Origin: Actinopolymorpha rutila
Lineage (GTDB): Bacteria; Actinomycetota; Actinomycetes; Propionibacteriales; Actinopolymorphaceae
DNA: 64,000 nt
Assembly: GCF_013407855.1 (NCBI RefSeq)
Contig: NZ_JACBZH010000001.1
Coordinates: 682,001-746,000 of the forward strand
Reading direction: 5' to 3'
The translations under genes and the position numbers were made by a program. The stretch's first letter is position 1. Each line of letters starts with the position of its first letter. The notes below the pieces were generated by a model that was given only the letters and a program-made list of their open reading frames with translations, did not search any database and had not been told where the DNA came from. Below are positions 1 to 64,000 of this stretch, in pieces.

Positions 1-1250
1 TTGCCGGACAGGTTCGGCACCGGCTCCAGGACGTACAGCACCGAGGAACCGTCCGGCGCCAGGCCCGGGTCGGTCAGCGTGGGCACGGTGACCAGCACGG
101 ACGGGTCGGGCATCCGCCGGCCCTCGCGCAGCAGCGTGCGGAACGACGACGACCACTCCTTGCCGAAGTGGATGTTGTGGTGGGTCGCCTCGGGCGGCGG
201 TAGGCCGCGCACGCCGACGTGCCACACGAACGCCGACGGGGAGTAGCGGCCCTTCCGGGCGGCGACGGGTGCTGAGAGTTCGGGCAGCAGCGTGCGGTAG
301 GCCGTCGGCAGGTCGGCGTTGACGACCACCGCGTCGGCGGGGATCTCGGTGCCGTCGGCGAGTCGTACGCCACGTACCTGGGCGGCGCGACCGGCGCCAG
401 CCGACCCGGGCATGGTGCCGTCGTGCAGCACGCGTTCGACCCGGGCGTCGTGGACGAACGTGGCGCCGGCCTTCTGCGCGGCGGTCGCCATCGCGGCCGG
501 CACCGCGCCGATGCCGCCCTCGGGGAAGTACACCCCGCGTACCGAGTCCATGTAGGTGATCACCGCGAACACGGCGAGGGCCTGCTGGGGTGCGAGCCCG
601 GCGTACATCGCCTGGAAGCTGAACAGCCGCACCAGTCGCTCGTCGGTGAAGTACCGCCGGATCGCGCTCTCCAGCCGTCGCAGCGCGCCCAGCCGGAACA
701 GTCCGAGCGCCGGACCCAGCGGCCGCGCGAGGTCCCAGAAGTGGTCGTAGTTGCGGTCGATGAACGCCGGCATCTCCAACCGGTACAGCGATTCCAGCCA
801 GTCGCACATGCGCACGAAGCCGGCCTCCTCGGCCGGCCCGCACTTGTCCCGGATCTCCGCCGCCATCGCATCACGGCCGTGGCGGAGCGCGATGGTCGAG
901 CCGTCGGCGAAGTTCGCGCGGTACGACGGGTCCAGTGGGCGCAGCGTCAGCAGGTCGGCCATCGGCGTACCGGCCGCGGCGAACGTCGACTCCAGCAGGT
1001 CCGGCATGGTGAGCACGGTCGGCCCGGTGTCGAACGTGAAGCCGTCGGACAGGATCCGCCCGGCCCGGCCACCAGGCCGCGCGGCCTGCTCGACGACGGT
1101 GACCTGGTGGCCCGCGCCGGCGAGCTGGCAGGCGGCGGACAGCCCGCCGAGCCCGGCGCCGACGATGACCACCCGGCGTCTCGGTCGGGTGCCGGACAGG
1201 CCGGTGCCGGAGCCGGTACTCATGCCGGCGCTGGAGCCGGTCGGGCTCAT
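1..1250 (-). CDS. crtI: Phytoene desaturase (CrtI family), C-terminus beyond the left edge
   Basis: This FAD-dependent desaturase introduces double bonds into phytoene in carotenoid synthesis. The ATG at 1250 overlaps the stop of the upstream gene as ATGA, so I take it as the start. Reading from there, a Rossmann FAD motif VVIVGAGLGGLSAA appears around residue 25, followed by VVEQAARPGGRAG and FDTGPTVLTMPD, which are typical CrtI segments. The last codons before the edge read APDGSSVLYVLEPVPNLSG, the conserved region near the end of the family. About 416 codons are in the window; the family is usually near 500, so roughly the last 80 residues are outside. Its position after a prenyl synthase supports a carotenoid role. 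Confidence 0.9.
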   Translation of the reverse strand, partial: MSPTGSSAGMSTGSGTGLSGTRPRRRVVIVGAGLGGLSAACQLAGAGHQVTVVEQAARPGGRAGRILSDGFTFDTGPTVLTMPDLLESTFAAAGTPMADLLTLRPLDPSYRANFADGSTIALRHGRDAMAAEIRDKCGPAEEAGFVRMCDWLESLYRLEMPAFIDRNYDHFWDLARPLGPALGLFRLGALRRLESAIRRYFTDERLVRLFSFQAMYAGLAPQQALAVFAVITYMDSVRGVYFPEGGIGAVPAAMATAAQKAGATFVHDARVERVLHDGTMPGSAGAGRAAQVRGVRLADGTEIPADAVVVNADLPTAYRTLLPELSAPVAARKGRYSPSAFVWHVGVRGLPPPEATHHNIHFGKEWSSSFRTLLREGRRMPDPSVLVTVPTLTDPGLAPDGSSVLYVLEPVPNLSG

Positions 1251-2818
1251 CGGTGGTCTCCTTCGTCTCGCCGTGCGGCTACCTCCCGGCGCCACTGCTC
1301 GTGCTCGCGCAGCGGACGTGGCCGACCGCGTTCGGCGGCCTGGGCGATGTTGGCGATCATTGTCCCGAAGACCAGGCCGTGGAAGGGCATGATGCCCCAC
1401 CAGTACGCCTGACCGAGCAGTCCGCGCGGATGGAACAACGCGCGCTGGACGAGGGTCACTTCTTCTTTGCCGCCGTCGTTGCCACCGTCTTCCAGGTGGA
1501 ACTCCAGCCAGGCAAGGCCGGGCAGCCGCATCTCCGCGCGCAGCCGGAGCAGCCGGCCGGGCTCGCGGGCCTCCACCCGCCACCAGTCCAGCGCGTCACC
1601 GACCTGCAGCCTGTTCGGGTCGCGCCGCCCGCGCCGCAGCCCGACACCACCCACCGCACGGTCCATCAGTCCGCGTACCCGCCAGGGCAGGTTGACGGAG
1701 TACCACCCGCGCTCGCCGCCGATCCCCTCGATCACCGACCACAGCGCGTCCCGCGACGCGTGCACCCGGCGGCGGCGCTCGTCCACGTACAGGCTGCCGC
1801 CGGCCCAGTCAGGGTCGGTGGGCAGCGGGTCGCTGGGCGCGCCGGCCACCGACGCCGAGGACCACCGGGTGGTCACGTCGGCCTCCCGGATCCGCTTCAG
1901 GGCAAGGGAGACGGCCTCGTCGAACCCGAGCCGCCCCGGCGGTGGTCCGCCGAGGTGGTCGGCGACGTCGTTCTCCCGGCACACCACCTCGTAGCGCAGC
2001 GACTCGACCAGCGGCTTGGCGATCCCGCTCGGCACCGGCGTCACCAGGCCCACCCAGTGGCTGGACAGCCGAGGCGTGAGCACCGGCACCGGCACGATCA
2101 CCCGCCGGGGGAGCCCGGCCACGGCGGCGAACCGCTTCATCATCTGCTCGTACGTGAGGACGTCGGTGCCGCCGATGTCGAACGTACGGTTGACGTCCGG
2201 TGCCAGCCTCGGCGCCTCGGCGAGGTACCACAGCACGTCCCGGATCGCGATCGGCTGGATCCGCGTACGCACCCACGACGGCGCCACCATCGCCGGCAAC
2301 CGCTCGGTGAGATAGCGCAGCATCTCGAACGACACCGAGCCCGACCCGATGATCACCGCCGCCTGCATCACCGCGGCCGGGACCGAGGAGTCCAGGAAGA
2401 TGCGCCCGACCTCCTCCCGCGAGCGCAGGTGCGGCGACAGGTCGGTCGCCGGGTGGCCGTTCTCGTCCAGGGGAGTGATGCCGCCGAGGTAGACGATGCG
2501 GCCCACCTTCGCCCGCTCGGCGGCCCGGGCGAACTCGGTGCCGGTACGGCGGTCCCGTTCCTCGAACTTCGCCGACGTGCCCATCGCGTGGATCAGGTAG
2601 TACGCCACGGAGACGCCGTCGAGCGCCCGGGAGAGTACGTCGGGGTCGCCCGCGTCACCCTCCACGGCCTCGACGTCGGCGAACCAGGTGCGTTCGCGGA
2701 TCCGGTCGACCGACCGGGTGAGCACGCGGACGTGGTAGCCGCGGCCCAGGAGCTCGGGGACCAGGCGGCCCCCGACGTATCCGGTGACTCCGGTGACCAG
2801 GACCGGTGCGTCATTCAT
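1247..2818 (-). CDS. NAD(P)-binding SDR-like protein with DUF2867 C-terminal domain
   Basis: A 523-residue protein whose N-terminus carries the atypical SDR nucleotide motif VTGVTGYVGGRLVPEL, followed by YLIHAMG and a YLGGITP strand, as in YbjT-like NAD(P)H-binding proteins. The C-terminal third (about residues 330-510) is DUF2867-like, with LRLRAEMRLPGLAWLEF and YWWGIMPFHGLVFGTM. I chose the ATG at 2818 because it forms an ATGA overlap with the stop of the prenyl synthase; a GTG/ATG a few codons upstream would overlap more. It is coupled at both ends to carotenoid genes, so an oxidoreductase or lipid-binding role in that pathway is inferred. The substrate is unknown. Confidence 0.85.
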   Translation of the reverse strand: MNDAPVLVTGVTGYVGGRLVPELLGRGYHVRVLTRSVDRIRERTWFADVEAVEGDAGDPDVLSRALDGVSVAYYLIHAMGTSAKFEERDRRTGTEFARAAERAKVGRIVYLGGITPLDENGHPATDLSPHLRSREEVGRIFLDSSVPAAVMQAAVIIGSGSVSFEMLRYLTERLPAMVAPSWVRTRIQPIAIRDVLWYLAEAPRLAPDVNRTFDIGGTDVLTYEQMMKRFAAVAGLPRRVIVPVPVLTPRLSSHWVGLVTPVPSGIAKPLVESLRYEVVCRENDVADHLGGPPPGRLGFDEAVSLALKRIREADVTTRWSSASVAGAPSDPLPTDPDWAGGSLYVDERRRRVHASRDALWSVIEGIGGERGWYSVNLPWRVRGLMDRAVGGVGLRRGRRDPNRLQVGDALDWWRVEAREPGRLLRLRAEMRLPGLAWLEFHLEDGGNDGGKEEVTLVQRALFHPRGLLGQAYWWGIMPFHGLVFGTMIANIAQAAERGRPRPLREHEQWRREVAARRDEGDHR

Positions 2819-4047
2819 CGCTGCCGCCATGCGGCCTCCTCGGCGAGTGCGCGCAACGCGGGCACCGCCCTCGGGTGGACCGGCGCCCGCTCCAGCGCCA
2901 GCAGTGCGCGGTCGACAGCCAGCTTGACCTGCTGCTCGACCTCGACGTCGGCACCGGTCCGGCGGAGTACGCCGGTCAGCGCGGCCACCTCGCCCTCGTC
3001 CAGGTCGGGGTCGCCGACCCGGTCCAGCAACCGGCGGTCGGCGGGCCCGGCGCGTTCGGCGGCTACCGCCAGCAGCAGGGTCGGTCGGCCCTCCCGCAGA
3101 TCCTCACCGACCGGCTTTCCGGTGGCGGCGCTGTCGCCGAACGCGCCGAGCAGGTCGTCCCGCAGCTGGAACGCGACGCCGAGGGGACCTCCGTACTCGG
3201 CGTACGTCGCTACGAGCGACCCTGATCCACCCGCCAGGCAGGCCCCCAGCTGCAGCGGGCGGACGACTGTGTAGCGCCCGGACTTCAGGGTCGCGACGGA
3301 CGTGGCGTAGTCGGCGTCGCGTTCGCCTGTGGCGCTGCCCAGCATGTCCAGGTGCTGCCCGACCACGAGTTCGGTACACATCTGATGCCATGTCCGTGCG
3401 GCCGAATCGGGCAGTCCGGCCGCGATCCGGTGCGCCAGGGTGAACGCGAGGTCGCCGACCAGGACCGCCAGGCCCTCACCGAACCGCCGCGCGTCGCCGC
3501 GCCAGCCGCGGTCGGTGTGCCGGGCGAGCAGGGTGGCGTGCAGCGCGGGGGCGCCACGCCGGGACGACGAGCCGTCCATCACGTCGTCGTGGACGAGCGC
3601 GAACGTGTGCAGGAGTTCCAGCGCGGCGGCGGCACGGACGGCCGTGTCGCCGGGCGGCGTACCGTCCACTCCCACGAAACCCCAGTGGCAGAACGCCGGT
3701 CGCAGTCGCTTGCCGCCGGTGAGGCTGTCGCGCAGGTCGGCGAGCAGCTCGCCCACCCGGTCGCCGGCCCGGTCGGTCAGGCGTACGGCGAGCCCGTCCG
3801 TCCACGGCTTCGCCTCGGCGGCCAGCAGGTCCCGCAGGTAGGCGTCGACCGCGCGGTCGAAGTCCTCGGTCAACTGGTCGGGAAACTCGTCGGTCAGCCC
3901 CGCGACCGAACTGTCGGCCAGCTCGTCGGGCAGTGCATCGGTCACAGCATGTTCTGGCAGCGCATCTTCGGTCAGCGCGTCGGGGAATGCGCCCGAATGG
4001 CCTTGTTCTTCAGGGAATCGGGCGTTGTCGGGTCGGGCGAGAGCCAT
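2815..4047 (-). CDS. crtE: Polyprenyl diphosphate synthase (GGPP synthase type)
   Basis: This enzyme condenses isopentenyl diphosphate with allylic diphosphates, probably giving geranylgeranyl diphosphate for phytoene synthesis. The protein has GGKRLRP for substrate binding, the first aspartate-rich motif HDDVMDGSSSRRG and the second motif FQLRDDLLGAFGD. The ATG at 4047 is preceded by AGGGAGAA at good spacing, so the longer upstream reading frame is not needed. The first 60 residues are acidic and repetitive (ALTEDALPEHAVTDALPDEL) and lie outside the catalytic fold. The gene overlaps the next one by 4 bp, and CrtI follows. It is separated by 158 bp from the FAD enzyme gene upstream and may have its own promoter there. 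Confidence 0.88.
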   Translation of the reverse strand: MALARPDNARFPEEQGHSGAFPDALTEDALPEHAVTDALPDELADSSVAGLTDEFPDQLTEDFDRAVDAYLRDLLAAEAKPWTDGLAVRLTDRAGDRVGELLADLRDSLTGGKRLRPAFCHWGFVGVDGTPPGDTAVRAAAALELLHTFALVHDDVMDGSSSRRGAPALHATLLARHTDRGWRGDARRFGEGLAVLVGDLAFTLAHRIAAGLPDSAARTWHQMCTELVVGQHLDMLGSATGERDADYATSVATLKSGRYTVVRPLQLGACLAGGSGSLVATYAEYGGPLGVAFQLRDDLLGAFGDSAATGKPVGEDLREGRPTLLLAVAAERAGPADRRLLDRVGDPDLDEGEVAALTGVLRRTGADVEVEQQVKLAVDRALLALERAPVHPRAVPALRALAEEAAWRQR

Positions 4048-4072
4048 TGGGTTCTCCCTGGCCGCGGAGTGG

Positions 4073-4087
4073 GTTTCCAGTACTGAA
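4073..4087 (-). promoter_or_regulatory. Candidate operator or promoter element upstream of the prenyl synthase
   Basis: On the minus strand this reads TTCAGTACTGGAAAC and contains the perfect palindrome CAGTACTG. It lies 26 bp upstream of the prenyl synthase ATG. A related word, TTCAGTGCTAAAAC, lies upstream of the FAD enzyme gene. Sharing by the two promoter-proximal gaps of the same block suggests a common regulator, but no known consensus is matched. Confidence 0.3.
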
Positions 4088-4205
4088 TGAGGTCGATGTG
4101 AGTTCCGCTCGACCTGCTGACCGGACAGGTCCGGTCGGTCGGGTCGGACTTCGTACGCCGGCAGACGTACTTCCATCCCTGTCCGGCCGGGCTCGGCTCC
4201 CACCT

Positions 4206-5516
4206 TCACGACGCGTCCATGGTCAGCACGGACTCGTCCAGGCGGGGTGTTCGCGGGCCGTAGGCGTTGGACCGGGCGCTCAGCCAGCGCACCAGCGGCA
4301 CCTCGGTGATCAGCCGCAGCGGCAGTGGTGGCCGGAACGCCTTGTCCGCGCGCAGGGTTGCGGCCGACCGGCGTTCGGTGCGGATCTGCCGGCGCTGGAC
4401 GGAGATGATGGCTGGTTCGCGAATCTCCTGTACGCGTGCGAGTTCGGCCTCACTGACAAGGCCGCGTTGACGCAGCGGACGGGCCAGGACGTTCGCCACC
4501 GTCACCGCGTCCTGGATGGCCATCAGGATGCCGTTCCCACCCACCGGTGAGATCACGTGCGCGGCGTCGCCGATCAGCAGCAGTCCGGGGCGGTGCCAGC
4601 GCTCCACCCGGGCGATGTCGACCGACAGCAGCGTCAGCTGCGACCAGTCGGCGAGCAGCTGTGCCCGGTCGGCCAGCCACGGCACCCAGCGGCGGATGAA
4701 GTCCTGGATGGGTACGACGCCGGCCTTGCGGGCCTGTGCGTACGTGCCCTTGGGGATCGTGTAGCCGACCTGCCAGGTGTCGGTGCGGCCGAGCACCCCG
4801 ACGTACCCGCCGACTCCGAAGTACAGCGAGACGTCCGCGTCCGGCGGGTCGGACCGAGTCCGGCGGGGCAGCTCGAACCACAGCACGTCCGCGCCGGCGC
4901 CGAACGACTCCGCGGGCATGTCGGCCAGCCGCCGCAGTCGGGAGAACCTGCCGTCCGAGCCGATCACCAGCGCGGCCGGCAGCTCGTGCTCGCCGTCGGG
5001 TCCGCGGTAACGGACGCCCTGGACCACGCCGTTCTCGTCCTCCAGCAGGCCGGTGACCCGGGCCTGCATGCGCAACGTGAAGGTCGGCAGCTCCGCCGCC
5101 TTGGCGGCCATGAAGTCGAGGAAGCGGTCCTGCGGCATCAGCGCGATGTACGGGAAGCGGGTGCGCAGCTTGCCGTAGTCGGTGGTGGTGATCGTCGCGG
5201 TGGGCGTGTGGAAGCGGAAGTAGCGGGCCCGGTAGTGGTCGAGCCGGAGGAGCTCGTCGGCCAGGCCGAGGCTGTCCAGGAGCTCGAGGGTGGCGGGGTG
5301 GAGGGAGTCGCCGCGGAAGTTGCGGTCGAAGTCGGCGTGCGCCTCCAGCAGGGTCACCTGGACTCCCGCGCGGGCGAGGAGGTAGGCCGCGATCATGCCC
5401 CCCGGCCCGCCGCCGACAACGACGCAGGTGACGGACGGTTGCCGGTGGCGGGCGGGGGCACGATCGGTGGTGGACGCGGTTGTGCGAGCCGGGTCGGCAG
5501 TTGAGCCGTTGGCCAT
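4206..5516 (-). CDS. FAD-dependent monooxygenase (UbiH/pHBH-type)
   Basis: A group A flavoprotein hydroxylase of 436 residues. It shows the ADP-binding motif CVVVGGGPGGMIAAYLLARAG near residue 30, the DG motif (VIGSDGRFSRLRRL) and the GD motif LLLIGDAAHVISPVGGNG, in the right order. The ATG at 5516 has GGAGG about 8 bases upstream, which decides the start over an upstream in-frame ATG. It is the first gene of the minus-strand block that continues with prenyl synthase and CrtI, so it may oxygenate a carotenoid or another isoprenoid. That link is inferred from position only; these enzymes act on many aromatic and isoprenoid substrates. Confidence 0.82.
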   Translation of the reverse strand: MANGSTADPARTTASTTDRAPARHRQPSVTCVVVGGGPGGMIAAYLLARAGVQVTLLEAHADFDRNFRGDSLHPATLELLDSLGLADELLRLDHYRARYFRFHTPTATITTTDYGKLRTRFPYIALMPQDRFLDFMAAKAAELPTFTLRMQARVTGLLEDENGVVQGVRYRGPDGEHELPAALVIGSDGRFSRLRRLADMPAESFGAGADVLWFELPRRTRSDPPDADVSLYFGVGGYVGVLGRTDTWQVGYTIPKGTYAQARKAGVVPIQDFIRRWVPWLADRAQLLADWSQLTLLSVDIARVERWHRPGLLLIGDAAHVISPVGGNGILMAIQDAVTVANVLARPLRQRGLVSEAELARVQEIREPAIISVQRRQIRTERRSAATLRADKAFRPPLPLRLITEVPLVRWLSARSNAYGPRTPRLDESVLTMDAS

Positions 5517-5580
5517 GTCGCGTCCCTCCTCCGCGTGCACCGGTGGCTCGGGGGCCGGGAGGTCCACCGGTGTTGGACCT

Positions 5581-5596
5581 CAGTTTTAGCACTGAA
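5581..5596 (-). promoter_or_regulatory. Candidate operator upstream of the FAD monooxygenase
   Basis: The minus strand reads TTCAGTGCTAAAACTG, an imperfect inverted repeat with arms CAGT and ACTG. It is 65-80 bp upstream of the FAD enzyme ATG and shares the pattern TTCAGTRCTRRAA with the site at 4073-4087. It may be an operator of a shared regulator or part of a promoter. Confidence 0.3.
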
Positions 5597-5746
5597 ACCA
5601 GGCTCTTGAGTACTCCCCTCCTCTTCGTCGGCCGGGTAGCACTCGCTCGCGGTCGCCCGTAATGCCTCTGACCTGCGGATTCACCCCGCGGAGGATCCAC
5701 CCGAACCGGCCCGGAACGGGCACTCGGTACGCTGAGGGGTAACTGG

Positions 5747-5777
5747 TTCGGCAGCACCGGAGGGGTACCTGTAGACT
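5747..5777 (+). promoter_or_regulatory. Weak candidate promoter for tRNA-Arg
   Basis: TAGACT at 5772-5777 is placed as a -10 box 15 bases ahead of the tRNA. TTCGGC at 5747-5752 could be a -35 box, but the 19-base spacing is long. This is inferred from position only. Confidence 0.25.
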
Positions 5778-5792
5778 CTCCAACCGTTCCCG

Positions 5793-5868
5793 GCGCTCGT
5801 AGCTCAACGGATAGAGCATCTGACTACGGATCAGAAGGTTGGGGGTTCGAATCCCTCCGAGCGCGCCA
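5793..5868 (+). tRNA. tRNA-Arg (anticodon ACG)
   Basis: A complete 76-nt cloverleaf. The acceptor arms GCGCTCG and CGAGCGC pair fully. The D arm is GCTC/GAGC, the anticodon stem TCTGA/TCAGA encloses loop CTACGGA with anticodon ACG, and the T arm has loop TTCGAAT. CCA is encoded at 5866-5868. An integrase remnant starts 14 bp downstream, facing the tRNA, which is the usual layout when an element has integrated into a tRNA 3' end and left it intact. Confidence 0.95.
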
Positions 5869-5881
5869 GCAAAACCGCAGG

Positions 5882-6240
5882 TCACAGGCCTGCTCCTCCC
5901 GGATCGTTCGGGTCAACCACCTCGGATTCGCCGTTTTGGCCACGTTCTGGCCACACGTCGAACTGCCGGGCCGTGTCGTCGAGCCGCGCGGCCCACGTGT
6001 CCATCTCGTCGGCGTACAGGTGGCCGTACAGATCCATCGTGATCGTGATCGATGCGTGCCCAAGGATGTGCTGGACGACCTTGGGCTGCGGTTGACGAAC
6101 TTCCGGCGTTCGGTGTGGCACACGGCGGCGTCGCTCTACATTTCGGCCGGCACTCCACGACCACCCTTGGGTGAGGTGAAGACAACGGCATCCCGGTCAC
6201 GGCCGTCCAGGACGAGGACGAACTCGTGACGCGCTCATCC
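5882..6240 (-). pseudogene. Tyrosine recombinase (integrase) remnant with an internal inversion
   Basis: The minus strand at 5882-6085 encodes a C-terminal integrase segment with PKVVQHILGHASITITM and DLYGHLYADEMDTWAARLD, including the LGH box and the catalytic-Tyr region. Upstream, minus-strand 6160-6240 reads REFVLVLDGRDRDAVVF and TSPKGG, an earlier integrase segment. The piece that should lie between them is found on the plus strand at 6086-6157 as LRLTNFRRSVW followed directly by HTAASLYISAGTP. So the middle has been inverted, and residues between the two motifs are missing. The N-terminal half and the first catalytic Arg are not seen. It is non-functional and marks an old integration at the adjacent tRNA-Arg. 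Confidence 0.8.
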
Positions 6241-6286
6241 GACTGGCGCTTGACCCCCGCAGCAGCGTCAAGCCCTCGCCGGTGCC

Positions 6287-6433
6287 GTGGTGACAGACGA
6301 ACTGGCCCTCGACCTGGACAACGCGGTCCGCTCGATCCAGAACGAGAGCGAACGAACCGGCATCACTCTCGACGGCGCGCTGCTGACGGCCCTCCGAGAG
6401 CTGAACCGCCCGCCTGAAGGCGCCGCCGGGTGA
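6287..6433 (+). CDS. Small hypothetical protein (48 aa)
   Basis: From tandem GTG codons at 6287/6290 a short frame reads VTDELALDLDNAVRSIQNES, then a run ending ALLTALRELNRPPEGAAG. It has the charge and helix periodicity of a real polypeptide, unlike the overlapping longer frame, which is Arg/Pro-rich. I see no strong ribosome binding site. It lies just beyond the integrase remnant and may be a surviving accessory gene of the integrated element or a fragment. I do not recognise a family. The following 190 bp to 6623 show no gene. Confidence 0.3.
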   Translation: MVTDELALDLDNAVRSIQNESERTGITLDGALLTALRELNRPPEGAAG

Positions 6434-6623
6434 TCAGACCGCTGCGTGCTGTGCCTAATCGCACGCTAATCGCACGATGGGCCGGCCGCGAGTGACCGCA
6501 TCTTCGTCCCGAACTATCGGCGGGGAGGTCGCTGGTGGCTGTTCAGGCGTAAGCGGGGACGGTCACAGCCAGCATTGGCCGATCATGGTTATTGACGTTG
6601 CTGTATTTCGCTGCTGTACGGAC

Positions 6624-7523
6624 CTAATTCTGCCGGAGAGAGACCCGTGCGGCGGGGTAGTCGAGGAGGACGCGGAAGGCACGGAGTGCGTTTCCCCCGA
6701 GCGCTCCGACCACGGGTTTGTCCATCCACTGCGACATGTGCTCAACGAAGTTCGAGTCGCCGCGTTGGGTGAACCAAACGGGTCCGGTGTGGAGACCGCC
6801 GAGGTATACGGACGGTACTTGGATCATGGTGGCGCCGGTGCCGGCTTCGCCGTGGTCGATCACAGGCCAGTCGGGGTGCTGTTCGCGCCAGCGGTGGGCA
6901 ATGGTGTTGATGATGAACGACGTCGCCTGTCGGCGCCCGTTCCGACCAGCTTGCATCATGGCCTCGTGAGTGAGGTTGGTGTGTGCTCCCGTGTCAAAGA
7001 GCAGGTCGAGTTGCTCACCGTCCACGCTGGCTTGAATGCGTGGAAAGTTGTACGTGCGTTGACCGTCTCTCTCCGGGAACCCGAGTGGCAGTGTGACGGG
7101 GTAATCGTCGGTCGGCGGCGTCTGATGGAGGACGAGCCTGGCTGTCCTGTAATCCACCTCCCAGATCCGCCGGCTGAACCATTGCTGGCCTAGTAGTCCG
7201 CTGCCTCCGATCGGCGGGAAGGGGCCGTTCTGTACCTCCATACTCGGGTTGAGCAGGATCGAGCCGTCCTCCAGTGGGCTGGGTATCCATGCCTCGTCAC
7301 GGAAGGGTGGCAGAAGTGTGGGCGTCCAGTCGTCACTCTCATCAACGCTCGGCTCTGCCACCAACCCAAGGTCGAGTGCTGCGGCTCGATACATCCAGTC
7401 GCTTCCACCCGTGTCGGTGAGGAAACGCAGTCGTTGGCCACCTGCTGTCACAGGCTCAACGAAGATCGTTTCCTGCTCGAATGATGCGGGAAGGACATAG
7501 GGGCTGCCCGGCGCGGAGTCCAT
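6624..7523 (-). CDS. Retropepsin-like aspartic protease with two DTG lobes in one chain
   Basis: The protein carries two retropepsin active-site motifs. RFLTDTGGSDWM is at about residues 33-44, and LDLLFDTGAHTNLT at about 172-185, counting from the ATG at 7523. Each lobe also has the hydrophobic-Gly partner segment: GLLGQQWFSRRIWEVDY in lobe 1 and VVGALGGNALRAFRVLLDY in lobe 2. Retropepsins are normally homodimers of one such lobe; here both are fused, as in pepsin-like proteins. There is no signal peptide, so it is probably cytoplasmic. The frame extends upstream to 7646, but that extension is encoded by a dispersed repeat, so I prefer the later start. No clear ribosome binding site was found. 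Substrate unknown. Confidence 0.65.
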   Translation of the reverse strand: MDSAPGSPYVLPASFEQETIFVEPVTAGGQRLRFLTDTGGSDWMYRAAALDLGLVAEPSVDESDDWTPTLLPPFRDEAWIPSPLEDGSILLNPSMEVQNGPFPPIGGSGLLGQQWFSRRIWEVDYRTARLVLHQTPPTDDYPVTLPLGFPERDGQRTYNFPRIQASVDGEQLDLLFDTGAHTNLTHEAMMQAGRNGRRQATSFIINTIAHRWREQHPDWPVIDHGEAGTGATMIQVPSVYLGGLHTGPVWFTQRGDSNFVEHMSQWMDKPVVGALGGNALRAFRVLLDYPAARVSLRQN

Positions 7524-7567
7524 GTCGGCAGTTTGCCAGGCAAGCACGCGGTCGCGGCAGTTCCAGA

Positions 7568-7613
7568 GGAGCGGCAGGGTTTGCTCGGTGTCCTGCATCG
7601 GGTCGCGGAGACC
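7568..7613 (-). repeat. Dispersed repeat A, copy 1
   Basis: Forty-six bases matching 15965-16010 in opposite orientation, with 41 identities by eye. It starts GGTCTCCGCGACCCGATGC on the minus strand and ends CCCTGCCGCTCC. A partial third copy, CAGGACACCGGCCAAACCCT, lies at about 7638-7657 on the plus strand. Copy 1 falls in the upstream in-frame extension of the protease gene. Confidence 0.7.
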
Positions 7614-7709
7614 GGGGGGGGCCATACCCAGACCAACCCAGGACACCGGCCAAACCCTCCGACCCTTCGGTGGCCACTCGATGCTGGTGGGACCGAGACC
7701 TTGTTCGTA

Positions 7710-8375
7710 TCAGCCCCCGATGACGCCATCTGTCGGCTGCCACGTGCACACGCAGATCTTGTTGCCGTCCGGATCGGAGAGCGCGCCGTCGACCATCGTT
7801 CCACCGGCGGCCAGCGCCGCCTCGACCCGAGGCGCCACCTGGTCCGGGTCGACCCAGACGTCGATATGCCAGCGTTGCCGAGGCTCATCGATACCGGAGC
7901 GCTGGAACCAGATGAGCGGGAGTACCTGGTTCCGGTCGCCCACGTCGGCAAAGCCGTCGCCGTGGACGTACTCCCGGTCAAGTACGGCCGCCCAGAACGG
8001 CGCGATCTTCTCGTGGTCCGGAGTGTCCAGGGCGAATTCGATGCACGAGATGCTCCGGGACTCCAGTTCGGCGCCGACGGCCGCGGCGATGTCGGAGATC
8101 CGGCGGGCAAGGCTCACATCGCGTTCGGTTACCCCATGGGCCTCGTAGCCGCTAGTTAGCCTGACGTCGACCCGGGAAGAGCGCAGATCAAGGTCCGCAT
8201 GATGGTTCATGTCCTCGGCAGCCTGCCCGATCTCATTGACGATCTTCAGGCTGGCACCGAAGCTCTCAGTCTTGATGCGCGTATGAAGCCTGAAGAGGCC
8301 GTAGTGGACAAGGAACGCCCAGCCGTCGAGGCGAGCATCGATGATCTGCTGGCCGGTCATCGCCCTGGTGCTCAT
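7710..8375 (-). CDS. Pterin-4a-carbinolamine dehydratase-like domain fused to a VOC domain
   Basis: A 221-residue two-domain protein. Residues 1-100 resemble 4a-hydroxytetrahydrobiopterin dehydratase, with DGWAFLVHYGLFRLHTRI, EDMNHHADLDLRSSRVDVRL and GVTERDVSLARRISDIA. The HH pair and the later T-x-x-D/L-A-R segment correspond to that fold. Residues 110-221 form a VOC/glyoxalase-like domain ending in GALSDPDGNKICVCTW. The ATG at 8375 has GGAGAG upstream and matches the dehydratase N-terminus; a longer frame starts at 8474. This fusion is common in actinomycetes. Whether it still dehydrates pterin is uncertain, because the typical HHP is HHA here. Confidence 0.75.
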   Translation of the reverse strand: MSTRAMTGQQIIDARLDGWAFLVHYGLFRLHTRIKTESFGASLKIVNEIGQAAEDMNHHADLDLRSSRVDVRLTSGYEAHGVTERDVSLARRISDIAAAVGAELESRSISCIEFALDTPDHEKIAPFWAAVLDREYVHGDGFADVGDRNQVLPLIWFQRSGIDEPRQRWHIDVWVDPDQVAPRVEAALAAGGTMVDGALSDPDGNKICVCTWQPTDGVIGG

Positions 8376-8430
8376 CGCTCCACTCTCCAACCCGCTCTTC
8401 ACCGCACGAGGTGACCTCGACTCTGGCGGC

Positions 8431-8547
8431 ATGGTAGAGCCAACTCCGGACGTTTCACGTGGTGGTCGAGACAACGCGCTGTGGACCCCACCGGAGATGG
8501 ACCCGGAGGACGCGTACTTCCCCGAGCCGTTGCCCAGCCGGGATTAG
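8431..8547 (+). CDS. Possible small ORF or gene fragment (38 aa)
   Basis: An ATG at 8431 opens a short frame ending WTPPEMDPEDAYFPEPLPSRD before TAG. The composition is acidic and proline-rich rather than Arg-rich, unlike a random GC-rich frame. No ribosome binding site or family is recognised. It may be the end of a broken gene. The rest of the 8376-8800 gap shows nothing else. Confidence 0.2.
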   Translation: MVEPTPDVSRGGRDNALWTPPEMDPEDAYFPEPLPSRD

Positions 8548-8800
8548 TGCTTGGATAGCTGAGAGCCCCGCGCCAGGTCCGAGGTGTCGCTGCACTTCGG
8601 AACGGTGCGGGGCTCCTGCTTGCTAGTTGGTGAAGCCTCCGGCGGGAAGCTCACGGGGCATGGCGTACGTGTTCGTGTCGGGCGTCCGGTCATCGAACGC
8701 GAGCGTGTTGATAACGCGGCGATGCGCTCCAACGTGATCTTGCCCTGCACGTCTTGTCTGATTGGGAAAGTCTGGGTCACTGTAGCCCCGAGGAGTTTCG

Positions 8801-9235
8801 ATGTCCCCAGCCCCGCTCCACTCTGTCAGCGTCGCGGCCGCCGTCCTCGACCCACAAGGACGGGTCCTGGCCATCCGGCGCCGCGACAACAGTCACTGGG
8901 AGCCACCCGGCGGCGTCCTCGAGCTCGGCGAGTCCATCCACGACGGCCTCCGTCGCGAGGTCGAAGAGGAGACCGGCCTCCGCGTCGAACCCGATGCGCT
9001 TACCGGTGTCTACAAGAACATGAACCGCGGAATCATCGCCCTCGTCTTCCGCTGCCACCTCACAGGCGGAACCGAGCAGACCAGCATCGAGACCGACCGC
9101 GTCACCTGGCTCACCCCGGACCAGGTCCGCGACCGCATGAGCGAGGCCTACGCCATCCGCCTCCTCGACGCCCTCCCCACAGACGAGCCCCGGCCAGCGA
9201 TCCGCAGCCACGATGGAGAACACCTCACGCCATGA
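8801..9235 (+). CDS. NUDIX hydrolase
   Basis: A 144-residue NUDIX protein hydrolysing a nucleoside diphosphate-linked substrate. The full NUDIX box is present at about residues 38-60, starting GGVLELGESIHDGL and continuing RREVEEETGL, so the metal-binding glutamates are intact. The N-terminal strand SVAAAVLDPQGRVLAIRRR and the C-terminal WLTPDQVRDRM region are typical. The ATG at 8801 follows AGGAG at 8791-8795 with ideal spacing. It stands alone between genes on the other strand inside the accessory region. The substrate cannot be told from the sequence. Confidence 0.88.
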   Translation: MSPAPLHSVSVAAAVLDPQGRVLAIRRRDNSHWEPPGGVLELGESIHDGLRREVEEETGLRVEPDALTGVYKNMNRGIIALVFRCHLTGGTEQTSIETDRVTWLTPDQVRDRMSEAYAIRLLDALPTDEPRPAIRSHDGEHLTP

Positions 9236-9270
9236 CGGAGGGCGTTACGTCACATCCGTTCGGGCTTGCA

Positions 9271-10235
9271 CTACTCCTGAGCGATCGAGGGAGTGCGCGG
9301 GATGGATCCGACCACTCGAGCAAGTTGCTCCGCGGCCAGGGGCTCGTCGACGGCGAGACTCCATTGCCATGCGTCGTCGGACCACTCGTGGCGGTGTCGA
9401 CCCGCAGTGCGCTCACGCCACCAGGCCGGCTCGCTACTGGCAACTGGCCACCTCGCTAACGACGGATACCCGGGCACCTCGAGATGGACGCTGAACGCAC
9501 CGGTCTGCGGATCACCGTGATTCGCGCTGTAACCCACACCGGTCGGCCACCAGCGCGGAACTGGCAGCTGCTGCTCCGCCAGCCACTCCTCGGACCGTCG
9601 CAGGGCGGCCAGCTCGTCCTCATGGTCCTCCTCCACCGGGCCGTCCCAGGTGAAGAGCGCAGGATCCAGGTCCACATCCGGGTGGAACTCGACGGCTGTG
9701 ACATGGGCCCCAAGCTCGGGCACCTGCATCCGCAGCACTGCGCCGGTGGCATCGTCCACGGCGACCCTCAGCAGGTGCGGCTTGCGGGTGGTTTCGGGCG
9801 ACGCTGCCAGCCTGAACTCCCAGCAGGGGCGACCCGCTACCTCGACGGGGACGGGCGGGCCCTGGGGGACGGAGAAGTCGTCGCCACGGGTGAATCGCTC
9901 CACCGATCGTCATCGTTTCCCAGCAGCGTCGCCGGATGACCCCCGAAGTCCGCGAAACCCATCGTGGGGCGATGAAGCCGCAGCATCCCCCCACCAGGCC
10001 GGCGCAGGTATGTCCACTCGGAATCCTGAACGTGGCGCACACCCGCCTGGTCCTCGACCCGCCACGAACGCGGAGCCGCGTACCAAAACTGACAGCTTCC
10101 CTCCTCGGCCTGTCCATCGCCATCCGGCTCGGCAGGTTCTCGATACTCGACGACGCCGCCTGCCGTGCGCACACCGAAAGCAGCAATCCGACCCAGTGCC
10201 TGCGCCCACGACGGCGGCTCACGATCCATGGCCAC
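9271..10235 (-). pseudogene. Hypothetical protein split by a frameshift
   Basis: Two overlapping minus-strand frames look like one gene. The upstream frame (from 10235) encodes a 5' portion with SWAQALGRIAAFGVRTAGGV, CQFWYAAPRSWRVEDQAGV and GFADFGGHPATLLG. The downstream frame, open from about 9903 to 9271, continues with DDFSVPQGPPVPVEVAGRP, LLRVAVDDATGAVLRMQVPE and a Trp-rich end. The switch falls near 9895-9905. Combined length is about 320 residues. Parts resemble uncharacterised actinomycete proteins with a LolA-like sensing region, but I do not assign a function. Either it is a pseudogene, or the assembly has a single-base error; two genes overlapping by 67 bp is less likely. Confidence 0.55.
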
Positions 10236-10281
10236 AGGTTAGGGGCCTCGGTCGAAGCCACAAGGCCGGTCGCGGTCTGAT

Positions 10282-10307
10282 GTCGCACATCATTCGACCG
10301 AGCACAC
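10282..10307 (+). repeat. Extra terminus-like half-unit outside the kinase cassette
   Basis: GTCGCACATCATTCGACCGA and the following GCACA match the outer half of the right terminal repeat at 11492-11517 in the same orientation. It sits 15 bp outside the left terminal repeat, so a right-end-like unit abuts a left end. It may be the relic of a second element. Confidence 0.5.
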
Positions 10308-10321
10308 GGGCCCAGCGTTCT

Positions 10322-10371
10322 TGTGATCCGACACCTGATCTGCGTCACATGTCCGCCAGCTGATGTGCGAC
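10322..10371 (+). repeat. Left 50-bp terminal inverted repeat
   Basis: Begins TGTGATCCGACACCTGATCT and ends CCAGCTGATGTGCGAC. Aligned without gaps to the reverse complement of 11468-11517 it has 37 of 50 identities. Each end is itself two roughly 25-bp related units, seen from the repeated TGAT-TGCG core. Confidence 0.65.
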
Positions 10372-10511
10372 GGCCCAGAAGCCTGCCGATCAGAAGCCAG
10401 CGGCGGCGGGCGACGGAGGTGTGGCAAAGCCGCCGACGGCGCCAGCGCACTGAACCGCGTTCGGCCACAGCCTTTGCGGGCCGTCGCTGTAGGTATGGGA
10501 GCATCGGCGAC

Positions 10512-11450
10512 GTGACCGACCGGACGATCGAGCTGCAGGACGTGGTGCGCCGCAAGGCTGCGCACCTCGGCCGTCGCGGGGAGGAGTGGCTCGCGGGACT
10601 CCCCGCCCTCGTCGACGATCTCGCCGACAGGTGGTCGATCACGGTCGGCCCGCCGCTGTCCGGTGGCACTGCGTCGTACGTCGCCCGGGCCCGCACGGCG
10701 GACGGTCAGGACGCCGTTCTCAAGATCGCGATCCCCGAATACGACATGAGCGGGCAGGTCCGTACCCTTGCCGACGCGGACGGTAACGGGTATGTCCGAC
10801 TGCTCGCCCACGACGTCGACCGGCACGCGATGCTGATGGAGGCACTCGACCAGCCGTTGGGAGATGTCGACGTCTCTCCCGAGGACAAGATCGCGACCCT
10901 GTGCGCGACCCTTCGCCAGGCCTGGCAGGTGCCCCGACCAATTGAAGTGACCATGGACCCGGCGCAGGAGAAGGCTCGGGGTCTGGCCGAACTCGTCGGC
11001 ACCCTGTGGGAGCGGCTCGGCCACCCGTGCTCTGAACGCGTCGTGAAGCGGGCCCTGACCTACGCCGAGCGGCGGGCGGGCGCGTTCGACCTCGACCGGT
11101 GTGTCGTGGCGCACGGCGATCCGCATCCCGCCAACACTCTGCGGGTGCTCACACCGAGGCCAGGTGCGGAGTCCGGCTTCGTCTTCGTGGACCCTGACGG
11201 TTTCCTCGCGGATCCGACGTACGACCTCGGTGTCGTCCTGCGCGACTGGTGCCCGCAACTCCTCGCCGGTGACGCACCCGCCCTGGCGCGCCGCTACTGC
11301 GCGCTGCTGGCGGGCCACACCGGTCTCGACGAGACGGCCATCTGGGAATGGGGATTCCTCGAACGGGTGTCGACCGGGCTGTACGCGCTCAGCTTCGGTG
11401 CCGACGAGATGGCGCGGCCCTACCTCGAAACCGCTGAACTGCTCGTGTGA
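10512..11450 (+). CDS. Aminoglycoside phosphotransferase, streptomycin 6-kinase-like
   Basis: A 312-residue protein-kinase-fold phosphotransferase related to streptomycin 6-kinase (APH(6)) and hydroxyurea kinases. The nucleotide-binding half shows PPLSGGTASYVARA and DAVLKIAIPEYDM. The catalytic loop is CVVAHGDPHPANTLRV (Brenner motif HGDxxxxN) and the metal-binding segment is FVFVDPDGFLADPTYDLGV. I use the GTG at 10512, where similarity to the family begins; the frame is open upstream to 10323 but that part is repeat DNA. There is no strong ribosome binding site. It sits alone inside inverted terminal repeats, which suggests it moved as a passenger gene. Resistance activity is not proven. Confidence 0.78.
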   Translation: MTDRTIELQDVVRRKAAHLGRRGEEWLAGLPALVDDLADRWSITVGPPLSGGTASYVARARTADGQDAVLKIAIPEYDMSGQVRTLADADGNGYVRLLAHDVDRHAMLMEALDQPLGDVDVSPEDKIATLCATLRQAWQVPRPIEVTMDPAQEKARGLAELVGTLWERLGHPCSERVVKRALTYAERRAGAFDLDRCVVAHGDPHPANTLRVLTPRPGAESGFVFVDPDGFLADPTYDLGVVLRDWCPQLLAGDAPALARRYCALLAGHTGLDETAIWEWGFLERVSTGLYALSFGADEMARPYLETAELLV

Positions 11451-11467
11451 CCCGCGAAGACACCGGT

Positions 11468-11517
11468 GACGCATATCAACTGACGGACGCGTGTCGCACA
11501 TCAACCGACGGAGCACA
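11468..11517 (-). repeat. Right 50-bp terminal inverted repeat
   Basis: On the minus strand it begins TGTGCTCCGTCGGTTGATGT and ends TCAGTTGATATGCGTC. It pairs with 10322-10371 at 37 of 50 positions. It starts 17 bp after the kinase stop codon. Confidence 0.65.
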
Positions 11518-11592
11518 TGTCTTCAGCACGGGCTCTGCCGTATTGCGCTTTCGCGTATCAAGGCGCCGCTGACGCGGCGCAGCCGTCCGGCC

Positions 11593-11608
11593 GCCCTGCG
11601 GGCGGCGC
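11593..11608 (+). repeat. 16-bp direct repeat bracketing the IS110/IS256 pile, left copy
   Basis: GCCCTGCGGGCGGCGC occurs here and again at 14493-14508 in the same orientation. It overlaps the perfect hairpin GCCGCCCTGCGGGCGGC. A second hairpin, GCGCCGCTGACGCGGCGC, lies just upstream. The 11518-11844 stretch holds no gene but several such hairpins. Confidence 0.45.
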
Positions 11609-11844
11609 TCGTTGGTGGACCCTATGTAGGCGGGCCGAAGGTCCGCGCCTTCTGGTTCTGGCGTGGTACGGCCCGCGGCGCGTGCCGCTGGACGGCCAGC
11701 GTCAGTATTGCCGGCCACGCCTGGCCGAGGGCGGTTGACTGGCGTTAGGGACTTGCCCCGATGTGGCTGTCGAGGGCCTTCAACGAGCTGCCGGCGTCGT
11801 CCTCGATACCGGTGGGCTACGGCGTCGTTGGAGGTGTGGCTTCT

Positions 11845-13091
11845 ATGCAGGCTGGTTGGGACTGGGCGAGATCGACGCACAGCGTGGCGGTCACCGATGA
11901 GCGGGGGCGGTTGGTGGCGAGCTGGCGGCTGGCGCACGGGGAGGAGGAACTCGCCGCGACGTTGCGGCGGTTGGCGGGGCTGTGCCCGCCGGCGGACCTG
12001 GCGGTGGGGATCGAGGCTCGTACGGGGCTGGTCGTGGAGCGGCTTCTTGCCGCCGGTCATCCGGTGGTGGCCGTGCACCCGAACGCCTTCCACGCGGCCC
12101 GGCCGCGGTGGGGTGCGTCGGGAGCCAAGAGTGATGCAGGCGATGCATCAAGCTGGCGGAGTTCGTTCGTACCGAACTCGACGCAGAGCAGGCGACCGTC
12201 CGGCGCCTGGTGCCGACAACGCCGGCGACGGTCCAGCTGCGCACCTTGTGCCGCACCCGGGGTGATGTCCATACCGCCCGGGTGAGCGCGGCCAGCCAGT
12301 TGGACGCACTGTTGTCGGCTCATTGGCCGGGCCCACTCGGCATGTTCGACCGGCTGGACAGCCCGATCGGGTTGGCGTTCTTGGCCCGCTATCCCACTCC
12401 GGTCTCCGCGTCCCGGCTGACAGCTGCACGGCTGGGCGCGTTCTTGCGGCGGAACTCCTACTCGGGCAAGAAGCCACCAGAGGAGCTGCTGGCCCGGCTG
12501 GGTCAGGCGCCGAAGCCGACCGGTTGCTTGGACGAGTCGACTCTGACTGGCCTGGTCAACGCTCACGTGAACCAGCTGCGGGCACTCCTGGCCATCTTGA
12601 AGGAGCTGAACCACACGATCGCTGTGGCGGTTGAGGCCCACCCCTACGCGGGCCTGTTCGCGCCGATGCCGCGGATCGGCGGTCTCAACCTTGCCCAGGT
12701 CGTGGGCGAGGTCGGCCCGATCCTGGAACGCGCCGAGAACGCTGCCCAGGTCGCCGCGGAGGTTGGGGTCGCGCCGGTCACCCACGAGTCGGGCACGCGG
12801 CGCAGTGTCGTGTTCCGGATGGCGGTCAATCACCATGCCCGGCAGGCCATGACGGTGTTCGCCGACAACAGCCGCCACGCCGACGAATGGGCCGCCGGCC
12901 TCTACGCCGACGCCCGGGCCCGCGGCAAGCGCCACCCGCACGCGATCCGGATCCTCGCCAGAGCCTGGATCCGGGTGATGTGGCAATGCTGGAAGACCAA
13001 CACCGCCTACGACCCGAGCAGACCACGCCAGCAGAAGTGGCGTCCAGCAGAGTGGTGTACCGCAGGCGCCTTGTTGATGGGCGTGTCGTAG
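11845..13091 (+). pseudogene. IS110-family transposase, frameshifted and cut at its 3' end
   Basis: The N-terminal DEDD domain begins MQAGWDWARSTHSVAVTDE and runs to GASGAKSDAGDA, a classic IS110 motif. The frame then shifts near 12147. The continuation KLAEFVRTELDAEQATVRRL lies in another frame and joins the transposase_20 part with LLARLGQAPKPTGCLDES, VGEVGPILERAENAAQVAAE and GVAPVTHESGTRR. Two frames are therefore needed for one protein. The gene ends at 13091 inside the terminal repeat of the adjoining IS256-family element, so its natural end has been displaced. It is inactive unless programmed frameshifting restores it, for which I see no classic slippery site. Confidence 0.82.
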
Positions 13092-14433
13092 ACGCGTAAG
13101 GGCGGTCATCGCGTGATCCTTCGAACTGAGTTCCCGCTCAAGCTCAAGGAGACCTACGCGATGACCGCCAAGCCCAGTATGACCCCTGACCGGTTCCTGC
13201 ACGAACAGCTGGCTGCTGCGTCGCCGGACCTGCTGCGCGACCTGCTGTCGACGTTCATCGACGCCCTGATGGGTGCCGAAGTCGACGCGGTCTGCGGCGC
13301 CCCCTACGGTCAGCCCAGCCCGGACCGCACCAACTCCCGTAACGGCTACCGTCACCGCGACTTCGACACCCGTACCGGCACGATCGATGTCGCGATCCCC
13401 AAGCTCCGCTCCGGTTCGTACTTCCCGGACTGGCTGCTGGAACGGCGACGCCGGGCCGAACGGGCCCTGACGTCGGTGGTGGCCACCTGCTACCTGCTCG
13501 GGGTATCGACGCGGCGGATGGAGAAACTCGTCGAACAACTCGGCATCACCCGCCTGTCCAAGTCACAAGTGAGCGTGATGGCGGCGGAGCTGGACGAGCA
13601 GGTCGAGGCGTTCCGCACCCGCCCCCTCGATCAAGGTCCGTACACGTTCGTCGCGATGGACGCCCTGGTGCTGAAGGTCAGAGAGGGCGGCCGGGTCGTC
13701 GGGGTGCACGCACTCGTCGCGACCGGTGTCAACGCCGACGGACACCGAGAGATCCTCGGCATCGACGTCACCTCCGCCGAAGACGGCGCCGGCTGGCTGG
13801 GATTCCTGCGCGGCCTGGTCGCCCGCGGCCTGTCCGGCGTGGGCCTGGTGACCTCTGACGCCCACGCAGGTCTGGTCGCAGCGATCGGCGCCACACTCCC
13901 GGGCGCGGGCTGGCAACGGTGCCGCACCCACTACGCCGCCAACCTCATGGCCGTGACCCCGAAGGCGTCCTGGCCGTGGGTGCGGACGCTGCTGCACTCG
14001 GTCTATGACCAGCCCGACACCGCCGCGGTCCACGACCAGTTCAACCGCGTCCTGGACGCCCTGGCCGACAAGCTACCCAAGGTCGCCGACCACCTCGAGG
14101 CCGCCCGGACCGACGTGCTGGCGTTCACCGGCTTCCCCAAGCAGCTATGGCGACAGATCTGGTCCAACAACCCCCAAGAACGCCTCAACCGCGAGATCCG
14201 CCGCCGCACCGACGTCGTCGGGATCTTCCCCGACCGCAACTCCCTCATCCGCCTCGTCGGAGCCGTCCTCGCCGAACAACACGACGAATGGATCGAAGGC
14301 CGCCGCTACCTCGGCCTGGACCTCCTCGCCAAAGCCCGCGCCACCGAGACCGAGGAGGTGACCGACACCGACCTCAAGGCGCTCAGCGCCTAACCACCAA
14401 GAGGATCACGCGACACGACCGCTACACCACGCC
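13080..14433 (+). mobile_element. IS256-family insertion sequence
   Basis: The element carries one intact Mutator-type transposase gene. Its ends share TCGCGTGATCC: the left inner end is GGCGGTCATCGCGTGATCCT at 13101-13120, and the right end on the minus strand reads GGCGTGGTGTAGCGG then TCGTGTCGCGTGATCCTC. A GGCGTGTCGTAG match at 13080 suggests the outer left edge, with an insertion between the two parts. No clean 8-9-bp target duplication is visible, so the exact borders are approximate. Confidence 0.7.
13161..14393 (+). CDS. IS256-family (Mutator) transposase
   Basis: A 410-residue DDE transposase. The N-terminal part includes MGAEVDAVCGAPYGQPS, TNSRNGYRHRDFDTRTGTI and IPKLRSGSYFPDWLLERR, all characteristic of the family. 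The catalytic acids lie in YTFVAMDALVLKVRE, LVTSDAHAGLVAAIG and NNPQERLNREIRRRTDVVG. The C-terminus EQHDEWIEGRRYLGLDLL is also typical. The ATG at 13161 follows AAGGAG; a longer in-frame start at 13113 lies in the terminal repeat. The gene is intact, so this is the one element in the window that could still be active. Confidence 0.93.
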   Translation: MTAKPSMTPDRFLHEQLAAASPDLLRDLLSTFIDALMGAEVDAVCGAPYGQPSPDRTNSRNGYRHRDFDTRTGTIDVAIPKLRSGSYFPDWLLERRRRAERALTSVVATCYLLGVSTRRMEKLVEQLGITRLSKSQVSVMAAELDEQVEAFRTRPLDQGPYTFVAMDALVLKVREGGRVVGVHALVATGVNADGHREILGIDVTSAEDGAGWLGFLRGLVARGLSGVGLVTSDAHAGLVAAIGATLPGAGWQRCRTHYAANLMAVTPKASWPWVRTLLHSVYDQPDTAAVHDQFNRVLDALADKLPKVADHLEAARTDVLAFTGFPKQLWRQIWSNNPQERLNREIRRRTDVVGIFPDRNSLIRLVGAVLAEQHDEWIEGRRYLGLDLLAKARATETEEVTDTDLKALSA

Positions 14434-14492
14434 AATGGACTTGACCCCAGCAGACACCAGCCGCATAAGCACCGGAACCGCCGCTCGGCCAC

Positions 14493-14508
14493 GCCCTGCG
14501 GGCGGCGC
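14493..14508 (+). repeat. 16-bp direct repeat, right copy
   Basis: GCCCTGCGGGCGGCGC repeats the sequence at 11593-11608. It is followed by the hairpin GGCGCCAAGGCGCC and then by a partial copy of dispersed repeat B at 14512-14533. The rest of 14434-14761 shows no gene. Confidence 0.45.
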
Positions 14509-14761
14509 CAAGGCGCCGTCCTCGGGCTCGCCGAGTCGGCTAGCTACTCACCCACGGAAGGTCTGTCACCACAAGCTCCTCAGCGAACCGGCACGTGCTC
14601 AGACTCGCGATCACAGCAGAAGCCGAAACCGCTGTGCCGCGGGCATTCGATGTCGACCGCGGCCGGGCAGTGGTACAGGTCCGGACACCCGCAATCCTGG
14701 CCGCTGCTGCGGCTCAGGACGGCCCCCGCGCCTTATATCGGTAGTCATAATTCGCGCATGT

Positions 14762-15157
14762 TCATCGGTCGCGGTCCGGGATCAGCTCAGCCAGCGCTGC
14801 TCGCGAGGCAGGCGCCGGGAAAGGGTCGGCAAAGTACTGGGTCTCGTGCGTGACAAGATCGCCGGTGAGTTCCATGACGCTGACCGAGTAGGTGGGCACG
14901 CCTTCATAGGTGATCACGCACTCGCTCACCCACAGGTCGCCGCCGCCGCGGATCCGCAGGACAGTGAAGTGTCGTTCAGCCGGGTGCCCGCCGCGCTGCG
15001 CCTGGATCTTTGCCCGTCCCCTGAAGCGCTCCCCGGACTGCGGGTAGTCCAGGATCGCATCTTCGGCGTAGATCGCGTGCTCAGTATCGATGTCCCCGCG
15101 TTCAGAAGCCGTCCAGTGCTGCTCCAGCCGGGCCCGGGCCCTGGCGTCACGATCCAT
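14762..15157 (-). CDS. SnoaL/NTF2-like domain protein
   Basis: A 131-residue cone-shaped alpha+beta protein of the SnoaL-like/NTF2 superfamily. The start region ARARLEQHWTASERGDIDTE, the strand YAEDAILDYPQSGERFRGRA and the core FTVLRIRGGGDLWVSECVITY are typical, as is VMELTGDLVTHETQYFADPF near the end. Such proteins are nuclear-transport-like ester, ketone or polyketide isomerases, or simply binding domains. The ATG at 15157 has AGGTG about 10 bases upstream; a GTG at 15169 is an alternative. It is isolated between IS-derived DNA and a gene-free stretch, so context gives no function. Confidence 0.75.
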   Translation of the reverse strand: MDRDARARARLEQHWTASERGDIDTEHAIYAEDAILDYPQSGERFRGRAKIQAQRGGHPAERHFTVLRIRGGGDLWVSECVITYEGVPTYSVSVMELTGDLVTHETQYFADPFPAPASRAALAELIPDRDR

Positions 15158-15773
15158 GGCGCTGTTCACCTACACCAGGCTGGTTGGCCAGCACGACTTC
15201 GTAAACTTGGGTCACTGGTCAACATGGCGTCGCGACACTAACACCGCGCCAATCCAGCCAGTACCACCGACGAGAGGCAGCAGGGCCGTAGGGCCGCGAA
15301 GTCCACCTGCCATATAAGCAGTAGCGAGCTCACTGTCGCTCCAATCATGAAGATCAAGCTTGATCTGTCCCATTGCCCTTGCCTTCCTTACATGCCGCGC
15401 ACAGCCCGTAACCAGCCCAGCCGAGGCCCGCCGCCCCGTCGTCGTTGATGGCAGCGAGCTCCTGCGGTGAGGCCACCGGCACCCACTGTTTCCTCCCCGT
15501 TCCCTACGGGCCGAACACTGACTGAGGCTTGAGTGAGAGCCAGCCGGCAGGCCGCCGCCGGCGCGGTATTCGACGTGGCCGACCCCTGGCCTGGAAAGGT
15601 GAGGCTACTGGCGAGGGAGGGCGGGCCATCCACGGGCCATTAGCCAAGGCTTAGGTCCAGCCAGGCCACTCCAGGACGCTCGGCCCAGAGACGCGGACGT
15701 GATCTAAGCCCAGAGGCCGGAAGATGTATGTTTCTCAAGCTGATGTCCGAGCCGCTGGTCGTCGGAGGTTGAC

Positions 15774-15811
15774 TTAGGGAACTGACGCGCCGTCCTCGGA
15801 CTCACCGGGCG
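15774..15811 (+). repeat. Dispersed repeat B, copy 2
   Basis: Thirty-eight bases starting TTAGGGAACTGACGCGCC, matching 29088-29125 at 33 positions in the same orientation. Its inner part (GTCCTCGG then CTC and CCG) also matches 14512-14533. An upstream AGGTTGACTTAG is shared with 26907-26918. Confidence 0.6.
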
Positions 15812-15964
15812 ACACGACACTCACGGAGCCGTGGCTGAGTTGTCCGCCGGACCGACAGGCTTTACCCACCTCCCTCGGGTCGGGTCCCTAAGGCCGGGGG
15901 ACCACCTCGGGCCACACCGGGCAGGCCACCAACCCGCCCGAGCCGCGGAAGCTTACGGCCCCCC

Positions 15965-16010
15965 GGTCTCCGCGACCCGAGTCAGGCCACCGGCCAAACC
16001 CTGCCGCTCC
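15965..16010 (+). repeat. Dispersed repeat A, copy 2
   Basis: Forty-six bases beginning GGTCTCCGCGACCCGAGTC and ending CCCTGCCGCTCC, matching minus-strand 7613-7568 at 41 positions. One frame, GLRDPSQATGQTLPLL, corresponds to GLRDPMQDTEQTLPLL in the first copy, so substitutions partly preserve a reading frame. Confidence 0.7.
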
Positions 16011-16245
16011 TTGACTCTGGCCCCATGCCGGTCCGTTCGCTTTGCGCCGGGCTGATGCGAGCATGCGCGTTCCGGGCCTCCATGACCCAGGCGACGCCGA
16101 GCAGATCGCGGAGGCCTTGTAACCCACGCGCTGCCGTGGCCGACCTCTGGTCGACCCCGGCATGGTGAGCAGAGCGTGTCAGGGTTTCCGGCTACGCAGG
16201 TACTCATAGTTCACCTTGGACCCCGGCATGTCTGCAGGACCACGT

Positions 16246-17826
16246 TCACTGCACCTGGCTCAGGTCTGCCTGTGGGACCCAGTATCGGCTGAGCGGTCCG
16301 CTCGTGAGCCGCACGCGGAGTACGCCGCTGATCCAGGCGGCGGCGTCGTAGGTGACGTCGGTGTTCGCGCGCCGGGTGACATCGGCGGCGTCGACCCGCT
16401 TGCCCCTGCTGTCGTACTTCACGCCGTTGTAGGTGTGGGCTGCCAGCAGCACCGCGGGCCGGTCGCCGCGGAAGTCGACTTTCGCCATCACGCCGCGCAC
16501 CGTGCTCAGTCCCGCCCGCTCCGGTACCCACATCCGGCCGAGTGGGGTGCCCGTGCGCAGCAGGTAGTAGATGCCCCGGCCCTTCACCCGCATCCGCCGG
16601 ACCGTGGTGCCAACGACCGCGCGCGGCAGGGTGACGGTGCGGATGCCGGTGATTTCTCCCGTGCGCATGTCGAAGGTGTGCGCGACCTGCCGGCCGGGGG
16701 CCAGGTCGACCTGGTACGGCCGTGCCAGAATCGGGTATGGGTTGTCCCCGGCCATCTCCTCGGCCAGGCGGGCGAACTCGCTTCGTCCGGTGAGCAACCA
16801 GAGCTGGACCATCTGATCCACGTGCAGCAGGTGGTAGCTGTTGGCGGCCTCGGCGTCGTGGGTGAGGCAGTAGATCGAGCGTCCGCCCGGAACCCGCAGC
16901 ACGGACCGATAGTGATGGATCGTGGTGACCGCACCGTCGAACAACGCGAGCGCGCGCGGGTCGCGGGTGGCGCGGTAGTAGTCCCAGATGCCGAACGCCG
17001 CGAACATGTGGCCGTTGAACACCAGGTCGGCCTGCTCGGGTGAACCGTACGGATACTCCACCAGCCACAGCAGGTGGTGGCGATCGGTGAGAACCACCCA
17101 CGGTGCCCGGGGATCGGGGGGCAGCAGGAAGCTCGCGAACGTGCGGTCGGCGGCGTCGCGCCACCTCTGGTCGCCGGTGGCTTCGGCCAGTTCGATGAAG
17201 AACGCGAGTATTTTGCCCTGGGCCAGCGCGCTGTACCACGGCCCGTGCATCGTCTCGGCGGGGCTTCGGTGCAGGGGGAAGTCGAAGTCGTACGGGTGGA
17301 ACCACGCGCCCCGCGACACGACGCGGCGTTCGTACAGTCGCCTCGCCTGGGCCAGGGCGCGGTTCAGGTAGAAACGGTCACCGGTGAGTTCGTAGGACGT
17401 GATGTTCTCCAGCCCGTACTTGGCCTGGTAGTTGGGGTGGTTGTACTGCCGGCCGGAAACTACCCGCATCCGCACACCGTGCGCGTCGTGCTTCTCGTGG
17501 TCGACCCGTGGCGCAACCGTGTCGCGGAACGGCCGCTGGATCCCGGTTAGGAAACGAGCGGGGTACCCGCTCCTGAGGAAGTGGAACGGCACAGGCTGGC
17601 GGGCGACGGCGGCCGGGGTCGACGTCGGGCGCATGATCGGTGCCGAAGCCGGCGACTTCCCGCCCATGCCTTCGGCAGAGGGATCGCATCCGGCGACAAG
17701 TACGACTGCCACGACCAGGCCGACCACAAAACCTAGTACGGACGACACCAGCCGCTTCTTGTGCGGGCCTGGCGGCGTGCGAGAACCGGCGAACGGTCCG
17801 GCTTCGGTCAGCCCGTCATCGCTCAT
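16246..17826 (-). CDS. D-glucuronyl C5-epimerase-like secreted lipoprotein
   Basis: A 526-residue exported protein. A basic stretch and membrane segment, KKRLVSSVLGFVVGLVVAVV, end in the lipobox VAGC, so it is probably lipid-anchored outside the cell. The rest resembles the C-terminal catalytic domain of D-glucuronyl C5-epimerases, with GRQYNHPNYQAKYGLENI, FHPYDFDFPLHRS, MHGPWYSALAQGKILAFFIE and VFNGHMFAAFGIWDYYRATRD. It may act on uronic-acid glycans, by family only. The ATG at 17826 has a GGGAG upstream but close; a GTG at 17913 is an alternative start. A broken IS110 transposase lies just upstream and may have replaced the original promoter. Confidence 0.72.
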   Translation of the reverse strand: MSDDGLTEAGPFAGSRTPPGPHKKRLVSSVLGFVVGLVVAVVLVAGCDPSAEGMGGKSPASAPIMRPTSTPAAVARQPVPFHFLRSGYPARFLTGIQRPFRDTVAPRVDHEKHDAHGVRMRVVSGRQYNHPNYQAKYGLENITSYELTGDRFYLNRALAQARRLYERRVVSRGAWFHPYDFDFPLHRSPAETMHGPWYSALAQGKILAFFIELAEATGDQRWRDAADRTFASFLLPPDPRAPWVVLTDRHHLLWLVEYPYGSPEQADLVFNGHMFAAFGIWDYYRATRDPRALALFDGAVTTIHHYRSVLRVPGGRSIYCLTHDAEAANSYHLLHVDQMVQLWLLTGRSEFARLAEEMAGDNPYPILARPYQVDLAPGRQVAHTFDMRTGEITGIRTVTLPRAVVGTTVRRMRVKGRGIYYLLRTGTPLGRMWVPERAGLSTVRGVMAKVDFRGDRPAVLLAAHTYNGVKYDSRGKRVDAADVTRRANTDVTYDAAAWISGVLRVRLTSGPLSRYWVPQADLSQVQ

Positions 17827-17949
17827 GGCTCCCGCAGGTGGTAGTGGCTCCGTCGCGGTGAGCGCCCGGGTGCGCCCGAAGGGCGAGTTACCCCCCGGTA
17901 GTCGTAGTGACACGCCGTCCCGGGCCCGGCGAACCCGGGGCGGACGGAC

Positions 17950-18902
17950 TCACCGAAGCCGGGAACAGGTCGAGGCGCGGGTCACGGGTGCGGTGCCGGC
18001 GTAACAGCGTCGTCGGCCGGCGTCGGCGAACCGCGCAGGGGCGTCGCCGAACTCCCCGAGGACCCGGCCACCAGAGACCACACCCAGCCCAGGGACGCTG
18101 CGCAGGATCTCGGCGTCGGGATGATCGGCCAGCTGCGAAGCGAGCTCCGCCTCCAGATCGCGGATGGCGGCGCTGGCCTCCCGAATCGTGCGTACCAGCG
18201 TCTGAACGACCAGACCCATTGAGCGCTCCACCCGCACTGGCTGGTGCAGCTGCGGCGCAGCGAAGACCCGGTGCAGCCGGGCGACTTCGCACGCACACCA
18301 CGGCCGGTGGTGGCGAGCAGTTCTGCGACGTCGGAGTCGTCCAGTGCGGCCGCGGCCGTCGGCGTGGGTGCGGCGGACAGGACGGCTGCTGCGGCGTTGG
18401 TAGCCAGGTTCGAACGCTTCAAGCGCAGCAGGGAAGAACTCCCGCAACACCGAGCGGAGCCGTCCCACGTCGCGGCACCGCATCCACACCGCGTCCTGGT
18501 GTGCACGGGCAAGCACCCCGATCGACCGAACCTGCAGGGAGTCGTCGGGGATCGGGCGGTGGTGGGCTGCGTCGGCGCGCAGCAGGCCAGCACCTGGGCG
18601 TCACCCGGGTCGGACTTCGCACCCGACACCGCGTACCGGTCCCGGTCCACTGCTTTCGGGTTGATCGAGAACACCTGGCGCCCAGCCGCCACCAGACCTG
18701 CTGCCAGCAGGCCCCGGTCGGTCTCCAACGCCACAGGTACCGGTGCCTGGGCATCGTGTTCGGCCAACAGGCCAACCAGTTCAGCGAACCCGGTCACGTT
18801 GTCGCTGATCCGCCGGTTGACCAGTACGCGTCCTTCGACGTCGACGAGGGCGACCTGGTGATGCTGCTCGCTCCAGTCGATACCGCAGAAGATCTTCGCC
18901 AC
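17950..18902 (-). pseudogene. IS110-family transposase, multiply frameshifted and 3'-truncated
   Basis: The minus strand starts with KIFCGIDWSEQHHQVALVD and reaches GAKSDPGDAQVLA, the DEDD domain of an IS110 transposase. The frame then shifts to ARAHQDAVWMRCRDVGRLRS, back to DDSDVAELLATTGRG, and again to ELASQLADHPDAEILRSVPG and LGEFGDAPARFADA. It stops after RRCYAGTAPVTRAS, short of the usual end. At least three frame changes are needed, so it is dead. It is a different lineage from the IS110 copy at 11845, judging by its N-terminus. It separates the epimerase gene from its upstream region. Confidence 0.82.
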
Positions 18903-19028
18903 TGTTCGTCCTTCCCTTCGGGCAGTCACCAGATGATCCCGAGGAGCCCGAGGCGCCCTAATGGAAGCGCTCGGCGGGCGAGCTGTCCGACTGACAGGAG
19001 AGGAAGCTCAGAGGCTTTCGGTGGTCAG

Positions 19029-20690
19029 TTAGAAGATGGCGTGTAGCCAGCTGGTGCTGGTGGCGTGACTGTGTAGCCGCTGGAGAGGCGCGCAGGTCGT
19101 AAGGTCGGTGGTGTTGCGGGTTTGGCGGAACCAGCGCCGTAAGGCCCACAGGTCACGGAGGATCGCGTATCCACACATTCGCGCCTCGGCTCCTGGCCGG
19201 TTGAGCAGGTCGGCCGCGAGCATCGCGAGGTGGTTGGCCGTGGCTTCGTCCGCCATGAAGTGCAGGTAACGGAACAGGTTCTCCAGGTCGAGATCTGTCG
19301 GCCCGATGCAGGCGGATTCCAGGTCGATCGGTATCGCCTGTCCGATCGGTGTCAGAACGGCGTTTCCTGGCGAGGCGTCGGTGTGGTTGAGAGCGAGTGG
19401 CACGAGCGACATCGCTTGGAACGCCTCGCTGAGCAGCTCGGCGAGACGATCGCCGATGGTCACCTCCAGGGCGCCGCGTTCCACCAGTTCGGCCAGGTCG
19501 GTGTGAGCCCGCGTAGCGTCGAGGTCGTAGTACCTCGTCGATGTACATCCGGCTGATCGGGCCAACGCGATGTCGGTGGTGTGGAGGACCTGTAGCCGAG
19601 ACCACAAATCTGCTAGCGCGTCCTTCCTGACCGCCGACTCTAGTCCGGGCCAGGCCTCGTGGAGATTGCCGCCGGGGAGGCGGGCGCTGGCCATCCACTC
19701 GTGCCCGTCGATGAGCCCGTAGCCGAGGACCGCGGGGTACCCGACCCCAGCGGGCAGGTGCCGTGCGAGGTTGACCTCCCTGGAAAGCGCGTTGCGCCGG
19801 AGCTTGCCCACGCGTACGACGACTTCCTCAGCCAGCCACACTTCGTTGGACCACGCGAAGGGGACGCGGAATGCGTGGGCCACGTTCGTGTCGAAGCGCG
19901 CGAGTATCTGGTCGCCCCGAGCCTGCATCGCAGCCGCCTCCTGCCCGGCGTCATCTGCATTGGATGCTGCTGGCGGGACCTCCGCCGTACCGTCGCCGGT
20001 CGAAGTAGGCCAGTGACCATTCGTCTGGGCAGGTTGCAGGAACGAGGAGGCAGCGGGACCTGTAACGCGGTTGTTGCGGCCTCGCTCGACTACTCGTCGA
20101 AGCCGTGGCAGCCAGGGATGGTCGGGACGACGGGCAGCGAGGTTGTCGATGAGCCATCCGCGCCGCTCGTCGTCGAGCATTTCGTGAATGTCATCGAAGT
20201 CCTGCCAGTCCTTGGATCGCAACATCGGCGACTTGTACAACAAGGCGACCTCAGGTCCGACGAACGGTAGACCTCGCTCTGTGGTGAGCGTCATCAGCGA
20301 GTGAGGGCGGCGCACGTTTCCGGTCCCACGGTGGTACACCCACTCATCGCCATCGGATGCGGTGAGCATGATCGTGATGGGGCAGGGATGGGAGTCGTCA
20401 GGTATCACGAAGCCGTACGGGCCTGGCTTGAGTTGCTCATCTGGTGTCCACTCGCGGCGTTCACCGGTCGCGGGATTCGCAAGGACGGGTCGCGGATCAC
20501 TGAAGGTGTCGGCTAGGTAGTCGACATCGCGGTAGAGGATGGCGATGTCCACGTCGCTGTGGGGTCGACGGACGCGCCGGGCGAACAGGTCAACCGCCCA
20601 TCCGCCAGCTACCCAGTACGGGCGGTCGTAGGAACGGAACAGGTCACGAACGATGGCGAGCGGGGTCGAATCTTCGACGAGGCTCTGCAT
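19029..20690 (-). CDS. Fusion of aminoglycoside/lincosamide nucleotidyltransferase and APH kinase
   Basis: A 553-residue two-domain protein. Residues 1-200 are nucleotidyltransferase-like: YWVAGGWAVDLFARRVRRPH then SDVDIAI gives the GG-W and DxD pattern of ANT(2'')/Lnu-type enzymes, and MLRSKDWQDFDDIHEML is also typical. A Ser/Pro/Thr/Ala-rich linker follows at about 205-245. The C-terminal 300 residues are an APH-type kinase, with VWLAEEVVVRVGKLRRN, LALNHTDASPGNAVL (HxDxxxxN) and IPIDLESACIGPTDLDLENL. The ATG at 20690 has GGAGGAG 7 bases upstream. Both active sites look intact. Substrates are inferred from family only. It lies alone between an IS remnant and gene-free DNA. Confidence 0.82.
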   Translation of the reverse strand: MQSLVEDSTPLAIVRDLFRSYDRPYWVAGGWAVDLFARRVRRPHSDVDIAILYRDVDYLADTFSDPRPVLANPATGERREWTPDEQLKPGPYGFVIPDDSHPCPITIMLTASDGDEWVYHRGTGNVRRPHSLMTLTTERGLPFVGPEVALLYKSPMLRSKDWQDFDDIHEMLDDERRGWLIDNLAARRPDHPWLPRLRRVVERGRNNRVTGPAASSFLQPAQTNGHWPTSTGDGTAEVPPAASNADDAGQEAAAMQARGDQILARFDTNVAHAFRVPFAWSNEVWLAEEVVVRVGKLRRNALSREVNLARHLPAGVGYPAVLGYGLIDGHEWMASARLPGGNLHEAWPGLESAVRKDALADLWSRLQVLHTTDIALARSAGCTSTRYYDLDATRAHTDLAELVERGALEVTIGDRLAELLSEAFQAMSLVPLALNHTDASPGNAVLTPIGQAIPIDLESACIGPTDLDLENLFRYLHFMADEATANHLAMLAADLLNRPGAEARMCGYAILRDLWALRRWFRQTRNTTDLTTCAPLQRLHSHATSTSWLHAIF

Positions 20691-21274
20691 GGAAGGGCTC
20701 CTCCGCAAGGAATGTGACGCGGTGAGCCCGAAGGGATCGGGGGCGGCTAGGAGTCGCAGGGAGGCGTCACCACGCTGAACAGATCGCGCATGGAAACCGC
20801 CTCCCTTCCTGCCCCGAGATCCGGGTCAGGCTAACACGGTAGGTGAGTAATGATCACCACTCGTACCGCGGCTCCATTGACCCCAGTCTGACCCCAACGA
20901 GCTGCAACAACGAATGACGATGAGCACCAGGCCGATGACCTCCCGAACGCAAGGGATGCGCCTTGATGCGTTCGCTGAGTCACCCGATCGCGCGTTCCCG
21001 CTACTCCTCGCCTTTCGAGCTGAGCGCCAGACCTGACGCGTGACGTGGAGAGCACGGCGGCACACAGACGACACATGGGTTAGGAACCCATCCTCACTCG
21101 TCCAGACCTGTCCACCGATGGCTCATCCACGCTGCCAGGTCGGCTCGTACGCCGTCGATAGTTCAAGATCATCTGGATGGTCTCGCTCGTAGTTGCACGT
21201 GCGTTGCACGGTGCGCCGGAAGTGACCGACCTCTGTATCTGTCGAGACAGGCAACTCCATGGCGACCGCCCGAC
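20691..21274. other. Intergenic stretch without a supported gene
   Basis: About 580 bp lies between the fusion gene start and the aldo-keto reductase fragment. Two overlapping minus-strand frames at 20826-21076 are open, but neither has a ribosome binding site, codon bias or recognisable motif. I see nothing else here apart from the fusion gene's leader. Confidence 0.5.
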
Positions 21275-21346
21275 ATGGAATATCGTGCGATCGGGAATGC
21301 GGGTCTTAGCGTGGAGGGGATATGCGGGGGTGTCTCGCTCGACATC
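21275..21346 (+). pseudogene. Aldo/keto reductase N-terminal fragment
   Basis: From the ATG at 21275 the frame reads MEYRAIGNAGLSVEGICGG, which matches the conserved first strand of aldo/keto reductases. Similarity stops after about two dozen codons, and the sequence runs into the leader of the next gene. It is a truncated relic, probably cut when the following oxidoreductase region was joined here. Confidence 0.6.
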
Positions 21347-21422
21347 TCGGCGGCACCGCTTCAGACGCCAAGGATTGCGGCCCGCACCTTCCGGTCGGTC
21401 GAACTGGGCGAAAGGGATACCG

Positions 21423-22334
21423 ATGAGAGCGTGCGGAGTGTCCGGGCCGGGCGGGGACGTCGGCCTGCTGGACCTGCCCGATCCACCGTCTCCCGGCCCC
21501 GGTCAAGTCCTGGTGGCGGTCGAGGCAGCCGGAGTCGGACCATGGGATGGTCTGCTCAACGGAGCTGGCTGGGACGTGGGATTGCACCCGCCAGCGGCAC
21601 TGGGGGTAGAAGGCGCGGGCCGAGTGCTGGCAGTCGGCGCCGATGTCGATGAGTTCGCAGTCGGCGACCAGGTGCTCGCGCATGAGGCCCCGCTGCCCGG
21701 GGGTAGCGGCTTCTGGGCCGAACGCGTCCTGCTCACCGCGGCTGATGCGGCGCCGTGCCCGTCCGGGCTGACGCCCGCGGAAGCGGCAGCATTGCCGGTC
21801 AACGGCCTCACCGCGTGGCAGGCCCTGGCAGCGCTGGAGCTCAGGCGAGGGCAGCGACTCCTGATCACCAACGGGGCCGGCAACACCGGCTCGCTGGCCA
21901 TTCAACTCGCCGCAGCCATGGGCATCGAGGTGACCGCAACCGCATCCGCCTCTGCCACCGATCGACTGCGCGGCCTCGGAGCGGCACAGGTCGTCGACTA
22001 CCACGACCAAGATTGGCCGGACCAGGTACGCGGACAGTTCGACGGTGCGCTGACCGCCGCAACCGGCACAGCGGCGGCCGCCATGCCCCTGGTGCGCGAC
22101 GGCGGGCGGCTGTGCTCCCTGACCTTCGACGCACCCGCACCCGAACGCGCCATCACCACCACGGACCTGACCGTCCAACCCGATGCCACGCAGCTCGCCG
22201 AGCTGGCGAAGCAGCTCAGCGAAGGGACATTGCACCTGACGCCAGAACCTCTCCCGCTGCGCGAGGGGCCGACCGCTCTCACCCGCGCCGAAGCCGGACG
22301 GACCGGTGGGAGAAAGATCGTGCTCATCCCCTGA
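21423..22334 (+). CDS. MDR-family NADP-dependent oxidoreductase (quinone reductase-like)
   Basis: A 303-residue zinc-independent medium-chain reductase. The N-terminal GroES-like half includes GPGQVLVAVEAAGVGPWDGL and LGVEGAGRVLAVGADVDEFAVGD. The cofactor half has LLITNGAGNTGSLAIQLAAA, in which the usual GAGGVG is NGAGNTG, and GLGAAQVVDYHDQDW. No catalytic or structural zinc ligands are present, as expected for quinone oxidoreductases. The ATG at 21423 follows AAAGGGA; the frame is open upstream to 21177, but that part is unrelated to the family and overlaps the aldo/keto fragment. Its partner and substrate are unknown. Confidence 0.85.
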   Translation: MRACGVSGPGGDVGLLDLPDPPSPGPGQVLVAVEAAGVGPWDGLLNGAGWDVGLHPPAALGVEGAGRVLAVGADVDEFAVGDQVLAHEAPLPGGSGFWAERVLLTAADAAPCPSGLTPAEAAALPVNGLTAWQALAALELRRGQRLLITNGAGNTGSLAIQLAAAMGIEVTATASASATDRLRGLGAAQVVDYHDQDWPDQVRGQFDGALTAATGTAAAAMPLVRDGGRLCSLTFDAPAPERAITTTDLTVQPDATQLAELAKQLSEGTLHLTPEPLPLREGPTALTRAEAGRTGGRKIVLIP

Positions 22335-22460
22335 GCAAGCACAGCGCGACCGGCCGCCTCTCGCACGGCACATACCCCGGACCGCAGCCGGCTCCGGGCC
22401 GCCTCGTAGTGCGTAGCCGTTTCCGTTCCCAAACGGTGTGGGGACTGTCAAGATCCCGCT

Positions 22461-22586
22461 ATGAGCCGTCACAACCCAGGGATGCCGGCCTGGGCCTGGG
22501 TCCTGCTCGTGGTCTGCGTCTGTGCTCCCGTGCTCGCCTTCATCGTGATGTTCGCGATCTTCCTGTCGATGTACGGCGACCCCTGA
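22461..22586 (+). CDS. Small single-pass membrane protein (41 aa)
   Basis: The ATG at 22461 opens a 41-codon frame: a polar start MSRHNPGMPAWAW, a hydrophobic helix VLLVVCVCAPVLAFIVMF and a short tail ending YGDP. This is a clear one-pass membrane peptide with N-terminal Pro/Trp residues. There is no obvious ribosome binding site, so expression is uncertain. It follows the oxidoreductase by 126 bp. No family is recognised. The 22587-22845 stretch shows no other gene. Confidence 0.55.
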   Translation: MSRHNPGMPAWAWVLLVVCVCAPVLAFIVMFAIFLSMYGDP

Positions 22587-22845
22587 GGCACCCGTTCGAT
22601 CCAGCCGCACCGACACGACCCCAACCTTCGGGGTAACGATCCTGGCCGCGATCTGGCCACGCAGCCCCGTCAAGAGGCGCCAGATGATCATGAGTACCGA
22701 TCTGCAAACGCGCAGGTCGACCCGGATCCGAGCAGTCCCTGGACATCTCGGGCCGATCTAGTCGTCTGGGAGCCGCCTCGCATCCTTCACCACGGCGAAC
22801 GACGCGTCGTGCTCGCCGGCGTCGGCGCCGAGGACGATCACGGCG

Positions 22846-23451
22846 TCACCGGCTGCAGCCGCACGATGGCGATCTCGCTGGGCGATGGGTGGCGTCGAAT
22901 CCTTCGAGGAACTCCCTGATCTCCCGCTTGGACTTGAGCACGTGCCGAGTCGCGTGTTGCCCATGCTGGGCAATGATCGCGAGCTCGCCTTCGTTCGCGC
23001 GTCGGTCCCGCCAGAGGACCGGGATCAGGCGCCATTCATCGCGCAACCGTTGCCAGGCCGAGTACTCACATCCTTCTGGTAGCTGGCCCGGCATTCGGAA
23101 GCCGCGCAGGAACGCTCGTCCCGCGCACCGCCACCACGGCGTGGCGAGGACCACCACGGCGTCGGCGCGTTCGAGACGGAGATCGAGTGTCTCCGTGTAG
23201 TTGCCATCGGCGATCCACGCGTCGCCCGCAAGGATGCCACGTTGCTTCTCGCGCCACTCGGCCTCTGACGGTTCGACCCAGCCGGGCTTCCAGAACTGGA
23301 TGTCCAGATGAATGAGGGGCAAGCCGGACTTGGCAGCAAGGGCGTGTGAGAGCGTGGATTTCCCGGCCCCGGCCTGCCCAGTGACGATGATGCGGCGTCC
23401 TGGCGGCACAGGTTGAGCAGAATCGGATACAGCTGAGGAAGTAGACGACAC
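22846..23451 (-). CDS. P-loop adenylate kinase-like ATPase (topology-modulation/FlaR type)
   Basis: A 201-residue P-loop protein. The Walker A motif is RRIIVTGQAGAGKSTLSHAL near residue 25, followed by LPLIHLDIQFWKPGWVEPSE and DAWIADGNYTETLDLRLERA. The pattern matches the DNA topology modulation/FlaR-like branch of adenylate-kinase-fold proteins, as does WWRCAGRAFLRGFRMPGQLP. The GTG at 23451 has AAGGGG just upstream. The family is thought to phosphorylate or sense small molecules, but the true substrate is unknown. No operon partner is seen. The next 399 bp (23452-23850) hold no supported gene. Confidence 0.75.
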   Translation of the reverse strand: MSSTSSAVSDSAQPVPPGRRIIVTGQAGAGKSTLSHALAAKSGLPLIHLDIQFWKPGWVEPSEAEWREKQRGILAGDAWIADGNYTETLDLRLERADAVVVLATPWWRCAGRAFLRGFRMPGQLPEGCEYSAWQRLRDEWRLIPVLWRDRRANEGELAIIAQHGQHATRHVLKSKREIREFLEGFDATHRPARSPSCGCSR

Positions 23452-23850
23452 AGGGACCCCTTTTGGGTTCTCGAGACGAGGCCGCTAGCCAGCGCACGGC
23501 AGGCGCACCGGCAGTGCAGGCGGATAAGGCTCGCTGTGCCGCACATCAAGGGCAGCACGCGATGACAGGCCACTCACGACCTACAACGTCAACGCGCGCT
23601 TGAACGACCGGGCATTCCTCAGCTCCTCGCAGGGTCACTCGCTGCCCGAACCCTAGCGCCTCGTCTGGCTAGGCGGTACCCGGGACGCCCCCCAGCATGA
23701 CCCCAACGCCCGCACCTGGTCGACGACCTACGGAGCGTGGACGAGCACGTCGCGATCATGTTGATGTGCCTTTGCGAGGCAGGAGTAAGGGGTCATGGGC
23801 GCGCCAAGCCCTGCCGGCACCCTGTGGGGGTCTCGGGGAGAGGAACCGCC

Positions 23851-24552
23851 TCAGGAAGCTTGCCTACTTATCTCAGCGTGGTGCCAGGTCACGTCCCACT
23901 TGCCATCCGCGCCGGTCAGCATCGCGTAGCCCACCCGTTCCTTGGTTCGTGGACCGGCCCGGACGATCCGCAGGTCGCGCCCATCGGGTAGTCGATCCTC
24001 ATACGTCCAGGGGTCGGGTACGTGACCGCAGAGCACCAGGTTTGCGCCGACGTTGGCGAGCATGCGCAGCGAGGCGTCGCGGTCTGCGTCGGAAATGTTG
24101 GCATCGTAGGTCGGATGTCCTGGCGGCCAGATGGAGTTCCACGGGTTCCCTGGCATGCCGTGGCACACCCATACCCCATCGGTGAGGAGGAACTCCTCAG
24201 GAAGGTCGCGCAACCAGGCCAGGTCGGCTGGCGCTATCAGAGCCTGGCCCGCACCAACCTCGTCAAGCCAAGGGCCGGCGGGATCGGAACGGCGGAGTCT
24301 CATCCACAGCGTGTGCGGCCAGCGCGGAGTACCCCAGTCCATGAGGTACCGGTCATGGTTACCGGGGACCGTCCTGATGTCTTCGGCGCGCAGCAACCCG
24401 ATCGTCTCTCCTGGCGGATCAGGCGAGAACGGGCACTCCAGAATGTCTCCAGCGAACACCAACACGTCTGGGGCGTGGCCCTTCATCGCGGCCACCGCGG
24501 CCTCAAGGGCTGCGATGTTGCCCTCAGTGTCTGAGATCAGGCCGATCCTCAT
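23851..24552 (-). CDS. Metallophosphoesterase (calcineurin-like) with atypical metal sites
   Basis: A 233-residue calcineurin-type phosphoesterase of the YfcE/diadenosine tetraphosphatase kind. The expected motifs appear in order: MRIGLISDTEGN, FAGDILECP, TVPGNHDRYLMDW, VCHGMPGNPW and LVLCGHVPDPW. Two are unusual. The first motif has E where the family has H (SDxHGN becomes SDTEGN), and the last has GHVP where GHTH/GHxH is usual. The remaining D, N and H ligands are present, so metal binding may be changed rather than lost. The ATG at 24552 fits the domain start. Its gene lies just before a tRNA-Gly remnant. Confidence 0.78.
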   Translation of the reverse strand: MRIGLISDTEGNIAALEAAVAAMKGHAPDVLVFAGDILECPFSPDPPGETIGLLRAEDIRTVPGNHDRYLMDWGTPRWPHTLWMRLRRSDPAGPWLDEVGAGQALIAPADLAWLRDLPEEFLLTDGVWVCHGMPGNPWNSIWPPGHPTYDANISDADRDASLRMLANVGANLVLCGHVPDPWTYEDRLPDGRDLRIVRAGPRTKERVGYAMLTGADGKWDVTWHHAEISRQAS

Positions 24553-24653
24553 GCCGGGCAACCTACGAGATCACACCAACGGCGGTCCATCGCTGTCCAG
24601 CATCCGCCGGCCGCTCCGGCCGAGTTGCTCTGCCTGAGCGCCCGGCCACTACG

Positions 24654-24698
24654 CTTCCCAAGCTGGCAGCGCGGGTTCGATACCCGCCACCCGCTCCA
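24654..24698 (+). tRNA. tRNA-Gly(CCC) 3'-half remnant, possible attachment site
   Basis: Forty-five bases match a tRNA-Gly from the anticodon loop (CTTCCCAAG) through the T arm (GCGGGTTCGATACCCGC) to acceptor CACCCGCTCCA with CCA. The 5' acceptor arm GCGGGTG is absent upstream, and the anticodon stem is unpaired on its 5' side, though GCTC-TGCCT-GAGC could be a decayed D arm. Integration into tRNA 3' ends duplicates exactly this portion, so it may be an attR-type scar; a decayed tRNA is the alternative. No full copy of this tRNA is in the window. Confidence 0.6.
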
Positions 24699-24903
24699 GG
24701 TACCACGACGGGCGTAGCCAGGCACGATGCGTCTACTCAGAACTGCGTACACGCTGCCATCCGCCGGTCGGAGGCCCCAGCTGCCTCGACGGCGCGATGA
24801 TCGACTCCGTAAACCCTCCCAGGCGCTCGTCACCGGCGCCTCGACCAGCGCGCGCCGACCACGTGGACACGTGGACTCCCGCCAGCAAGAGATGGGGTCG
24901 AAT

Positions 24904-25971
24904 ATGCAAACACTGCAACGTCGTTCAACCGCGGCAATCGCCACCCTGGTGTTCGGCGCGGTTCTGGCCGTCGCGGCGTCCTCGGCTGTCCCAGCGACGG
25001 CCAAGACCGGCTCCGGCTCAGCGAGCACGGACAGGCCGGAGGCGGCCACGGCGGCACCCGCCTTCCCGACGTTCGTGCATCTGCCGGCCGACCAGGCGGC
25101 GCACCCGACCGCACGCGCGGAATGGTGGTACGTGATCGGCCACGTCAACGCCCGTGGCCATCGCTTCGGCTACGAGGTCACGATCGGCGGCGGTAAGGAC
25201 CCGCAGGTCATCTTCTCGATCACTGACAAGACGACCGGCGCGTTCTACACGAACAGCCAGAGTTACTCGCATGACCAGACTAGTTTTTCCACCACCGCGC
25301 TCGACATACGTACGCCGTCGGCGACGCTGTCCGGGCCGATGGATGCGATGCGGCTGCACGCCACGCTGCCGGTCGTCGGCGAAATCAACCTGACACTCAG
25401 CGCAGAGGGACCTGCGCTGTACAACAACGGGACTGGGCTGATGCCCTTTCTGGGCGGCACGAGCTACTACTATTCCCTGCCTAGCCTGGCGACACAGGGA
25501 ACGCTCGAGGTGAACAACCGCACCTACCCGGTGACCGGCGAGTCGTGGTTGGACCGCCAGTGGGGAAACTGGGACTGGAGCACCATGGACAAGTGGACAT
25601 GGATGCCTCTGCAAGTGTCCAACGGCGACCGGATCAACCTCTGGGACCTGTTCGCCGAGGGACGTGAGGCTTCTTACGCGACCGTGCTCCGCCCGGACGG
25701 AACCCACGAGATGGTGGCAGTGGAACCGCTCGCCGATACCACCTCCGACTTCTGGACCAGCCCGATCACCGGGAAGCGGTACGGCACCAGGTGGACCGTG
25801 AACATCCCCGCGCTGGATGCCAGCCTCACCGTCGTTGCCAAGCCGCAGGGACAGGAACGTCAAGGGACGTTCGGTGGCACCTACGAAGGTGCGGCAAGCG
25901 TCACCGGACGGTACCGGGGCAAGCCGGTCACCGGGCAGACATACGTCGAACAGAACGGCAACTGGCGATAG
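24904..25971 (+). CDS. Secreted lipocalin-like protein (AttH/CrtC type)
   Basis: A 355-residue exported protein. The signal peptide spans RRSTAAIATLVFGAVLAVAA to about AVPATA. The mature part has the paired lipocalin pattern of AttH/carotenoid 1,2-hydratase-like proteins: EWWYVIGHVNARGHRFGYEV near the start, then SWLDRQWGNWDWSTMDKW and GTRWTVNIPALDASLTVVA in the second domain. I use the ATG at 24904, preceded by GGGG; an ATG at 24892 is equally in frame. CrtC hydrates carotenoids, but this broad family also binds lipids, and a secreted form makes hydratase activity doubtful. It starts 200 bp after the tRNA-Gly remnant. Confidence 0.78.
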   Translation: MQTLQRRSTAAIATLVFGAVLAVAASSAVPATAKTGSGSASTDRPEAATAAPAFPTFVHLPADQAAHPTARAEWWYVIGHVNARGHRFGYEVTIGGGKDPQVIFSITDKTTGAFYTNSQSYSHDQTSFSTTALDIRTPSATLSGPMDAMRLHATLPVVGEINLTLSAEGPALYNNGTGLMPFLGGTSYYYSLPSLATQGTLEVNNRTYPVTGESWLDRQWGNWDWSTMDKWTWMPLQVSNGDRINLWDLFAEGREASYATVLRPDGTHEMVAVEPLADTTSDFWTSPITGKRYGTRWTVNIPALDASLTVVAKPQGQERQGTFGGTYEGAASVTGRYRGKPVTGQTYVEQNGNWR

Positions 25972-26139
25972 CGCTTCAATAGCGCCAGCCCCTTGGGGTA
26001 AGCCGCAGCGTCACGACCAATGGCCTGTCGGCAAGTAAGCCGACGCGCTGGCGCGAGTCACGGATCGGGCACGGTTGTGGCCGGCTCTTCCGCGCCGGCT
26101 CTTTGGACTGGATGATCGGGGCCTGGCTCGGGAGGCGGT

Positions 26140-26823
26140 ATGCGTTCGAGGCTGTGGCGGTCAGTAGCGGTCCTGGGGGCAGTGGTTGTGATGCTCGCCG
26201 GGTGTGCGAGTGGTGCCGGGCCGTCAGCACGCATTGGCGGGGGTGACTGCACGACGAGGGTCCGGTTCCATGGCGTGGTCTACAGGTCTTTGGCAACCCA
26301 GCAGACGCCGCGTACTGGACGTTCGTTGGGCTCGTCGCACTCCTACGGATGTGCCGGCGAACCCCTTCCTGGGGACACCAGCAAGCTCCGGCTTCATCTC
26401 GCGGTGGGCCTGGATCCGAACGTCGCTCTTCTCGTTCGGGAGAAGGACGGGCAGGACTACGTGTACATCCCGCGGTCGATGCGGCGTCGTGACTTTCCGC
26501 CAAGGCTGGCCGAGGCGATGCGCTACCCGCGATGCCGGGTCCCGGCGTCGTTCACCGGGACATGGCGGGGAGTGACGCCCTGGCCAGAGGACGATGACAT
26601 CGCAGTCCCCTACGCCGCATGGTTCGAGGCTCGACACGGCACCGGGCTGGGGTTCGACAAGTGGTCGACCGTCACGTTGGAAGCGAAGATCACCGAAGGC
26701 ACCCGCACCGTCCCGACGTCACAGTTCTTGAAACGCGCCATAGGAGACGACGTGCCGGTGGCGGTGACAACCGTGTGCCGGGGAACCGCGTTCGAGGTGT
26801 CCTCGGTCAAGTTCGCTGACTGA
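26140..26823 (+). CDS. Hypothetical lipoprotein
   Basis: A 227-residue protein with a signal peptide of the lipoprotein class: MRSRLWRSVAVLGAVVVMLA is followed by GCASG, giving a lipobox LAGC, so it is probably anchored on the outer face of the membrane. The mature domain has several cysteines (GGDCTTRV, HSYGCAGEP, RYPRCRVP, TTVCRGTA), suggesting two disulfides. The GGAGG before the ATG at 26140 sets the start. No catalytic motif is seen and no family is recognised with confidence. It is a single gene between the lipocalin-like protein and a glycoside hydrolase. Confidence 0.75.
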   Translation: MRSRLWRSVAVLGAVVVMLAGCASGAGPSARIGGGDCTTRVRFHGVVYRSLATQQTPRTGRSLGSSHSYGCAGEPLPGDTSKLRLHLAVGLDPNVALLVREKDGQDYVYIPRSMRRRDFPPRLAEAMRYPRCRVPASFTGTWRGVTPWPEDDDIAVPYAAWFEARHGTGLGFDKWSTVTLEAKITEGTRTVPTSQFLKRAIGDDVPVAVTTVCRGTAFEVSSVKFAD

Positions 26824-26931
26824 CAACGCCATCACAGGAGGAGCGTGAGGACGATGCCCTCTCCGCCACCCGTTTCTCGTCGACGGGTGCTTTGGAGAGG
26901 CCCTAGGTTGACTTAGCTTGGGAACGGACTC

Positions 26932-28932
26932 TCAGGGTGCCCCGAACTCCAGCAACGTCACTGAGTGCGCGGGGAATGTGTGTTCCACGCTCGATCCGGC
27001 GGCGGTGGCCCGGCTGACCGTCGTGGTGAGATTGTCGAGGTCGTCCCAGCTGTCGTACGCGTCCACGGTAGGCCCGTCGAACGTGCTGACCGTGACCGGC
27101 CGGTCGCCGTTGAGCCCGGTCAGGTCGACGCGAACGGTGAGGGAGTTCTCGATGTCGCGGTTGATGACGAGCAGGCGGATCACGCCGTCGTCGCCCCTCG
27201 TCGCGAGGACCCGCAGGGACGGGTAGGAGCCGCCCGTCGCTGTCGGGTTGCCGCTCACCGAACTGTCCAGGGGAGTGCTGCCCACCATCGTGTGCACGAG
27301 GTTCAACATCTGCGACGGGCCGGTGACGAAGAAGTTGGGCGAGCCTCCGATGACGCTGCCCGGCGACGAGGGTTTGCCCGGCGCCGGCGGCGCCTCGTTG
27401 AGGTTGGACTTGGTTGCCAGCCGTACGCCGTTCTCGATCTGGCCGATGGTCAACTCCGCGCCGTACAGGCACTGCATCAGCATCGCGCCGTAGCCGAACG
27501 GCATCGTCGCTCCGGAGGGCCCGTTCTTTACCAGCGTGCCGTACTCGGTCACGGCCAGGAACGGTCGGGTCGCCGGGTCCGGGAATCGTGCGGCGATCTC
27601 CTCCTTGTCCAGGCGGAGGGCGCTGACGGCGTCGGCGCCACGGCGGATCAGGTCCTGGTAGAGCATGCCGGTGTCGTAGACCGGGTGCTCCGCGTCGCCC
27701 GCCACCGGGCTGGTGTACATGTGGACGCCCAGGCAGTCATAGCGGCGGTCACCCATCGCCTCGACGAACTCGGGCTTGCCCCAACCGGCGCACACCGACG
27801 CGGTGGGATCGACGCCCTTGATCGCGCGGTAGTAGTCGAGGAACCCGTCCTGGCGTCCGGTGGTGTACCCGATCGAGAACACCGCCCCCTTCGGCGGTAC
27901 CGCTCCGTGCGCCCCGTTGCCGAAGCGGATCTGCCCGCTGTCACGGACGACCTCGTAAACCTTCGCGTCCTTCGATGCCCTGTGGACCGAGTCCACCCGC
28001 TCCCACCGCTCACCGTCGACCGTGAGTACCGGATCGGCGATCGGCCCCGACTCCGAGGTCGCGTCCTGCGCCAGCGCAATCGGGCTGTACCGCGTGCGAT
28101 ACACCTGGTTCGGTTCACCGCTGGCGGTCACCGGGTTCGCCAGGTCGCAGCCGGAGAAGAGTCCGTCGTTGTCGGCGTAGGGAGCCGAGTCGGCCGTCTG
28201 GCGCTGCCAGCCACCCTCGATGAACTGCTTCACCTTCGTGTCCGGATCCGGCGAACGCCAGTAACGCTGGTTGGGCAGGTACGGCTCGTTGCCGACCTCC
28301 CACACCGAGATCCCGTACGGCTTCGGGTGTCCGTTCGCGGCTCGGCGCGCCGCCCATGCCACCCCGCCGTTGGGGTTGGTGCCCAGCGGCGCGTTCATGT
28401 ATTCGACGTAGTCGGCCGCGGACTTCGCAGACTGGTTGATCGTGGGCACCATGACCATCGTCTGTCCACCGAAGCTGTCGACGAAGCGTTCGTTCTCGTC
28501 CGGCCCGTACGTGGAGTCGACCGATCCGAACAGACCGCCGACAAAGCCGGCTCCGGTCTGGCAACGCCGCGCCGCCTGCGGGCCGATCGCCTTCGAGAAG
28601 TCGAACATGTTCGCCACGGTTCCGCCTGGGTAGCGGACCAATCCGAGGTTGGCGTCCTTCGCCGCCCGCACGGCGGTCGGGACGGGGGCGTTGGTGCGCG
28701 GGTCCCACATGCCGAGGCCGTTGTTCACCCACCGGTGGTTGCCGCCGACGATCGCAGCCGGTAGGGGTGTCGCAGCGACGTCAGGGCTCACCCGTAGGGC
28801 GTCTGAACCGACACTGATCACGGCATCCGGACTTTCGCCGGCTGCCACCGCTGACGTGGGGGTCCCGAACATCGTCGCGAGCCCGACCGCCGCGAGCGAG
28901 CCGGCCAGGAGTGCGCGGCGGGAACGGCGCAT
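26932..28932 (-). CDS. Secreted glycoside hydrolase, TIM-barrel clan GH-A-like
   Basis: A 666-residue exported enzyme. The start MRRSRRALLAGSLAAVGLA has a twin-arginine-type N-terminus and hydrophobic core, ending near AVAAGES. The barrel shows LGLVRYPGGTVANMFDF, SVWEVGNEPYLPN with the acid/base Glu of the NEP motif, and FLAVTEYGTLVKNG, whose Glu fits the nucleophile. A C-terminal beta domain (LRVLATRGDDGVIRLLVINR, PAHSVTLLEFG) follows, as in alpha-L-arabinofuranosidases of GH51 and related families. The ATG at 28932 has GGAGGTGG in front. The exact family and sugar specificity cannot be fixed by eye. It is monocistronic. Confidence 0.78.
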   Translation of the reverse strand: MRRSRRALLAGSLAAVGLATMFGTPTSAVAAGESPDAVISVGSDALRVSPDVAATPLPAAIVGGNHRWVNNGLGMWDPRTNAPVPTAVRAAKDANLGLVRYPGGTVANMFDFSKAIGPQAARRCQTGAGFVGGLFGSVDSTYGPDENERFVDSFGGQTMVMVPTINQSAKSAADYVEYMNAPLGTNPNGGVAWAARRAANGHPKPYGISVWEVGNEPYLPNQRYWRSPDPDTKVKQFIEGGWQRQTADSAPYADNDGLFSGCDLANPVTASGEPNQVYRTRYSPIALAQDATSESGPIADPVLTVDGERWERVDSVHRASKDAKVYEVVRDSGQIRFGNGAHGAVPPKGAVFSIGYTTGRQDGFLDYYRAIKGVDPTASVCAGWGKPEFVEAMGDRRYDCLGVHMYTSPVAGDAEHPVYDTGMLYQDLIRRGADAVSALRLDKEEIAARFPDPATRPFLAVTEYGTLVKNGPSGATMPFGYGAMLMQCLYGAELTIGQIENGVRLATKSNLNEAPPAPGKPSSPGSVIGGSPNFFVTGPSQMLNLVHTMVGSTPLDSSVSGNPTATGGSYPSLRVLATRGDDGVIRLLVINRDIENSLTVRVDLTGLNGDRPVTVSTFDGPTVDAYDSWDDLDNLTTTVSRATAAGSSVEHTFPAHSVTLLEFGAP

Positions 28933-29087
28933 GTCCACCTCCAGCAGGTACGGGCGTTCGACACCTGCGAACGACCCACCGAATCGCCGTCGCACAAGGG
29001 GAAACGACGTCTCCTCGATCTCTTTCAGAGAACGCACGTCACCGTAGTACTACGTTGCACATCCGTCCACCATCGGTGGATCCGGGG

Positions 29088-29125
29088 TTAGGGAACTGGG
29101 GCGCAGTCCTCGGGCTCGCCGGGCG
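29088..29125 (+). repeat. Dispersed repeat B, copy 3
   Basis: Thirty-eight bases beginning TTAGGGAACTGGGGCGCAG, matching 15774-15811 at 33 positions. It lies between the glycoside hydrolase promoter and a small plus-strand gene. The AGGTTGACTTAG word near 26907 flanks the same hydrolase on its other side. Confidence 0.6.
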
Positions 29126-29169
29126 GAGGCAACGGGCGAGAGCTGGCTCCTACGATGCCGGCGTGACCA

Positions 29170-29481
29170 ATGAGGCCGGCGCCACAGACGTGGACGGCAA
29201 CCGGTACGGACGTCTTCGACGCGGTGCTGAACCTCCGAGAACAGCTCGACGCAGTGGGCGTGCGCCTCTGCTGCAACGGCGCGCGGCGAAACGCCTGGGC
29301 GTCCGGCATGCAACGCGACATGGCACGAGGACGGTTCGTCTACCTGCTTGGCGACGAGCCCGGCCACCCCGGCCAGGTTCCCGCTCTGGACCCCGCTCCG
29401 TGCGATCAGGTCGTGACGGTCCAGGAGCAGAAGAACTTCTACAGCAGTTGGCTCGCTCGGCGAACCGCCGCTGGGGACTGA
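29170..29481 (+). CDS. Hypothetical actinomycete protein (103 aa)
   Basis: The frame from the ATG at 29170 contains DVFDAVLNLREQLDAVGVRL, CCNGARRNAWASGMQRDMAR and QEQKNFYSSWLARRTAAG. The CNGARR-x-WxSGMxxxM segment resembles a small, widespread, uncharacterised actinomycete family. The first ten residues are unlike the rest, and a GTG at 29163 in another frame gives VTNEAGATDVDGN, so an N-terminal frameshift is possible. No strong ribosome binding site is seen. Function is unknown. Confidence 0.5.
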   Translation: MRPAPQTWTATGTDVFDAVLNLREQLDAVGVRLCCNGARRNAWASGMQRDMARGRFVYLLGDEPGHPGQVPALDPAPCDQVVTVQEQKNFYSSWLARRTAAGD

Positions 29482-29621
29482 CCGGGGCTCCGCCCCGAAC
29501 CCCGGCCCTCCATCCGAGAGCGGGGATCGTTCCCCGCGGTCGGGTTCGAGCCGAGGTGCGCTGCGCGTGCCAACTGGCGGCCGGTTTGCCGGCGAGCAGC
29601 GACCTCGTGCCAGAGCGTCGG

Positions 29622-30464
29622 TCAGGAGGTGTGGCGCAACAGGGCGTCCACGACGGCCGGCCATGTCACGCGCGGCAGGCCCTGGCCGATGCCGGGGAGG
29701 GTGAGCAGCGTGGCGCGCGGGATTTCCGCGGCCAGGGCCACTCCGTTCCCGTGCGGGAAGAACGGATCCTCGTCTCCGTGCACCACCAGGGTCGGCGCGG
29801 TGATCTCGCCGAGCCGCTCGCGCCACCGCGGCTTGCAGTCGATGGCCGCGAACATGCTGCCGAGATGGCTCGCGCGCTGCGCCTTCGCCGTACGTCCGGC
29901 TCGGTCGAACACCGCCCCGGCAGTCGCCCGTACGTCCTGCTCGTCGAATCCTCGCGACCCCGACATCAGCCGCGCGGACCCGATCATGTAGTCGACCACG
30001 CTGTCGCGATCGGTCCAGTCCGGCTTCGGTCGCCCGAACAGCTGCTCCATCAGCTCCGGCGCGTGGTCTGGCAGGTCGGGATCGACCGGACCGGGGGCGA
30101 CCGGACGGGTGGAGACCAGGGTCAGCGACGCAACCTGGTCGGGATGGTCGAGCGCGAGCAGCTGCGCGACAAAGCCGCCGACGCCCATCCCGACCACGTG
30201 CGTACGCCCCAGATCCAGCGCCACCAAGAGCTCGGACGCATCGGTCACCAGGTCGCGCAGGTCGTACATGGGCGCGTCCGGATCGACGAACGTCGACTGG
30301 CCGGCGTCGCGCAGGTCGTAGCGCACCACATACCGCCCGGCCAGCGCCGCGCACAGCTCGTCCGGCCAGCTCAGCATGGTAACGCCGACCAGCAGCACCG
30401 GCGGATCCGCCGGGTCTCCGAACGTCTCCACGTACAACTCGACACCGTTGACCTTGATCCCCAT
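29622..30464 (-). CDS. Alpha/beta hydrolase-fold protein with catalytic residues replaced
   Basis: A 280-residue alpha/beta hydrolase of the RdmC/esterase type, recognised from MGIKVNGVELYVETFGDPAD, VVRYDLRDAGQS and LDHPDQVASLTLVSTRP. The nucleophile elbow reads THVVGMGVGGFVAQL, so the expected Ser of GxSxG is Gly. The C-terminal catalytic His position reads LLTLPGIGQGLPR, with Gln in place of His; the Asp in VVHGDEDPFFPHG remains. The oxyanion segment LLVGVTMLSWPDELC is also shortened. The frame is intact, and the ATG at 30464 has AAGGAG at good spacing. It is likely a non-hydrolytic pseudoenzyme. An MFS exporter gene is divergent. Confidence 0.8.
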   Translation of the reverse strand: MGIKVNGVELYVETFGDPADPPVLLVGVTMLSWPDELCAALAGRYVVRYDLRDAGQSTFVDPDAPMYDLRDLVTDASELLVALDLGRTHVVGMGVGGFVAQLLALDHPDQVASLTLVSTRPVAPGPVDPDLPDHAPELMEQLFGRPKPDWTDRDSVVDYMIGSARLMSGSRGFDEQDVRATAGAVFDRAGRTAKAQRASHLGSMFAAIDCKPRWRERLGEITAPTLVVHGDEDPFFPHGNGVALAAEIPRATLLTLPGIGQGLPRVTWPAVVDALLRHTS

Positions 30465-30667
30465 GTCCTGCTCCTTCCGATGCGTCAGCCAGTACGAGAC
30501 CGCGCACAGAAACGCATCGCATTGGCCCGTAGCAGACAGACCACCTTCCACCGCAGAACTCATCGGTCCGCCACACACGTAGGTGCCTCGACAAGACGCG
30601 GACCACCTGGAGAACGGCCTCTTGACCAGGAGGTAGCCTGCGCAGAGCCCGTCGGCGAGGAGAGTTC

Positions 30668-31906
30668 ATGGTTGACACGGCGACGGTGAGTCGCGGGACG
30701 CCTGGCCTGGGCTCGGCCCGGCTGGGCTTGGCAGTGCTCGCCCTGGCCGTGTTCGGCGCGGTGACGACGGAGATGCTGCCTGTCGGGCTGCTGCCTGCGA
30801 TCAGCCGCCAGATGGGGCTGACCGCATCGGCCACAGGGTTGCTGGTCAGCCTGTACGCCGTCATGGTGATGCTGCTGTCCGTACCCCTCACGCTCGCCAC
30901 GCGACGCGTCCCGGGGAAAGTCCTCCTGCTCGCCACGATCGGCTCGTACGCGGTGAGCAATCTGGTCTGCGCTCTCGCGCCGAACGCCGGACTGCTTGCT
31001 GCGGGCCGCGCGCTCGGAGGGCTGACCCACGCGATCTTCTTCTCGGTGTGCATCGGCTACGCATCACGACTGGTGCCGGCATCCCAGACAGGACGAGCTC
31101 TGGCGCTGGTGTCGTCCGGAGTGGCTGCAAGATTGATCCTGGGTGCGCCGCTGGCGACCGCGCTCGGCAACGCCGTGGGATGGCGGGCCGGCTTCGGCGC
31201 CCTCGTCGTTCTGATGATCGCCGTGTTGACCCTGATCGCGCTGGCGCTGCCGTCGGCGGACACCACGGACGTGGCCGCCTCCCCGGTGCGTACAGGCCGT
31301 TGGCGTGACCTCGTCCCCGTGATGGCCGCGAACGCCCTCGCCTACCTCGGTCAGTACGCCGTCTACACCTATGTGGCCGTACTCCTGCTCCGCGCCGGAG
31401 CGACGCCCGGTCGGATCGCACCGATCCTCTTCCTCTTCGGAGGATTCGGGCTGCTGGGGATCTGGCGAGCCGCGCGGCCGCTCGACCACCGTCCCCGTCG
31501 GACCGCGCTGATCGTTCTGCTCGTCAGCGGAGCTGGAATGATCGCGGTCGGTGCCGGCTTCCCGTCACTGCTGCTCGTGGTCGTCTTCGGTGTCGTGTGG
31601 AACGCCGCGTTCGGGCCGGCGCCTTCCCTGTTCCAAAGCGCAGCGATCCGAGCCGACGCCATGTCTCCGGAGATCTCCGGCGCCTGGCTGAACGCGACGG
31701 CCAACATCGGGATCGCCGCCGGTGCCGCGTTCGGCGGTCTGCTCCTCAACGCGTACGACATCCGTGTGTTGGCCTTGGCCGGTTCGATTCCGATCCTTGC
31801 GGCAGCAGCCATGGTCCTTGTCGGCCACAAAGGCTTCCCACACAGCGGCTCCGCCGTAGTCGGATCGCAGGAGACGGCAGATTCCACTTCCGTGGGAACG
31901 GCCTGA
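30668..31906 (+). CDS. MFS efflux transporter (DHA1/AraJ type)
   Basis: A 412-residue integral membrane exporter with about 12 helices. The first helices (LAVLALAVFGAVTTEMLPVG, GLLVSLYAVMVMLLSVPLTL) and the loop LATRRVPGKVLLL carry the usual MFS loop 2-3 signature in reduced form. HAIFFSVCIGYASRLVP and SGAWLNATANIGIAAGAAFG are typical of DHA1 drug or sugar exporters. GAGGAG before the ATG at 30668 decides the start. It is divergent from the hydrolase-like gene across a 200-bp gap and followed 10 bp later by a membrane protein gene, probably cotranscribed. The substrate is unknown. Confidence 0.88.
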   Translation: MVDTATVSRGTPGLGSARLGLAVLALAVFGAVTTEMLPVGLLPAISRQMGLTASATGLLVSLYAVMVMLLSVPLTLATRRVPGKVLLLATIGSYAVSNLVCALAPNAGLLAAGRALGGLTHAIFFSVCIGYASRLVPASQTGRALALVSSGVAARLILGAPLATALGNAVGWRAGFGALVVLMIAVLTLIALALPSADTTDVAASPVRTGRWRDLVPVMAANALAYLGQYAVYTYVAVLLLRAGATPGRIAPILFLFGGFGLLGIWRAARPLDHRPRRTALIVLLVSGAGMIAVGAGFPSLLLVVVFGVVWNAAFGPAPSLFQSAAIRADAMSPEISGAWLNATANIGIAAGAAFGGLLLNAYDIRVLALAGSIPILAAAAMVLVGHKGFPHSGSAVVGSQETADSTSVGTA

Positions 31907-31916
31907 CAATCGAGGC

Positions 31917-32621
31917 GTGGCCGGAGGGTCGGAACGAAGTCGTCGCAAGTACGGGGTCGAGCGAGTCGATGCATGGGCCGTGGCCACCCGCCGAGGGCAC
32001 TGGCATGCAGTACGGCGGAGTGGACCACGCAAGCGCGCGACCCGGGTTGTGCTGTCCGGTGTCGTGGTCGTGGTCGTGGTCGCCGTCGTCACGGCGTGGG
32101 TTGCGTACTCGTCCCGCTACTCACCACTGTCCACGGGGACGTTCTCCGCCCCGGAGACTCGCTCGGTCAAAGCGTTGACCGACGGGGTGGCGCCCACTCG
32201 CTACATCGTGGACGCAGCTGCGGGCCAGCACGGCCGGATCGCCTACGACCTGGCGAACGACGGGAGGTTCCCCGTTCGTGTCGACGGCCTGGCGTCCGAC
32301 CACGCGTACGGCATCACGGCCGCAGGTTGGGTGCCAGTGCCGGGCAACGGCGAGCTGATGGGCGGCCACGCAAGCGACGTGCGGCCTTTCCCCGTCACGA
32401 TCGAGCCGGGTGAGTGGGTCGTGGTGTGGGTGACGGTGACCAAGCCGCGTTGCCAGAGCGGGCAGCAATCCCCCATCGAGGAAGTCCCCCTGAGGTGGTC
32501 AGCGCTCGGACGGCACCACGTCTACAAGCTTCCGCTCAGCGAAACTGCGGGAGGCATTCGCGAGATAGCCCTCTGCCATCCTCCCCGAGCGCTCAGGCAT
32601 CTCGAGTTCCCCGAGAGCTGA
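31917..32621 (+). CDS. Single-pass membrane protein of unknown function
   Basis: A 234-residue protein with a basic N-terminus (AVRRSGPRKRATRVV), one strong helix LSGVVVVVVVAVVTAWVAY and an extracytoplasmic domain. The latter has IDxA-like beta strands, such as IAYDLANDGRFPVRVDGL, VRPFPVTIEPGEWVVVWV and IREIALCHPPRAL, with two cysteines. The GTG at 31917 is weakly supported; a later start near residue 30 would still include the helix. It follows the MFS gene by 10 bp, which suggests cotranscription. No family is recognised. Confidence 0.65.
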   Translation: MAGGSERSRRKYGVERVDAWAVATRRGHWHAVRRSGPRKRATRVVLSGVVVVVVVAVVTAWVAYSSRYSPLSTGTFSAPETRSVKALTDGVAPTRYIVDAAAGQHGRIAYDLANDGRFPVRVDGLASDHAYGITAAGWVPVPGNGELMGGHASDVRPFPVTIEPGEWVVVWVTVTKPRCQSGQQSPIEEVPLRWSALGRHHVYKLPLSETAGGIREIALCHPPRALRHLEFPES

Positions 32622-32632
32622 GTCACCGGCCT

Positions 32633-33151
32633 TCACCGGTCCAGGTCGATCCAGTAGCGCCTCACGGGACCGTGCTCTTCGTCGCGGATGCCTTCCAGTA
32701 CGCCGCCGTTGCGCTCGATCGTGCGGGCCGAGGCGATGTTGTCCGCGAGGCAGGGAACGAGAACGCGGTCCAGGCCCAGTGCGCGAGCCTCGACGAGCAT
32801 CTCGCCCAGCGCCCAGCTCGCCAGGCCGCGACGTCGGGCGGACGGGCGTATGCCGTAGCCGATGTGGCCGATGTCGTCGCTGAACCAGTGGCGCAGCGCG
32901 ATTCCCCCGAGCAACCGGCCGTCCTCGACGATCCACCTGGGCGAGCCGTGCCGTTCGTTCGGACACGGATCCCCGGTCGGGTGGGTCAGCCGGACCCGCT
33001 TGTGAACCCAGGCGGCGAAGCCCTCCGGTGAGTCCACGGTGTCGTCGGCGCCCAGGCCGAAGCCGTCCTCGTGCAGGCCCGGACCCCAGTCGTCGCGGCA
33101 CTCCAGGAAGGCAGTGTGGAGGCGGGTGGTCGGAAGGATCAGCTCGGGCAT
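32633..33151 (-). CDS. GNAT-family N-acetyltransferase
   Basis: A 172-residue GNAT enzyme transferring an acetyl group from acetyl-CoA to an amine. The acetyl-CoA-binding motif A is seen as GYGIRPSARRRGLASWALGE, followed by LVPCLADNIASARTIERNGG and YWIDLDR at the end. The ATG at 33151 gives the normal family length; the longer upstream frame is Arg-rich and overlaps the NUDIX gene. It lies 22 bp downstream of that NUDIX gene on the same strand, so the pair may be cotranscribed. The acceptor is unknown. Confidence 0.85.
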   Translation of the reverse strand: MPELILPTTRLHTAFLECRDDWGPGLHEDGFGLGADDTVDSPEGFAAWVHKRVRLTHPTGDPCPNERHGSPRWIVEDGRLLGGIALRHWFSDDIGHIGYGIRPSARRRGLASWALGEMLVEARALGLDRVLVPCLADNIASARTIERNGGVLEGIRDEEHGPVRRYWIDLDR

Positions 33152-33173
33152 GCGACCACGGTAGTCGGGAACG

Positions 33174-33686
33174 CTATGAGGGCAGTGCACCGTGATGGGC
33201 GAGGGGGGACCCGTCCTCCAGATACGCGGGGCGTCCAACCGACCGTGCTTCGACGGAGGCCGCAACCCGGCGGGCGAGTCTCGCTGACAGGAGCCCTTCT
33301 GCCTCGGCGCGAGTACAGAACGACCAACCGCGCAGCTCGTCCTCGGGCAGCGTGATCGCCGACACCTCATCCGGCCCGACCGAACCACCGTCGAACACGA
33401 ACATCACTCCGTCAGGCTTCCCCTCGTACGGAGGCACCCAGTCGACGGTCAGCAGGGAGAGCCGATCACGATGCAGGCCAAGCTCCTCCTTCAACTCCCG
33501 GCACACCGCGGCGTGCGGCGACTCGTCCGCCTCCACGATGCCGCCAGGGATCTCCCAGGACGCCTTGTACGTAGGCTGCACAAGGAGAACCCGGCCCGCT
33601 GGATCGAAGAGAAGCGCCCCTGCCGCCATTCGCTTACGAGGAAGCGAAGCGATGAAGTCCACCTGGTCCGGCTCTGTCGTGTCCAC
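33174..33686 (-). CDS. NUDIX hydrolase
   Basis: A 170-residue NUDIX protein. Strand RMAAGALLFDPAGRVLLVQP leads to a complete NUDIX box: GGIVEADESPHAAVCRE then LKEELGL at about residues 48-70. The later segment PDGVMFVFDGGSVGPDEVSA is usual for the fold. The ATG at 33686 gives the family's normal length, and the next gene in the same direction is a GNAT acetyltransferase 22 bp away. The hydrolysed nucleotide or sugar-nucleotide substrate cannot be predicted. Confidence 0.86.
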   Translation of the reverse strand: MDTTEPDQVDFIASLPRKRMAAGALLFDPAGRVLLVQPTYKASWEIPGGIVEADESPHAAVCRELKEELGLHRDRLSLLTVDWVPPYEGKPDGVMFVFDGGSVGPDEVSAITLPEDELRGWSFCTRAEAEGLLSARLARRVAASVEARSVGRPAYLEDGSPLAHHGALPS

Positions 33687-33719
33687 CGCGACACCCTAGG
33701 CCTTGCCGGTCGTGGAGGT

Positions 33720-34466
33720 TCAGCGTGCGTAGCCGAGCATCCTCATCGCTTCGGAGTTGTCCGGCTGCGCCCAGAAGAGTTCCTCGAGATGTGCCGGCAG
33801 CTCGTCCCGGTGGCTGCCCACCGATCCTCTGCGGAAGAACCCGCCGTCCAGTCGATGCAGTTCCGCGAAGGACGGAATGTCCGCACCGGCGATCGGAGGT
33901 ACGTCAGGCAGGACCAGGTCGACGGCTTGCCGTACGACCTCGGCCGGCTCGCGAATCAGGTGCTCGTATCTGACGACGACGTGCCGGGACGCCGACCAGC
34001 GCGGCCAGCGCGACCAGCTCAGGACGTTCGTGCCCCATTTCCCCACACCGCGCTTCGTCGGTCGCGTGATCGCCTGTCGCAGTTCGGTCTCGAATCGCCG
34101 GCGGCGTTCTTCGGTGAGCAGGTCCGGCCCGCTTCGCTCCCCGGTGGTACCGACGTCGGACCTCAGGTGAGCCTCAGACACCACCGAGTCACGGCCGTCG
34201 CGAACGAGGTAGACGACCCTGTCGTCGCCACGTACCGGCGAATGGCGCGTCTGGTTGTGTGTCTTGAGAACGAACACCTCATCGGACTCCCGCATCCGCG
34301 AGATGTCGTCCGGCCGCTCCTGGAAACCCACCAGCTCGGATCCGACCCGTTCGGCCACCCCGTCCACCTCGTAGACCACACACGTCCGCAAGCCGTAGAG
34401 CCTGTTCAGGACGATGCGGAAGAACGTGTTCCCCGAACGCGGGTAGGACGCAAGCCAGACGATCAC
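33720..34466 (-). CDS. PAPS-dependent sulfotransferase
   Basis: A 248-residue sulfotransferase-domain protein that would move sulfate from PAPS to a hydroxyl or amine. The 5'-phosphosulfate loop WLASYPRSGNTFFRIVLNRL is at the N-terminus, and the 3'-phosphate motif DRVVYLVRDGRDSVVSEAH is in the middle. LKTHNQTRH holds the likely catalytic His. There is no signal peptide, so it is cytosolic. It starts with GTG at 34466 and is divergent from a cytochrome P450 gene with a 121-bp shared upstream region, a hint of coordinated tailoring of a small molecule. Confidence 0.85.
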   Translation of the reverse strand: MIVWLASYPRSGNTFFRIVLNRLYGLRTCVVYEVDGVAERVGSELVGFQERPDDISRMRESDEVFVLKTHNQTRHSPVRGDDRVVYLVRDGRDSVVSEAHLRSDVGTTGERSGPDLLTEERRRRFETELRQAITRPTKRGVGKWGTNVLSWSRWPRWSASRHVVVRYEHLIREPAEVVRQAVDLVLPDVPPIAGADIPSFAELHRLDGGFFRRGSVGSHRDELPAHLEELFWAQPDNSEAMRMLGYAR

Positions 34467-34587
34467 GGGAAGAGTGAACCAGAAGGTGGACGGAGGCTGC
34501 TGAGCCGTTCACCCTGTGGGGGCTCGGCAGGCGTTCCGGACCACCGGTCCGGCGTGGACGATTCCGGGCGCGCGAGGGAGGTGCCCC

Positions 34588-35817
34588 ATGACCGACGCAG
34601 TGCCGCTGATGTTGGCCCCCGGCTTCTTCCAGGATCCGGAGGCGGTCTACGCCGTGCTGCGGGAGGAGGGTCCGGTCCGCAAGGTCGTGTTTCCCAACGG
34701 CTGGGAGGCCTGGGTCGTGACCAGGTACGACGAGGCCCGGGCTGCGCTCGCCGATCCCCGCCTGCTCAAGGATCTGCGCGTGCTGGACCAACTGGGCCGA
34801 CCGGACTCGGTGCCTGTGCAGCTGGGCGACGAGTCATTGTTCGCCGAGGCGCTACACCACCACATGCTGAACCTGGACCCGCCCGATCACACTCGGCTGC
34901 GCAGGCTGGTCAACAAGGTGTTCACGTCCCGCCGGGTGGAGGCGCTGCGTCCGCGGATCGAGGAGATCACCGAGGAGTTGCTGGACGCGATAGCGGTGCG
35001 CGGTGCGAACGGTGGGCCGGTCGACCTGATCGACTCGTTCGCGTTCCCGCTGCCGATGACGGTGATCTGCGAGCTGCTCGGCGTTCCCTTCGAGGACCGC
35101 GAGGACTTCCGCGCCTGGTCCGCGGTGGCGGTCGTCGACGACCCGGGCGAAGAGGAGGCACGCACGTCGTCGTACGCCATGGTGGCGTACTTCAGCCAGC
35201 TGATCGCGGCGAAGCGGGCGAACGCCGGTGAGGACCTGTTGAGCGCCCTGGTGCAGGCCCGCGACGACAAGGACCAGCTGGACGACAACGAGCTGATCGG
35301 GATGGCGTTCCTGCTGCTGCTCGCCGGGTACGAGACAACGGTGAACCTGATCGGCAACGGCGTCTTCGCCCTGCTGCGCAACCCCGACCAGTTCGACCGG
35401 CTGCGGGCCGAACCGTCGCTGGTGGATGGTGCGGTCGAGGAGTTCCTGCGGTACGACGGGCCGCTCAACGTCGCCACGTCGCGGTTCACCTCCGAGCCGG
35501 TGCGAGTCGGTGACGTGGAGATCCCGCGTGGTGAGTTCGTGCTGGTGTCGCTGGCCTCGGCCAACCACGACGAGCGCCGGTTCCCCGAGGCGGGGCGGCT
35601 CGATGTCACCCGCCGCGGCGGTGGGCACCTGGGGTTCGGCCACGGGATCCACTACTGCGTCGGCGCGCCGCTGGCCCGGTTGGAGGGGGAGGTGGCGTTC
35701 CGCCGGATTCTCGACCGGTTCCCCAAGCTGTCGCTGGCGGTGGAGCCGGGGGAGGTGCGCTGGCGGGAGGGCAGCACGTTCCGGGGTGTGGAACACCTTC
35801 CCGTCCGGCTGTTCTGA
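34588..35817 (+). CDS. Cytochrome P450
   Basis: A 409-residue bacterial P450 monooxygenase. The I-helix oxygen motif is LLLAGYETTVNLIGN, the K-helix ExxR is in VEEFLRYDGPLNV, and the heme loop is LGFGHGIHYCVGAPLAR with the ligand Cys near residue 357. HMLNLDPPDHTRLRRLVNKV is the usual C-helix region. GGGAGG upstream of the ATG at 34588 sets the start. Length and motifs are those of soluble class I actinomycete P450s, which need ferredoxin partners; none is encoded nearby. Its substrate is unknown. Confidence 0.93.
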   Translation: MTDAVPLMLAPGFFQDPEAVYAVLREEGPVRKVVFPNGWEAWVVTRYDEARAALADPRLLKDLRVLDQLGRPDSVPVQLGDESLFAEALHHHMLNLDPPDHTRLRRLVNKVFTSRRVEALRPRIEEITEELLDAIAVRGANGGPVDLIDSFAFPLPMTVICELLGVPFEDREDFRAWSAVAVVDDPGEEEARTSSYAMVAYFSQLIAAKRANAGEDLLSALVQARDDKDQLDDNELIGMAFLLLLAGYETTVNLIGNGVFALLRNPDQFDRLRAEPSLVDGAVEEFLRYDGPLNVATSRFTSEPVRVGDVEIPRGEFVLVSLASANHDERRFPEAGRLDVTRRGGGHLGFGHGIHYCVGAPLARLEGEVAFRRILDRFPKLSLAVEPGEVRWREGSTFRGVEHLPVRLF

Positions 35818-35901
35818 CCGCTCTGCCCACCGGCGATGAGTCTCGCCGTGCCTTCCGGTCTGTCCCCCAACAGCCGACCAATCGTTCTCGAGGAGATCAG
35901 C

Positions 35902-36480
35902 ATGACCGCTACCTACACTTTCGACGTCTTCGCCAGCCTCGACGGCTTCGGTGCCGCCACCGCCAACTGGTCCGGTTACTGGGGCAAGCAGGGCCCCGAG
36001 CTGCTCGACCACCGCCTCGCCGTGTACCGCGCGGAGCAGCGGATGGTCTTCGGGGCCAACACGTATCGGGCGTTCGCGCAGCTGCTGGCCTCGAGTACGG
36101 AGGACTCCGACGTCCGCGACCCGTGGGTGACCCGGATGAGGAACCTGCCGGCGACGGTGGTGTCGAGCACACTGGACGGGCCCCTCGACTGGCCGGACGC
36201 GACCGTCGTGAAAGGCGACGCCGTCGACGTCGTGGCCCGGCTCAAGGAGGAGTCCGAGGTGCCGTTGCGCTCGCACGGCAGCCTGTCGCTCAACCGGGCG
36301 CTGATGGCCGCCGGTCTGGTCGACCGCGTTCAGGTGACGCTCTTCCCCGTGATCACCGGGCAGACCGGAGCGGACCCCGTCTTTCAGGGTGCGGAGGACT
36401 TCGACCTCGAGCTGCTGGAGACCCGGACGTTCGACGGGCGTACCCAGGAACTCGTCTACCGGCCCACCCTGCACGGCTGA
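35902..36480 (+). CDS. Dihydrofolate reductase-fold protein (RibD C-terminal type)
   Basis: A 192-residue RibD-C/DHFR-like oxidoreductase. TYTFDVFASLDGFGAATANW is the N-terminal strand, AEQRMVFGANTYRAFAQLL the conserved region after it, and SHGSLSLNRALMAAGLVDRV the nucleotide-binding part. VTLFPVITGQTGADPVFQ is typical of the C-terminus. The ATG at 35902 follows GAGGAG. The gene is 84 bp after the P450 and on the same strand, so it may be cotranscribed, but these proteins are common stand-alone genes. The substrate is not known; most are not true DHFRs. Confidence 0.85.
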   Translation: MTATYTFDVFASLDGFGAATANWSGYWGKQGPELLDHRLAVYRAEQRMVFGANTYRAFAQLLASSTEDSDVRDPWVTRMRNLPATVVSSTLDGPLDWPDATVVKGDAVDVVARLKEESEVPLRSHGSLSLNRALMAAGLVDRVQVTLFPVITGQTGADPVFQGAEDFDLELLETRTFDGRTQELVYRPTLHG

Positions 36481-36495
36481 ACTTCTGCGCCTCGG

Positions 36496-37089
36496 TCAGC
36501 CAGGACCTGAAGCCTGCCTGGCGGTCTGCTCCAGCCGGCTCCGATAGTTCGCCCACCACGCCGCATCGCGCTGCGTCAAGCTGTCGTTGCCCTCGTTCAT
36601 CCCGACGGAGCCGTCGATGAGTTCCCGGATGATGTCGGCGTGCCCGGCGTGCCGATGGGTGTCGGCGATGACGCGGACCAGCGCATGGTGCAGCGTCAGC
36701 TCGTTGTCGTCACTCGGCCACCACGGCACCGTCCCGGTGGTGTCCAGTGACGTGGCCTCGACGGTCGCGTCGGAGTGCGCCCAGGCCCGGCGGTAACGCT
36801 CCACGACGTGCTCACGTGACTCGTCGGCCATCGCCCACAGATGCGCGTTCGGCTCAGCGGTCTCGTCGAGCCAGGGCGGCGTCTCGCCGGAAGGCCGTCC
36901 GAAGCTGTCGCCGAGGTATCCCAGCTCGACGCTGGCCGCATGTTTCACCAAGCCGAGGAGGTTGGTGCCCGTCGGTGTGTAAGGCCTGCGGATGTCGTAC
37001 TCCGACAGCCCGTCCAGCTTCCACGGCAGCGCTTCGCGGGCGAACTGCAGGTACAGCCGGAGGTCGGCCTTCGGATCCGAATCGGTCAC
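36496..37089 (-). CDS. DinB/DUF664-family protein
   Basis: A 197-residue four-helix DinB-like protein of the DUF664 group. GTNLLGLVKHAASVELGYLG and VIADTHRHAGHADIIRELID carry the metal-binding histidines expected for the family. WWANYRSRLEQ ends it. Related proteins include mycothiol- or bacillithiol-dependent transferases, so a thiol-linked detoxification role is possible but inferred. The ATG at 37089 gives a normal N-terminus. Two other DinB-like genes lie at 47661 and 49374. It is convergent with the DHFR-like gene. Confidence 0.82.
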   Translation of the reverse strand: MTDSDPKADLRLYLQFAREALPWKLDGLSEYDIRRPYTPTGTNLLGLVKHAASVELGYLGDSFGRPSGETPPWLDETAEPNAHLWAMADESREHVVERYRRAWAHSDATVEATSLDTTGTVPWWPSDDNELTLHHALVRVIADTHRHAGHADIIRELIDGSVGMNEGNDSLTQRDAAWWANYRSRLEQTARQASGPG

Positions 37090-37165
37090 GTAGGCAAGCT
37101 ACTGGCTCGGTCAACGGGATTCGCGTGGGCGGCGTCACACTGCCTGAGGACAGACCGACCGTCGC

Positions 37166-38293
37166 TTATCGCCTGACCAACCGCTCGAGCAGCGGTACTG
37201 CGGATTCGGGCCCGGGAAGGTTGGCGACCTCGCGGCGTACGGCTTCGGCCGCCTGGCGGTAGCGCGGAACGGTCAACATCGCGGATGCCGTACTCTGCAC
37301 GATCTCCGGGGTGGCCGACATCGGGTCGAGCACCTCTCCGGCCCCGAGGGCCACGCATCTCGCCGCGTTGTGCGGTTGGTCGGCTCCCATCGGAATCAGC
37401 AGGCAGGGCACGCCGTGGGCAAGCGCACCGATGACGGTGCCCGAGCCGCCGTGCGAGACGACCAGCGCACAGTTCGGCAGGAGCTCGCCTTGCGGGACGT
37501 ACTGGCGTACCCGCACATTGGGCGGTTGCGCGCCGAGCTCGGCGGGATCGATGTGTTCGCCCACCGTGGCCACGACGGTGACGGGCAGTTGGCCGAGCCC
37601 GGCGAGCACGCGGGAGAAGAGGTCGCCCGACTCGGTGTTGAACTCAGTCCCGAGCGTGAAGTAGACGATCGGTCCGTCCGGTCGGGCGGTGGCTGGAGGC
37701 GGCGCATCCACAGGGCGGATCGAGTGAGCGTTGGCCGGCAGCGGGAAGTCTGGATGGCGAAAGCTCGGCGGAACGGGTGACAGTACGAGATGCCTGTCGA
37801 GCATCGTCAGCCCCGGATCCGGCGGCAGCCCGTAGCTTTCCCGCAACTCCGACAGCGGTGCCGCGACGATCTCTTTACGCAGAAGCGATCCTGCGGCGAG
37901 GACGACCACGCTGGCGTGGGGGATCCCCAGCCGCTCCGCCGCGACCATGCTGCCGAAGTCAACTTCGTCGCACACGACGAGGTGCGGCTCCCATTCGCTA
38001 CCAACCTTGAGTACCGCCTCGGCGCGCCTGGGCGCTTCGGACCGTGCGAAGATCTCCCGCAACTCCAGCTCGGCACGGTCGCTGTCGGGCTTCGACAACG
38101 GCAGTCGCGGTCGTACATCCCTACTGGCCGACTCGGTGGCGAAGGCGCGAAAGCCACCGGCCTCGATCGCCCTCACCATCGAGCCGCTGCCCGCGACGGC
38201 CACGGTGTGCCCCGCGGCGGCGACAGCCCGCGCGATCGGTGCGAGCGGCTGGAAGTGGCCGGGACCGCCGACGAACGTGAACAGTACGCGCAC
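37166..38293 (-). CDS. Glycosyltransferase, MGT/UGT-like GT-B
   Basis: A 375-residue GT-B glycosyltransferase related to macrolide and flavonoid glucosyltransferases. The N-terminus VLFTFVGGPGHFQPLAPIAR is the acceptor-domain Rossmann start. The C-terminal donor site reads LVVSHGGSGTVIGALAHGVP and LLIPMGADQPHNAARCVALG, with the HGGxGT and D/Q residues that bind the sugar nucleotide. The GTG at 38293 fits the conserved N-terminus exactly. It is slightly shorter than typical (near 400). It could glycosylate antibiotics or secondary metabolites; the acceptor is unknown. Confidence 0.87.
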   Translation of the reverse strand: MRVLFTFVGGPGHFQPLAPIARAVAAAGHTVAVAGSGSMVRAIEAGGFRAFATESASRDVRPRLPLSKPDSDRAELELREIFARSEAPRRAEAVLKVGSEWEPHLVVCDEVDFGSMVAAERLGIPHASVVVLAAGSLLRKEIVAAPLSELRESYGLPPDPGLTMLDRHLVLSPVPPSFRHPDFPLPANAHSIRPVDAPPPATARPDGPIVYFTLGTEFNTESGDLFSRVLAGLGQLPVTVVATVGEHIDPAELGAQPPNVRVRQYVPQGELLPNCALVVSHGGSGTVIGALAHGVPCLLIPMGADQPHNAARCVALGAGEVLDPMSATPEIVQSTASAMLTVPRYRQAAEAVRREVANLPGPESAVPLLERLVRR

Positions 38294-38416
38294 GCAGGGA
38301 TGTTACCTGCGCTGCATCGAAGGAGCCCCTTTGACTCAACGAGTTGGTTCGAGCTCCGCCATCAGCTTGCGTGCCCGACTTGGGTCTGCCGATCATGGTC
38401 AAGTTGCAGGGCAACT

Positions 38417-38863
38417 TCACGTGATGCAGAACTCGTTTCCTTCGACGTCCTGCATGACGATGATTCCGTTGGCACGCGTGACAATTCTCGCGCCGGCGGC
38501 GACCAGACGCTCCGCTTCGGCGTCCTGCCGCGCGCGTACCTGATCGGCCGGCAACCCCTTGGACGCTTTGATGTCCAGGTGCAAGCGGTTCTTGACAACC
38601 TTGCCTTCGGGTACGGCGATGAAGAAGATGTCCGGCCGGTTGCCCTGGGTGTCGACGATCGTCCGCACGGCGTAACGCTGATCCGTGGGTACGCCGTTGG
38701 CGTCGGCCCACGCCTCCCAACTGGCGAACCCTTCCGGCGGACTGCCGGGCGTCTGGTCCAGCGGACTGCCCGGATAGTTGTACCCCTCGAGCGCGGTCAG
38801 CCAGAAACGCGACACCTTGTCGACGTCGTTGCAGTCGAAGACGATGTGAATGTCGTACGCCAT
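38417..38863 (-). CDS. VOC-superfamily protein (glyoxalase-like)
   Basis: A 148-residue protein of the vicinal oxygen chelate fold. It starts DIHIVFDCNDVDKVSRFWLT and has KNRLHLDIKASKGLPADQV in the middle and IVMQDVEGNEFCIT at the end, the usual betaalphabetabetabeta pairs of the glyoxalase-like DUF1338/4a-type group. The start ATG at 38863 agrees with the fold. It lies 36 bp downstream of a serine hydrolase gene in the same direction and may be its partner. Substrate unknown. Confidence 0.82.
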   Translation of the reverse strand: MAYDIHIVFDCNDVDKVSRFWLTALEGYNYPGSPLDQTPGSPPEGFASWEAWADANGVPTDQRYAVRTIVDTQGNRPDIFFIAVPEGKVVKNRLHLDIKASKGLPADQVRARQDAEAERLVAAGARIVTRANGIIVMQDVEGNEFCIT

Positions 38864-38899
38864 GGTGAGCAGTCGTCCTTGCTGTCGGTGGACTCGGAT

Positions 38900-40276
38900 T
38901 CAGGCAGAAGGCTCGGCGGCCCGCGGGACCAGCCGGCCGACGTGCTTGACCGCGACGACAGCGCCGGCGGCCGCCTCACGGACGAACTCTCCTTGCAGGC
39001 CGGCGAACGGGCCGCCGACAACCAGGAACCGTTCGTTGGGCAGCAGTCTCGACGGGAACTCCAGCGTCTCCGCAACACCGTCGTCGGTCAGGGTGCCGTG
39101 GATGACCAGTCCCTCGCCGTCCACGACGACCCGCAGGTCGAGGCCCTCGGTGCGGTAACGGCCGGCGTACGGCGCCAGCTCGTCGGGACTGAGCGAGAGC
39201 GGTTCGGGCGGACGTTCGACCAGGCCGAGCCGGGTCTCCAGGGTCTCGCGCACGACCCGTTCCGCCAGCTCCCGGCCGGACGGGGTGGCGTTCGTCAGTA
39301 CGACGATCGCGAAGTCGTGCTCGGGCACCACGGTGACCGTCGAGTGCTGACCGGAGACGTCGCCGTGGTGCTCGATCAGCCGTACGCCGTCGATCTCGCG
39401 GAGCAGCCACGCGATCCCGACCTGGACTCCCGGCCACAGCTCGTGGCTCGTCGTCGGCGTGTGCATCGCCCGCAACCGTTGCTCGGACAGCACGCGGGTG
39501 CCGTCCGGTGAACGACCGTCGCCCAACTGGAAACGTGCCCAGGTCAGCTGGTCGTCAAGGCTGGAAGCAAGCCGAGCTCCGGCCGGCAGGTAACCGCGCG
39601 GGTCGCTCCACGGCCGGCACACCGACAGCGTGCCGTCGGCCGGACCCGCCGCACCAACCGCGCGATGGCCGACCGCGAACGGTCGCGTCATGATCTCGTT
39701 CAGCGAGGTCAGCGTCCGGCGCAGCCCGAGGGGATCGAGGACCAGCCGGCCCAGCGCCCGCTCGAAGGTCTCGCCGGTCACCTTCTCCACCACGCGGCCG
39801 GCCAGCACGAACGCCGCGTTGTTGTACGACGCGTCTGTCCCCGGGGCGAACTGCTGCGGCAGGTCGGCCAGCAGCGCGGCGGAGCGTTCCAGCGCGTCGT
39901 CACCCTCGCCGGTGTCGGTCCAGACGTCGCCGCCGTCCCAGCCCGCCGTGTGGTTGAGCAGCCGGCCGACGGTCAGGGTCTCGGTCGTACTGTCGTCCCG
40001 CAACCGCAGCTCGGGGAGGTAGCGGCGAACCGGCTGGTCCAGCTCGATCCGCCCCTGGTCGACCAGGACCATGATCGCCGTGGCGGTGAACGTCTTGGCG
40101 GTCGAGCCGATCTGGAACAACGTCGCCTCGTCGACCGGCCGGCCGTGCTCGACGCTCGTGACGCCGTACGTGACGATCTCGCGCTTCCCGCCGTGATCGA
40201 CACCCACCGCGACGCCGGGGACACCAAGCTCCCCGGCCGCCTCCGCCACGTCGAGGACGGTCACCTGACCTTGCAT
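38900..40276 (-). CDS. Serine beta-lactamase-like hydrolase (class C/EstB type)
   Basis: A 458-residue penicillin-binding-protein-fold hydrolase. The catalytic SxxK is in LFQIGSTAKTFTATAIMVLV, and the second-motif Tyr is in DASYNNAAFVLAGRVVE. A C-terminal beta domain (DLRVVVDGEGLVIHGTLTDD, LPNERFLVVGGPFAGLQGEF) follows, seen in DUF3471-bearing members. No signal peptide is evident, so it is probably cytoplasmic. The ATG at 40276 gives a clean N-terminus. Members cleave esters, D-amino peptides or beta-lactams; which applies here is unknown. A VOC protein gene follows 36 bp downstream. Confidence 0.86.
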   Translation of the reverse strand: MQGQVTVLDVAEAAGELGVPGVAVGVDHGGKREIVTYGVTSVEHGRPVDEATLFQIGSTAKTFTATAIMVLVDQGRIELDQPVRRYLPELRLRDDSTTETLTVGRLLNHTAGWDGGDVWTDTGEGDDALERSAALLADLPQQFAPGTDASYNNAAFVLAGRVVEKVTGETFERALGRLVLDPLGLRRTLTSLNEIMTRPFAVGHRAVGAAGPADGTLSVCRPWSDPRGYLPAGARLASSLDDQLTWARFQLGDGRSPDGTRVLSEQRLRAMHTPTTSHELWPGVQVGIAWLLREIDGVRLIEHHGDVSGQHSTVTVVPEHDFAIVVLTNATPSGRELAERVVRETLETRLGLVERPPEPLSLSPDELAPYAGRYRTEGLDLRVVVDGEGLVIHGTLTDDGVAETLEFPSRLLPNERFLVVGGPFAGLQGEFVREAAAGAVVAVKHVGRLVPRAAEPSA

Positions 40277-40367
40277 GCCGAGACTCTACGACAGGGCGAG
40301 AGCTCCATGACAGAACGAGAGCCCCACGAATAGGGTTCAGGTGCGCTGCGCTCGTCCGGCGCCCGAC

Positions 40368-41333
40368 CTACCGGCAGACCGCCTCGGGGTCCCGGCCGGC
40401 GCGTAGCCTTAACGTGAAGCTGTCCGCGGTGAAGATGAGGGCCGCGTCGATGTCGAGCAGGTGGGTGACCCACAGACCGAGCCCGGTGCCGAACGCGGCG
40501 CTCGGCATGGGCACGAGCCCGGCCAGCGGGTCGGTCGGCCCGCGGCCCCTGTCCTGCACGTCGGCCACCAGCCGATCGTCGGCGGCCCAGATGCGGACGG
40601 TCGTGGGTGGTACGCCGTGCAGCCGCGCGTTCGTGACGGCCTCGGAGATGCCGAGCAACAGGTCGTCGAGTTGGCGGTCGTCGACCAGCCCGCGACCGAC
40701 CTGCTCCAGAGCGTGCCGGGCCTCGGCCGCGGACGGATTGACGAGTTCGACGTTGGGCGTCGAGGCTTCCAGTGGGTCGGCGGATACCGGAACGCGTGCG
40801 TTCGCGGAGTGGCCCTCGTAGCGGGCGTTGGCGCTGTGGGTGCCGGCGGTGGTGAGGATCCGCGGATGCGTCCGCTCGACCACGTCCCGCACAGGTTCGG
40901 GGACGGTCGTGGCGTCGTACAGGCAGAGGCTGCGCACAGGGAACTCGTCCCACACCGAGTTGACCGCGGACTCGTAGCGGTCCCAGCCCTCGAAGCGGCC
41001 GCCGTTGCCCGGATGTGGAACGTCGCCGGCGATCCAGATCCGCGGCGCCCCGGCCGCGACATGGCGCTGGAACAGGCCGCGGTACGTCGCGATCGCCCGC
41101 GCAGGTGTGGCGTACAGGCCCTTGTCCGCAATGAAGGTGACCCCCGACGGTTCGTCCAGCCACGACCGGAGCAAGTCGGACTTGCGCTTGTCGTAGCCGA
41201 TGACGACCGGCTCGTCGGTGGCGAGCCCTTCCTCGACGAAGGGCACGATCAGCGCGCGGAACTCCTCGTCGGAGCCGTAGAAGCCGGCCTCGTGGAAATG
41301 GCCGGTGAAGCTGTCCAGCACGCCGGAACTCAT
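40368..41333 (-). CDS. MEDS-domain anti-sigma-like ATPase (HATPase_c)
   Basis: A 321-residue regulator. Residues 1-180 form a MEDS (DcmR-type sensory) domain: HFHEAGFYGSDEEFRALIVP, VVIGYDKRKSDLL and RSLCLYDATTVPEPVRDVV. Residues 200-321 are a GHKL ATPase related to RsbW anti-sigma kinases, with LLLGISEAVTNARLHGV (N box), VADVQDRGRGPTDPLAG (G1) and FGTGLGLWVTHLL (G2). Its ATG at 41333 overlaps the previous stop as ATGA, so it is translationally coupled to the MEDS-STAS gene. Together they suggest a partner-switching unit controlling a sigma factor. Confidence 0.9.
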   Translation of the reverse strand: MSSGVLDSFTGHFHEAGFYGSDEEFRALIVPFVEEGLATDEPVVIGYDKRKSDLLRSWLDEPSGVTFIADKGLYATPARAIATYRGLFQRHVAAGAPRIWIAGDVPHPGNGGRFEGWDRYESAVNSVWDEFPVRSLCLYDATTVPEPVRDVVERTHPRILTTAGTHSANARYEGHSANARVPVSADPLEASTPNVELVNPSAAEARHALEQVGRGLVDDRQLDDLLLGISEAVTNARLHGVPPTTVRIWAADDRLVADVQDRGRGPTDPLAGLVPMPSAAFGTGLGLWVTHLLDIDAALIFTADSFTLRLRAGRDPEAVCR

Positions 41334-42205
41334 GTCGGCGCCTCCGCCAGGACGAGGTTGGGCAGTCGGTCCCAGCCGGCCAGGTGGAACACGATGCACT
41401 GGGCGGGTTGCAGGGCCTGAAGTACGAGACGCCTGCCGCGTTGCTCGAGCCGCTCGGACAGCAGGGCCAGCATGCGGGCGCCCGCGACGTCGATGAAGCG
41501 CAACTCGGCGAGGTCCAGCCGCAGGTCGTCCTCGGTGGCTGCCGCCGTCCGGCTGATCCAGTTGAGCCAGGCGGCAACCTGCGCGATGTCCAGCTCGCCG
41601 ACCATGCGGAAGCCCGGAGGCTGGAACATCGGGAAGATCGACAGCCGTGGGTCTTCGTAGAGTGGGTTCGGGACCACGGTGTGGGTGTGCAAGGACTCGA
41701 CCTCGGCGATCTCGGCTGGGGTGAAGACGCGGCGGTCGTACTGGCAAAGGCTCAGCACGGGTCGGTCGGCGAAGACGTCTGCGGCCCTGTGTTCGTACTC
41801 GGGCCATTTGTCCGAGCCCGGCCGACCACGAAGGACACCGGGTTCCCCGGTGATCCGCAAACCCTGGTAACCGGCGGCGAACGCGTTGTCGACCGTCCGC
41901 CTCAGCTGCTCGACCATGACGTCGGGATCGAACGGGCTGTATGCGAGGAATGCTTCCCGAGGCGCTACCACCCTGAGCTGGCCACTGGCCGTGAGCTGGT
42001 CTGCTTCGACTCCGCTGTCGCGGAGGAAGTCCAGCACAGTCACGGGATCGTCGGCGGCGAAGTAGGTGACCTGCTCGTGCTGTGCAAGGCCGTTGCGGAT
42101 GTAGGAAGTGAGCACCTCACGCCGCTCAGCGTCGGTGTCGAAGCTGAGACAGTGGTGGTCGCCGGCCCGCATCCGGCCGACTGCCTGCTGGGTCACGTGG
42201 TTCAC
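41330..42205 (-). CDS. MEDS-domain protein with C-terminal STAS domain
   Basis: A 291-residue regulator. The MEDS sensory part has HHCLSFDTDAERREVLTSYI, VTYFAADDPVTVLDFLRDSG and VLSLCQYDRRVFTPAEIAEV. The C-terminal STAS domain, MVGELDIAQVAAWLNWI to LRFIDVAGARMLALLSERL, is the anti-anti-sigma type. The STAS loop reads DVAG rather than D-S-x-G, so the usual phosphorylatable Ser is missing. The GTG at 42205 follows GAGGA; an ATG at 42172 is possible. It shares an ATGA overlap with the ATPase gene, which would be its partner. It is divergent from an immunity-protein-like gene. Confidence 0.88.
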   Translation of the reverse strand: MNHVTQQAVGRMRAGDHHCLSFDTDAERREVLTSYIRNGLAQHEQVTYFAADDPVTVLDFLRDSGVEADQLTASGQLRVVAPREAFLAYSPFDPDVMVEQLRRTVDNAFAAGYQGLRITGEPGVLRGRPGSDKWPEYEHRAADVFADRPVLSLCQYDRRVFTPAEIAEVESLHTHTVVPNPLYEDPRLSIFPMFQPPGFRMVGELDIAQVAAWLNWISRTAAATEDDLRLDLAELRFIDVAGARMLALLSERLEQRGRRLVLQALQPAQCIVFHLAGWDRLPNLVLAEAPT

Positions 42206-42357
42206 GACCAATGTCCTCAGTCGCCACACTACGCCGCGCATTCGAAAGCAAGAAGGCCTCGTTCGGTGACCACCGCTTCGCGAAATCCCTTGGTTTGCGA
42301 GGATTGCCCAACCGCACAACCCACAGATCGCCGCGACAAACAGGAGGAGCGCAGACC

Positions 42358-42873
42358 ATGATCCTCCCGAAGGTTCGGGACCCTCGCTTCGTGACGATCC
42401 GCCGCGGTGGAACCCTCACCGACCCCGATCACCAGCTGCTCGCTCTCTGGGCGGCATCGTGCGCGGAGCACGTCCTGGCTCTCTTCGAGTCGGTACGGCC
42501 CGAGGACCCGCGACCGCGCCAGGCGATCGAGCATGCGCGCGCCTGGGTGCGTGGTGAGGTGACGATGATGCAGGCCCGGGCTGCGGGCGGCCACGCGATG
42601 GGCGCGGCCAGGGACCTGCGTGGGGCGGCGCGGCATGCCGCGTACGCCGCGGGCCAGGCAGGGGTCGTCGCACACGTCGCGGCGCACGAGCTCGGCGCGG
42701 CCGCCTACGCGATCAAGGCCGTACGGGCCGCCGCGCCGGAAGACCAGGCCGAGGCCGCGGGGCGGCGTGAGTGCCGGTGGCAACGTGACCAGCTTCCGGA
42801 GGCGATTCGCGAGCTCGTCCTCGACGACCAGCGGTTGCGGAACGACATCTGCTGGTCGGTGTTCGACTGCTGA
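42358..42873 (+). CDS. Putative immunity protein (Imm-5-like)
   Basis: A 171-residue Ala-rich helical protein. RGGTLTDPDHQLLALWAASC, AEHVLALFESVRPEDPRPRQ and AIEHARAWVRGEVTMMQARA match the pattern of proteins annotated as putative immunity proteins linked to polymorphic toxins. ATG at 42358 has AGGAGGAG in front, so it is well expressed. No toxin gene is next to it. The neighbours are regulators on the other strand. The immunity function is by family name only; an orphan antitoxin or chaperone-like role is possible. Confidence 0.7.
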   Translation: MILPKVRDPRFVTIRRGGTLTDPDHQLLALWAASCAEHVLALFESVRPEDPRPRQAIEHARAWVRGEVTMMQARAAGGHAMGAARDLRGAARHAAYAAGQAGVVAHVAAHELGAAAYAIKAVRAAAPEDQAEAAGRRECRWQRDQLPEAIRELVLDDQRLRNDICWSVFDC

Positions 42874-42891
42874 CCTCGCCCGCGACGGTTG

Positions 42892-44136
42892 TCAGAGCTC
42901 GTCAAGCCGCGCTTGCAGGTAGTCCCGCTCGGTGTCGGTGGCGGCGAGTTCGAGCGCCTCGCGATAGGCCTCGGCGGCACCTTCGGAGTCGCCCGTACGG
43001 CGCAGCAGGTCGGCGCGGGTCGCGGGCAGCAGGTGGTAGCCGGTGAGGTCCCCGGAGGCGGCCAGCTCGTCGACCAGCGCGAGCCCCGCGGCCGGCCCGT
43101 CGGCCATCGCGACGGCCACGGCACGGTTGAGCCGGACGACCGGCGACGGTGTGTGGCCGAGTAGCTCGTCGTAGAGTGCCGCGATCCGTGCCCAGTCGGT
43201 CGTCTGGACACTTTCCGCGACGGCATGGCAGGCCGCGATCGCCGCCTGCAGCTGGTACGGCCCGGGCGTGGCCGGCAGCAGCCGTACGCCCTCGTCGATC
43301 CTGGCGTGGTCCCAGCGCGTACGGTCCTGTCGGTCCAGCGTCACCAGCTCGCCGTCGGCGCCGACTCTCGTGGCGCGCCGGGCGTCGTGCAGCAGCATCA
43401 GCGCGAGCAGGCTCCGCGCCTCCGGATCGGGCAGCAGCCGCACCAGCAGCCGGGCCAGCCGGATCGCCTCGGCGCTGAGGTTCACCCGGATCAGGTCGGC
43501 GCCGGCCGTCGCGGCGTACCCCTCGTTGAACAGCAGGTAGAGGACGCCGAGCACCGCCGAGAGCCGCTCCGGCAGCAGCTGAGGGGGCGGTACGCGGTAC
43601 GGGATGCCGGCCTCGCGGATCTTCTTCTTGGCGCGGGTCAGCCGCTGGTACATCGTCGGCTCGGGGACCAGGAACGCGCGTGCGATCTCCGCCGTGGTGA
43701 GCCCGGCCAGGGTGCGCAGGGTGAGTGCGATGCGCCCCTCGAACGGCAGCGCGGGATGGCAGCAGGTGAAGATCAGCCGAAGCCGGTCGTCGTGCACCTC
43801 GTCCGGCTCGGCCGACCTGGCCTGCTCGTCGCCGTCGTGCGCCAGCAGCGCGAGCTCACGCAACTTGGCGTTGCCGGTCGCCTCCCGCCGGATCCGGTCG
43901 ATCGCCTGGTTGCGCGCGGTGGTGGTGAGCCAGGCGCCGGGACTGTGCGGGACGCCGTCACGCCGCCAGCGTTCGAGCGCGGTGGCGAACGCGTCCGCCG
44001 CGCTGTCCTCGGCGAGGTCCCAGTCGCCGGTGACGCGGATCAGGGTGGCGACGACCTGTCCCCACTCGCTGGTGAACGCCGAGGCGACCGCGGCCTCGAC
44101 GTCCCCGTTCGGCTCCCTGCTCGAATCCCGGGTCAT
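42892..44136 (-). CDS. ECF42-type RNA polymerase sigma factor
   Basis: A 414-residue extracytoplasmic-function sigma factor of the long ECF42 kind. Region 2 is in ATLIRVTGDWDLAEDSAADA and AWLTTTARNQAIDRIRREAT, region 4 in RIALTLRTLAGLTTAEIARA and VPEPTMYQRLTRAKKKIREA. The extra C-terminal half has helical tetratricopeptide-like repeats (LLPATPGPYQLQAAIAACHA, RTGDSEGAAEAYREALELAA). Its ATG at 44136 shares ATGA with the stop of the DGPF protein gene upstream, the usual ECF42 arrangement. ECF42 regulators have no classical anti-sigma; the C-terminal domain is thought to control them. Confidence 0.93.
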   Translation of the reverse strand: MTRDSSREPNGDVEAAVASAFTSEWGQVVATLIRVTGDWDLAEDSAADAFATALERWRRDGVPHSPGAWLTTTARNQAIDRIRREATGNAKLRELALLAHDGDEQARSAEPDEVHDDRLRLIFTCCHPALPFEGRIALTLRTLAGLTTAEIARAFLVPEPTMYQRLTRAKKKIREAGIPYRVPPPQLLPERLSAVLGVLYLLFNEGYAATAGADLIRVNLSAEAIRLARLLVRLLPDPEARSLLALMLLHDARRATRVGADGELVTLDRQDRTRWDHARIDEGVRLLPATPGPYQLQAAIAACHAVAESVQTTDWARIAALYDELLGHTPSPVVRLNRAVAVAMADGPAAGLALVDELAASGDLTGYHLLPATRADLLRRTGDSEGAAEAYREALELAATDTERDYLQARLDEL

Positions 44137-44465
44137 TCCCAGACCGGCCGGACCTCGACCGTGCCGAACGCCGCGAACGGGTGCCCTGCCGCGATCTCGA
44201 TCGCCTCGTCCAGGTGTGCGCACTCGATCACGAGGAACCCGCCGATGAGGTCCTTGGTCTCCGCGTACGGACCGTCGGAGACCAAAGTCTCGCCGTCACG
44301 GACGCGCACCTTCGTGGTGGCGGTCGGTCGCAGCCGGGCGCCTCCCTTGAAGACGCCGCGGGCGACGAGATCGTCCATCCAGGCCTTGTGGTCCGGCCAG
44401 GCGTCGATCTCATCCGGCGGCTCCGAGTGCTCCTCGCCGTGCCAGATCATCAACGCGTACTTCAC
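44133..44465 (-). CDS. YCII-related DGPF-domain protein
   Basis: A 110-residue ferredoxin-like alpha+beta protein of the YCII/DGPF family. The signature is VRDGETLVSDGPYAETKDLI, here DGPY, followed by GGFLVIECAHLDEAIEIAAG. It begins KYALMIWHGEEHSEPPDEID. I use the GTG at 44465 with GGAGGAGG upstream; a TTG two codons earlier is possible. It is translationally coupled to the ECF42 sigma factor gene by a 4-bp overlap. Its own biochemical role is unknown; ECF42 proteins are known to activate such DGPF genes. Confidence 0.92.
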   Translation of the reverse strand: MKYALMIWHGEEHSEPPDEIDAWPDHKAWMDDLVARGVFKGGARLRPTATTKVRVRDGETLVSDGPYAETKDLIGGFLVIECAHLDEAIEIAAGHPFAAFGTVEVRPVWE

Positions 44466-44585
44466 GGGCAACCACCTCCTCCGAGCCCGACTCTAGGACC
44501 CGGCCCGGAAATTGTTGCGATGCCATGTCGAATCGCGGCAGGTCCCGTTCGTCGGTGGGTAGGTCCACAGCCGAAGGAGGAGATC

Positions 44586-45386
44586 ATGACCACTGCACCG
44601 AAGGAAGGCGCCGTGCCGCGGGTCGTCGACCGGGCCACGTTCCAGGCCGAACGGGACGAACTGCTGGTCCGGGAGAAGGCACACACGCACGAGGGTGACG
44701 CGCTCGCGGCGGCCCGGCGGCGGCTGCCGATGGTGGAGGTCGACCCGACGATCACGGTGGTCGGGGAGGTCGGCCCGGTCAGTCTGCTCGAGGTGTTCGA
44801 GGGGCGCGAGCAACTCGTCGCGTACTTCCACATGTGGCACGACGGCCACTCCGCCTCCGGGCAGTGCGAGGGCTGCACGTTCTTCAACGGCCAGGTCCGT
44901 GAGCTGGCGTACCTGCACTCCCGCGACGTCACCTACGCCACGCTCTGCCAGGGTCCGTACGACGTGAGCGTGCGTTACCGGGACTTCATGGGCTGGGACG
45001 TGCCGTGGTACTCCGCTCGCGACTCGGCCGACGCCCTGCTCGGCGACCGGCCACGCTCGCCCGCGCCGCTGGTCTGCTATCTGCGCCGAGACGGCCGGGT
45101 CTTCGAGACCTACTGGACGACCGGTCGTGGCCTGGAGGCGATGGACAACACGTACGGCCTGCTGGACCTGACGGTCTACGGCCGGCGGGAGGGCTGGCAG
45201 GACACGCCGCCCGGCTGGCCGGACGCGCGCTGGGCGAAGGGCGCCGACCCCTTCCGTACCGACGGACGCCCCATCGCGCAGTGGCCGCGCGTGCGGGCCG
45301 GCCGCTCCGACGACCTCGGCTTCGAAGGCGGAGTCGAGGCCGACGGCCGAGACGGCGCGGCGGCCGGATGCTCCGGCTGCCACTGA
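44586..45386 (+). CDS. DUF899 thioredoxin-like protein, first of a pair
   Basis: A 266-residue DUF899 protein. HTHEGDALAAARRRLPMVEV and VSLLEVFEGREQLVAYFHMW introduce a thioredoxin-like fold with a CxxC in SASGQCEGCTFFNGQV. The rest includes YATLCQGPYDVSVRYRDFMG and VFETYWTTGRGLEAMDNTYG. A second Cys pair, GCSGCH, ends the protein. ATG at 44586 follows AAGGAGGAG. It is followed 50 bp later by a paralogue on the same strand and is divergent from the DGPF/ECF42 operon, which makes it a candidate target of that sigma factor. Function is unproven. Confidence 0.88.
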   Translation: MTTAPKEGAVPRVVDRATFQAERDELLVREKAHTHEGDALAAARRRLPMVEVDPTITVVGEVGPVSLLEVFEGREQLVAYFHMWHDGHSASGQCEGCTFFNGQVRELAYLHSRDVTYATLCQGPYDVSVRYRDFMGWDVPWYSARDSADALLGDRPRSPAPLVCYLRRDGRVFETYWTTGRGLEAMDNTYGLLDLTVYGRREGWQDTPPGWPDARWAKGADPFRTDGRPIAQWPRVRAGRSDDLGFEGGVEADGRDGAAAGCSGCH

Positions 45387-45436
45387 TCCGTCCGCGCAGC
45401 TTCGCCGTGTCGAACGAGAGATCTGGGAGGCATCGA

Positions 45437-46231
45437 GTGACGACGGGAAATCTGCCCGAGATGGGAAACCTGCCTGAGGTGGTGTCGCGCGAGGAGTGGC
45501 TCGCCGCCCGCAGGGCCCTGCTGGAGAAGGAGAAGGAGGTCACCCGAGCCCGTGACCGGCTCAACGCCGACCGACGCCGACTGCCGATGGTGCGCATCGA
45601 CAAGCCCTACACGTTCGAGGGTCCGGACGGGACGGTGAGCCTGCCCGATCTGTTCGAGGGCAGGCCGCAGCTCGTCGTTCACCACTTCATGTTCGGCCCG
45701 GACTGGGATGTGGCCTGCTCGAGTTGTTCCTCCGCCGCCGACGGCATCGGCCGGTTGCGGCAGTTGCACGTACGCAACACCTCGCTCGTCGCGGTGTCCC
45801 GCGCGCCGTACCCCAAGCTCGCGGCGTTCCGTGAACGCATGGGCTGGACGTTCCCGTGGTTCTCCTCGTACGGCAGCGACTTCAACTACGACTTCCACGC
45901 CACCCTCGACGACCGGGTCACGCCGGTGCTGCTGCACTTTCGCACCGAGGACGAACTCGCCCAGGCCGGGACGCCGTGGACCGGCGGGCCGTGGACGGAG
46001 GACATGCGCGGTGCGGAGTTGCCGGGCATCAGCGCTTTCCTGCGGGTCGGCGACGAGGTCTTCCACACGTACTCCACTTACGGCCGCGGCATCGAGGAGT
46101 TCCACAACGGTTACCCCTACCTCGACCTCACCGCGCTCGGCCGCCAGGAGGCGTGGGAGGAACCGCAGGGCCGCGCGACCCCGCTCGGTCTGCACGTGGG
46201 AGGTCCCAACATGCGCCTGCCCGACGAGTAG
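45437..46231 (+). CDS. DUF899 thioredoxin-like protein, second of a pair
   Basis: A 264-residue paralogue of the previous gene. EVVSREEWLAARRALLEKEK, LNADRRRLPMVRIDKPYTFE and VSLPDLFEGRPQLVVHHFMF parallel the first copy. The CxxC is SSC in VACSSCSSAADGI. The end carries YSTYGRGIEEFHNGYPYLDL. The GTG at 45437 has GGGAGG upstream. The two proteins are similar in length and layout but differ in the spacing of cysteines, so they may have different redox partners. They form a two-gene operon by spacing. Confidence 0.88.
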   Translation: MTTGNLPEMGNLPEVVSREEWLAARRALLEKEKEVTRARDRLNADRRRLPMVRIDKPYTFEGPDGTVSLPDLFEGRPQLVVHHFMFGPDWDVACSSCSSAADGIGRLRQLHVRNTSLVAVSRAPYPKLAAFRERMGWTFPWFSSYGSDFNYDFHATLDDRVTPVLLHFRTEDELAQAGTPWTGGPWTEDMRGAELPGISAFLRVGDEVFHTYSTYGRGIEEFHNGYPYLDLTALGRQEAWEEPQGRATPLGLHVGGPNMRLPDE

Positions 46232-46303
46232 GACATCTGAGCTTCCATGAGGGTCGGTTCGACGTCGGCGCGACGCCGGCCCGATGTCTGCGCGGCGCTC
46301 TGT

Positions 46304-47404
46304 TCAGCGGCGCGGCGGAGGTCCGGCCAGCCGGTAGGTCGCCAGCACCGCCTTGTGGTCGCTCGGCCAGTGCTCGGGAATCGGCAGGAAGTTGTCGCCG
46401 GTGTCCTCGACGACCCGTTCGCTGCGCACGATCGACGAACGCGGCCCGACGATGCCCGCGCTCAGCAGCTCCACCCCGGGTGCGGACCGGTGGAAGACGA
46501 AGTCGATCCGGTCGCGTTCGTCGGCCTCGGGCGCCCAGGTCAGGTCGGACACTGCCTTGTCGGGGTTGTCGGACGGCCAGGTGAACCCGGGATGCGTGAC
46601 CGGGTTGGGGTAGGTGGTGCGGTAGGCGTCGACGTACCCCGCGTCCCGGAGAAGGGCGGTCGTCTGCCACGGAATCGTGAGCCCCTGGTGGTCGAACATC
46701 GACCCGGTCGCCGCGGTCCAGTCGTAGACCGACGGCTCGTTGAAGTCGCCGCCGAGGAACACCGCTCGCCGCTTGGCGCGCTCCCCGGCCGCGTCCGCGA
46801 CGATGCCGCCGATGACGTCGGGCCGGCCGGAGTCGGCGTTGACCTCGAGGACCTTGTCCACGTCGAGTACGGGCCCGTCCGGCAGCTTGTTCCAGTCGTA
46901 CTTGGCGAACTCGCTCGGCTCGTCCACGCCGCCGCCGTAGCCGCGGGGGAGGTAGGTCGCGTAGTTGCGGTAGTAGAGATGCGCGGCGTACGTCGCGACC
47001 TCCCGGCCGTGGACGTCGAGGACGGCCTTCTTGGCGTACGGGAGATCGGCCTCATCGATGATCGGGAACGCCGAGACGATGCCGGCGTCGTCAGAAGAAG
47101 CCGCGTAGTAGGGCTTCTCCGGGGTCGAGAGCGCCTCCGCGATCGCCTTCGTCGCCGCGCCCGCCTCCGACAGCAGGATCACGTTGGGGTTGGCCATCCG
47201 GATCGTCTCGACCACGTGGTCGAGGCCGTCGGGGACGGCGGTGCCCTCCAACCAGATGTTGAACGTCAGGATCCGAAGCGTGGCAGGTGCGCCGGCGGAC
47301 CTGCCCGGCTGGGCGAGTGCCGCGGACGCGACGACGGCGGTGGGCAACGTGGCGACGGCCATGAGCACAGCCAGCCGACGAGAGAGGCGTACGAACCAAC
47401 GCAA
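46304..47404 (-). CDS. Secreted endonuclease/exonuclease/phosphatase-family protein
   Basis: A 366-residue exported EEP-fold phosphodiesterase. The signal peptide is RRLAVLMAVATLPTAVVASA, cut near AALAQPG. Catalytic motifs occur in order: LRILTFNIWLEG (Asn), VILLSEAGAATKA (Glu), RAVFLGGDFNEPSVYDW (Asp-x-Asn), DRIDFVFHRSAPG and EHWPSDHKAVLATYRL (Asp-His). The TTG at 47404 has GGGGAG in front and fits the signal peptide. Such secreted members hydrolyse nucleic acid, sphingomyelin or phosphoinositide; this one is unassigned. It is convergent with the DUF899 pair. Confidence 0.86.
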   Translation of the reverse strand: MRWFVRLSRRLAVLMAVATLPTAVVASAALAQPGRSAGAPATLRILTFNIWLEGTAVPDGLDHVVETIRMANPNVILLSEAGAATKAIAEALSTPEKPYYAASSDDAGIVSAFPIIDEADLPYAKKAVLDVHGREVATYAAHLYYRNYATYLPRGYGGGVDEPSEFAKYDWNKLPDGPVLDVDKVLEVNADSGRPDVIGGIVADAAGERAKRRAVFLGGDFNEPSVYDWTAATGSMFDHQGLTIPWQTTALLRDAGYVDAYRTTYPNPVTHPGFTWPSDNPDKAVSDLTWAPEADERDRIDFVFHRSAPGVELLSAGIVGPRSSIVRSERVVEDTGDNFLPIPEHWPSDHKAVLATYRLAGPPPRR

Positions 47405-47660
47405 CGGAATCTCCCCAGGGTCCGGACGGGTAGCGACGCAGGCCGTCAGACTAGTGGGCGTTCAGCGTCTGCTGCTACCGACAGAGCATCGTTGTGTTCG
47501 AGTTCAGTCGATGGAAACGGCTCGTTGTTCTTCCGGCAGATCCGCTGTACAGAAAGCGAAGGCGTCCAACTACGGCGCCACCCAGCTCCCACGGAGACTG
47601 GCTCTCCCTCCACTGCCGCCGAGTTTCCACCTGACCGTGGCACACACCCGAGGAGGCAGG

Positions 47661-48167
47661 CTATTCGCCCGTGGCGCCGTCGATGCGTTCGCGGAGGAAG
47701 TCCGCGTGGCCGTTGTGGCGCGCGTACTCCTCGATCATGTGCAGGTAGATCCACCGCAGCGTGTAGTCCTCGCCGGGGCTGGCTTCGTCGAGACTGCGCC
47801 CGGCCACGGCCGCACGCGACCGGGCGACACTCGCTTGATAGCTGGCCAGGTCGTCGGCAGCACGAGTGATGTCGACCTCGTCGCAGCCTTCCGTCGAGCC
47901 CGGTACGTAGTCCCAGAAGTACAGGTGGTCCGGCTGACCGTCGTAGGAGTGGAACCAGGCCTCGACTCCGGACAGGTGCCGGACAAGGCCGAGCAACGAG
48001 AGAGTCGATGGCGGCACCGACCGCAGCGCCAGTTGTTCCGGCGTCAGCCCGCCGCATTTCAGCAGCAACGTCGTGCGCTGGTACTCAAGGCGGTCCTCGA
48101 GCGCGGCCCGCTCGTCGATCGGGTTGTTCGGCGGCTCGGGCCGTTCGGGCGTGGTCCAGGTCGACAT
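47661..48167 (-). CDS. DinB/DUF664-family protein
   Basis: A 168-residue four-helix DinB-like protein. LLGLVRHLSGVEAWFHSYDG and YLHMIEEYARHNGHADFLRE supply the histidines that bind a divalent metal in the family. DHLYFWDYVPGSTEGCDEVD lies between. The ATG at 48167 fits the normal start. It is similar in layout to the DinB-like genes at 36496 and 49374. A thiol-dependent transfer or detoxification role is inferred from the superfamily. It is downstream of an APH-like kinase gene on the same strand with 63 bp between. Confidence 0.82.
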   Translation of the reverse strand: MSTWTTPERPEPPNNPIDERAALEDRLEYQRTTLLLKCGGLTPEQLALRSVPPSTLSLLGLVRHLSGVEAWFHSYDGQPDHLYFWDYVPGSTEGCDEVDITRAADDLASYQASVARSRAAVAGRSLDEASPGEDYTLRWIYLHMIEEYARHNGHADFLRERIDGATGE

Positions 48168-48230
48168 TCCGGCGACCTTACCTACGCGCCAACCCCGTGA
48201 CCAGCCAAGACAAGGCGTCCTTCCGATCGC

Positions 48231-49313
48231 TCACAGCCGTACACCCGCGAATGCGGCACGCCAGCCGGGCAGGTCACGAGCGATGGGGAGAGTACGGCGG
48301 ACCTCACCGACCATGACGTTCACGAGGCTCCTCGCCGGCTCCTCGTCGAGCCAGGTCACGTGCCCGAATCCCCACAGCTGCTGGCGTGCGAGCGCAGCGG
48401 GGACAGCCGCACGTTCCTCAGGCGTCAGCGGCTCGTCGAGCCCGCTGTCGTAGTGGTCGACCAACCCACGCAGCAGAGGGATCCGCTCTGAGTCTGCCGG
48501 CAGGAGTGTCTGGTCCGCGAAGAAGAGGCTCAGCGCGAGGTCGTCGACCCGCGGCCGGTGGCCGAGGAAGTCGAGGTCGATGACGGCGGCCACCCGTCCC
48601 GTACGGAACAACACGTTGTTGTCCCAGAAATCGCCGTGCACCAGTTGGCGATGCGTCGGAGGGGCGGCCGCTTCCGCAGCCGCGACGATCTCGGCGAGCT
48701 CCTCGGCCTCGTCACACATGCGCGCGACGTCGGCGCTGATGTCGCCCCACGAACGGATGCGCGCGACCCCACGGGCTGTCATCGCATGAGCACCGGTGGC
48801 CTCGACCGCGTTGGCGAATCCCGGGCATCGCGTCACAGGCGCGGCGTCGACGCCGGCCAGGACGGAGTGGATCCGGCCGAGCGTCGGCATGCCGGCGTTC
48901 AGGCGGTTCCAGGTGTCCATGTCGGCGTCGTGTTCGACGTACTCCTCCATCTCCACCACCCGGCCGTAGAACGACGTCCAGGGCTGACCGTCTGCGGTGG
49001 GAAGGACACGTGGGTTGGGAACGCCCGCGTCACGCAACAGGCCGCGGATCCGCTGCAGGTCGGTCAGCCTGGTTGCGTCGACCCAGGGCAGATAGACGCG
49101 AACGACCACGGGGCGGCCGGCCCGCTCGGTGAGCAGGTTGAGATTCGAACTGCCACCGAGGTCACGAATGCTGAGGTCTCCGGGTGTGCAGGACGCGTCG
49201 ACGCCAGGAGGCTCGCCATCCAGCTCGTAGGTCGCCCAGACGGCACGCAGCAGCTCACCGGTTACCGTCGCCCGCTCCCCGCGTTCGACCTCGACGTCGG
49301 CAGCGCCGTCCAC
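48231..49313 (-). CDS. Aminoglycoside phosphotransferase-family kinase
   Basis: A 360-residue APH/choline-kinase-fold protein. IRDLGGSSNLNLLTERAGRP and VVVRVYLPWVDATRL form the nucleotide-binding part. The catalytic loop is HRQLVHGDFWDNNVLFRTGR and the metal motif VAAVIDLDFLGHRPRVDDLA. LALSLFFADQ resembles the C-terminal kinase helices. The GTG at 49313 is used; GGGGTGGG lies upstream. Many such proteins phosphorylate sugars, homoserine or methylthioribose, so resistance is not implied. It is one of several kinase or nucleotidyltransferase genes in the 48-52 kb stretch. Confidence 0.85.
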   Translation of the reverse strand: MDGAADVEVERGERATVTGELLRAVWATYELDGEPPGVDASCTPGDLSIRDLGGSSNLNLLTERAGRPVVVRVYLPWVDATRLTDLQRIRGLLRDAGVPNPRVLPTADGQPWTSFYGRVVEMEEYVEHDADMDTWNRLNAGMPTLGRIHSVLAGVDAAPVTRCPGFANAVEATGAHAMTARGVARIRSWGDISADVARMCDEAEELAEIVAAAEAAAPPTHRQLVHGDFWDNNVLFRTGRVAAVIDLDFLGHRPRVDDLALSLFFADQTLLPADSERIPLLRGLVDHYDSGLDEPLTPEERAAVPAALARQQLWGFGHVTWLDEEPARSLVNVMVGEVRRTLPIARDLPGWRAAFAGVRL

Positions 49314-49373
49314 GTGATCCCACCCCTCTGCTCGGCCCGTCGCGCCGAGGCTACGGTGACGCCCACCCTCTGA

Positions 49374-49913
49374 CTACCGCGGGCCGTTGCCCCGCAGACC
49401 GTCGACGGCTTCGCGGAGCACGTCGGCGTGGCCGGTGTGCATCAGGTTCTCCTCCAGTACGTCGAGAAGCATGCGCCGGCGGCTCACGATGTACGGCTTG
49501 CCCTCCCACTCGCCCCGGTGGACGCCCGCGTCGAGCCCATCGGCGCGACCCAACTCCCTCCACTCGGGCACCGTACGGCCGACGACGCCGTACCAGAGTG
49601 CGTACAGATCCTCGGGATCGTCGTCCACCGCGGAGTGCCAGTCCCAGTCCTCCTCCACCTTGGCCGTGTCCCACGGAAGCTCGGGTTCACGGCCCGCGGC
49701 GGCCGCCGTCCAGCATTCCTCGACCGACGCAAGGTGCTTGATCAGGCCGGCCAGGGTCATCGTCGAGGGTACGTGCTGTTGGCGAAGCTGCTCGGCGTCG
49801 AGCCCTCCGGTCTTCCAGGCGAACTGCTGGTGCACGCGTTGGAGTGCCCAGCACAGCGTGTCAACCTCGTTGCCCTGCTGCAGATCATCGAACGGCAGAT
49901 CTCTCCAGTCCAT
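49374..49913 (-). CDS. DinB/DUF664-family protein
   Basis: A 179-residue DinB-like protein. DWRDLPFDDLQQGNEVDTLC starts it, and MTLAGLIKHLASVEECWTAA and VLEENLMHTGHADVLREAVD carry the conserved histidines. PYIVSRRRMLLD is a usual bridge. The ATG at 49913 is the best start, though no strong ribosome binding site is seen; a longer frame upstream overlaps the next gene. It is directly downstream of a nucleotidyltransferase gene (59 bp). Function is inferred only from the superfamily: metal- and thiol-dependent. Confidence 0.78.
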   Translation of the reverse strand: MDWRDLPFDDLQQGNEVDTLCWALQRVHQQFAWKTGGLDAEQLRQQHVPSTMTLAGLIKHLASVEECWTAAAAGREPELPWDTAKVEEDWDWHSAVDDDPEDLYALWYGVVGRTVPEWRELGRADGLDAGVHRGEWEGKPYIVSRRRMLLDVLEENLMHTGHADVLREAVDGLRGNGPR

Positions 49914-49972
49914 GACGGGCACAATGGCACAAGCCTGCTTCTGCGCACCACCGGCAGAAAGCGGCCCCTGGA

Positions 49973-50788
49973 TCAGCTGAGCTCGACCGCGAGTTCGCGA
50001 GCCAGCCGGGAGCGTACGGCCCGGACGAGCGCGGTTGGCCATTCGACGTCGTACTGCTGACTGATCCTCGGCCCGAACCGGACCAGGACGTCCCAGCACG
50101 CACGGTTGAACTCGATGATCGAGGACTTCTCGGCGGCCAGCGCCGGCAGTCCGAGGATCGCGGATGTCGCAGCAGGGGACAGCGACTTGGTTTCGTTCAG
50201 CGCGCCCCGCATCGTTCGTCCGGTCTGCTCGTACCTCAACAATGTGACCAGATGCTCGCGGAGCAGCCCGCATCCGATGGAGGCGCCAACAAGGTCACCG
50301 CGATGGATGACGACAGGTAGCAGACCGAGAACCCGGATGAACTCGGACACGACGAACCAGACCTGTTCGGGGGCGACCTCGGTCTTCGGGGGCTCACCCT
50401 GGCTCACCGGGAGGTCCAGGCCGTCCTTGTCGAAGAGTGTCCGCAGACCGCGAAGCTTCGACCTACCGATCGCCTCAGCGGTGAACATGCTGAGGTCGAA
50501 GCGCGTCCAGTCGTCGGTGACGAAGTTGAGCAGGCGGAAGTTCTCGTCACCGCGGTTTCGCTGAAGAACCGGCTCGAACTCGGCGGCCAGTCGGGTCTCG
50601 ATGCGAGAAGCCGCCTCGTCCAGTGGTGCACCGACGATGACGGCCACCAGGTCGATGTCGCTGACGCGGTCCGCATCGCCTCGCGCGAGGCTCCCGGCGA
50701 GCCAGAGCGCACGCACCGAAGGCTCGGCCGAAAGGATCGTGGAAAGCTGCTCACACGTGTCGAACTGCCACAGGACCTCGTTCTTCAC
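49973..50788 (-). CDS. Nucleotidyltransferase-domain protein (MNT/ANT-like)
   Basis: A 271-residue nucleotidyltransferase of the polbeta fold. The GS(x)12D(x)D pattern is seen in LWLAGSLARGDADRVSDIDL, with the second acid in DLSMFT about 70 residues later. The remainder is helical and includes WFVVSEFIRVLGLLPVVIHR, resembling the C-terminal helical bundle of ANT proteins. The GTG at 50788 has AAGGAG at good spacing; a longer reading upstream is unlikely. It could adenylate an antibiotic, a protein or a tRNA. Its neighbours give no decisive clue. Confidence 0.82.
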   Translation of the reverse strand: MKNEVLWQFDTCEQLSTILSAEPSVRALWLAGSLARGDADRVSDIDLVAVIVGAPLDEAASRIETRLAAEFEPVLQRNRGDENFRLLNFVTDDWTRFDLSMFTAEAIGRSKLRGLRTLFDKDGLDLPVSQGEPPKTEVAPEQVWFVVSEFIRVLGLLPVVIHRGDLVGASIGCGLLREHLVTLLRYEQTGRTMRGALNETKSLSPAATSAILGLPALAAEKSSIIEFNRACWDVLVRFGPRISQQYDVEWPTALVRAVRSRLARELAVELS

Positions 50789-50884
50789 AAGGGTTCTCCT
50801 TCTCTCGTACGCAGCGTACAAGGAGCATTCCGAACCGGGATTGGCGATACCGTCACCAGGCAAGTACCCGAGGAGGCGAAGTCG

Positions 50885-51334
50885 TTGACCGAACACGAAG
50901 AGCATCGCGAGAGTGCGGTCGTTCGTCCGGCTTCGTCGGCGGACCGCACCGGGATCACGCGGCTCCTGCGACACCTGCACGCTGCGGGGGCCGAGGGCAC
51001 GACGCTGCCTCGCGTACGCCAGGAAGCGCAGACGTTCGTCGCCACGAAGGACGAGCAGGTTGCCGGCCTGGTGGTCGCCACGCTCGTCGACTACGGCATC
51101 GAGGCGTACGGAACGGTCGAGGAACTCGTTGTCGAACCGGGCTCTCGCGGGCGGGGGCTGGGCCGATCGCTGCTCGACCGCGGCCTGTCCTGGCTCGCGG
51201 CGTCCGGCGCGGAAGTTGTCTTCGTGTCCGCTCTCGACGAGGACGTGGTGACCTTCTACGCATCAGCGGGCTTCACGCCCTGCACAGGTCCGTGGCTCGC
51301 CTGGGTACCAAACAGAAACCCTGCCTGTGAGTAG
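50885..51334 (+). CDS. GNAT-family N-acetyltransferase
   Basis: A 149-residue GNAT protein. VEELVVEPGSRGRGLGRSLL is the acetyl-CoA motif A, followed by GLSWLAASGAEVVFVSALDE and DVVTFYASAGFTPCTGPW. ASSADRTGITRLLRHLHAAG begins the domain. The TTG at 50885 is taken because GAGGAGG precedes it. It is divergent from the nucleotidyltransferase gene and convergent with a DUF4037-like gene. The acceptor amine is unknown. Confidence 0.85.
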   Translation: MTEHEEHRESAVVRPASSADRTGITRLLRHLHAAGAEGTTLPRVRQEAQTFVATKDEQVAGLVVATLVDYGIEAYGTVEELVVEPGSRGRGLGRSLLDRGLSWLAASGAEVVFVSALDEDVVTFYASAGFTPCTGPWLAWVPNRNPACE

Positions 51335-51359
51335 GCCGTACGAGAACGGCTCTACGCGA

Positions 51360-52232
51360 TCACTGCCGAGGCCACGGCGCCCGGGCGAAGTGGAAGATGC
51401 GCCTGAGCCGGTCCTGGTCCGCCTCGGGCAGGTGAACGGCCACGAGGTCGTACGTCTCCTCGACGAGTTCGCCGAGTGCGGCCGCTGCCACGGGTGGATC
51501 CTGCTGGTCGAGCGCGACCAACCGCTCGGACAGGTTCGGAGCGGCGATCGACAGACCTGCAAGAGTCCACCCGGGCCACTTCGGACCCGGCCACCAACGG
51601 CCGTTGAGAGCACACGTCATGTGGATCAGCGCGTCTACGACACCGGCGAAGTGTCGCCGCAGCCCGTGCGGGTTGTGGCGCTCCACGAACATCTGCCACC
51701 GCCAGAACTGGTCGACCTGCCCGTGGCGACGTACGACCGCAACCGCGAGCGAACGAGGGTAGGCGTGCACTCGCTCCACCAGGGACTCGATCGAGCCCGC
51801 CAGCGGTCGGCCGTACACCAGGGCAGCGGCGAACGTGAGGGCGTACGGGTCCGGATCGTCGTGCAGCAGAAGCCGGTCGAGCTGGGTGTGGGCGCCCTCG
51901 GCGGTGAGATGACAGACCTCGACGAGCAGGCCGTCGCCGGCGGGAGCGTCGAACCACCATTCGTCGAACCACGACCGCTCGCTCTCGTCGTAGTTCGACA
52001 GGCGAACGTCCGCCATCGCCAGGTCGTGGGCGACCTGCCGGCGTTCCGGCTCGGTCGGTGGCCGCGACCAGATCACCCCGATCTCCAGGTCCGACCATCG
52101 GTCGGCGTGGCCCCGGCCGGTAGAGCCGGCGCAGAGAACGCCGGTGACCGCTGGTTCGTCGGCGAACCTCTCGGCGATCTTGTTCGCGACACGAGTCCGA
52201 GCTTCGACGAAGTTCTCCACGGTGGGCAGCAA
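51360..52232 (-). CDS. Nucleotidyltransferase-like protein (DUF4037 type)
   Basis: A 290-residue nucleotidyltransferase-fold protein. TGVLCAGSTGRGHADRWSDL then EIGVIW gives the GS(x)nDxE pattern. EVCHLTAEGAHTQLDRLLLH and LDQQDPPVAAAALGELVEET belong to the DUF4037-like C-terminal part. The second acid is E rather than D (DLEIGV). A TTG at 52232 and a GTG at 52220 are both possible starts, with the GTG closer to the family. It may be another adenylylating enzyme. It is convergent with the GNAT gene at 50885. Confidence 0.8.
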   Translation of the reverse strand: MLPTVENFVEARTRVANKIAERFADEPAVTGVLCAGSTGRGHADRWSDLEIGVIWSRPPTEPERRQVAHDLAMADVRLSNYDESERSWFDEWWFDAPAGDGLLVEVCHLTAEGAHTQLDRLLLHDDPDPYALTFAAALVYGRPLAGSIESLVERVHAYPRSLAVAVVRRHGQVDQFWRWQMFVERHNPHGLRRHFAGVVDALIHMTCALNGRWWPGPKWPGWTLAGLSIAAPNLSERLVALDQQDPPVAAAALGELVEETYDLVAVHLPEADQDRLRRIFHFARAPWPRQ

Positions 52233-52352
52233 AGCGCACGTGTGAGGACGACGCGACCCGTTTTTCCGTACGCCGCGCGCTGCGCTGGATTGGCCAGTCG
52301 GAACGGAACAGAATCATTTCGCGAAGGACCGCGGCTGAGAAAGGAGCCTCCC

Positions 52353-52712
52353 GTGCAGGTCACCGGCATCAGGGCCAACCTGTCCGTCCCGGACATCGGC
52401 GAAGCTCGCGACTTCTACACCGACTACCTCGGGCTGAGCGTCGAGGCGTTCAACCTGGGCTGGGTCGCCAACTTCCAGTCCCCGGACGGCCAGGCCGTCG
52501 TCCAGCTCGTCACCCGCGATGCCACCGCGCCGGTCGACTCGGTGATCTCGGCCGCGGTCGGCGACGACATCGAGGCTGCGTACGAGGAAGCGCAACGACG
52601 CGGCTACGAGATCGTCCATCCGCTCACCACCGAGCCCTGGGGAATCCGCAGGTTCTTCGTACGCGCGCCCGACGGCAACGTGATCAACGTCAACAGCCAC
52701 ACCGACGAGTGA
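52353..52712 (+). CDS. VOC-superfamily protein (glyoxalase-like)
   Basis: A 119-residue single-domain VOC protein. QVTGIRANLSVPDIGEARDF then YTDYLGLSV starts it, and GQAVVQLVTRDATAPV and IRRFFVRAPDGNVINVNSH complete the metal-binding fold, with the Glu/His pattern of glyoxalase-bleomycin resistance proteins. GTG at 52353 has AAGGAG in front. The next gene is convergent and 290 bp away. Its substrate is unknown; some members bind bleomycin or act as dioxygenases or isomerases. The gap to 53006 holds no supported gene. Confidence 0.85.
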   Translation: MQVTGIRANLSVPDIGEARDFYTDYLGLSVEAFNLGWVANFQSPDGQAVVQLVTRDATAPVDSVISAAVGDDIEAAYEEAQRRGYEIVHPLTTEPWGIRRFFVRAPDGNVINVNSHTDE

Positions 52713-53006
52713 TCCCCGACACGCTACGTCGGCCGATCTCCTGGCCAGGACGTCGGACGGGTGCCGCCAGTGAGCCGGGCAGTTCGAGCCTGCCGGCGGA
52801 GCATCCCCAACTCCAGTCGCACATCGGTTCGACCCTTACGGCCAAGGGGCTTTCGGAGTTCGAGATCGCGAGACTCGCCGGCTACGCGAACCCGGCTGAC
52901 TGCCCCTTCCGCCCTCCGGGGCCGCACCTTCGTGCCGTATAGACGTACCTGGATTCATCCGCGTGCCTGCACCCGTCCGGGACGATCCTCGTCGTGGTCG
53001 ACGAGC

Positions 53007-53861
53007 TCACCACAGGTCGAGCAGGTCCAGAACCCTCGGCGCCGCGGGCAGTTCCGGAGTCGGTGAACGAACGACCAGTCCGGCCGGCACCGGGTGGGTG
53101 GCCCGCATCCGGATCAGCTGTTTCCACCGCGCGACGTCGGGTAGCGAGTCGCGGACCCGTTCGCCCACCTTGCCGACGAGCCGGCCCGAGTCCGGCAACT
53201 CCTCGACCGTCAGGCCGCCGGCGAGCAGCCGGGCGGCCGTGATCGGGCCGACACCGCGCACGCCCCGGATCCCGTCGGACGGATCGCCCACCAGGCTGGT
53301 TCGGTCGCACCACTGAGCGGGCGTCACGTCGAAGCGAGCCTCGACCTCATGGCAGTCGACGACACGATGGCCTGGCCGCCGGAGGGTGTTGAGGATCCTG
53401 GTCCGTTCGTCGAGCAGTTGATGGAAGTCGCGGTCGGCGGACATGATCCAGACGTCCCGCCTCGGTGCCTGACTCCGGCACGTGCGGGCCATGCTGGCGA
53501 TGATGTCGTCCGCCTCGGCGGTGTCGACGCAGATCTGGCGTACGCCCAACTCGTCCAGCCCGCGTACGACATCCGCGAGGGACCGGATCGGCGCCATCGC
53601 CTCGTCGTCGGTCGGTCGATGCGCCTTGTAGGAGGGGTCGACCTGCGTCCGTTCGTCCCAGGCGTTCTCGCCGTCGAAGACGACCACGACCTCCGGCGCT
53701 ACGGGCAGTTCGCGGATCGCCACCCGCAACAGGGCGAAGAAGCCGAAGACCCCGGTGACGTCCCGGGTCTTGTCGCGACTCCGGATCCGTGCGGGGAATC
53801 CGAACCACGCCCGCCACAGCAGGTTGTGGCCGTCGACCAGGAGAAGCGGCGCAACCGACAT
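53007..53861 (-). CDS. 5'-3' exonuclease/flap endonuclease-like protein
   Basis: A 284-residue stand-alone FEN-type nuclease. The N-terminal acidic motifs appear as PLLLVDGHNLLWRAWFGFPA, EVVVVFDGENAWDERTQVDP (with PSYKAHR) and VDTAEADDIIASMARTCRSQ. The helix-3-turn-helix part is in DPSDGIRGVRGVGPITAARL, which binds DNA. The family cleaves flaps during replication and repair; DNA polymerase I carries such a domain, and this is a small separate version. The ATG at 53861 is used; a slightly earlier GTG is possible. It is divergent from a HAD phosphatase gene. Confidence 0.88.
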   Translation of the reverse strand: MSVAPLLLVDGHNLLWRAWFGFPARIRSRDKTRDVTGVFGFFALLRVAIRELPVAPEVVVVFDGENAWDERTQVDPSYKAHRPTDDEAMAPIRSLADVVRGLDELGVRQICVDTAEADDIIASMARTCRSQAPRRDVWIMSADRDFHQLLDERTRILNTLRRPGHRVVDCHEVEARFDVTPAQWCDRTSLVGDPSDGIRGVRGVGPITAARLLAGGLTVEELPDSGRLVGKVGERVRDSLPDVARWKQLIRMRATHPVPAGLVVRSPTPELPAAPRVLDLLDLW

Positions 53862-54105
53862 CCGGGCACCCACCAACGTCGCGCTCGCTTGACCGCTGAG
53901 CGCACGGCGGGTCGGCACGTGCGGATGCCGAAGGTCTGGCACGCGTCGAGATCGTAAACGGACGTACGAGTGGATGCGTCCCGGACACGCCGCCGCAGGG
54001 CTTCGCCGACATGTCAGGATGGGGCCGAACCAACGCCGGACGGCGTTGAATCGACGCCGACCGACGCGTCCTGACGTCGGCCACACGTGAGGGGCGCCCG
54101 CCGCG

Positions 54106-54915
54106 ATGACCAGCGACCAGCCGACGTCGCCCGTGCCCTCCGGACCTGCGGCCTCCGGACCGGTGCCCTCCGGACCGGCGCGTGTCCGGGGGGTTCTGTT
54201 CGACATCGACGACACGCTCTTCGACTACACCTCCTCGGAGCGGTCCGGTCTGCTCGCGCACCTCGCCGACCTCGGCCTCCTGGATCGCATCCGCGAAGAC
54301 GAACTCGTCGCCGTCTGGCGGCGGTTCGTGGACGAGGAGCACGAGCGCTTCCTCGCGGGCGAACAGACCTTCACCGAGCAGCAACTCTCCCGAACCAGGC
54401 GCTTCCTCTCCCACCTCGGGCGCCTTCCGGCCGAAGGGATCTCCGATTCGGAGGCGGCCGCGTGGTTCGCCGGTTACGTGTCCCACCGCGACGCGAGCTG
54501 GGCGGCGTTCCCGGATGCCGCACCGCTGCTGGAATCCCTCGCCGCCGACTACCGCCTGGGCGTGATCTCGAACTCCTCGCATGCACACCAGCTGCGCAAG
54601 CTGGAACGGATCGGCCTGCGGGCGTACTTCGGCGACGCGGTCGTCTGCTCGGAGTCACACGGGGCGGCGAAACCACACCCGAGCATCTTCCGGGCCGGTT
54701 GTGAGTTGCTCGGCCTGCCACCTCACGAGGTCGCCTACGTCGGCGACAAGTACGCCGTGGACGCGGTGGGCGCGCGAGACGCCGGCTTGCAGGCGTACTG
54801 GCTGGACCGTACGGGGGCCGGCGTGGACGTGGCGAGCGACCACGGGATCCAGGTGATCACTTCGCTGGCGGAGCTCCCGGCGTCGCTGCGGCTCCCAGCC
54901 GTCGACCGCAGCTGA
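54106..54915 (+). CDS. HAD-superfamily hydrolase
   Basis: A 269-residue HAD phosphatase. GVLFDIDDTLFDYTSSERSG is motif I (nucleophile Asp), LGVISNSSHAHQLRKL motif II, and SHGAAKPHPSIFRAGCELLG motif III with Lys, ending YVGDKYAVDAVGARDAGL as motif IV. The first 30 residues are a PSGP/ASGP repeat tract outside the fold. The ATG at 54106 is chosen from the frame. It is divergent from the exonuclease and convergent with the VOC gene. The phosphorylated substrate is unknown. Confidence 0.88.
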   Translation: MTSDQPTSPVPSGPAASGPVPSGPARVRGVLFDIDDTLFDYTSSERSGLLAHLADLGLLDRIREDELVAVWRRFVDEEHERFLAGEQTFTEQQLSRTRRFLSHLGRLPAEGISDSEAAAWFAGYVSHRDASWAAFPDAAPLLESLAADYRLGVISNSSHAHQLRKLERIGLRAYFGDAVVCSESHGAAKPHPSIFRAGCELLGLPPHEVAYVGDKYAVDAVGARDAGLQAYWLDRTGAGVDVASDHGIQVITSLAELPASLRLPAVDRS

Positions 54916-54925
54916 GGCCGTCCAG

Positions 54926-55315
54926 TCAACCGCGGCCCGCAGGAGCGAACAGCTCCACGAGGTTTCCGGAGGGGTCTGCCAGCAGGATCTGCCGCCCGCC
55001 CGGGCCGCTCACCAGGTCGCTGCGGAAGGTCAGCCCGGCCGCGCGTAGCCGTTCGATCTCAGCGTCGAGATCGTCGATGATGAGATGGATCCGGTTGCGG
55101 CCGGGACTTCTCGCGTCCGGCGGAGTGGCGCGGGCGCCGGAGCTCTGCGCGCCGGACAGCAGCAGTCGCAGGGGGCCGCGGGTCACGTCCGCGAAGGCGG
55201 GTGCGTGTGCCATCCGCACGGTGAACCCGAGATGGGTGGTGTAGAAGTCGATGGCTGCTTGCACGTCGTCGACGATGTAGCGGACGCTGACGACGTTGTC
55301 CGCGGTCTCGGTCAT
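54926..55315 (-). CDS. VOC-superfamily protein (glyoxalase-like)
   Basis: A 129-residue VOC protein: VSVRYIVDDVQAAIDFYTTH then LGFTVRMA, RNRIHLIIDDLDAEIERLRA and ILLADPSGNLVELFAPAG. It contains no cysteine, so it is not ArsI, the arsenic C-As lyase that needs a Cys pair. It starts 8 bp after the ArsR-phosphatase fusion gene on the same strand, so it is probably in that operon, and its ATG at 55315 has GGGAG upstream. A role in metal or oxidant stress is inferred only from that pairing. Confidence 0.83.
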   Translation of the reverse strand: MTETADNVVSVRYIVDDVQAAIDFYTTHLGFTVRMAHAPAFADVTRGPLRLLLSGAQSSGARATPPDARSPGRNRIHLIIDDLDAEIERLRAAGLTFRSDLVSGPGGRQILLADPSGNLVELFAPAGRG

Positions 55316-55322
55316 GACTGGC

Positions 55323-56132
55323 TCACTCCCTTGTTGTAGGTGTCGCGGGTATGCCCAGGTAGTTGGTGAGGAACGCGATGCGGGTGTGAAGGTCGGCCGC
55401 GACACGTCGGAACGCGGCATGACCGCCCTCGGCGGCGGGGTCGACGATGCTCCAGTGGATGGCCTGCGGGCTGCCGGGGAACTCCGGGCAGATCTCGCGA
55501 AGCTTGTCACACAGCGTGATGACGTAGTGGAACCGCTGTCCGGCGAACTCGTCGAGGTGCTTGCTCCGCCGGCCGGTGAGATCGATGTCGTACGCCCGCA
55601 TGGCATGCACGGCATTCGGGTGCAGATCCTTGGGATGGCTGCCCGCGCTGGCGACCTCGGCGTTCTCACCGGCCGCCTGTGCGAGCAGTGCTTCGGCCAT
55701 CTGGGAACGCGCGCTGTTCCCCGTGCAGAGGAAGAGCACCCGGACCTTCCGAGTGTTGCGGTTACGACGCCGGCGCGCTGTCAAGGTCGACTTGGCATCA
55801 TGCTGCATCGCCGGCCGGACGCCGGCGCTCAGGCCCGGATGAAGAGCTGCCCCTGTCGAGGCGAGCAGCTCCCCGCACCGGGTGAGGTCCGCGTGGTAGT
55901 AGCTGTCGCGCTGATCGGCGGAGCTGCGTCGCGTCGAGACGAGCCCGGCGGCGCGCAGGCGCCCGAGATGGTACGAAACGGTGTTCTGGGGTTGGTCGAT
56001 CGCGGCGACGAGCTCCCCCACCCGCAGGTCGCTGCGTGCCAGCTCGGTGAGGAGTCGCCAACGCACGGGGTTGCCCGCCAGTTGGAGAAAGACCGGCGGG
56101 GCGACCTCCGCATGCCTGGACTCGACAGCCAC
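55323..56132 (-). CDS. ArsR-type regulator fused to a low-molecular-weight phosphatase domain
   Basis: A 269-residue fusion. Residues 1-100 are an ArsR winged helix: LQLAGNPVRWRLLTELARSD and LVAAIDQPQNTVSYHLGRLR then AAGLVSTRRSS. A linker rich in Arg follows, then a LMW-PTP/arsenate reductase domain with the P-loop VRVLFLCTGNSARSQMAEAL, a CX5R motif, and a WSIVDPAAEG general-acid loop. ATG at 56132 is just downstream of a perfect palindromic operator, so it probably represses itself. The fusion could sense and reduce arsenate or dephosphorylate a protein. A VOC gene follows. Confidence 0.9.
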   Translation of the reverse strand: MAVESRHAEVAPPVFLQLAGNPVRWRLLTELARSDLRVGELVAAIDQPQNTVSYHLGRLRAAGLVSTRRSSADQRDSYYHADLTRCGELLASTGAALHPGLSAGVRPAMQHDAKSTLTARRRRNRNTRKVRVLFLCTGNSARSQMAEALLAQAAGENAEVASAGSHPKDLHPNAVHAMRAYDIDLTGRRSKHLDEFAGQRFHYVITLCDKLREICPEFPGSPQAIHWSIVDPAAEGGHAAFRRVAADLHTRIAFLTNYLGIPATPTTRE

Positions 56133-56139
56133 ATCCTCA

Positions 56140-56171
56140 CCATATACATCAAACCAGTTCGATGTATATGG
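56140..56171. promoter_or_regulatory. Palindromic operator for the ArsR-type regulator
   Basis: CCATATACATC at 56140-56150 and GATGTATATGG at 56161-56171 form a perfect 11-bp inverted repeat with a 10-base spacer. It begins 8 bp upstream of the ArsR-fusion ATG, as expected for an autoregulatory ArsR operator. The A+T content is high for this genome. Confidence 0.85.
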
Positions 56172-56205
56172 ATGAGGGCGAAGACGTCGTGCGGGCTCGG
56201 CCGGC

Positions 56206-56718
56206 TCAGAGTGTGCGAACTTCGCCCCGGAACGGCAGGTCGAACCACATCAGCTCCGCGGGTCCCACGATCGTCGTTCCGACCTCGGTGAAGCCGGCCT
56301 TGCAGTACAGGGAACGCGCGGGCGGGTTGTTCGACGGAGTGTTGGTGACGACGGCTTCCAGCTCGTTGGCGGCGGCCCAGTCGATCAACGTGGCGCAGAG
56401 CCGAGCGCCCACGCCCACCCTCCGGCACTCCGGGGCGATTCGCATTCGGCTGAGATGAGCCAACCTGGTGCGCCCCTCGACCAGGCGTGGTGGCACGTCG
56501 GCGCCGGGAAGATCAGCCCCCACCATGCCGACCAGCACCTCGGATCCGTCGCGCTCCTCGACAGCCACCCAGAACGCCAGGTAACACTCCTCGATCCGTT
56601 CCAGATCGGTGAACCAACCCGGTGGCTCCGGCCCCTTGTGCCAGATCGGCCACACCCTGTCGTGCAGCGTACGAATCTGTGGGCGGTCGGACGCCTGGTA
56701 TCGCCGTACGTGGATCAC
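56206..56718 (-). CDS. GNAT-family N-acetyltransferase (first of three)
   Basis: A 170-residue GNAT: IHVRRYQASDRPQIRTLHDR at the start, LSRMRIAPECRRVGVGARLC as motif A, and NTPSNNPPARSLYCKAGFTE in motif B. The GTG at 56718 fits the domain; the longer frame upstream is basic. It lies 35 bp upstream of the ArsR operator and is followed at the other end by two further GNAT genes on the same strand. Motif sequences differ, so these are not recent tandem copies. The acceptor is unknown. Confidence 0.83.
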   Translation of the reverse strand: MIHVRRYQASDRPQIRTLHDRVWPIWHKGPEPPGWFTDLERIEECYLAFWVAVEERDGSEVLVGMVGADLPGADVPPRLVEGRTRLAHLSRMRIAPECRRVGVGARLCATLIDWAAANELEAVVTNTPSNNPPARSLYCKAGFTEVGTTIVGPAELMWFDLPFRGEVRTL

Positions 56719-56776
56719 GGCTGCAGCCTGGCGACCAGTCCCGGTCCGCGCAATTGGTTTCCGTACGACCGGTCGG

Positions 56777-57301
56777 CTACTCGCCGGTCTCCGCGCGTAC
56801 GAGTGGTCGGCCAAGGAGCTTCACGTAGTAGACCGTCGTCCACTCGCCGTAGGGCGAAGGCTCTCGGTCGACCTCCCGGTAGCCGAGGTTGAGGTAGAAC
56901 GCCGTCGAGTCCGGTTGGTCAGCGGTGTCCAGGTGCAACTCCCGGTTGCCCAGTTCGGCGGCGCGTCGTTCCAACGCATTCATCAGTGCCCGGCCGACGC
57001 CCTGGCGGCGAACAGCCGGATGGACGCGTAGCCGCTTGACCTCGGCCCGCGCCTCGCCCGTCGGGCGGATTCCACCCATGCCGACGAGGTGTCCGTCGAG
57101 TTCCGCGACCAGGAAGTCACCACCGGCGTCGGCGTCGAGGAAGTGTCCGGGTACGTCGACCAGGTCGCGGAACCCCGACGGCTGGTTCGACGGGGGAAGC
57201 GGTACCGGAACCGCCGAGTCGGCAGGGTCCCCGATCCTCAGCAGATCACCTAACGCCGCCACGGTCGGCGCGTCCGCAGCGCGAAACCGCCTGACGATCA
57301 C
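56777..57301 (-). CDS. GNAT-family N-acetyltransferase (second of three)
   Basis: A 174-residue GNAT: IVRRFRAADAPTVAALGDLL then a Pro-rich stretch (PVPLPPSNQPSGFRDLVDVP), and motif A VKRLRVHPAVRRQGVGRALM followed by LHLDTADQPDSTAFYLNLGY. The GTG at 57301 has GGAGGTGA in front. It is 58 bp upstream of the first GNAT gene in reading direction and 54 bp downstream of the third. The three could be one operon. Substrate unknown. Confidence 0.84.
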   Translation of the reverse strand: MIVRRFRAADAPTVAALGDLLRIGDPADSAVPVPLPPSNQPSGFRDLVDVPGHFLDADAGGDFLVAELDGHLVGMGGIRPTGEARAEVKRLRVHPAVRRQGVGRALMNALERRAAELGNRELHLDTADQPDSTAFYLNLGYREVDREPSPYGEWTTVYYVKLLGRPLVRAETGE

Positions 57302-57355
57302 CGCGTCACCTCCACCCGTTCGAGCCTTCACCGTTCGAATCCCACCCTCGAACCT

Positions 57356-57847
57356 TCATCGCCGAACCATTCGGAGCAGGGTCTTCCCCGTGGACTCGTG
57401 TCTTGTCGTGGCACCGTCCGTCGCGAAGCCGTGCCGGCGATAGAACGCCGTGGCGCGCTCGTTGCCTTCCAGTACCCACAGGTAGGCCGCCGAGTCCCCG
57501 AGGGCCGCGGCCAGGAGCCGGTCGGCGAGGCCGGTGCCGTGATGGGCGGGCAGGACGTTGATGACCTGGAGCTCCCGTGGCGTGGGCGGGTCGTCGTCCC
57601 GAGCCGGGCCGACGACGAACCCGACGAGTTCCTGTCCGTGCAGCCCGACCAGTCGTAGGAACTGTTCGTCGCAGACGTCGTTCAGCGTGGTACGCCAGCG
57701 CTCCGCCGATCGCCGGGAATCCAACTGGTCGAGATAGTCCTGCGGCACCAGCCCGGCGTACGCCTCGCGCCATACCCGGGTGTGCACCTCGCCGAGCGCG
57801 TCGGCGTCGGCGGGAACGGGAGGTCGGACCTCGTACTCTCCGGCCAT
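57356..57847 (-). CDS. GNAT-family N-acetyltransferase (third of three)
   Basis: A 163-residue GNAT: VRPPVPADADALGEVHTRVW then REAYAGLVPQDYLDQLDS, which matches the PhnO/RimI-like group, and motif A INVLPAHHGTGLADRLLAAA, motif B LWVLEGNERATAFYRRHGFA. ATG at 57847 is the likely start. The gene is divergent from an ANT-like gene with a 114-bp gap. It heads the run of three GNAT genes. Acceptor unknown. Confidence 0.85.
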   Translation of the reverse strand: MAGEYEVRPPVPADADALGEVHTRVWREAYAGLVPQDYLDQLDSRRSAERWRTTLNDVCDEQFLRLVGLHGQELVGFVVGPARDDDPPTPRELQVINVLPAHHGTGLADRLLAAALGDSAAYLWVLEGNERATAFYRRHGFATDGATTRHESTGKTLLRMVRR

Positions 57848-57961
57848 GTGCCTGCCTGCTCTCTGTCGGAGGACGCCGCTGACGGGACCACCGTGGCGAT
57901 GGTCTCCGGCAATCGTCACCGCGCGGGCCCACCGCGATCAACGTCAATATGATGACGTGGC

Positions 57962-58765
57962 ATGTCGTTGCCTGCGCGGGTGCACGAGGTCACTGACACC
58001 TACCTCCGACTCGTCGACGCAGCCGCCCCGGATCTCGTTCGGGGGCTCTACCTGCACGGGTCCACGGCGCTGGGGGACTTCTGCCCCGGTCACAGTGACG
58101 TCGACTTCGTGGCGCTGACCGCGCACCGCCCCACCCAGGCGGAGGTCACCGCGCTGGCCGCCGTTCACAAGGAACTGGACCGGCTCCACCCGCGCCCGTA
58201 CTTCGACGGGGCATACCTGCTTCCCGTCGACCTCGCCACCGATCCAGACCGCTGCCCGGACGTTCCGGGCTGCCACGAGGCCACCTTCGAGCCCAGCGGA
58301 CGGATCATGCTGTCCCTGGTGACGTGGCACGAGTTGCACGCGTACGGCGTGGCGGTACGCGGGCCCGCGATCGGCGATCTCGACGTATGGACGGACGAGG
58401 CCACGCTGCTCGCCAACACTCGTACCAACCTGCGGACGTACTGGAAGAGATGGGTGGGCACTCTGGACCGGCTCGCCGAGACTGAGCCCGATCGGGCGGT
58501 CGACCCGTGGTTCGTGGAGTGGTGCGTGCTCGGCTCCGTCCGCCTGCACGCCCTGCTGGTCACCGGACGGCTGCACTCCAAGGGCAGCGCCGGTCGGTGG
58601 GCGGTGGAGAACGACGCGTTCGAGCCGCGATGGCGGCCGATCCTCACCGAGGCGCTGCGGATCAGGTCCGGCGACGACGGGCCGTCGACGTACGCGGACC
58701 CTCGACACCGGCTCCGCGACACGCGGGACTTCCTCGACACGGTCGTCGCCGCGAACGAAGTCTGA
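57962..58765 (+). CDS. Aminoglycoside adenylyltransferase-like protein (DUF4111)
   Basis: A 267-residue nucleotidyltransferase related to ANT(9)/ANT(3'') spectinomycin and streptomycin adenylyltransferases. LVRGLYLHGSTALGDFCPGH and SDVDFVAL contain the GS(x)nDxD active site. The C-terminal DUF4111-like part has LHALLVTGRLHSKGSAGRWA and a helical end, typical of these enzymes. The ATG at 57962 gives the family's normal length. Members of this family outside resistance operons are often not resistance genes. It is divergent from the GNAT trio. Confidence 0.86.
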   Translation: MSLPARVHEVTDTYLRLVDAAAPDLVRGLYLHGSTALGDFCPGHSDVDFVALTAHRPTQAEVTALAAVHKELDRLHPRPYFDGAYLLPVDLATDPDRCPDVPGCHEATFEPSGRIMLSLVTWHELHAYGVAVRGPAIGDLDVWTDEATLLANTRTNLRTYWKRWVGTLDRLAETEPDRAVDPWFVEWCVLGSVRLHALLVTGRLHSKGSAGRWAVENDAFEPRWRPILTEALRIRSGDDGPSTYADPRHRLRDTRDFLDTVVAANEV

Positions 58766-58800
58766 AGCCTGCCCGGCTCAGCGAACCGGCACAGCCCGGG

Positions 58801-59274
58801 TTACTGAGCGGGACACAGGTGGGCGAGGGCGGCATCGATAGGCGTCAGGGCGCGGAGTTCCCTAGCCGGGTGCCACCACGTCGCGTCGGACATCTCGGTG
58901 TTCGGTACGAAGGGGAGCGGCGTGTCCACGCAGCCCCGGTAGATGGCCAGGAACTCGTGCCGGTCGTCGGGTGCGCAGGTCACCCGGGCCACACCCGCGA
59001 GGTCGAGCTTGTCCGGACGCTGTGCGCTCTCCTCCTCGAGCTCGCGTACGGCGGCCACGAGAGGAGTCTCACCCGGATCGATCATGCCGCCCGGCAACTC
59101 CCACAACTGCCGGAACCGGTTGAAGACCATGAGGCAGGTGTCGCCGTGCCGGAGCACGACGAGCGAGGCCGTCAACGGCACGGACGGATCCAGGCCGGCG
59201 AGGTCAGCCTCGGCAAGCCGCTCGAAGCTCAACAGCGCGGACCCGTCGGCGTTCCTCACCGGTAGTGCAGGCAT
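58801..59274 (-). CDS. NUDIX hydrolase
   Basis: A 157-residue NUDIX protein. LTASLVVLRHGDTCLMVFNR leads to LWELPGGMIDPGETPLVAAV and RELEEESAQ. The NUDIX box has its Glu residues but ends EES-A, where G is more common. VARVTCAPDDRHEFLAIYRG follows. An ATG at 59274 and a GTG at 59283 are both possible. The gene is convergent with the ANT-like gene and next to a broken GNAT. The substrate is unknown. Confidence 0.83.
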   Translation of the reverse strand: MPALPVRNADGSALLSFERLAEADLAGLDPSVPLTASLVVLRHGDTCLMVFNRFRQLWELPGGMIDPGETPLVAAVRELEEESAQRPDKLDLAGVARVTCAPDDRHEFLAIYRGCVDTPLPFVPNTEMSDATWWHPARELRALTPIDAALAHLCPAQ

Positions 59275-59374
59275 GTCGTTCACGAGCGCACAGTCTTCCA
59301 CTCGCCCACGCTGCGGCGAGTGAGCAGCCGCACTACTGTGATCGGCGTACCTGCGTCCGAAACCCGAACATGGT

Positions 59375-59608
59375 GTGGCGCGCCACGACGGCCCGATGGC
59401 GTACGTCGCCGATGTCGTGGTGACCAGCGACCTTCGCCGACGGGGGATCGGCACGCTGCTGATGCGGCACGCCGAACGCTGGGCCCGTGATCGCGGCGCC
59501 GTCACGATCACGCTGAACGTTCACAGCGGAAACTCCGCGGCTCTTGCGCTCTACGAGCAGGAAGGTTTCCGGCGTACGCAGATCACGATGCGCCGTGACC
59601 TCACATAG
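59375..59608 (+). pseudogene. GNAT C-terminal fragment
   Basis: The frame has GPMAYVADVVVTSDLRRRGI then GTLLMRHAERWARDRGAVTI and ALALYEQEGFRRTQITMRRD, which is the second half of a GNAT with acetyl-CoA motif A and the terminal Tyr region. The first half is missing, and no start fits. It abuts a truncated kinase-like gene on the other strand, which suggests a deletion joined two broken genes here. Confidence 0.65.
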
Positions 59609-59744
59609 GGGTGGACGACGCGTCGCAGAGCGTGCCTTTCTTTGCTGCCTGCTGTCGTCAGCGGTACCCCGCAGCCGGGCGATTGGCCCAGAGGAAGTCG
59701 ACGTAACCGGGCGGCACCTCGATGCCGCGATCGAGCATCCAGTG

Positions 59745-60313
59745 CACGCGGCTCGCGCAAGCAGTCGTTCACGGTCGCTCCACAACGCCTCGGCACGGGG
59801 GTCTTCCACCGCCGACCAGTCCAGGTGGGTCGCTTCGATGCGCTGTGCCAGTTGGTGTCCGCTCAGCCAGGGAACGCCGGGGGTGGTCGCCTCGGACTGC
59901 CAACGGGCCAGGTGTTTCGCGGCCAGATCGCGGTCCACGACCGCGGGCGGCACGTGTTCGAGGTAGACGGTCGACTCGAACACGCCGAGGCAGCGAGGTG
60001 CGCGCAGGCCCGGTCCACTCGGCAGTGCACCGGACGCATACGCCAACAGTTCGCGCTTCCAGTACGCCCAGTGGGTGGGATCCTCCGCGCCATGCCGATG
60101 AGGACCGCCTCGCAACGGCCGAAGAGTCTTGCGTACGACGTCTCGCTGGGCGAGGCGACCGCTCGGCGTGCTCAGGCGAACGGTCAGACGGGTGAGATCG
60201 GCGGTGGCCGCGCCGGTGCCACCGGCCAGTGGACTGCTCCTGACGTCGAGGACCCTGCTTCCATCCTCTCCGGACAGGCGGTCGACCACGGAGTCCGGTA
60301 TGTCAGGACGCAC
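59745..60313 (-). pseudogene. Truncated kinase-like gene (APH-like N-terminal part)
   Basis: From the GTG at 60313 the frame reads RPDIPDSVVDRLSGEDGSRV, a WAYWKRELLAYASGAL segment and GLRAPRCLGVFESTVYLEHV, resembling the N-lobe of APH-fold kinases. Similarity ends near 59750 and the HGD catalytic loop is absent; the remaining open frame is Arg-rich. It overlaps the end of the GrpB-family gene by 11 bp, so the two were probably cotranscribed. Truncation is inferred from the missing active site and the GNAT fragment lying beyond. Confidence 0.5.
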
Positions 60314-60887
60314 TTGACGGCCGCTCCATGTGCAGGTCGGCCAGGATGGTTGCGACGAACGCGCCCTTGCCGGCGATGTAGGCGTGCCGGTCGTTGGGGA
60401 AGCGCCGTGCGAGGTCGCTCTTCAGGTCCGCGTACGCGTCCCGCGCCTTCGGGTCGGACCGCAACCGGTCGCGCAGCAGCACGTACTCCCGCCAGCGGAC
60501 GCTGTCGTGGGTGACGACGTGGAGGTTCACCACGCGCTGCCGAGGGGTGAGCTCCAGTCCGAACATGAGGTTCAGCCCGTCCTCCTCCGGCACCTCACCG
60601 CGGTAGAGGAACCCATGTGAGCACAGGACATTCGTCAACGCGTCGCGATCCACACCGACGCGGACTCCGAGCGCGACATCCAGAATGGGCTTGGCGGGAA
60701 GGCCAGGAACCGCTGTGGAACCGACATGCTCGACCGCTACGGCCAGGCCGGCGAGTGCCGCCTGGAGTTCTCTCGCGAGGTTGTCGAAGGTTGCCGCCCA
60801 CGTCGCGTCGCTGGGCGCCAGTCGCACGGACCCGCGTTCCAGCCCGAGATTGCTTCCCGTGAACGCGGCGCGGTCCATGATCGACAT
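60303..60887 (-). CDS. GrpB-family protein
   Basis: A 194-residue GrpB/UPF0157-type nucleotidyltransferase-fold protein. GSVRLAPSDATWAATFDNLA, VAVEHVGSTAVPGLPAKPIL and VHVVTHDSVRWREYVLLRDR are diagnostic; ARRFPNDRHAYIAGKGAFVA ends it. Members resemble the C-terminal domain of some dephospho-CoA kinases and a nucleotidyltransferase fold, with unclear activity. The ATG at 60887 or 60878 can start it. The gene overlaps the truncated kinase-like gene by 11 bp. Confidence 0.85.
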   Translation of the reverse strand: MSIMDRAAFTGSNLGLERGSVRLAPSDATWAATFDNLARELQAALAGLAVAVEHVGSTAVPGLPAKPILDVALGVRVGVDRDALTNVLCSHGFLYRGEVPEEDGLNLMFGLELTPRQRVVNLHVVTHDSVRWREYVLLRDRLRSDPKARDAYADLKSDLARRFPNDRHAYIAGKGAFVATILADLHMERPSSAS

Positions 60888-60939
60888 GCTACCGAGCGAG
60901 CAAGGACTCAGCCGCGTGTGTGGATCACCGCCACGACGC

Positions 60940-61356
60940 TCAGGCGGGCTTCGGCCAGTGGGTGAGCTTCTCCGGGGTGACCCGCACGATGATCCGGTCG
61001 GTCTCCTGCACCGAGTCGGGGTTCCGCTCGCCGTACTTGCTTCCCACGTACTTCAGCGAGAGTTCGTCGGGGAGTTGCCGCTCGGGGTCGGGCATGATGG
61101 TCGCCGTGCCGCGGATCTCCGCGTACGTGTAGGGCTTGCCCGGCGGGCTGATCAGCACGCTGATCCGCGGGTCGCGGGCGAGGTTCCTGCCCTGGACCCG
61201 GCTCTCGGTGGTGGAGAAGAGCAGGTCGTCTCCTTCGCGCTTCACCCAGACGACGGTGAGGTGCGGCTGTCCGTCGGGCAGCAGTGTCGCCACGGTCGCG
61301 AACACCTTCTCCTCGTCGACGAGCTTCTTCAGGTCCTCGGGCAGAACAGCCGTCAT
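60940..61356 (-). CDS. PPOX-class F420-dependent enzyme (flavin-reductase-like split barrel)
   Basis: A 138-residue split-beta-barrel protein of the pyridoxamine-phosphate-oxidase-like class, which in actinomycetes often uses F420. KVFATVATLLPDGQPHLTVV, ESRVQGRNLARDPRISVLIS and YTYAEIRGTATIMPDPERQL are typical. RIIVRVTPEKLTHWPKPA ends it. The ATG at 61356 has GAGGAG in front. The substrate is unknown. Confidence 0.87.
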   Translation of the reverse strand: MTAVLPEDLKKLVDEEKVFATVATLLPDGQPHLTVVWVKREGDDLLFSTTESRVQGRNLARDPRISVLISPPGKPYTYAEIRGTATIMPDPERQLPDELSLKYVGSKYGERNPDSVQETDRIIVRVTPEKLTHWPKPA

Positions 61357-61458
61357 GGTCGGGCTCCTCACCGGGCACGGTCGGTCCCATCGAATGAGTT
61401 CGTACGCCATCGGCAACTCCACGCCGGGCATCCGCATTCCGTACGCCCGGATACGCGT

Positions 61459-61506
61459 AGGCGGGCCCGCACATGCATGGGCAGGCAGGCCCGCACGTGC
61501 GCAGGC
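61459..61506 (+). repeat. Two tandem 24-bp imperfect repeats
   Basis: AGGCGGGCCCGCACATGCAT at 61459 is followed at 61483 by AGGCAGGCCCGCACGTGCGC; the two 24-bp units differ at 5 positions. They lie in the gap between the GNAT stop and the PPOX start, within the PPOX leader region. Confidence 0.6.
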
Positions 61507-61535
61507 AAGCCAGGGCACACCACCTACCCGTCGGC

Positions 61536-62060
61536 TCAGGGCAGCGGCGGCGGCTTGTCGTGCAGGATCCGCTGGAACAGGTGGCAGTCCTGCCACTCGC
61601 CGGCGACGTACAGGTAGCGCGGAGCGGTGCCGATCTGCTCGAACCCGCTCTTGCGCAGCACTCCCTGGGACGCGACGTTCTCGACGATGGTGGACGCCTC
61701 GACGCGGTGCAGGCCCACCTCGTCCCGCGCGGCCTGGCAAACCTGCTCCACGCCGCGGTTGGCCAGGCCGCGGCGGGTGTAGCCGACGTCGATCCAGTAC
61801 CCGAGGTTCGCGCTGCGGAACGCGCCGAGCGCGATCATCGACAACGTGAACTCGCCGGCTATCACGTCGCCGTCGACCAGGTGCCAGCGGCGAACGTCGG
61901 GGTTGGCGAGGCGCTCTGCCTGCGCACGGGCGGTGAAGAAGTCGGCGGGGCGGTCCGGATCCCAGGGCCGCATGTGCTCGCGGCTGCGAACGAGCGCGTC
62001 GAGCACCGCCTCCGCGACGTCCGGCGTGGCCGGCTGGAGCCGAATGGAGCTGTCGGGCAT
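61536..62060 (-). CDS. GNAT-family N-acetyltransferase (RimJ/RimL type)
   Basis: A 174-residue GNAT of the RimJ/RimL kind: SIRLQPATPDVAEAVLDALV at the start, LGYWIDVGYTRRGLANRGVE as motif A and VEASTIVENVASQGVLRKSG in motif B. This group acetylates N-termini of ribosomal proteins or small amines. The ATG at 62060 is clear. It lies 14 bp downstream of a DUF402 gene on the same strand, and the two are probably cotranscribed. Confidence 0.87.
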   Translation of the reverse strand: MPDSSIRLQPATPDVAEAVLDALVRSREHMRPWDPDRPADFFTARAQAERLANPDVRRWHLVDGDVIAGEFTLSMIALGAFRSANLGYWIDVGYTRRGLANRGVEQVCQAARDEVGLHRVEASTIVENVASQGVLRKSGFEQIGTAPRYLYVAGEWQDCHLFQRILHDKPPPLP

Positions 62061-62073
62061 CCGGCCACCGTAC

Positions 62074-62769
62074 CTACCTCGAGCGCGGGATCTGTTCCAG
62101 GCCGACCCCGGTCATCTCGGCGCGCGGCGGCGCCAGGGTAGGAAGGTCCCACCAGGCCGGCAGCGGCGTCGGGCCCCACCCCGGCTCGGGTAGGTAGTCG
62201 CACCACGTGCCGTCGAACGGGAACTCGCCCAGGCCGATCAACCGTGTGACCGCCTCCGCGCGGGCCCGGATCACCGCCGCCTCCGCCGGGGTCCAGAACA
62301 GCGGATGGCCGGTCTGGTCGGCGAAGTCGTCCTCGTCCTTCCACTCCCAACGGCGGTCGGGCCGGACCAGCACGTCCAGGGCGAAGTCGAACACGTCGAT
62401 GCCGCCGTTCCACCGCAGCACGGGCGACTCGAGGTTGACGTACCACCCGAGAAGTTCGCCGGGTGTGTCGAAGGACCACGCCACCGAGTACCCGGCGCCG
62501 GCCGGGGTGAGGATGAGCGTGCCGAAGCGTTCGTGCGGGATGGGCGCGAGCATGGTCGGCATCGCGAGTTCCTCGGCGTACGGCAGGTGCCTGGTGGGTT
62601 CGCCCCGCAGGTCGACCCGGCGCATGCAGGTCGAGCCCGCACCGACCCAGATCGCCAGCCCGCGCTCGTCGTCGGCGACGACTCGTGCGCACTGCACGGT
62701 CGCCAGCCGGCCGTCGGGATGCAGACACCGGCGGACGGCCACCTGCCCGGGCCGGAACGAGACGGGCAT
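62074..62769 (-). CDS. DUF402-domain protein
   Basis: A 231-residue protein containing the DUF402 fold. WYVNLESPVLRWNGGIDVFD and FALDVLVRPDRRWEWKDEDD are the conserved acidic segments, which bind divalent metal in related nucleoside-phosphate hydrolases. The N-terminal half (LHPDGRLATVQCARVVADDE) is variable. The ATG at 62769 is 1 bp after the stop of the preceding glycoside hydrolase gene, so it is tightly coupled. Function of this member is unknown. Confidence 0.83.
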   Translation of the reverse strand: MPVSFRPGQVAVRRCLHPDGRLATVQCARVVADDERGLAIWVGAGSTCMRRVDLRGEPTRHLPYAEELAMPTMLAPIPHERFGTLILTPAGAGYSVAWSFDTPGELLGWYVNLESPVLRWNGGIDVFDFALDVLVRPDRRWEWKDEDDFADQTGHPLFWTPAEAAVIRARAEAVTRLIGLGEFPFDGTWCDYLPEPGWGPTPLPAWWDLPTLAPPRAEMTGVGLEQIPRSR

Positions 62770-62770
62770 G

Positions 62771-64000
62771 TCAGGCGGTCCGCTCGGCGACCACGAGTTG
62801 GTCGGACAGGGTCGGCAGTTGCCGCAGTCGCGTCCGGCCGCCCTCGAAGACCGGGTCGACGGTGAGCGGGGCGCGTTCGGCGAGGTCCCAGCCCGTCAGG
62901 CGATGGTGGCGCAGGTCGAAGAGCACCTCCGCGTCCCGGCTGTACGGCAGGTAGAGCACGAGAAGGTCCCGGTCCGGGCTGGCACCCAACCGGAGCACTT
63001 CACCCGCCCCGGGATCGCCGTCGCCCTCGCCCGCGCCCAGCAACTCCTGCGCGGGCGCGAGCCGGTACAGCCGATGGTCGACGAACAGCCGGGCCATCAG
63101 CGAGATGTCCAGCGCACCGGGGAAGCCGAGCGCGGCCGGCCACGGGTACGGCTCCAGCGAGGCGCCGCCGGAGGTGAACCGCGCGCTCGGGGAGTGCCAC
63201 ATCCACATGCCGTGCGCGCCGTACCCGATCCCCGCGGCCGCGCCGGCCAGCACGCTCGTCCAGCTCGCCCGGCGTACGTCGTCGCGGCTCCACCGGCCGT
63301 GGCCGTTGACCCTGCCGTGTTGTTCGTACGCAGGTTCGGCCGCGAGCAGCGGCTTGCGGGGGGTACGGGCGAGGTAGCCCGCGGCCTGCTGCCACGTCAG
63401 GTCGACGTTGCGTGCGTCGTGACCGGACTGGTGGCAGAAGAAGTCCAGCGCGTCGGCGAGGTCGTCCGGCAGGTCGGCATGCGGTGCCGAGTGCGTGGTG
63501 AGCAGGCAGCTCGGCGCGGCGTCACGCAGCTGGGCGGCCGCCTCGCGATAGGCCGCGTTCGCCTCCGGGACTCGGTAGTTGTCGTCACCTCCGACGGCGA
63601 AGACCGGCTCCAGGTCGCCGAAGGTGCGGGCCACGCGTTCGACGTACGCACGCCGCTGCTTGTCGGCCATCACGGCGTACGGCGTGCGGGCCGCCGCCCA
63701 GGTGCCGGGAACGTAGTTGTTCCACAGCACGACGAGCAGCAGCCGCAGGTCGTATTCCTCGTGCGCGATCCGGGTGAACTCCCGCGCCTGGGCGAAGAAT
63801 CCCTCGTCGGGCCGGTCGAAGTCGGGGTGCCCCTCCGCGTCGAGCGCGAACGGCTCGCGTGAACCGGCCCGCTCGTCCCGGTCGTGCAGGATCGGCAGCA
63901 CCGACACGGCCACGCAGGTGAAACCCTGCCGGCGACGCGTGGCGAGGTAGCTGCGCCACTCCTCCGCGCTCGGGTCGGCGAAGCTGCTCCACGCCGTGTC
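62771..64000 (-). CDS. DUF4038-type glycoside hydrolase, N-terminus beyond the right edge
   Basis: At least 409 residues of a TIM-barrel hydrolase. It begins in the window with DTAWSSFADPSAEEWRSYLA and TRRRQGFTCVAVSVLPI, the DTAW region of DUF4038/apiosidase-like enzymes. Then come FDRPDEGFFAQAREFTRIA, LLLVVLWNNYVPGTWAAA, KPLLAAEPAYEQHG (catalytic Glu candidate) and a C-terminal beta part (DLLVLYLPYSRDAEVLFDLR). The start is outside the window. A cytoplasmic or secreted location cannot be told. It is the first gene of a tight series with DUF402 and GNAT genes. Confidence 0.85.
   Translation of the reverse strand, partial: DTAWSSFADPSAEEWRSYLATRRRQGFTCVAVSVLPILHDRDERAGSREPFALDAEGHPDFDRPDEGFFAQAREFTRIAHEEYDLRLLLVVLWNNYVPGTWAAARTPYAVMADKQRRAYVERVARTFGDLEPVFAVGGDDNYRVPEANAAYREAAAQLRDAAPSCLLTTHSAPHADLPDDLADALDFFCHQSGHDARNVDLTWQQAAGYLARTPRKPLLAAEPAYEQHGRVNGHGRWSRDDVRRASWTSVLAGAAAGIGYGAHGMWMWHSPSARFTSGGASLEPYPWPAALGFPGALDISLMARLFVDHRLYRLAPAQELLGAGEGDGDPGAGEVLRLGASPDRDLLVLYLPYSRDAEVLFDLRHHRLTGWDLAERAPLTVDPVFEGGRTRLRQLPTLSDQLVVAERTA

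Follow-up and report, generated by a model that had tools for sequence, protein, structure and literature searches.

Research on the mobility of single genes has mostly concentrated on integrons and on the compound transposons of Proteobacteria. In the mobile insertion cassette (MIC) MIC231, a passenger is located between the ends of an insertion sequence (IS). According to the excerpts of the literature used here, MICs are IS-derived objects that contain no transposase and can be activated by a cognate transposase, whereas transporter ISs (tIS) are IS copies bearing genes that are unrelated to transposition (PMC3129680). For the IS481 family, the excerpted source gives target duplications of 2-15 bp, with about 15 bp in part of the family (PMC10045372). 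ISArsp8, an IS481-family element of the Arthrobacter plasmid pA58H2, is described with 50-bp ends that start with TGTGA and with a 15-base direct repeat (PMC6305408). The IS481 elements ISArsp12 and TnRErm46 carry passengers, that of TnRErm46 being erm(46) (excerpts of PMC6305408 and PMC6794481); parts of three further papers were also drawn on (PMC2266710, PMC9024848, PMC5444012). Both IS481 elements that combine cargo with a transposase and ends of two units flanked by 15-bp duplications have thus been published before, and in the open-licence literature we found no description of IS481 units that consist of cargo only.

In this study, we analysed a stretch of 64 kb (the window) from a 6.95-Mb contig of Actinopolymorpha rutila, in which a kinase gene is enclosed by imperfect terminal inverted repeats (Table 1; loci in other places are named by L and a number). 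From sequence comparison, we consider this unit to be, with a probability of roughly 0.86, a non-autonomous derivative of the IS481 family, that is, a mobile insertion cassette with the kinase gene in the place of the transposase gene.

Table 1. Features of the kinase unit and its surroundings in the window, cargo of related units, and loci with arrays.
Feature	Position or locus	Strand	Remarks
Whole non-autonomous element	10322..11517	no strand	1196 bp; kinase gene between an R-type end (left) and an L-type end (right)
R-type (IRR-like) terminal repeat	10322..10372	+	Two ~25-bp units; model R1 E 2.9e-14 (end among the 30 that trained R1)
L-type (IRL-like) terminal repeat	11467..11517	-	Two ~25-bp units; model R1 E 3.2e-15 (end among the 30 that trained R1)
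Kinase gene, APH(6)/hydroxyurea-kinase family	10512..11450	+	GTG start, 312 aa; Pfam PF04655, PF01636
Single L-type unit outside left end	10281..10306	-	Pattern match; weak model match, E 0.0195
15-bp spacer, lone older unit to left tip	10307..10321	no strand	Length equals the target duplications of the family
TCAAGG and GC-rich hairpin	11558..11580	+	Candidate signal for target choice; begins ~40 bp beyond the L-type tip
Cargo: kinase	window, L047		2 units
Cargo: aminoglycoside-adenylyltransferase-like gene	L093		
Cargo: prolyl aminopeptidase	L094, L195, L153		Identified by model in L094, by DNA similarity in L195 and L153
Cargo: S51 peptidases	L095, L192		
Cargo: ECF sigma factor	L008		
Cargo: TIR-domain gene	L197		
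Cargo: membrane protein	L196		Sub-threshold DUF4386 match
Cargo: genes without Pfam match	other units		
Unit without ORF of 70 aa	L107		143 bp
Integron-like array loci	L204, L203, L207, L150, L102, L152, L212, L214-L217		In or near IS481-type ends

Positions 10322-10371 and the reverse complement of positions 11468-11517 are identical at 37 of 50 positions in an ungapped alignment, both repeats start with TGTG, and each is built of two related units of ~25 bp, as the first-pass annotation of this DNA had described. In a scan of the 64-kb window, they were the sole inverted pair with at least 35 of 50 matches and arms within 3 kb. A degenerate 26-base pattern of the unit (at most three mismatches) matched the window only at 10281-10306 and 11492-11517 and matched in none of 100 shuffles. 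Chance repeats are ruled out by the shuffles and by the unique 37/50 pair. The unit contains a passenger (a kinase according to Pfam), and a tblastn search at 1e-5 found no match to an IS481 transposase inside it, in agreement with the annotation, which had seen no transposase there. A scan for a sigma-70-like promoter (range 10250-11620) or a terminator found neither. Directly beside the kinase unit (11761-14393), an IS110-family transposase is divided between two ORFs that differ in frame, and an open transposase gene of the Mutator/IS256 type comes after it.

A complete IS with related ends is present as one copy in the same genome (G000:C1:136281-138408; 2128 bp) and is flanked by a 14-bp duplication. 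Its 650-aa transposase (G000:C1:136399-138348) passes the IS481 model NF033577 with 254.9 bits at a cut-off of 224, which places the cognate transposase in IS481, and the genome has no second match of full length; the residues D152, D217 and E264 are our own motif reading. Of 51 positions, 48 are shared between the left end (IRL) of the complete IS and the right end of the window unit, and 45 between the right end (IRR) of the IS and the left end of the unit, so that the unit has the ends of a recognisable IS of its own genome. The crossed order of these matches fits a single element in reverse orientation, and the layout of 10322-11517 is that of a reversed IS481-like element in which the kinase replaces the transposase. 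The TG...CA tips and the 15-bp duplications seen in the relatives also agree with the IS481 type, the range of which is 2-15 bp. Among plasmid records, the transposase has three relatives at 1e-50, one of which is an IS481 element of a Streptomyces plasmid.

The annotation had suggested an IS21-like parent, which was not borne out. An IstB search of the same genome found no istA/istB pair at these ends and two partial matches. One of these, in a frame of 606 aa at 151173, covers profile positions 95-195 and exceeds the cut-off (33.2 vs 24.1 bits), and the other falls below it; we take both for other ATPases. Because these matches are partial, neither is located at these ends and the complete IS is of the IS481 family by its transposase, an IS21 origin is rejected.

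The annotation had also proposed a non-autonomous transposon with a passenger, and this interpretation is supported. The closest relative of the kinase lies inside corresponding ends at a locus of A. pittospori DSM 45354 (L047). Window positions 10322-11517 and L047:4804-6005 share 84.6% DNA identity over 1205 columns, and the similarity starts and ends at both tips. The flanks of the two units are unrelated when window positions 4001-18000 are compared, save for matches of 108 and 36 bp elsewhere. Similar ends, nearly equal spacing, the same gene and unrelated flanks therefore suggest one block that moved, and a tip-to-tip block in two species indicates that it is, or was, mobile as one unit. 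In the relative G004, the left flank is orthologous (93% over 1136 columns, up to window position 10324). This flank includes an older single end unit (G004:C1:166866-166897, a weak model match with E 0.0218) and the 15-bp spacer, and the similarity ends within 3 bp of the left tip. The kinase has no match in the 9 kb fetched at the orthologous place. Because the right flank has no match in G004 either, only the left half of the empty site is seen.

The lone unit of the window has the opposite orientation, is located exactly 15 bp beyond the left tip and is probably what is left of an earlier element. Conceivably, a native kinase gene was once neighboured by two old IS481 copies that lost their insides and kept one end each, leaving either the collapsed remains of a compound transposon or two solo ends that arose independently. 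This third single end unit would agree with such a history, as would the many ends without a listed partner that the model search of the genus found, and the lack of a target duplication in the window. However, the A. pittospori unit, with its nearly equal spacing and unrelated flanks, requires one moved block, and we consider the collapse highly improbable as an account of the present unit; as the origin of the block before its spread, a collapsed compound transposon is possible.

Target duplications were measured uniformly for 31 facing end pairs as the best identity over 13-17 bp, with flanks from different elements as the control (n = 930). An identity of at least 73% was found in 14 of 31 pairs (3 of 3 with a transposase and 11 of 28 without) vs 6 of 930 controls, and an identity of at least 90% in 10 of 31 vs 0 of 930. 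At 15 bp the flank identity averaged 0.48, with 0.27 in the control, and the other lengths from 4 to 26 bp gave 0.24-0.33. The window copy (5/15) and L047 (7/16) are among the 17 of 31 pairs without a duplication, so that the window copy gives no sign of a recent transposition; a duplication at the copy does not strictly define a MIC because duplications decay. Gaps of exactly 15 bp also separate neighbouring element ends at four places (window 10281-10321, L047:6005-6021, L194:2681-2697 and L196:2791-2807), where some of the second ends match the model weakly. Since these gaps equal the duplication in length, they suggest repeated use of one target site. At L200:3005-3006, two oppositely oriented element ends abut with 0 bases between them.

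The repeats might instead be regulatory or attachment repeats around accessory genes, and not transposon ends. The 25-bp units resemble binding sites, also occur unpaired, and are accompanied by further site-like repeats in some related units, all of which would suit such a role. The same repeats, however, tip the 2.1-kb transposase-bearing IS481 elements L007, L201 and L202, which have 14-15-bp duplications, and 15-bp duplications also surround pairs with other cargo (e.g., L008, L102, L195 and L199). These duplications contradict a regulatory role, which we regard as hardly credible.

An additional signal was found outside the right tip. In 30 ends from the genus, CAAGG at 42-44 bases outside the tip together with a stem of at least six pairs occurs at 10 of 17 L-type ends, including the right end of the window unit, and at 0 of 13 R-type ends. 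As a random control, 21 of 4000 window positions pass the same test with a wider distance range allowed. The hairpin at 11558-11580 has exact copies at six places in the genome, and eight at up to three mismatches. Four of these eight are grouped at 6.06-6.12 Mb (G000:C1). In a Streptomyces plasmid relative (L231), inspection by eye found a CTTGA hairpin beside the left end and a likely 14-bp repeat. A search of 10 loci against Rfam at the gathering threshold yielded two tRNAs and one Ms_IGR-7, and nothing at the hairpin.

A 51-bp sequence model built from 30 ends matched all six Actinopolymorpha genomes (E <= 0.1). Of the 391 genomes of the order, 36 had matches (E <= 1e-6); these include those six and belong to three genera. 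With a good number of facing pairs among them, these ends are neither confined to this locus nor present only as unpaired singles, the two outcomes on which the annotation would have abandoned its cassette idea. The 31 pairs were picked by hand and are not exhaustive; L152 and L153 have both ends of the same type, and a few pairs have one poorly matching end (e.g., L149, L198 and L205). An IS481 transposase is present in the three pairs named above, and tblastn (1e-5) found no match to one in the other 28, L199 having a fragment outside the pair. Genes other than IS481 transposases are thus enclosed by facing pairs in Actinopolymorpha and one further genus, some with 15-bp duplications, as predicted for a shared element with other passengers. 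L153 has an additional, different transposase gene inside the unit. The aminopeptidase units L094 and L195, which come from two genera, share two blocks reaching both tips, at 87% and 91% identity.

The Pfam scan inside the element refers to the ORF at 10512-11450, which overlaps with other ORFs present there, and yielded PF04655 (APH_6_hur, 4.4e-13) and PF01636 (APH, 3.3e-6). The annotation had called the gene streptomycin 6-kinase-like. As a family label this is right, since the protein passes PF04655 with 49.6 bits at a cut-off of 27; as a function it is unproved, the score of 57.4 bits being far below the curated cut-off of 325 for APH(6)-I in NCBIfam. The motifs HGDPHPAN and VDPDG are located at residues 201 and 226. 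One pairwise estimate against the A. pittospori copy (dN 0.092, dS 0.321) fits purifying selection.

A search of the genome collection found 46 loci with this kinase, of which only L047 has the ends, several loci having short flanks at contig ends. With 1 of 46, we reject the ends as a general trait of the kinase family. An insensitive 40-base inverted-repeat scan of 23 kinase loci gave 29/40 for the window ends, 26/40 for the L047 ends and 22-28 for the loci without these ends; the 33/40 of L059 is from a different palindromic repeat. The genome has a second kinase copy (L017:6123-7084), which is 88.9% identical over window positions 10486-11459 and has the gene alone in common with the unit, and the end scan found no element ends around it. 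The alignment of this copy with the window looks like a mosaic, with long identical stretches in the 3′ half and a 5′ part that differs at more positions, a pattern resembling the outcome of gene conversion. With respect to spread of the unit by plasmids, 0 of 72,556 plasmid records cover 80% of the element, and one contains a partial kinase match.

The unit could also descend from an IS481 element that once carried the kinase as cargo beside a transposase, with the transposase later lost and the rest now fixed as a relic in both species. In favour of this, IS481 elements with cargo and transposase (ISArsp12 and TnRErm46) have been published, as far as the excerpted sources go, neither kinase copy has a duplication, and the identity of the window unit and L047 is only 84.6%. 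However, an IS481 transposase match was found in 0 of 2 kinase units with ends, hence no intermediate was seen. We consider this relic unlikely; it overlaps with the cassette reading, from which it differs in origin and present activity, and the figures assigned to the readings do not sum to one. The kinase may have come to lie between the ends either by capture of a resident gene or because an IS481 element that already had it as cargo lost the transposase.

By comparison, we show for the cassette reading that both of the different IS ends are kept, that the unit appears as a discrete block at unrelated places in two species, and that relatives with similar ends and other cargo have 15-bp duplications. 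On the features tested, the unit belongs with the mobile insertion cassettes, and we infer its movement in trans. An IS481 transposase, such as that of the complete copy at 136281-138408, would bind the two 25-bp units of each end and cut at the TGTG...CACA tips. The unit would then be inserted in trans with a 15-bp duplication, and insertion may often turn the L-type end toward a CAAGG-hairpin ~42 bp away.

Some of the related units contain more than one gene, and their architecture is a side finding of this study. Of 62 end regions, 33 match an inner motif at no fewer than 19 of its 30 positions, and a composite site of ~26 bp repeats between genes in multi-gene units. L204 has six copies of a 13-base half motif (at most two mismatches) in one orientation, with seven predicted ORFs, and the full 26-base site fits three of the six; the half motif at two mismatches also has 10 matches across the 64-kb window. 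In 36 genomes, the 26-base site (at most three mismatches) occurs at 37 places in 16 genomes, and the backward-read pattern at 0. Places with a single site (e.g., G080, G089 and G092) may be due to chance. The orientation is uniform in 6 of 8 multi-site loci and mixed in L207 and L216.

L204 and L215 share a 1.6-kb, two-ORF stretch at 97% identity, and all four of its boundaries are no more than 25 bp from a site in one or both of the two site lists. In 25 shared stretches, 19 of 100 boundaries are no farther than 30 bp from a site or a tip (23 of 108 when the two L198/L206 flank stretches left out of this count are included), compared with an expectation of 3.7 and a maximum of 12 in 2000 random placements. 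The other 81 are not, and the excess near sites is clear, yet most boundaries are elsewhere. L198:1937-4121 and L206:1708-10046 occupy the same chromosomal site in two genomes, with flanks at 94-95% identity and the same ends, and no similarity between their cargoes (2.2 and 8.3 kb) was detectable at 1e-20. Furthermore, a tyrosine recombinase gene (L203:4510-5478; Phage_integrase, 4e-24) is located inside a unit with IS481-type ends, and L218 has a stretch of 96% identity. We tentatively propose that IS481-type ends may serve as a gene-capture platform of Propionibacteriales. Such a platform would comprise single-gene units and integron-like arrays with a ~26-bp site mostly in one orientation, with cargo swapped between fixed ends (L198/L206) and some cassettes recurring in other arrays with boundaries at sites. 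If this were true, a phylum in which no complete integrons have been found would possess a cassette system of its own, which an IS481 transposase would move and a tyrosine recombinase might shuffle.

The window unit and its relatives suggest a little-studied way for soil bacteria to shift single genes. If small IS481-ended units transfer accessory genes, among them those for resistance-type enzymes, from one genus of soil actinomycetes to another, they would represent a further route of circulation in the phylum that makes most antibiotics. As they contain no transposase, such units are easily missed. Their choice of target is directly testable through the 15-bp duplication and the constant distance to the hairpin.

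Compared with integrons, the arrays are alike in the repeated sites between genes, mostly in one orientation, and in some shared cassettes with boundaries near sites; the window unit differs from integron cassettes in that it has no array sites, the best match to the inner motif being 15/30 in either end region. With tIS, it shares the combination of an IS and unrelated genes, but it has no transposase. The same difference separates it from ISArsp12 and TnRErm46, which in the excerpted descriptions have their own transposase and 6-bp repeats. ISArsp8, compared by eye with the description in its excerpt, has the same architecture of the ends, with a two-unit look and a 15-base repeat, and differs in its length of 1,718 bp, its 0 passenger genes and its other end sequences. 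The window unit resembles the MICs (MIC231 of Bacillus cereus, IS231/IS4 family) in being derived from an IS and having no transposase of its own. Unlike MIC231, units of the window type have two-unit ends of the IS481 type, 15-bp duplications, an L-type end that is often located by a hairpin, and cargo that is common to actinomycete genera.
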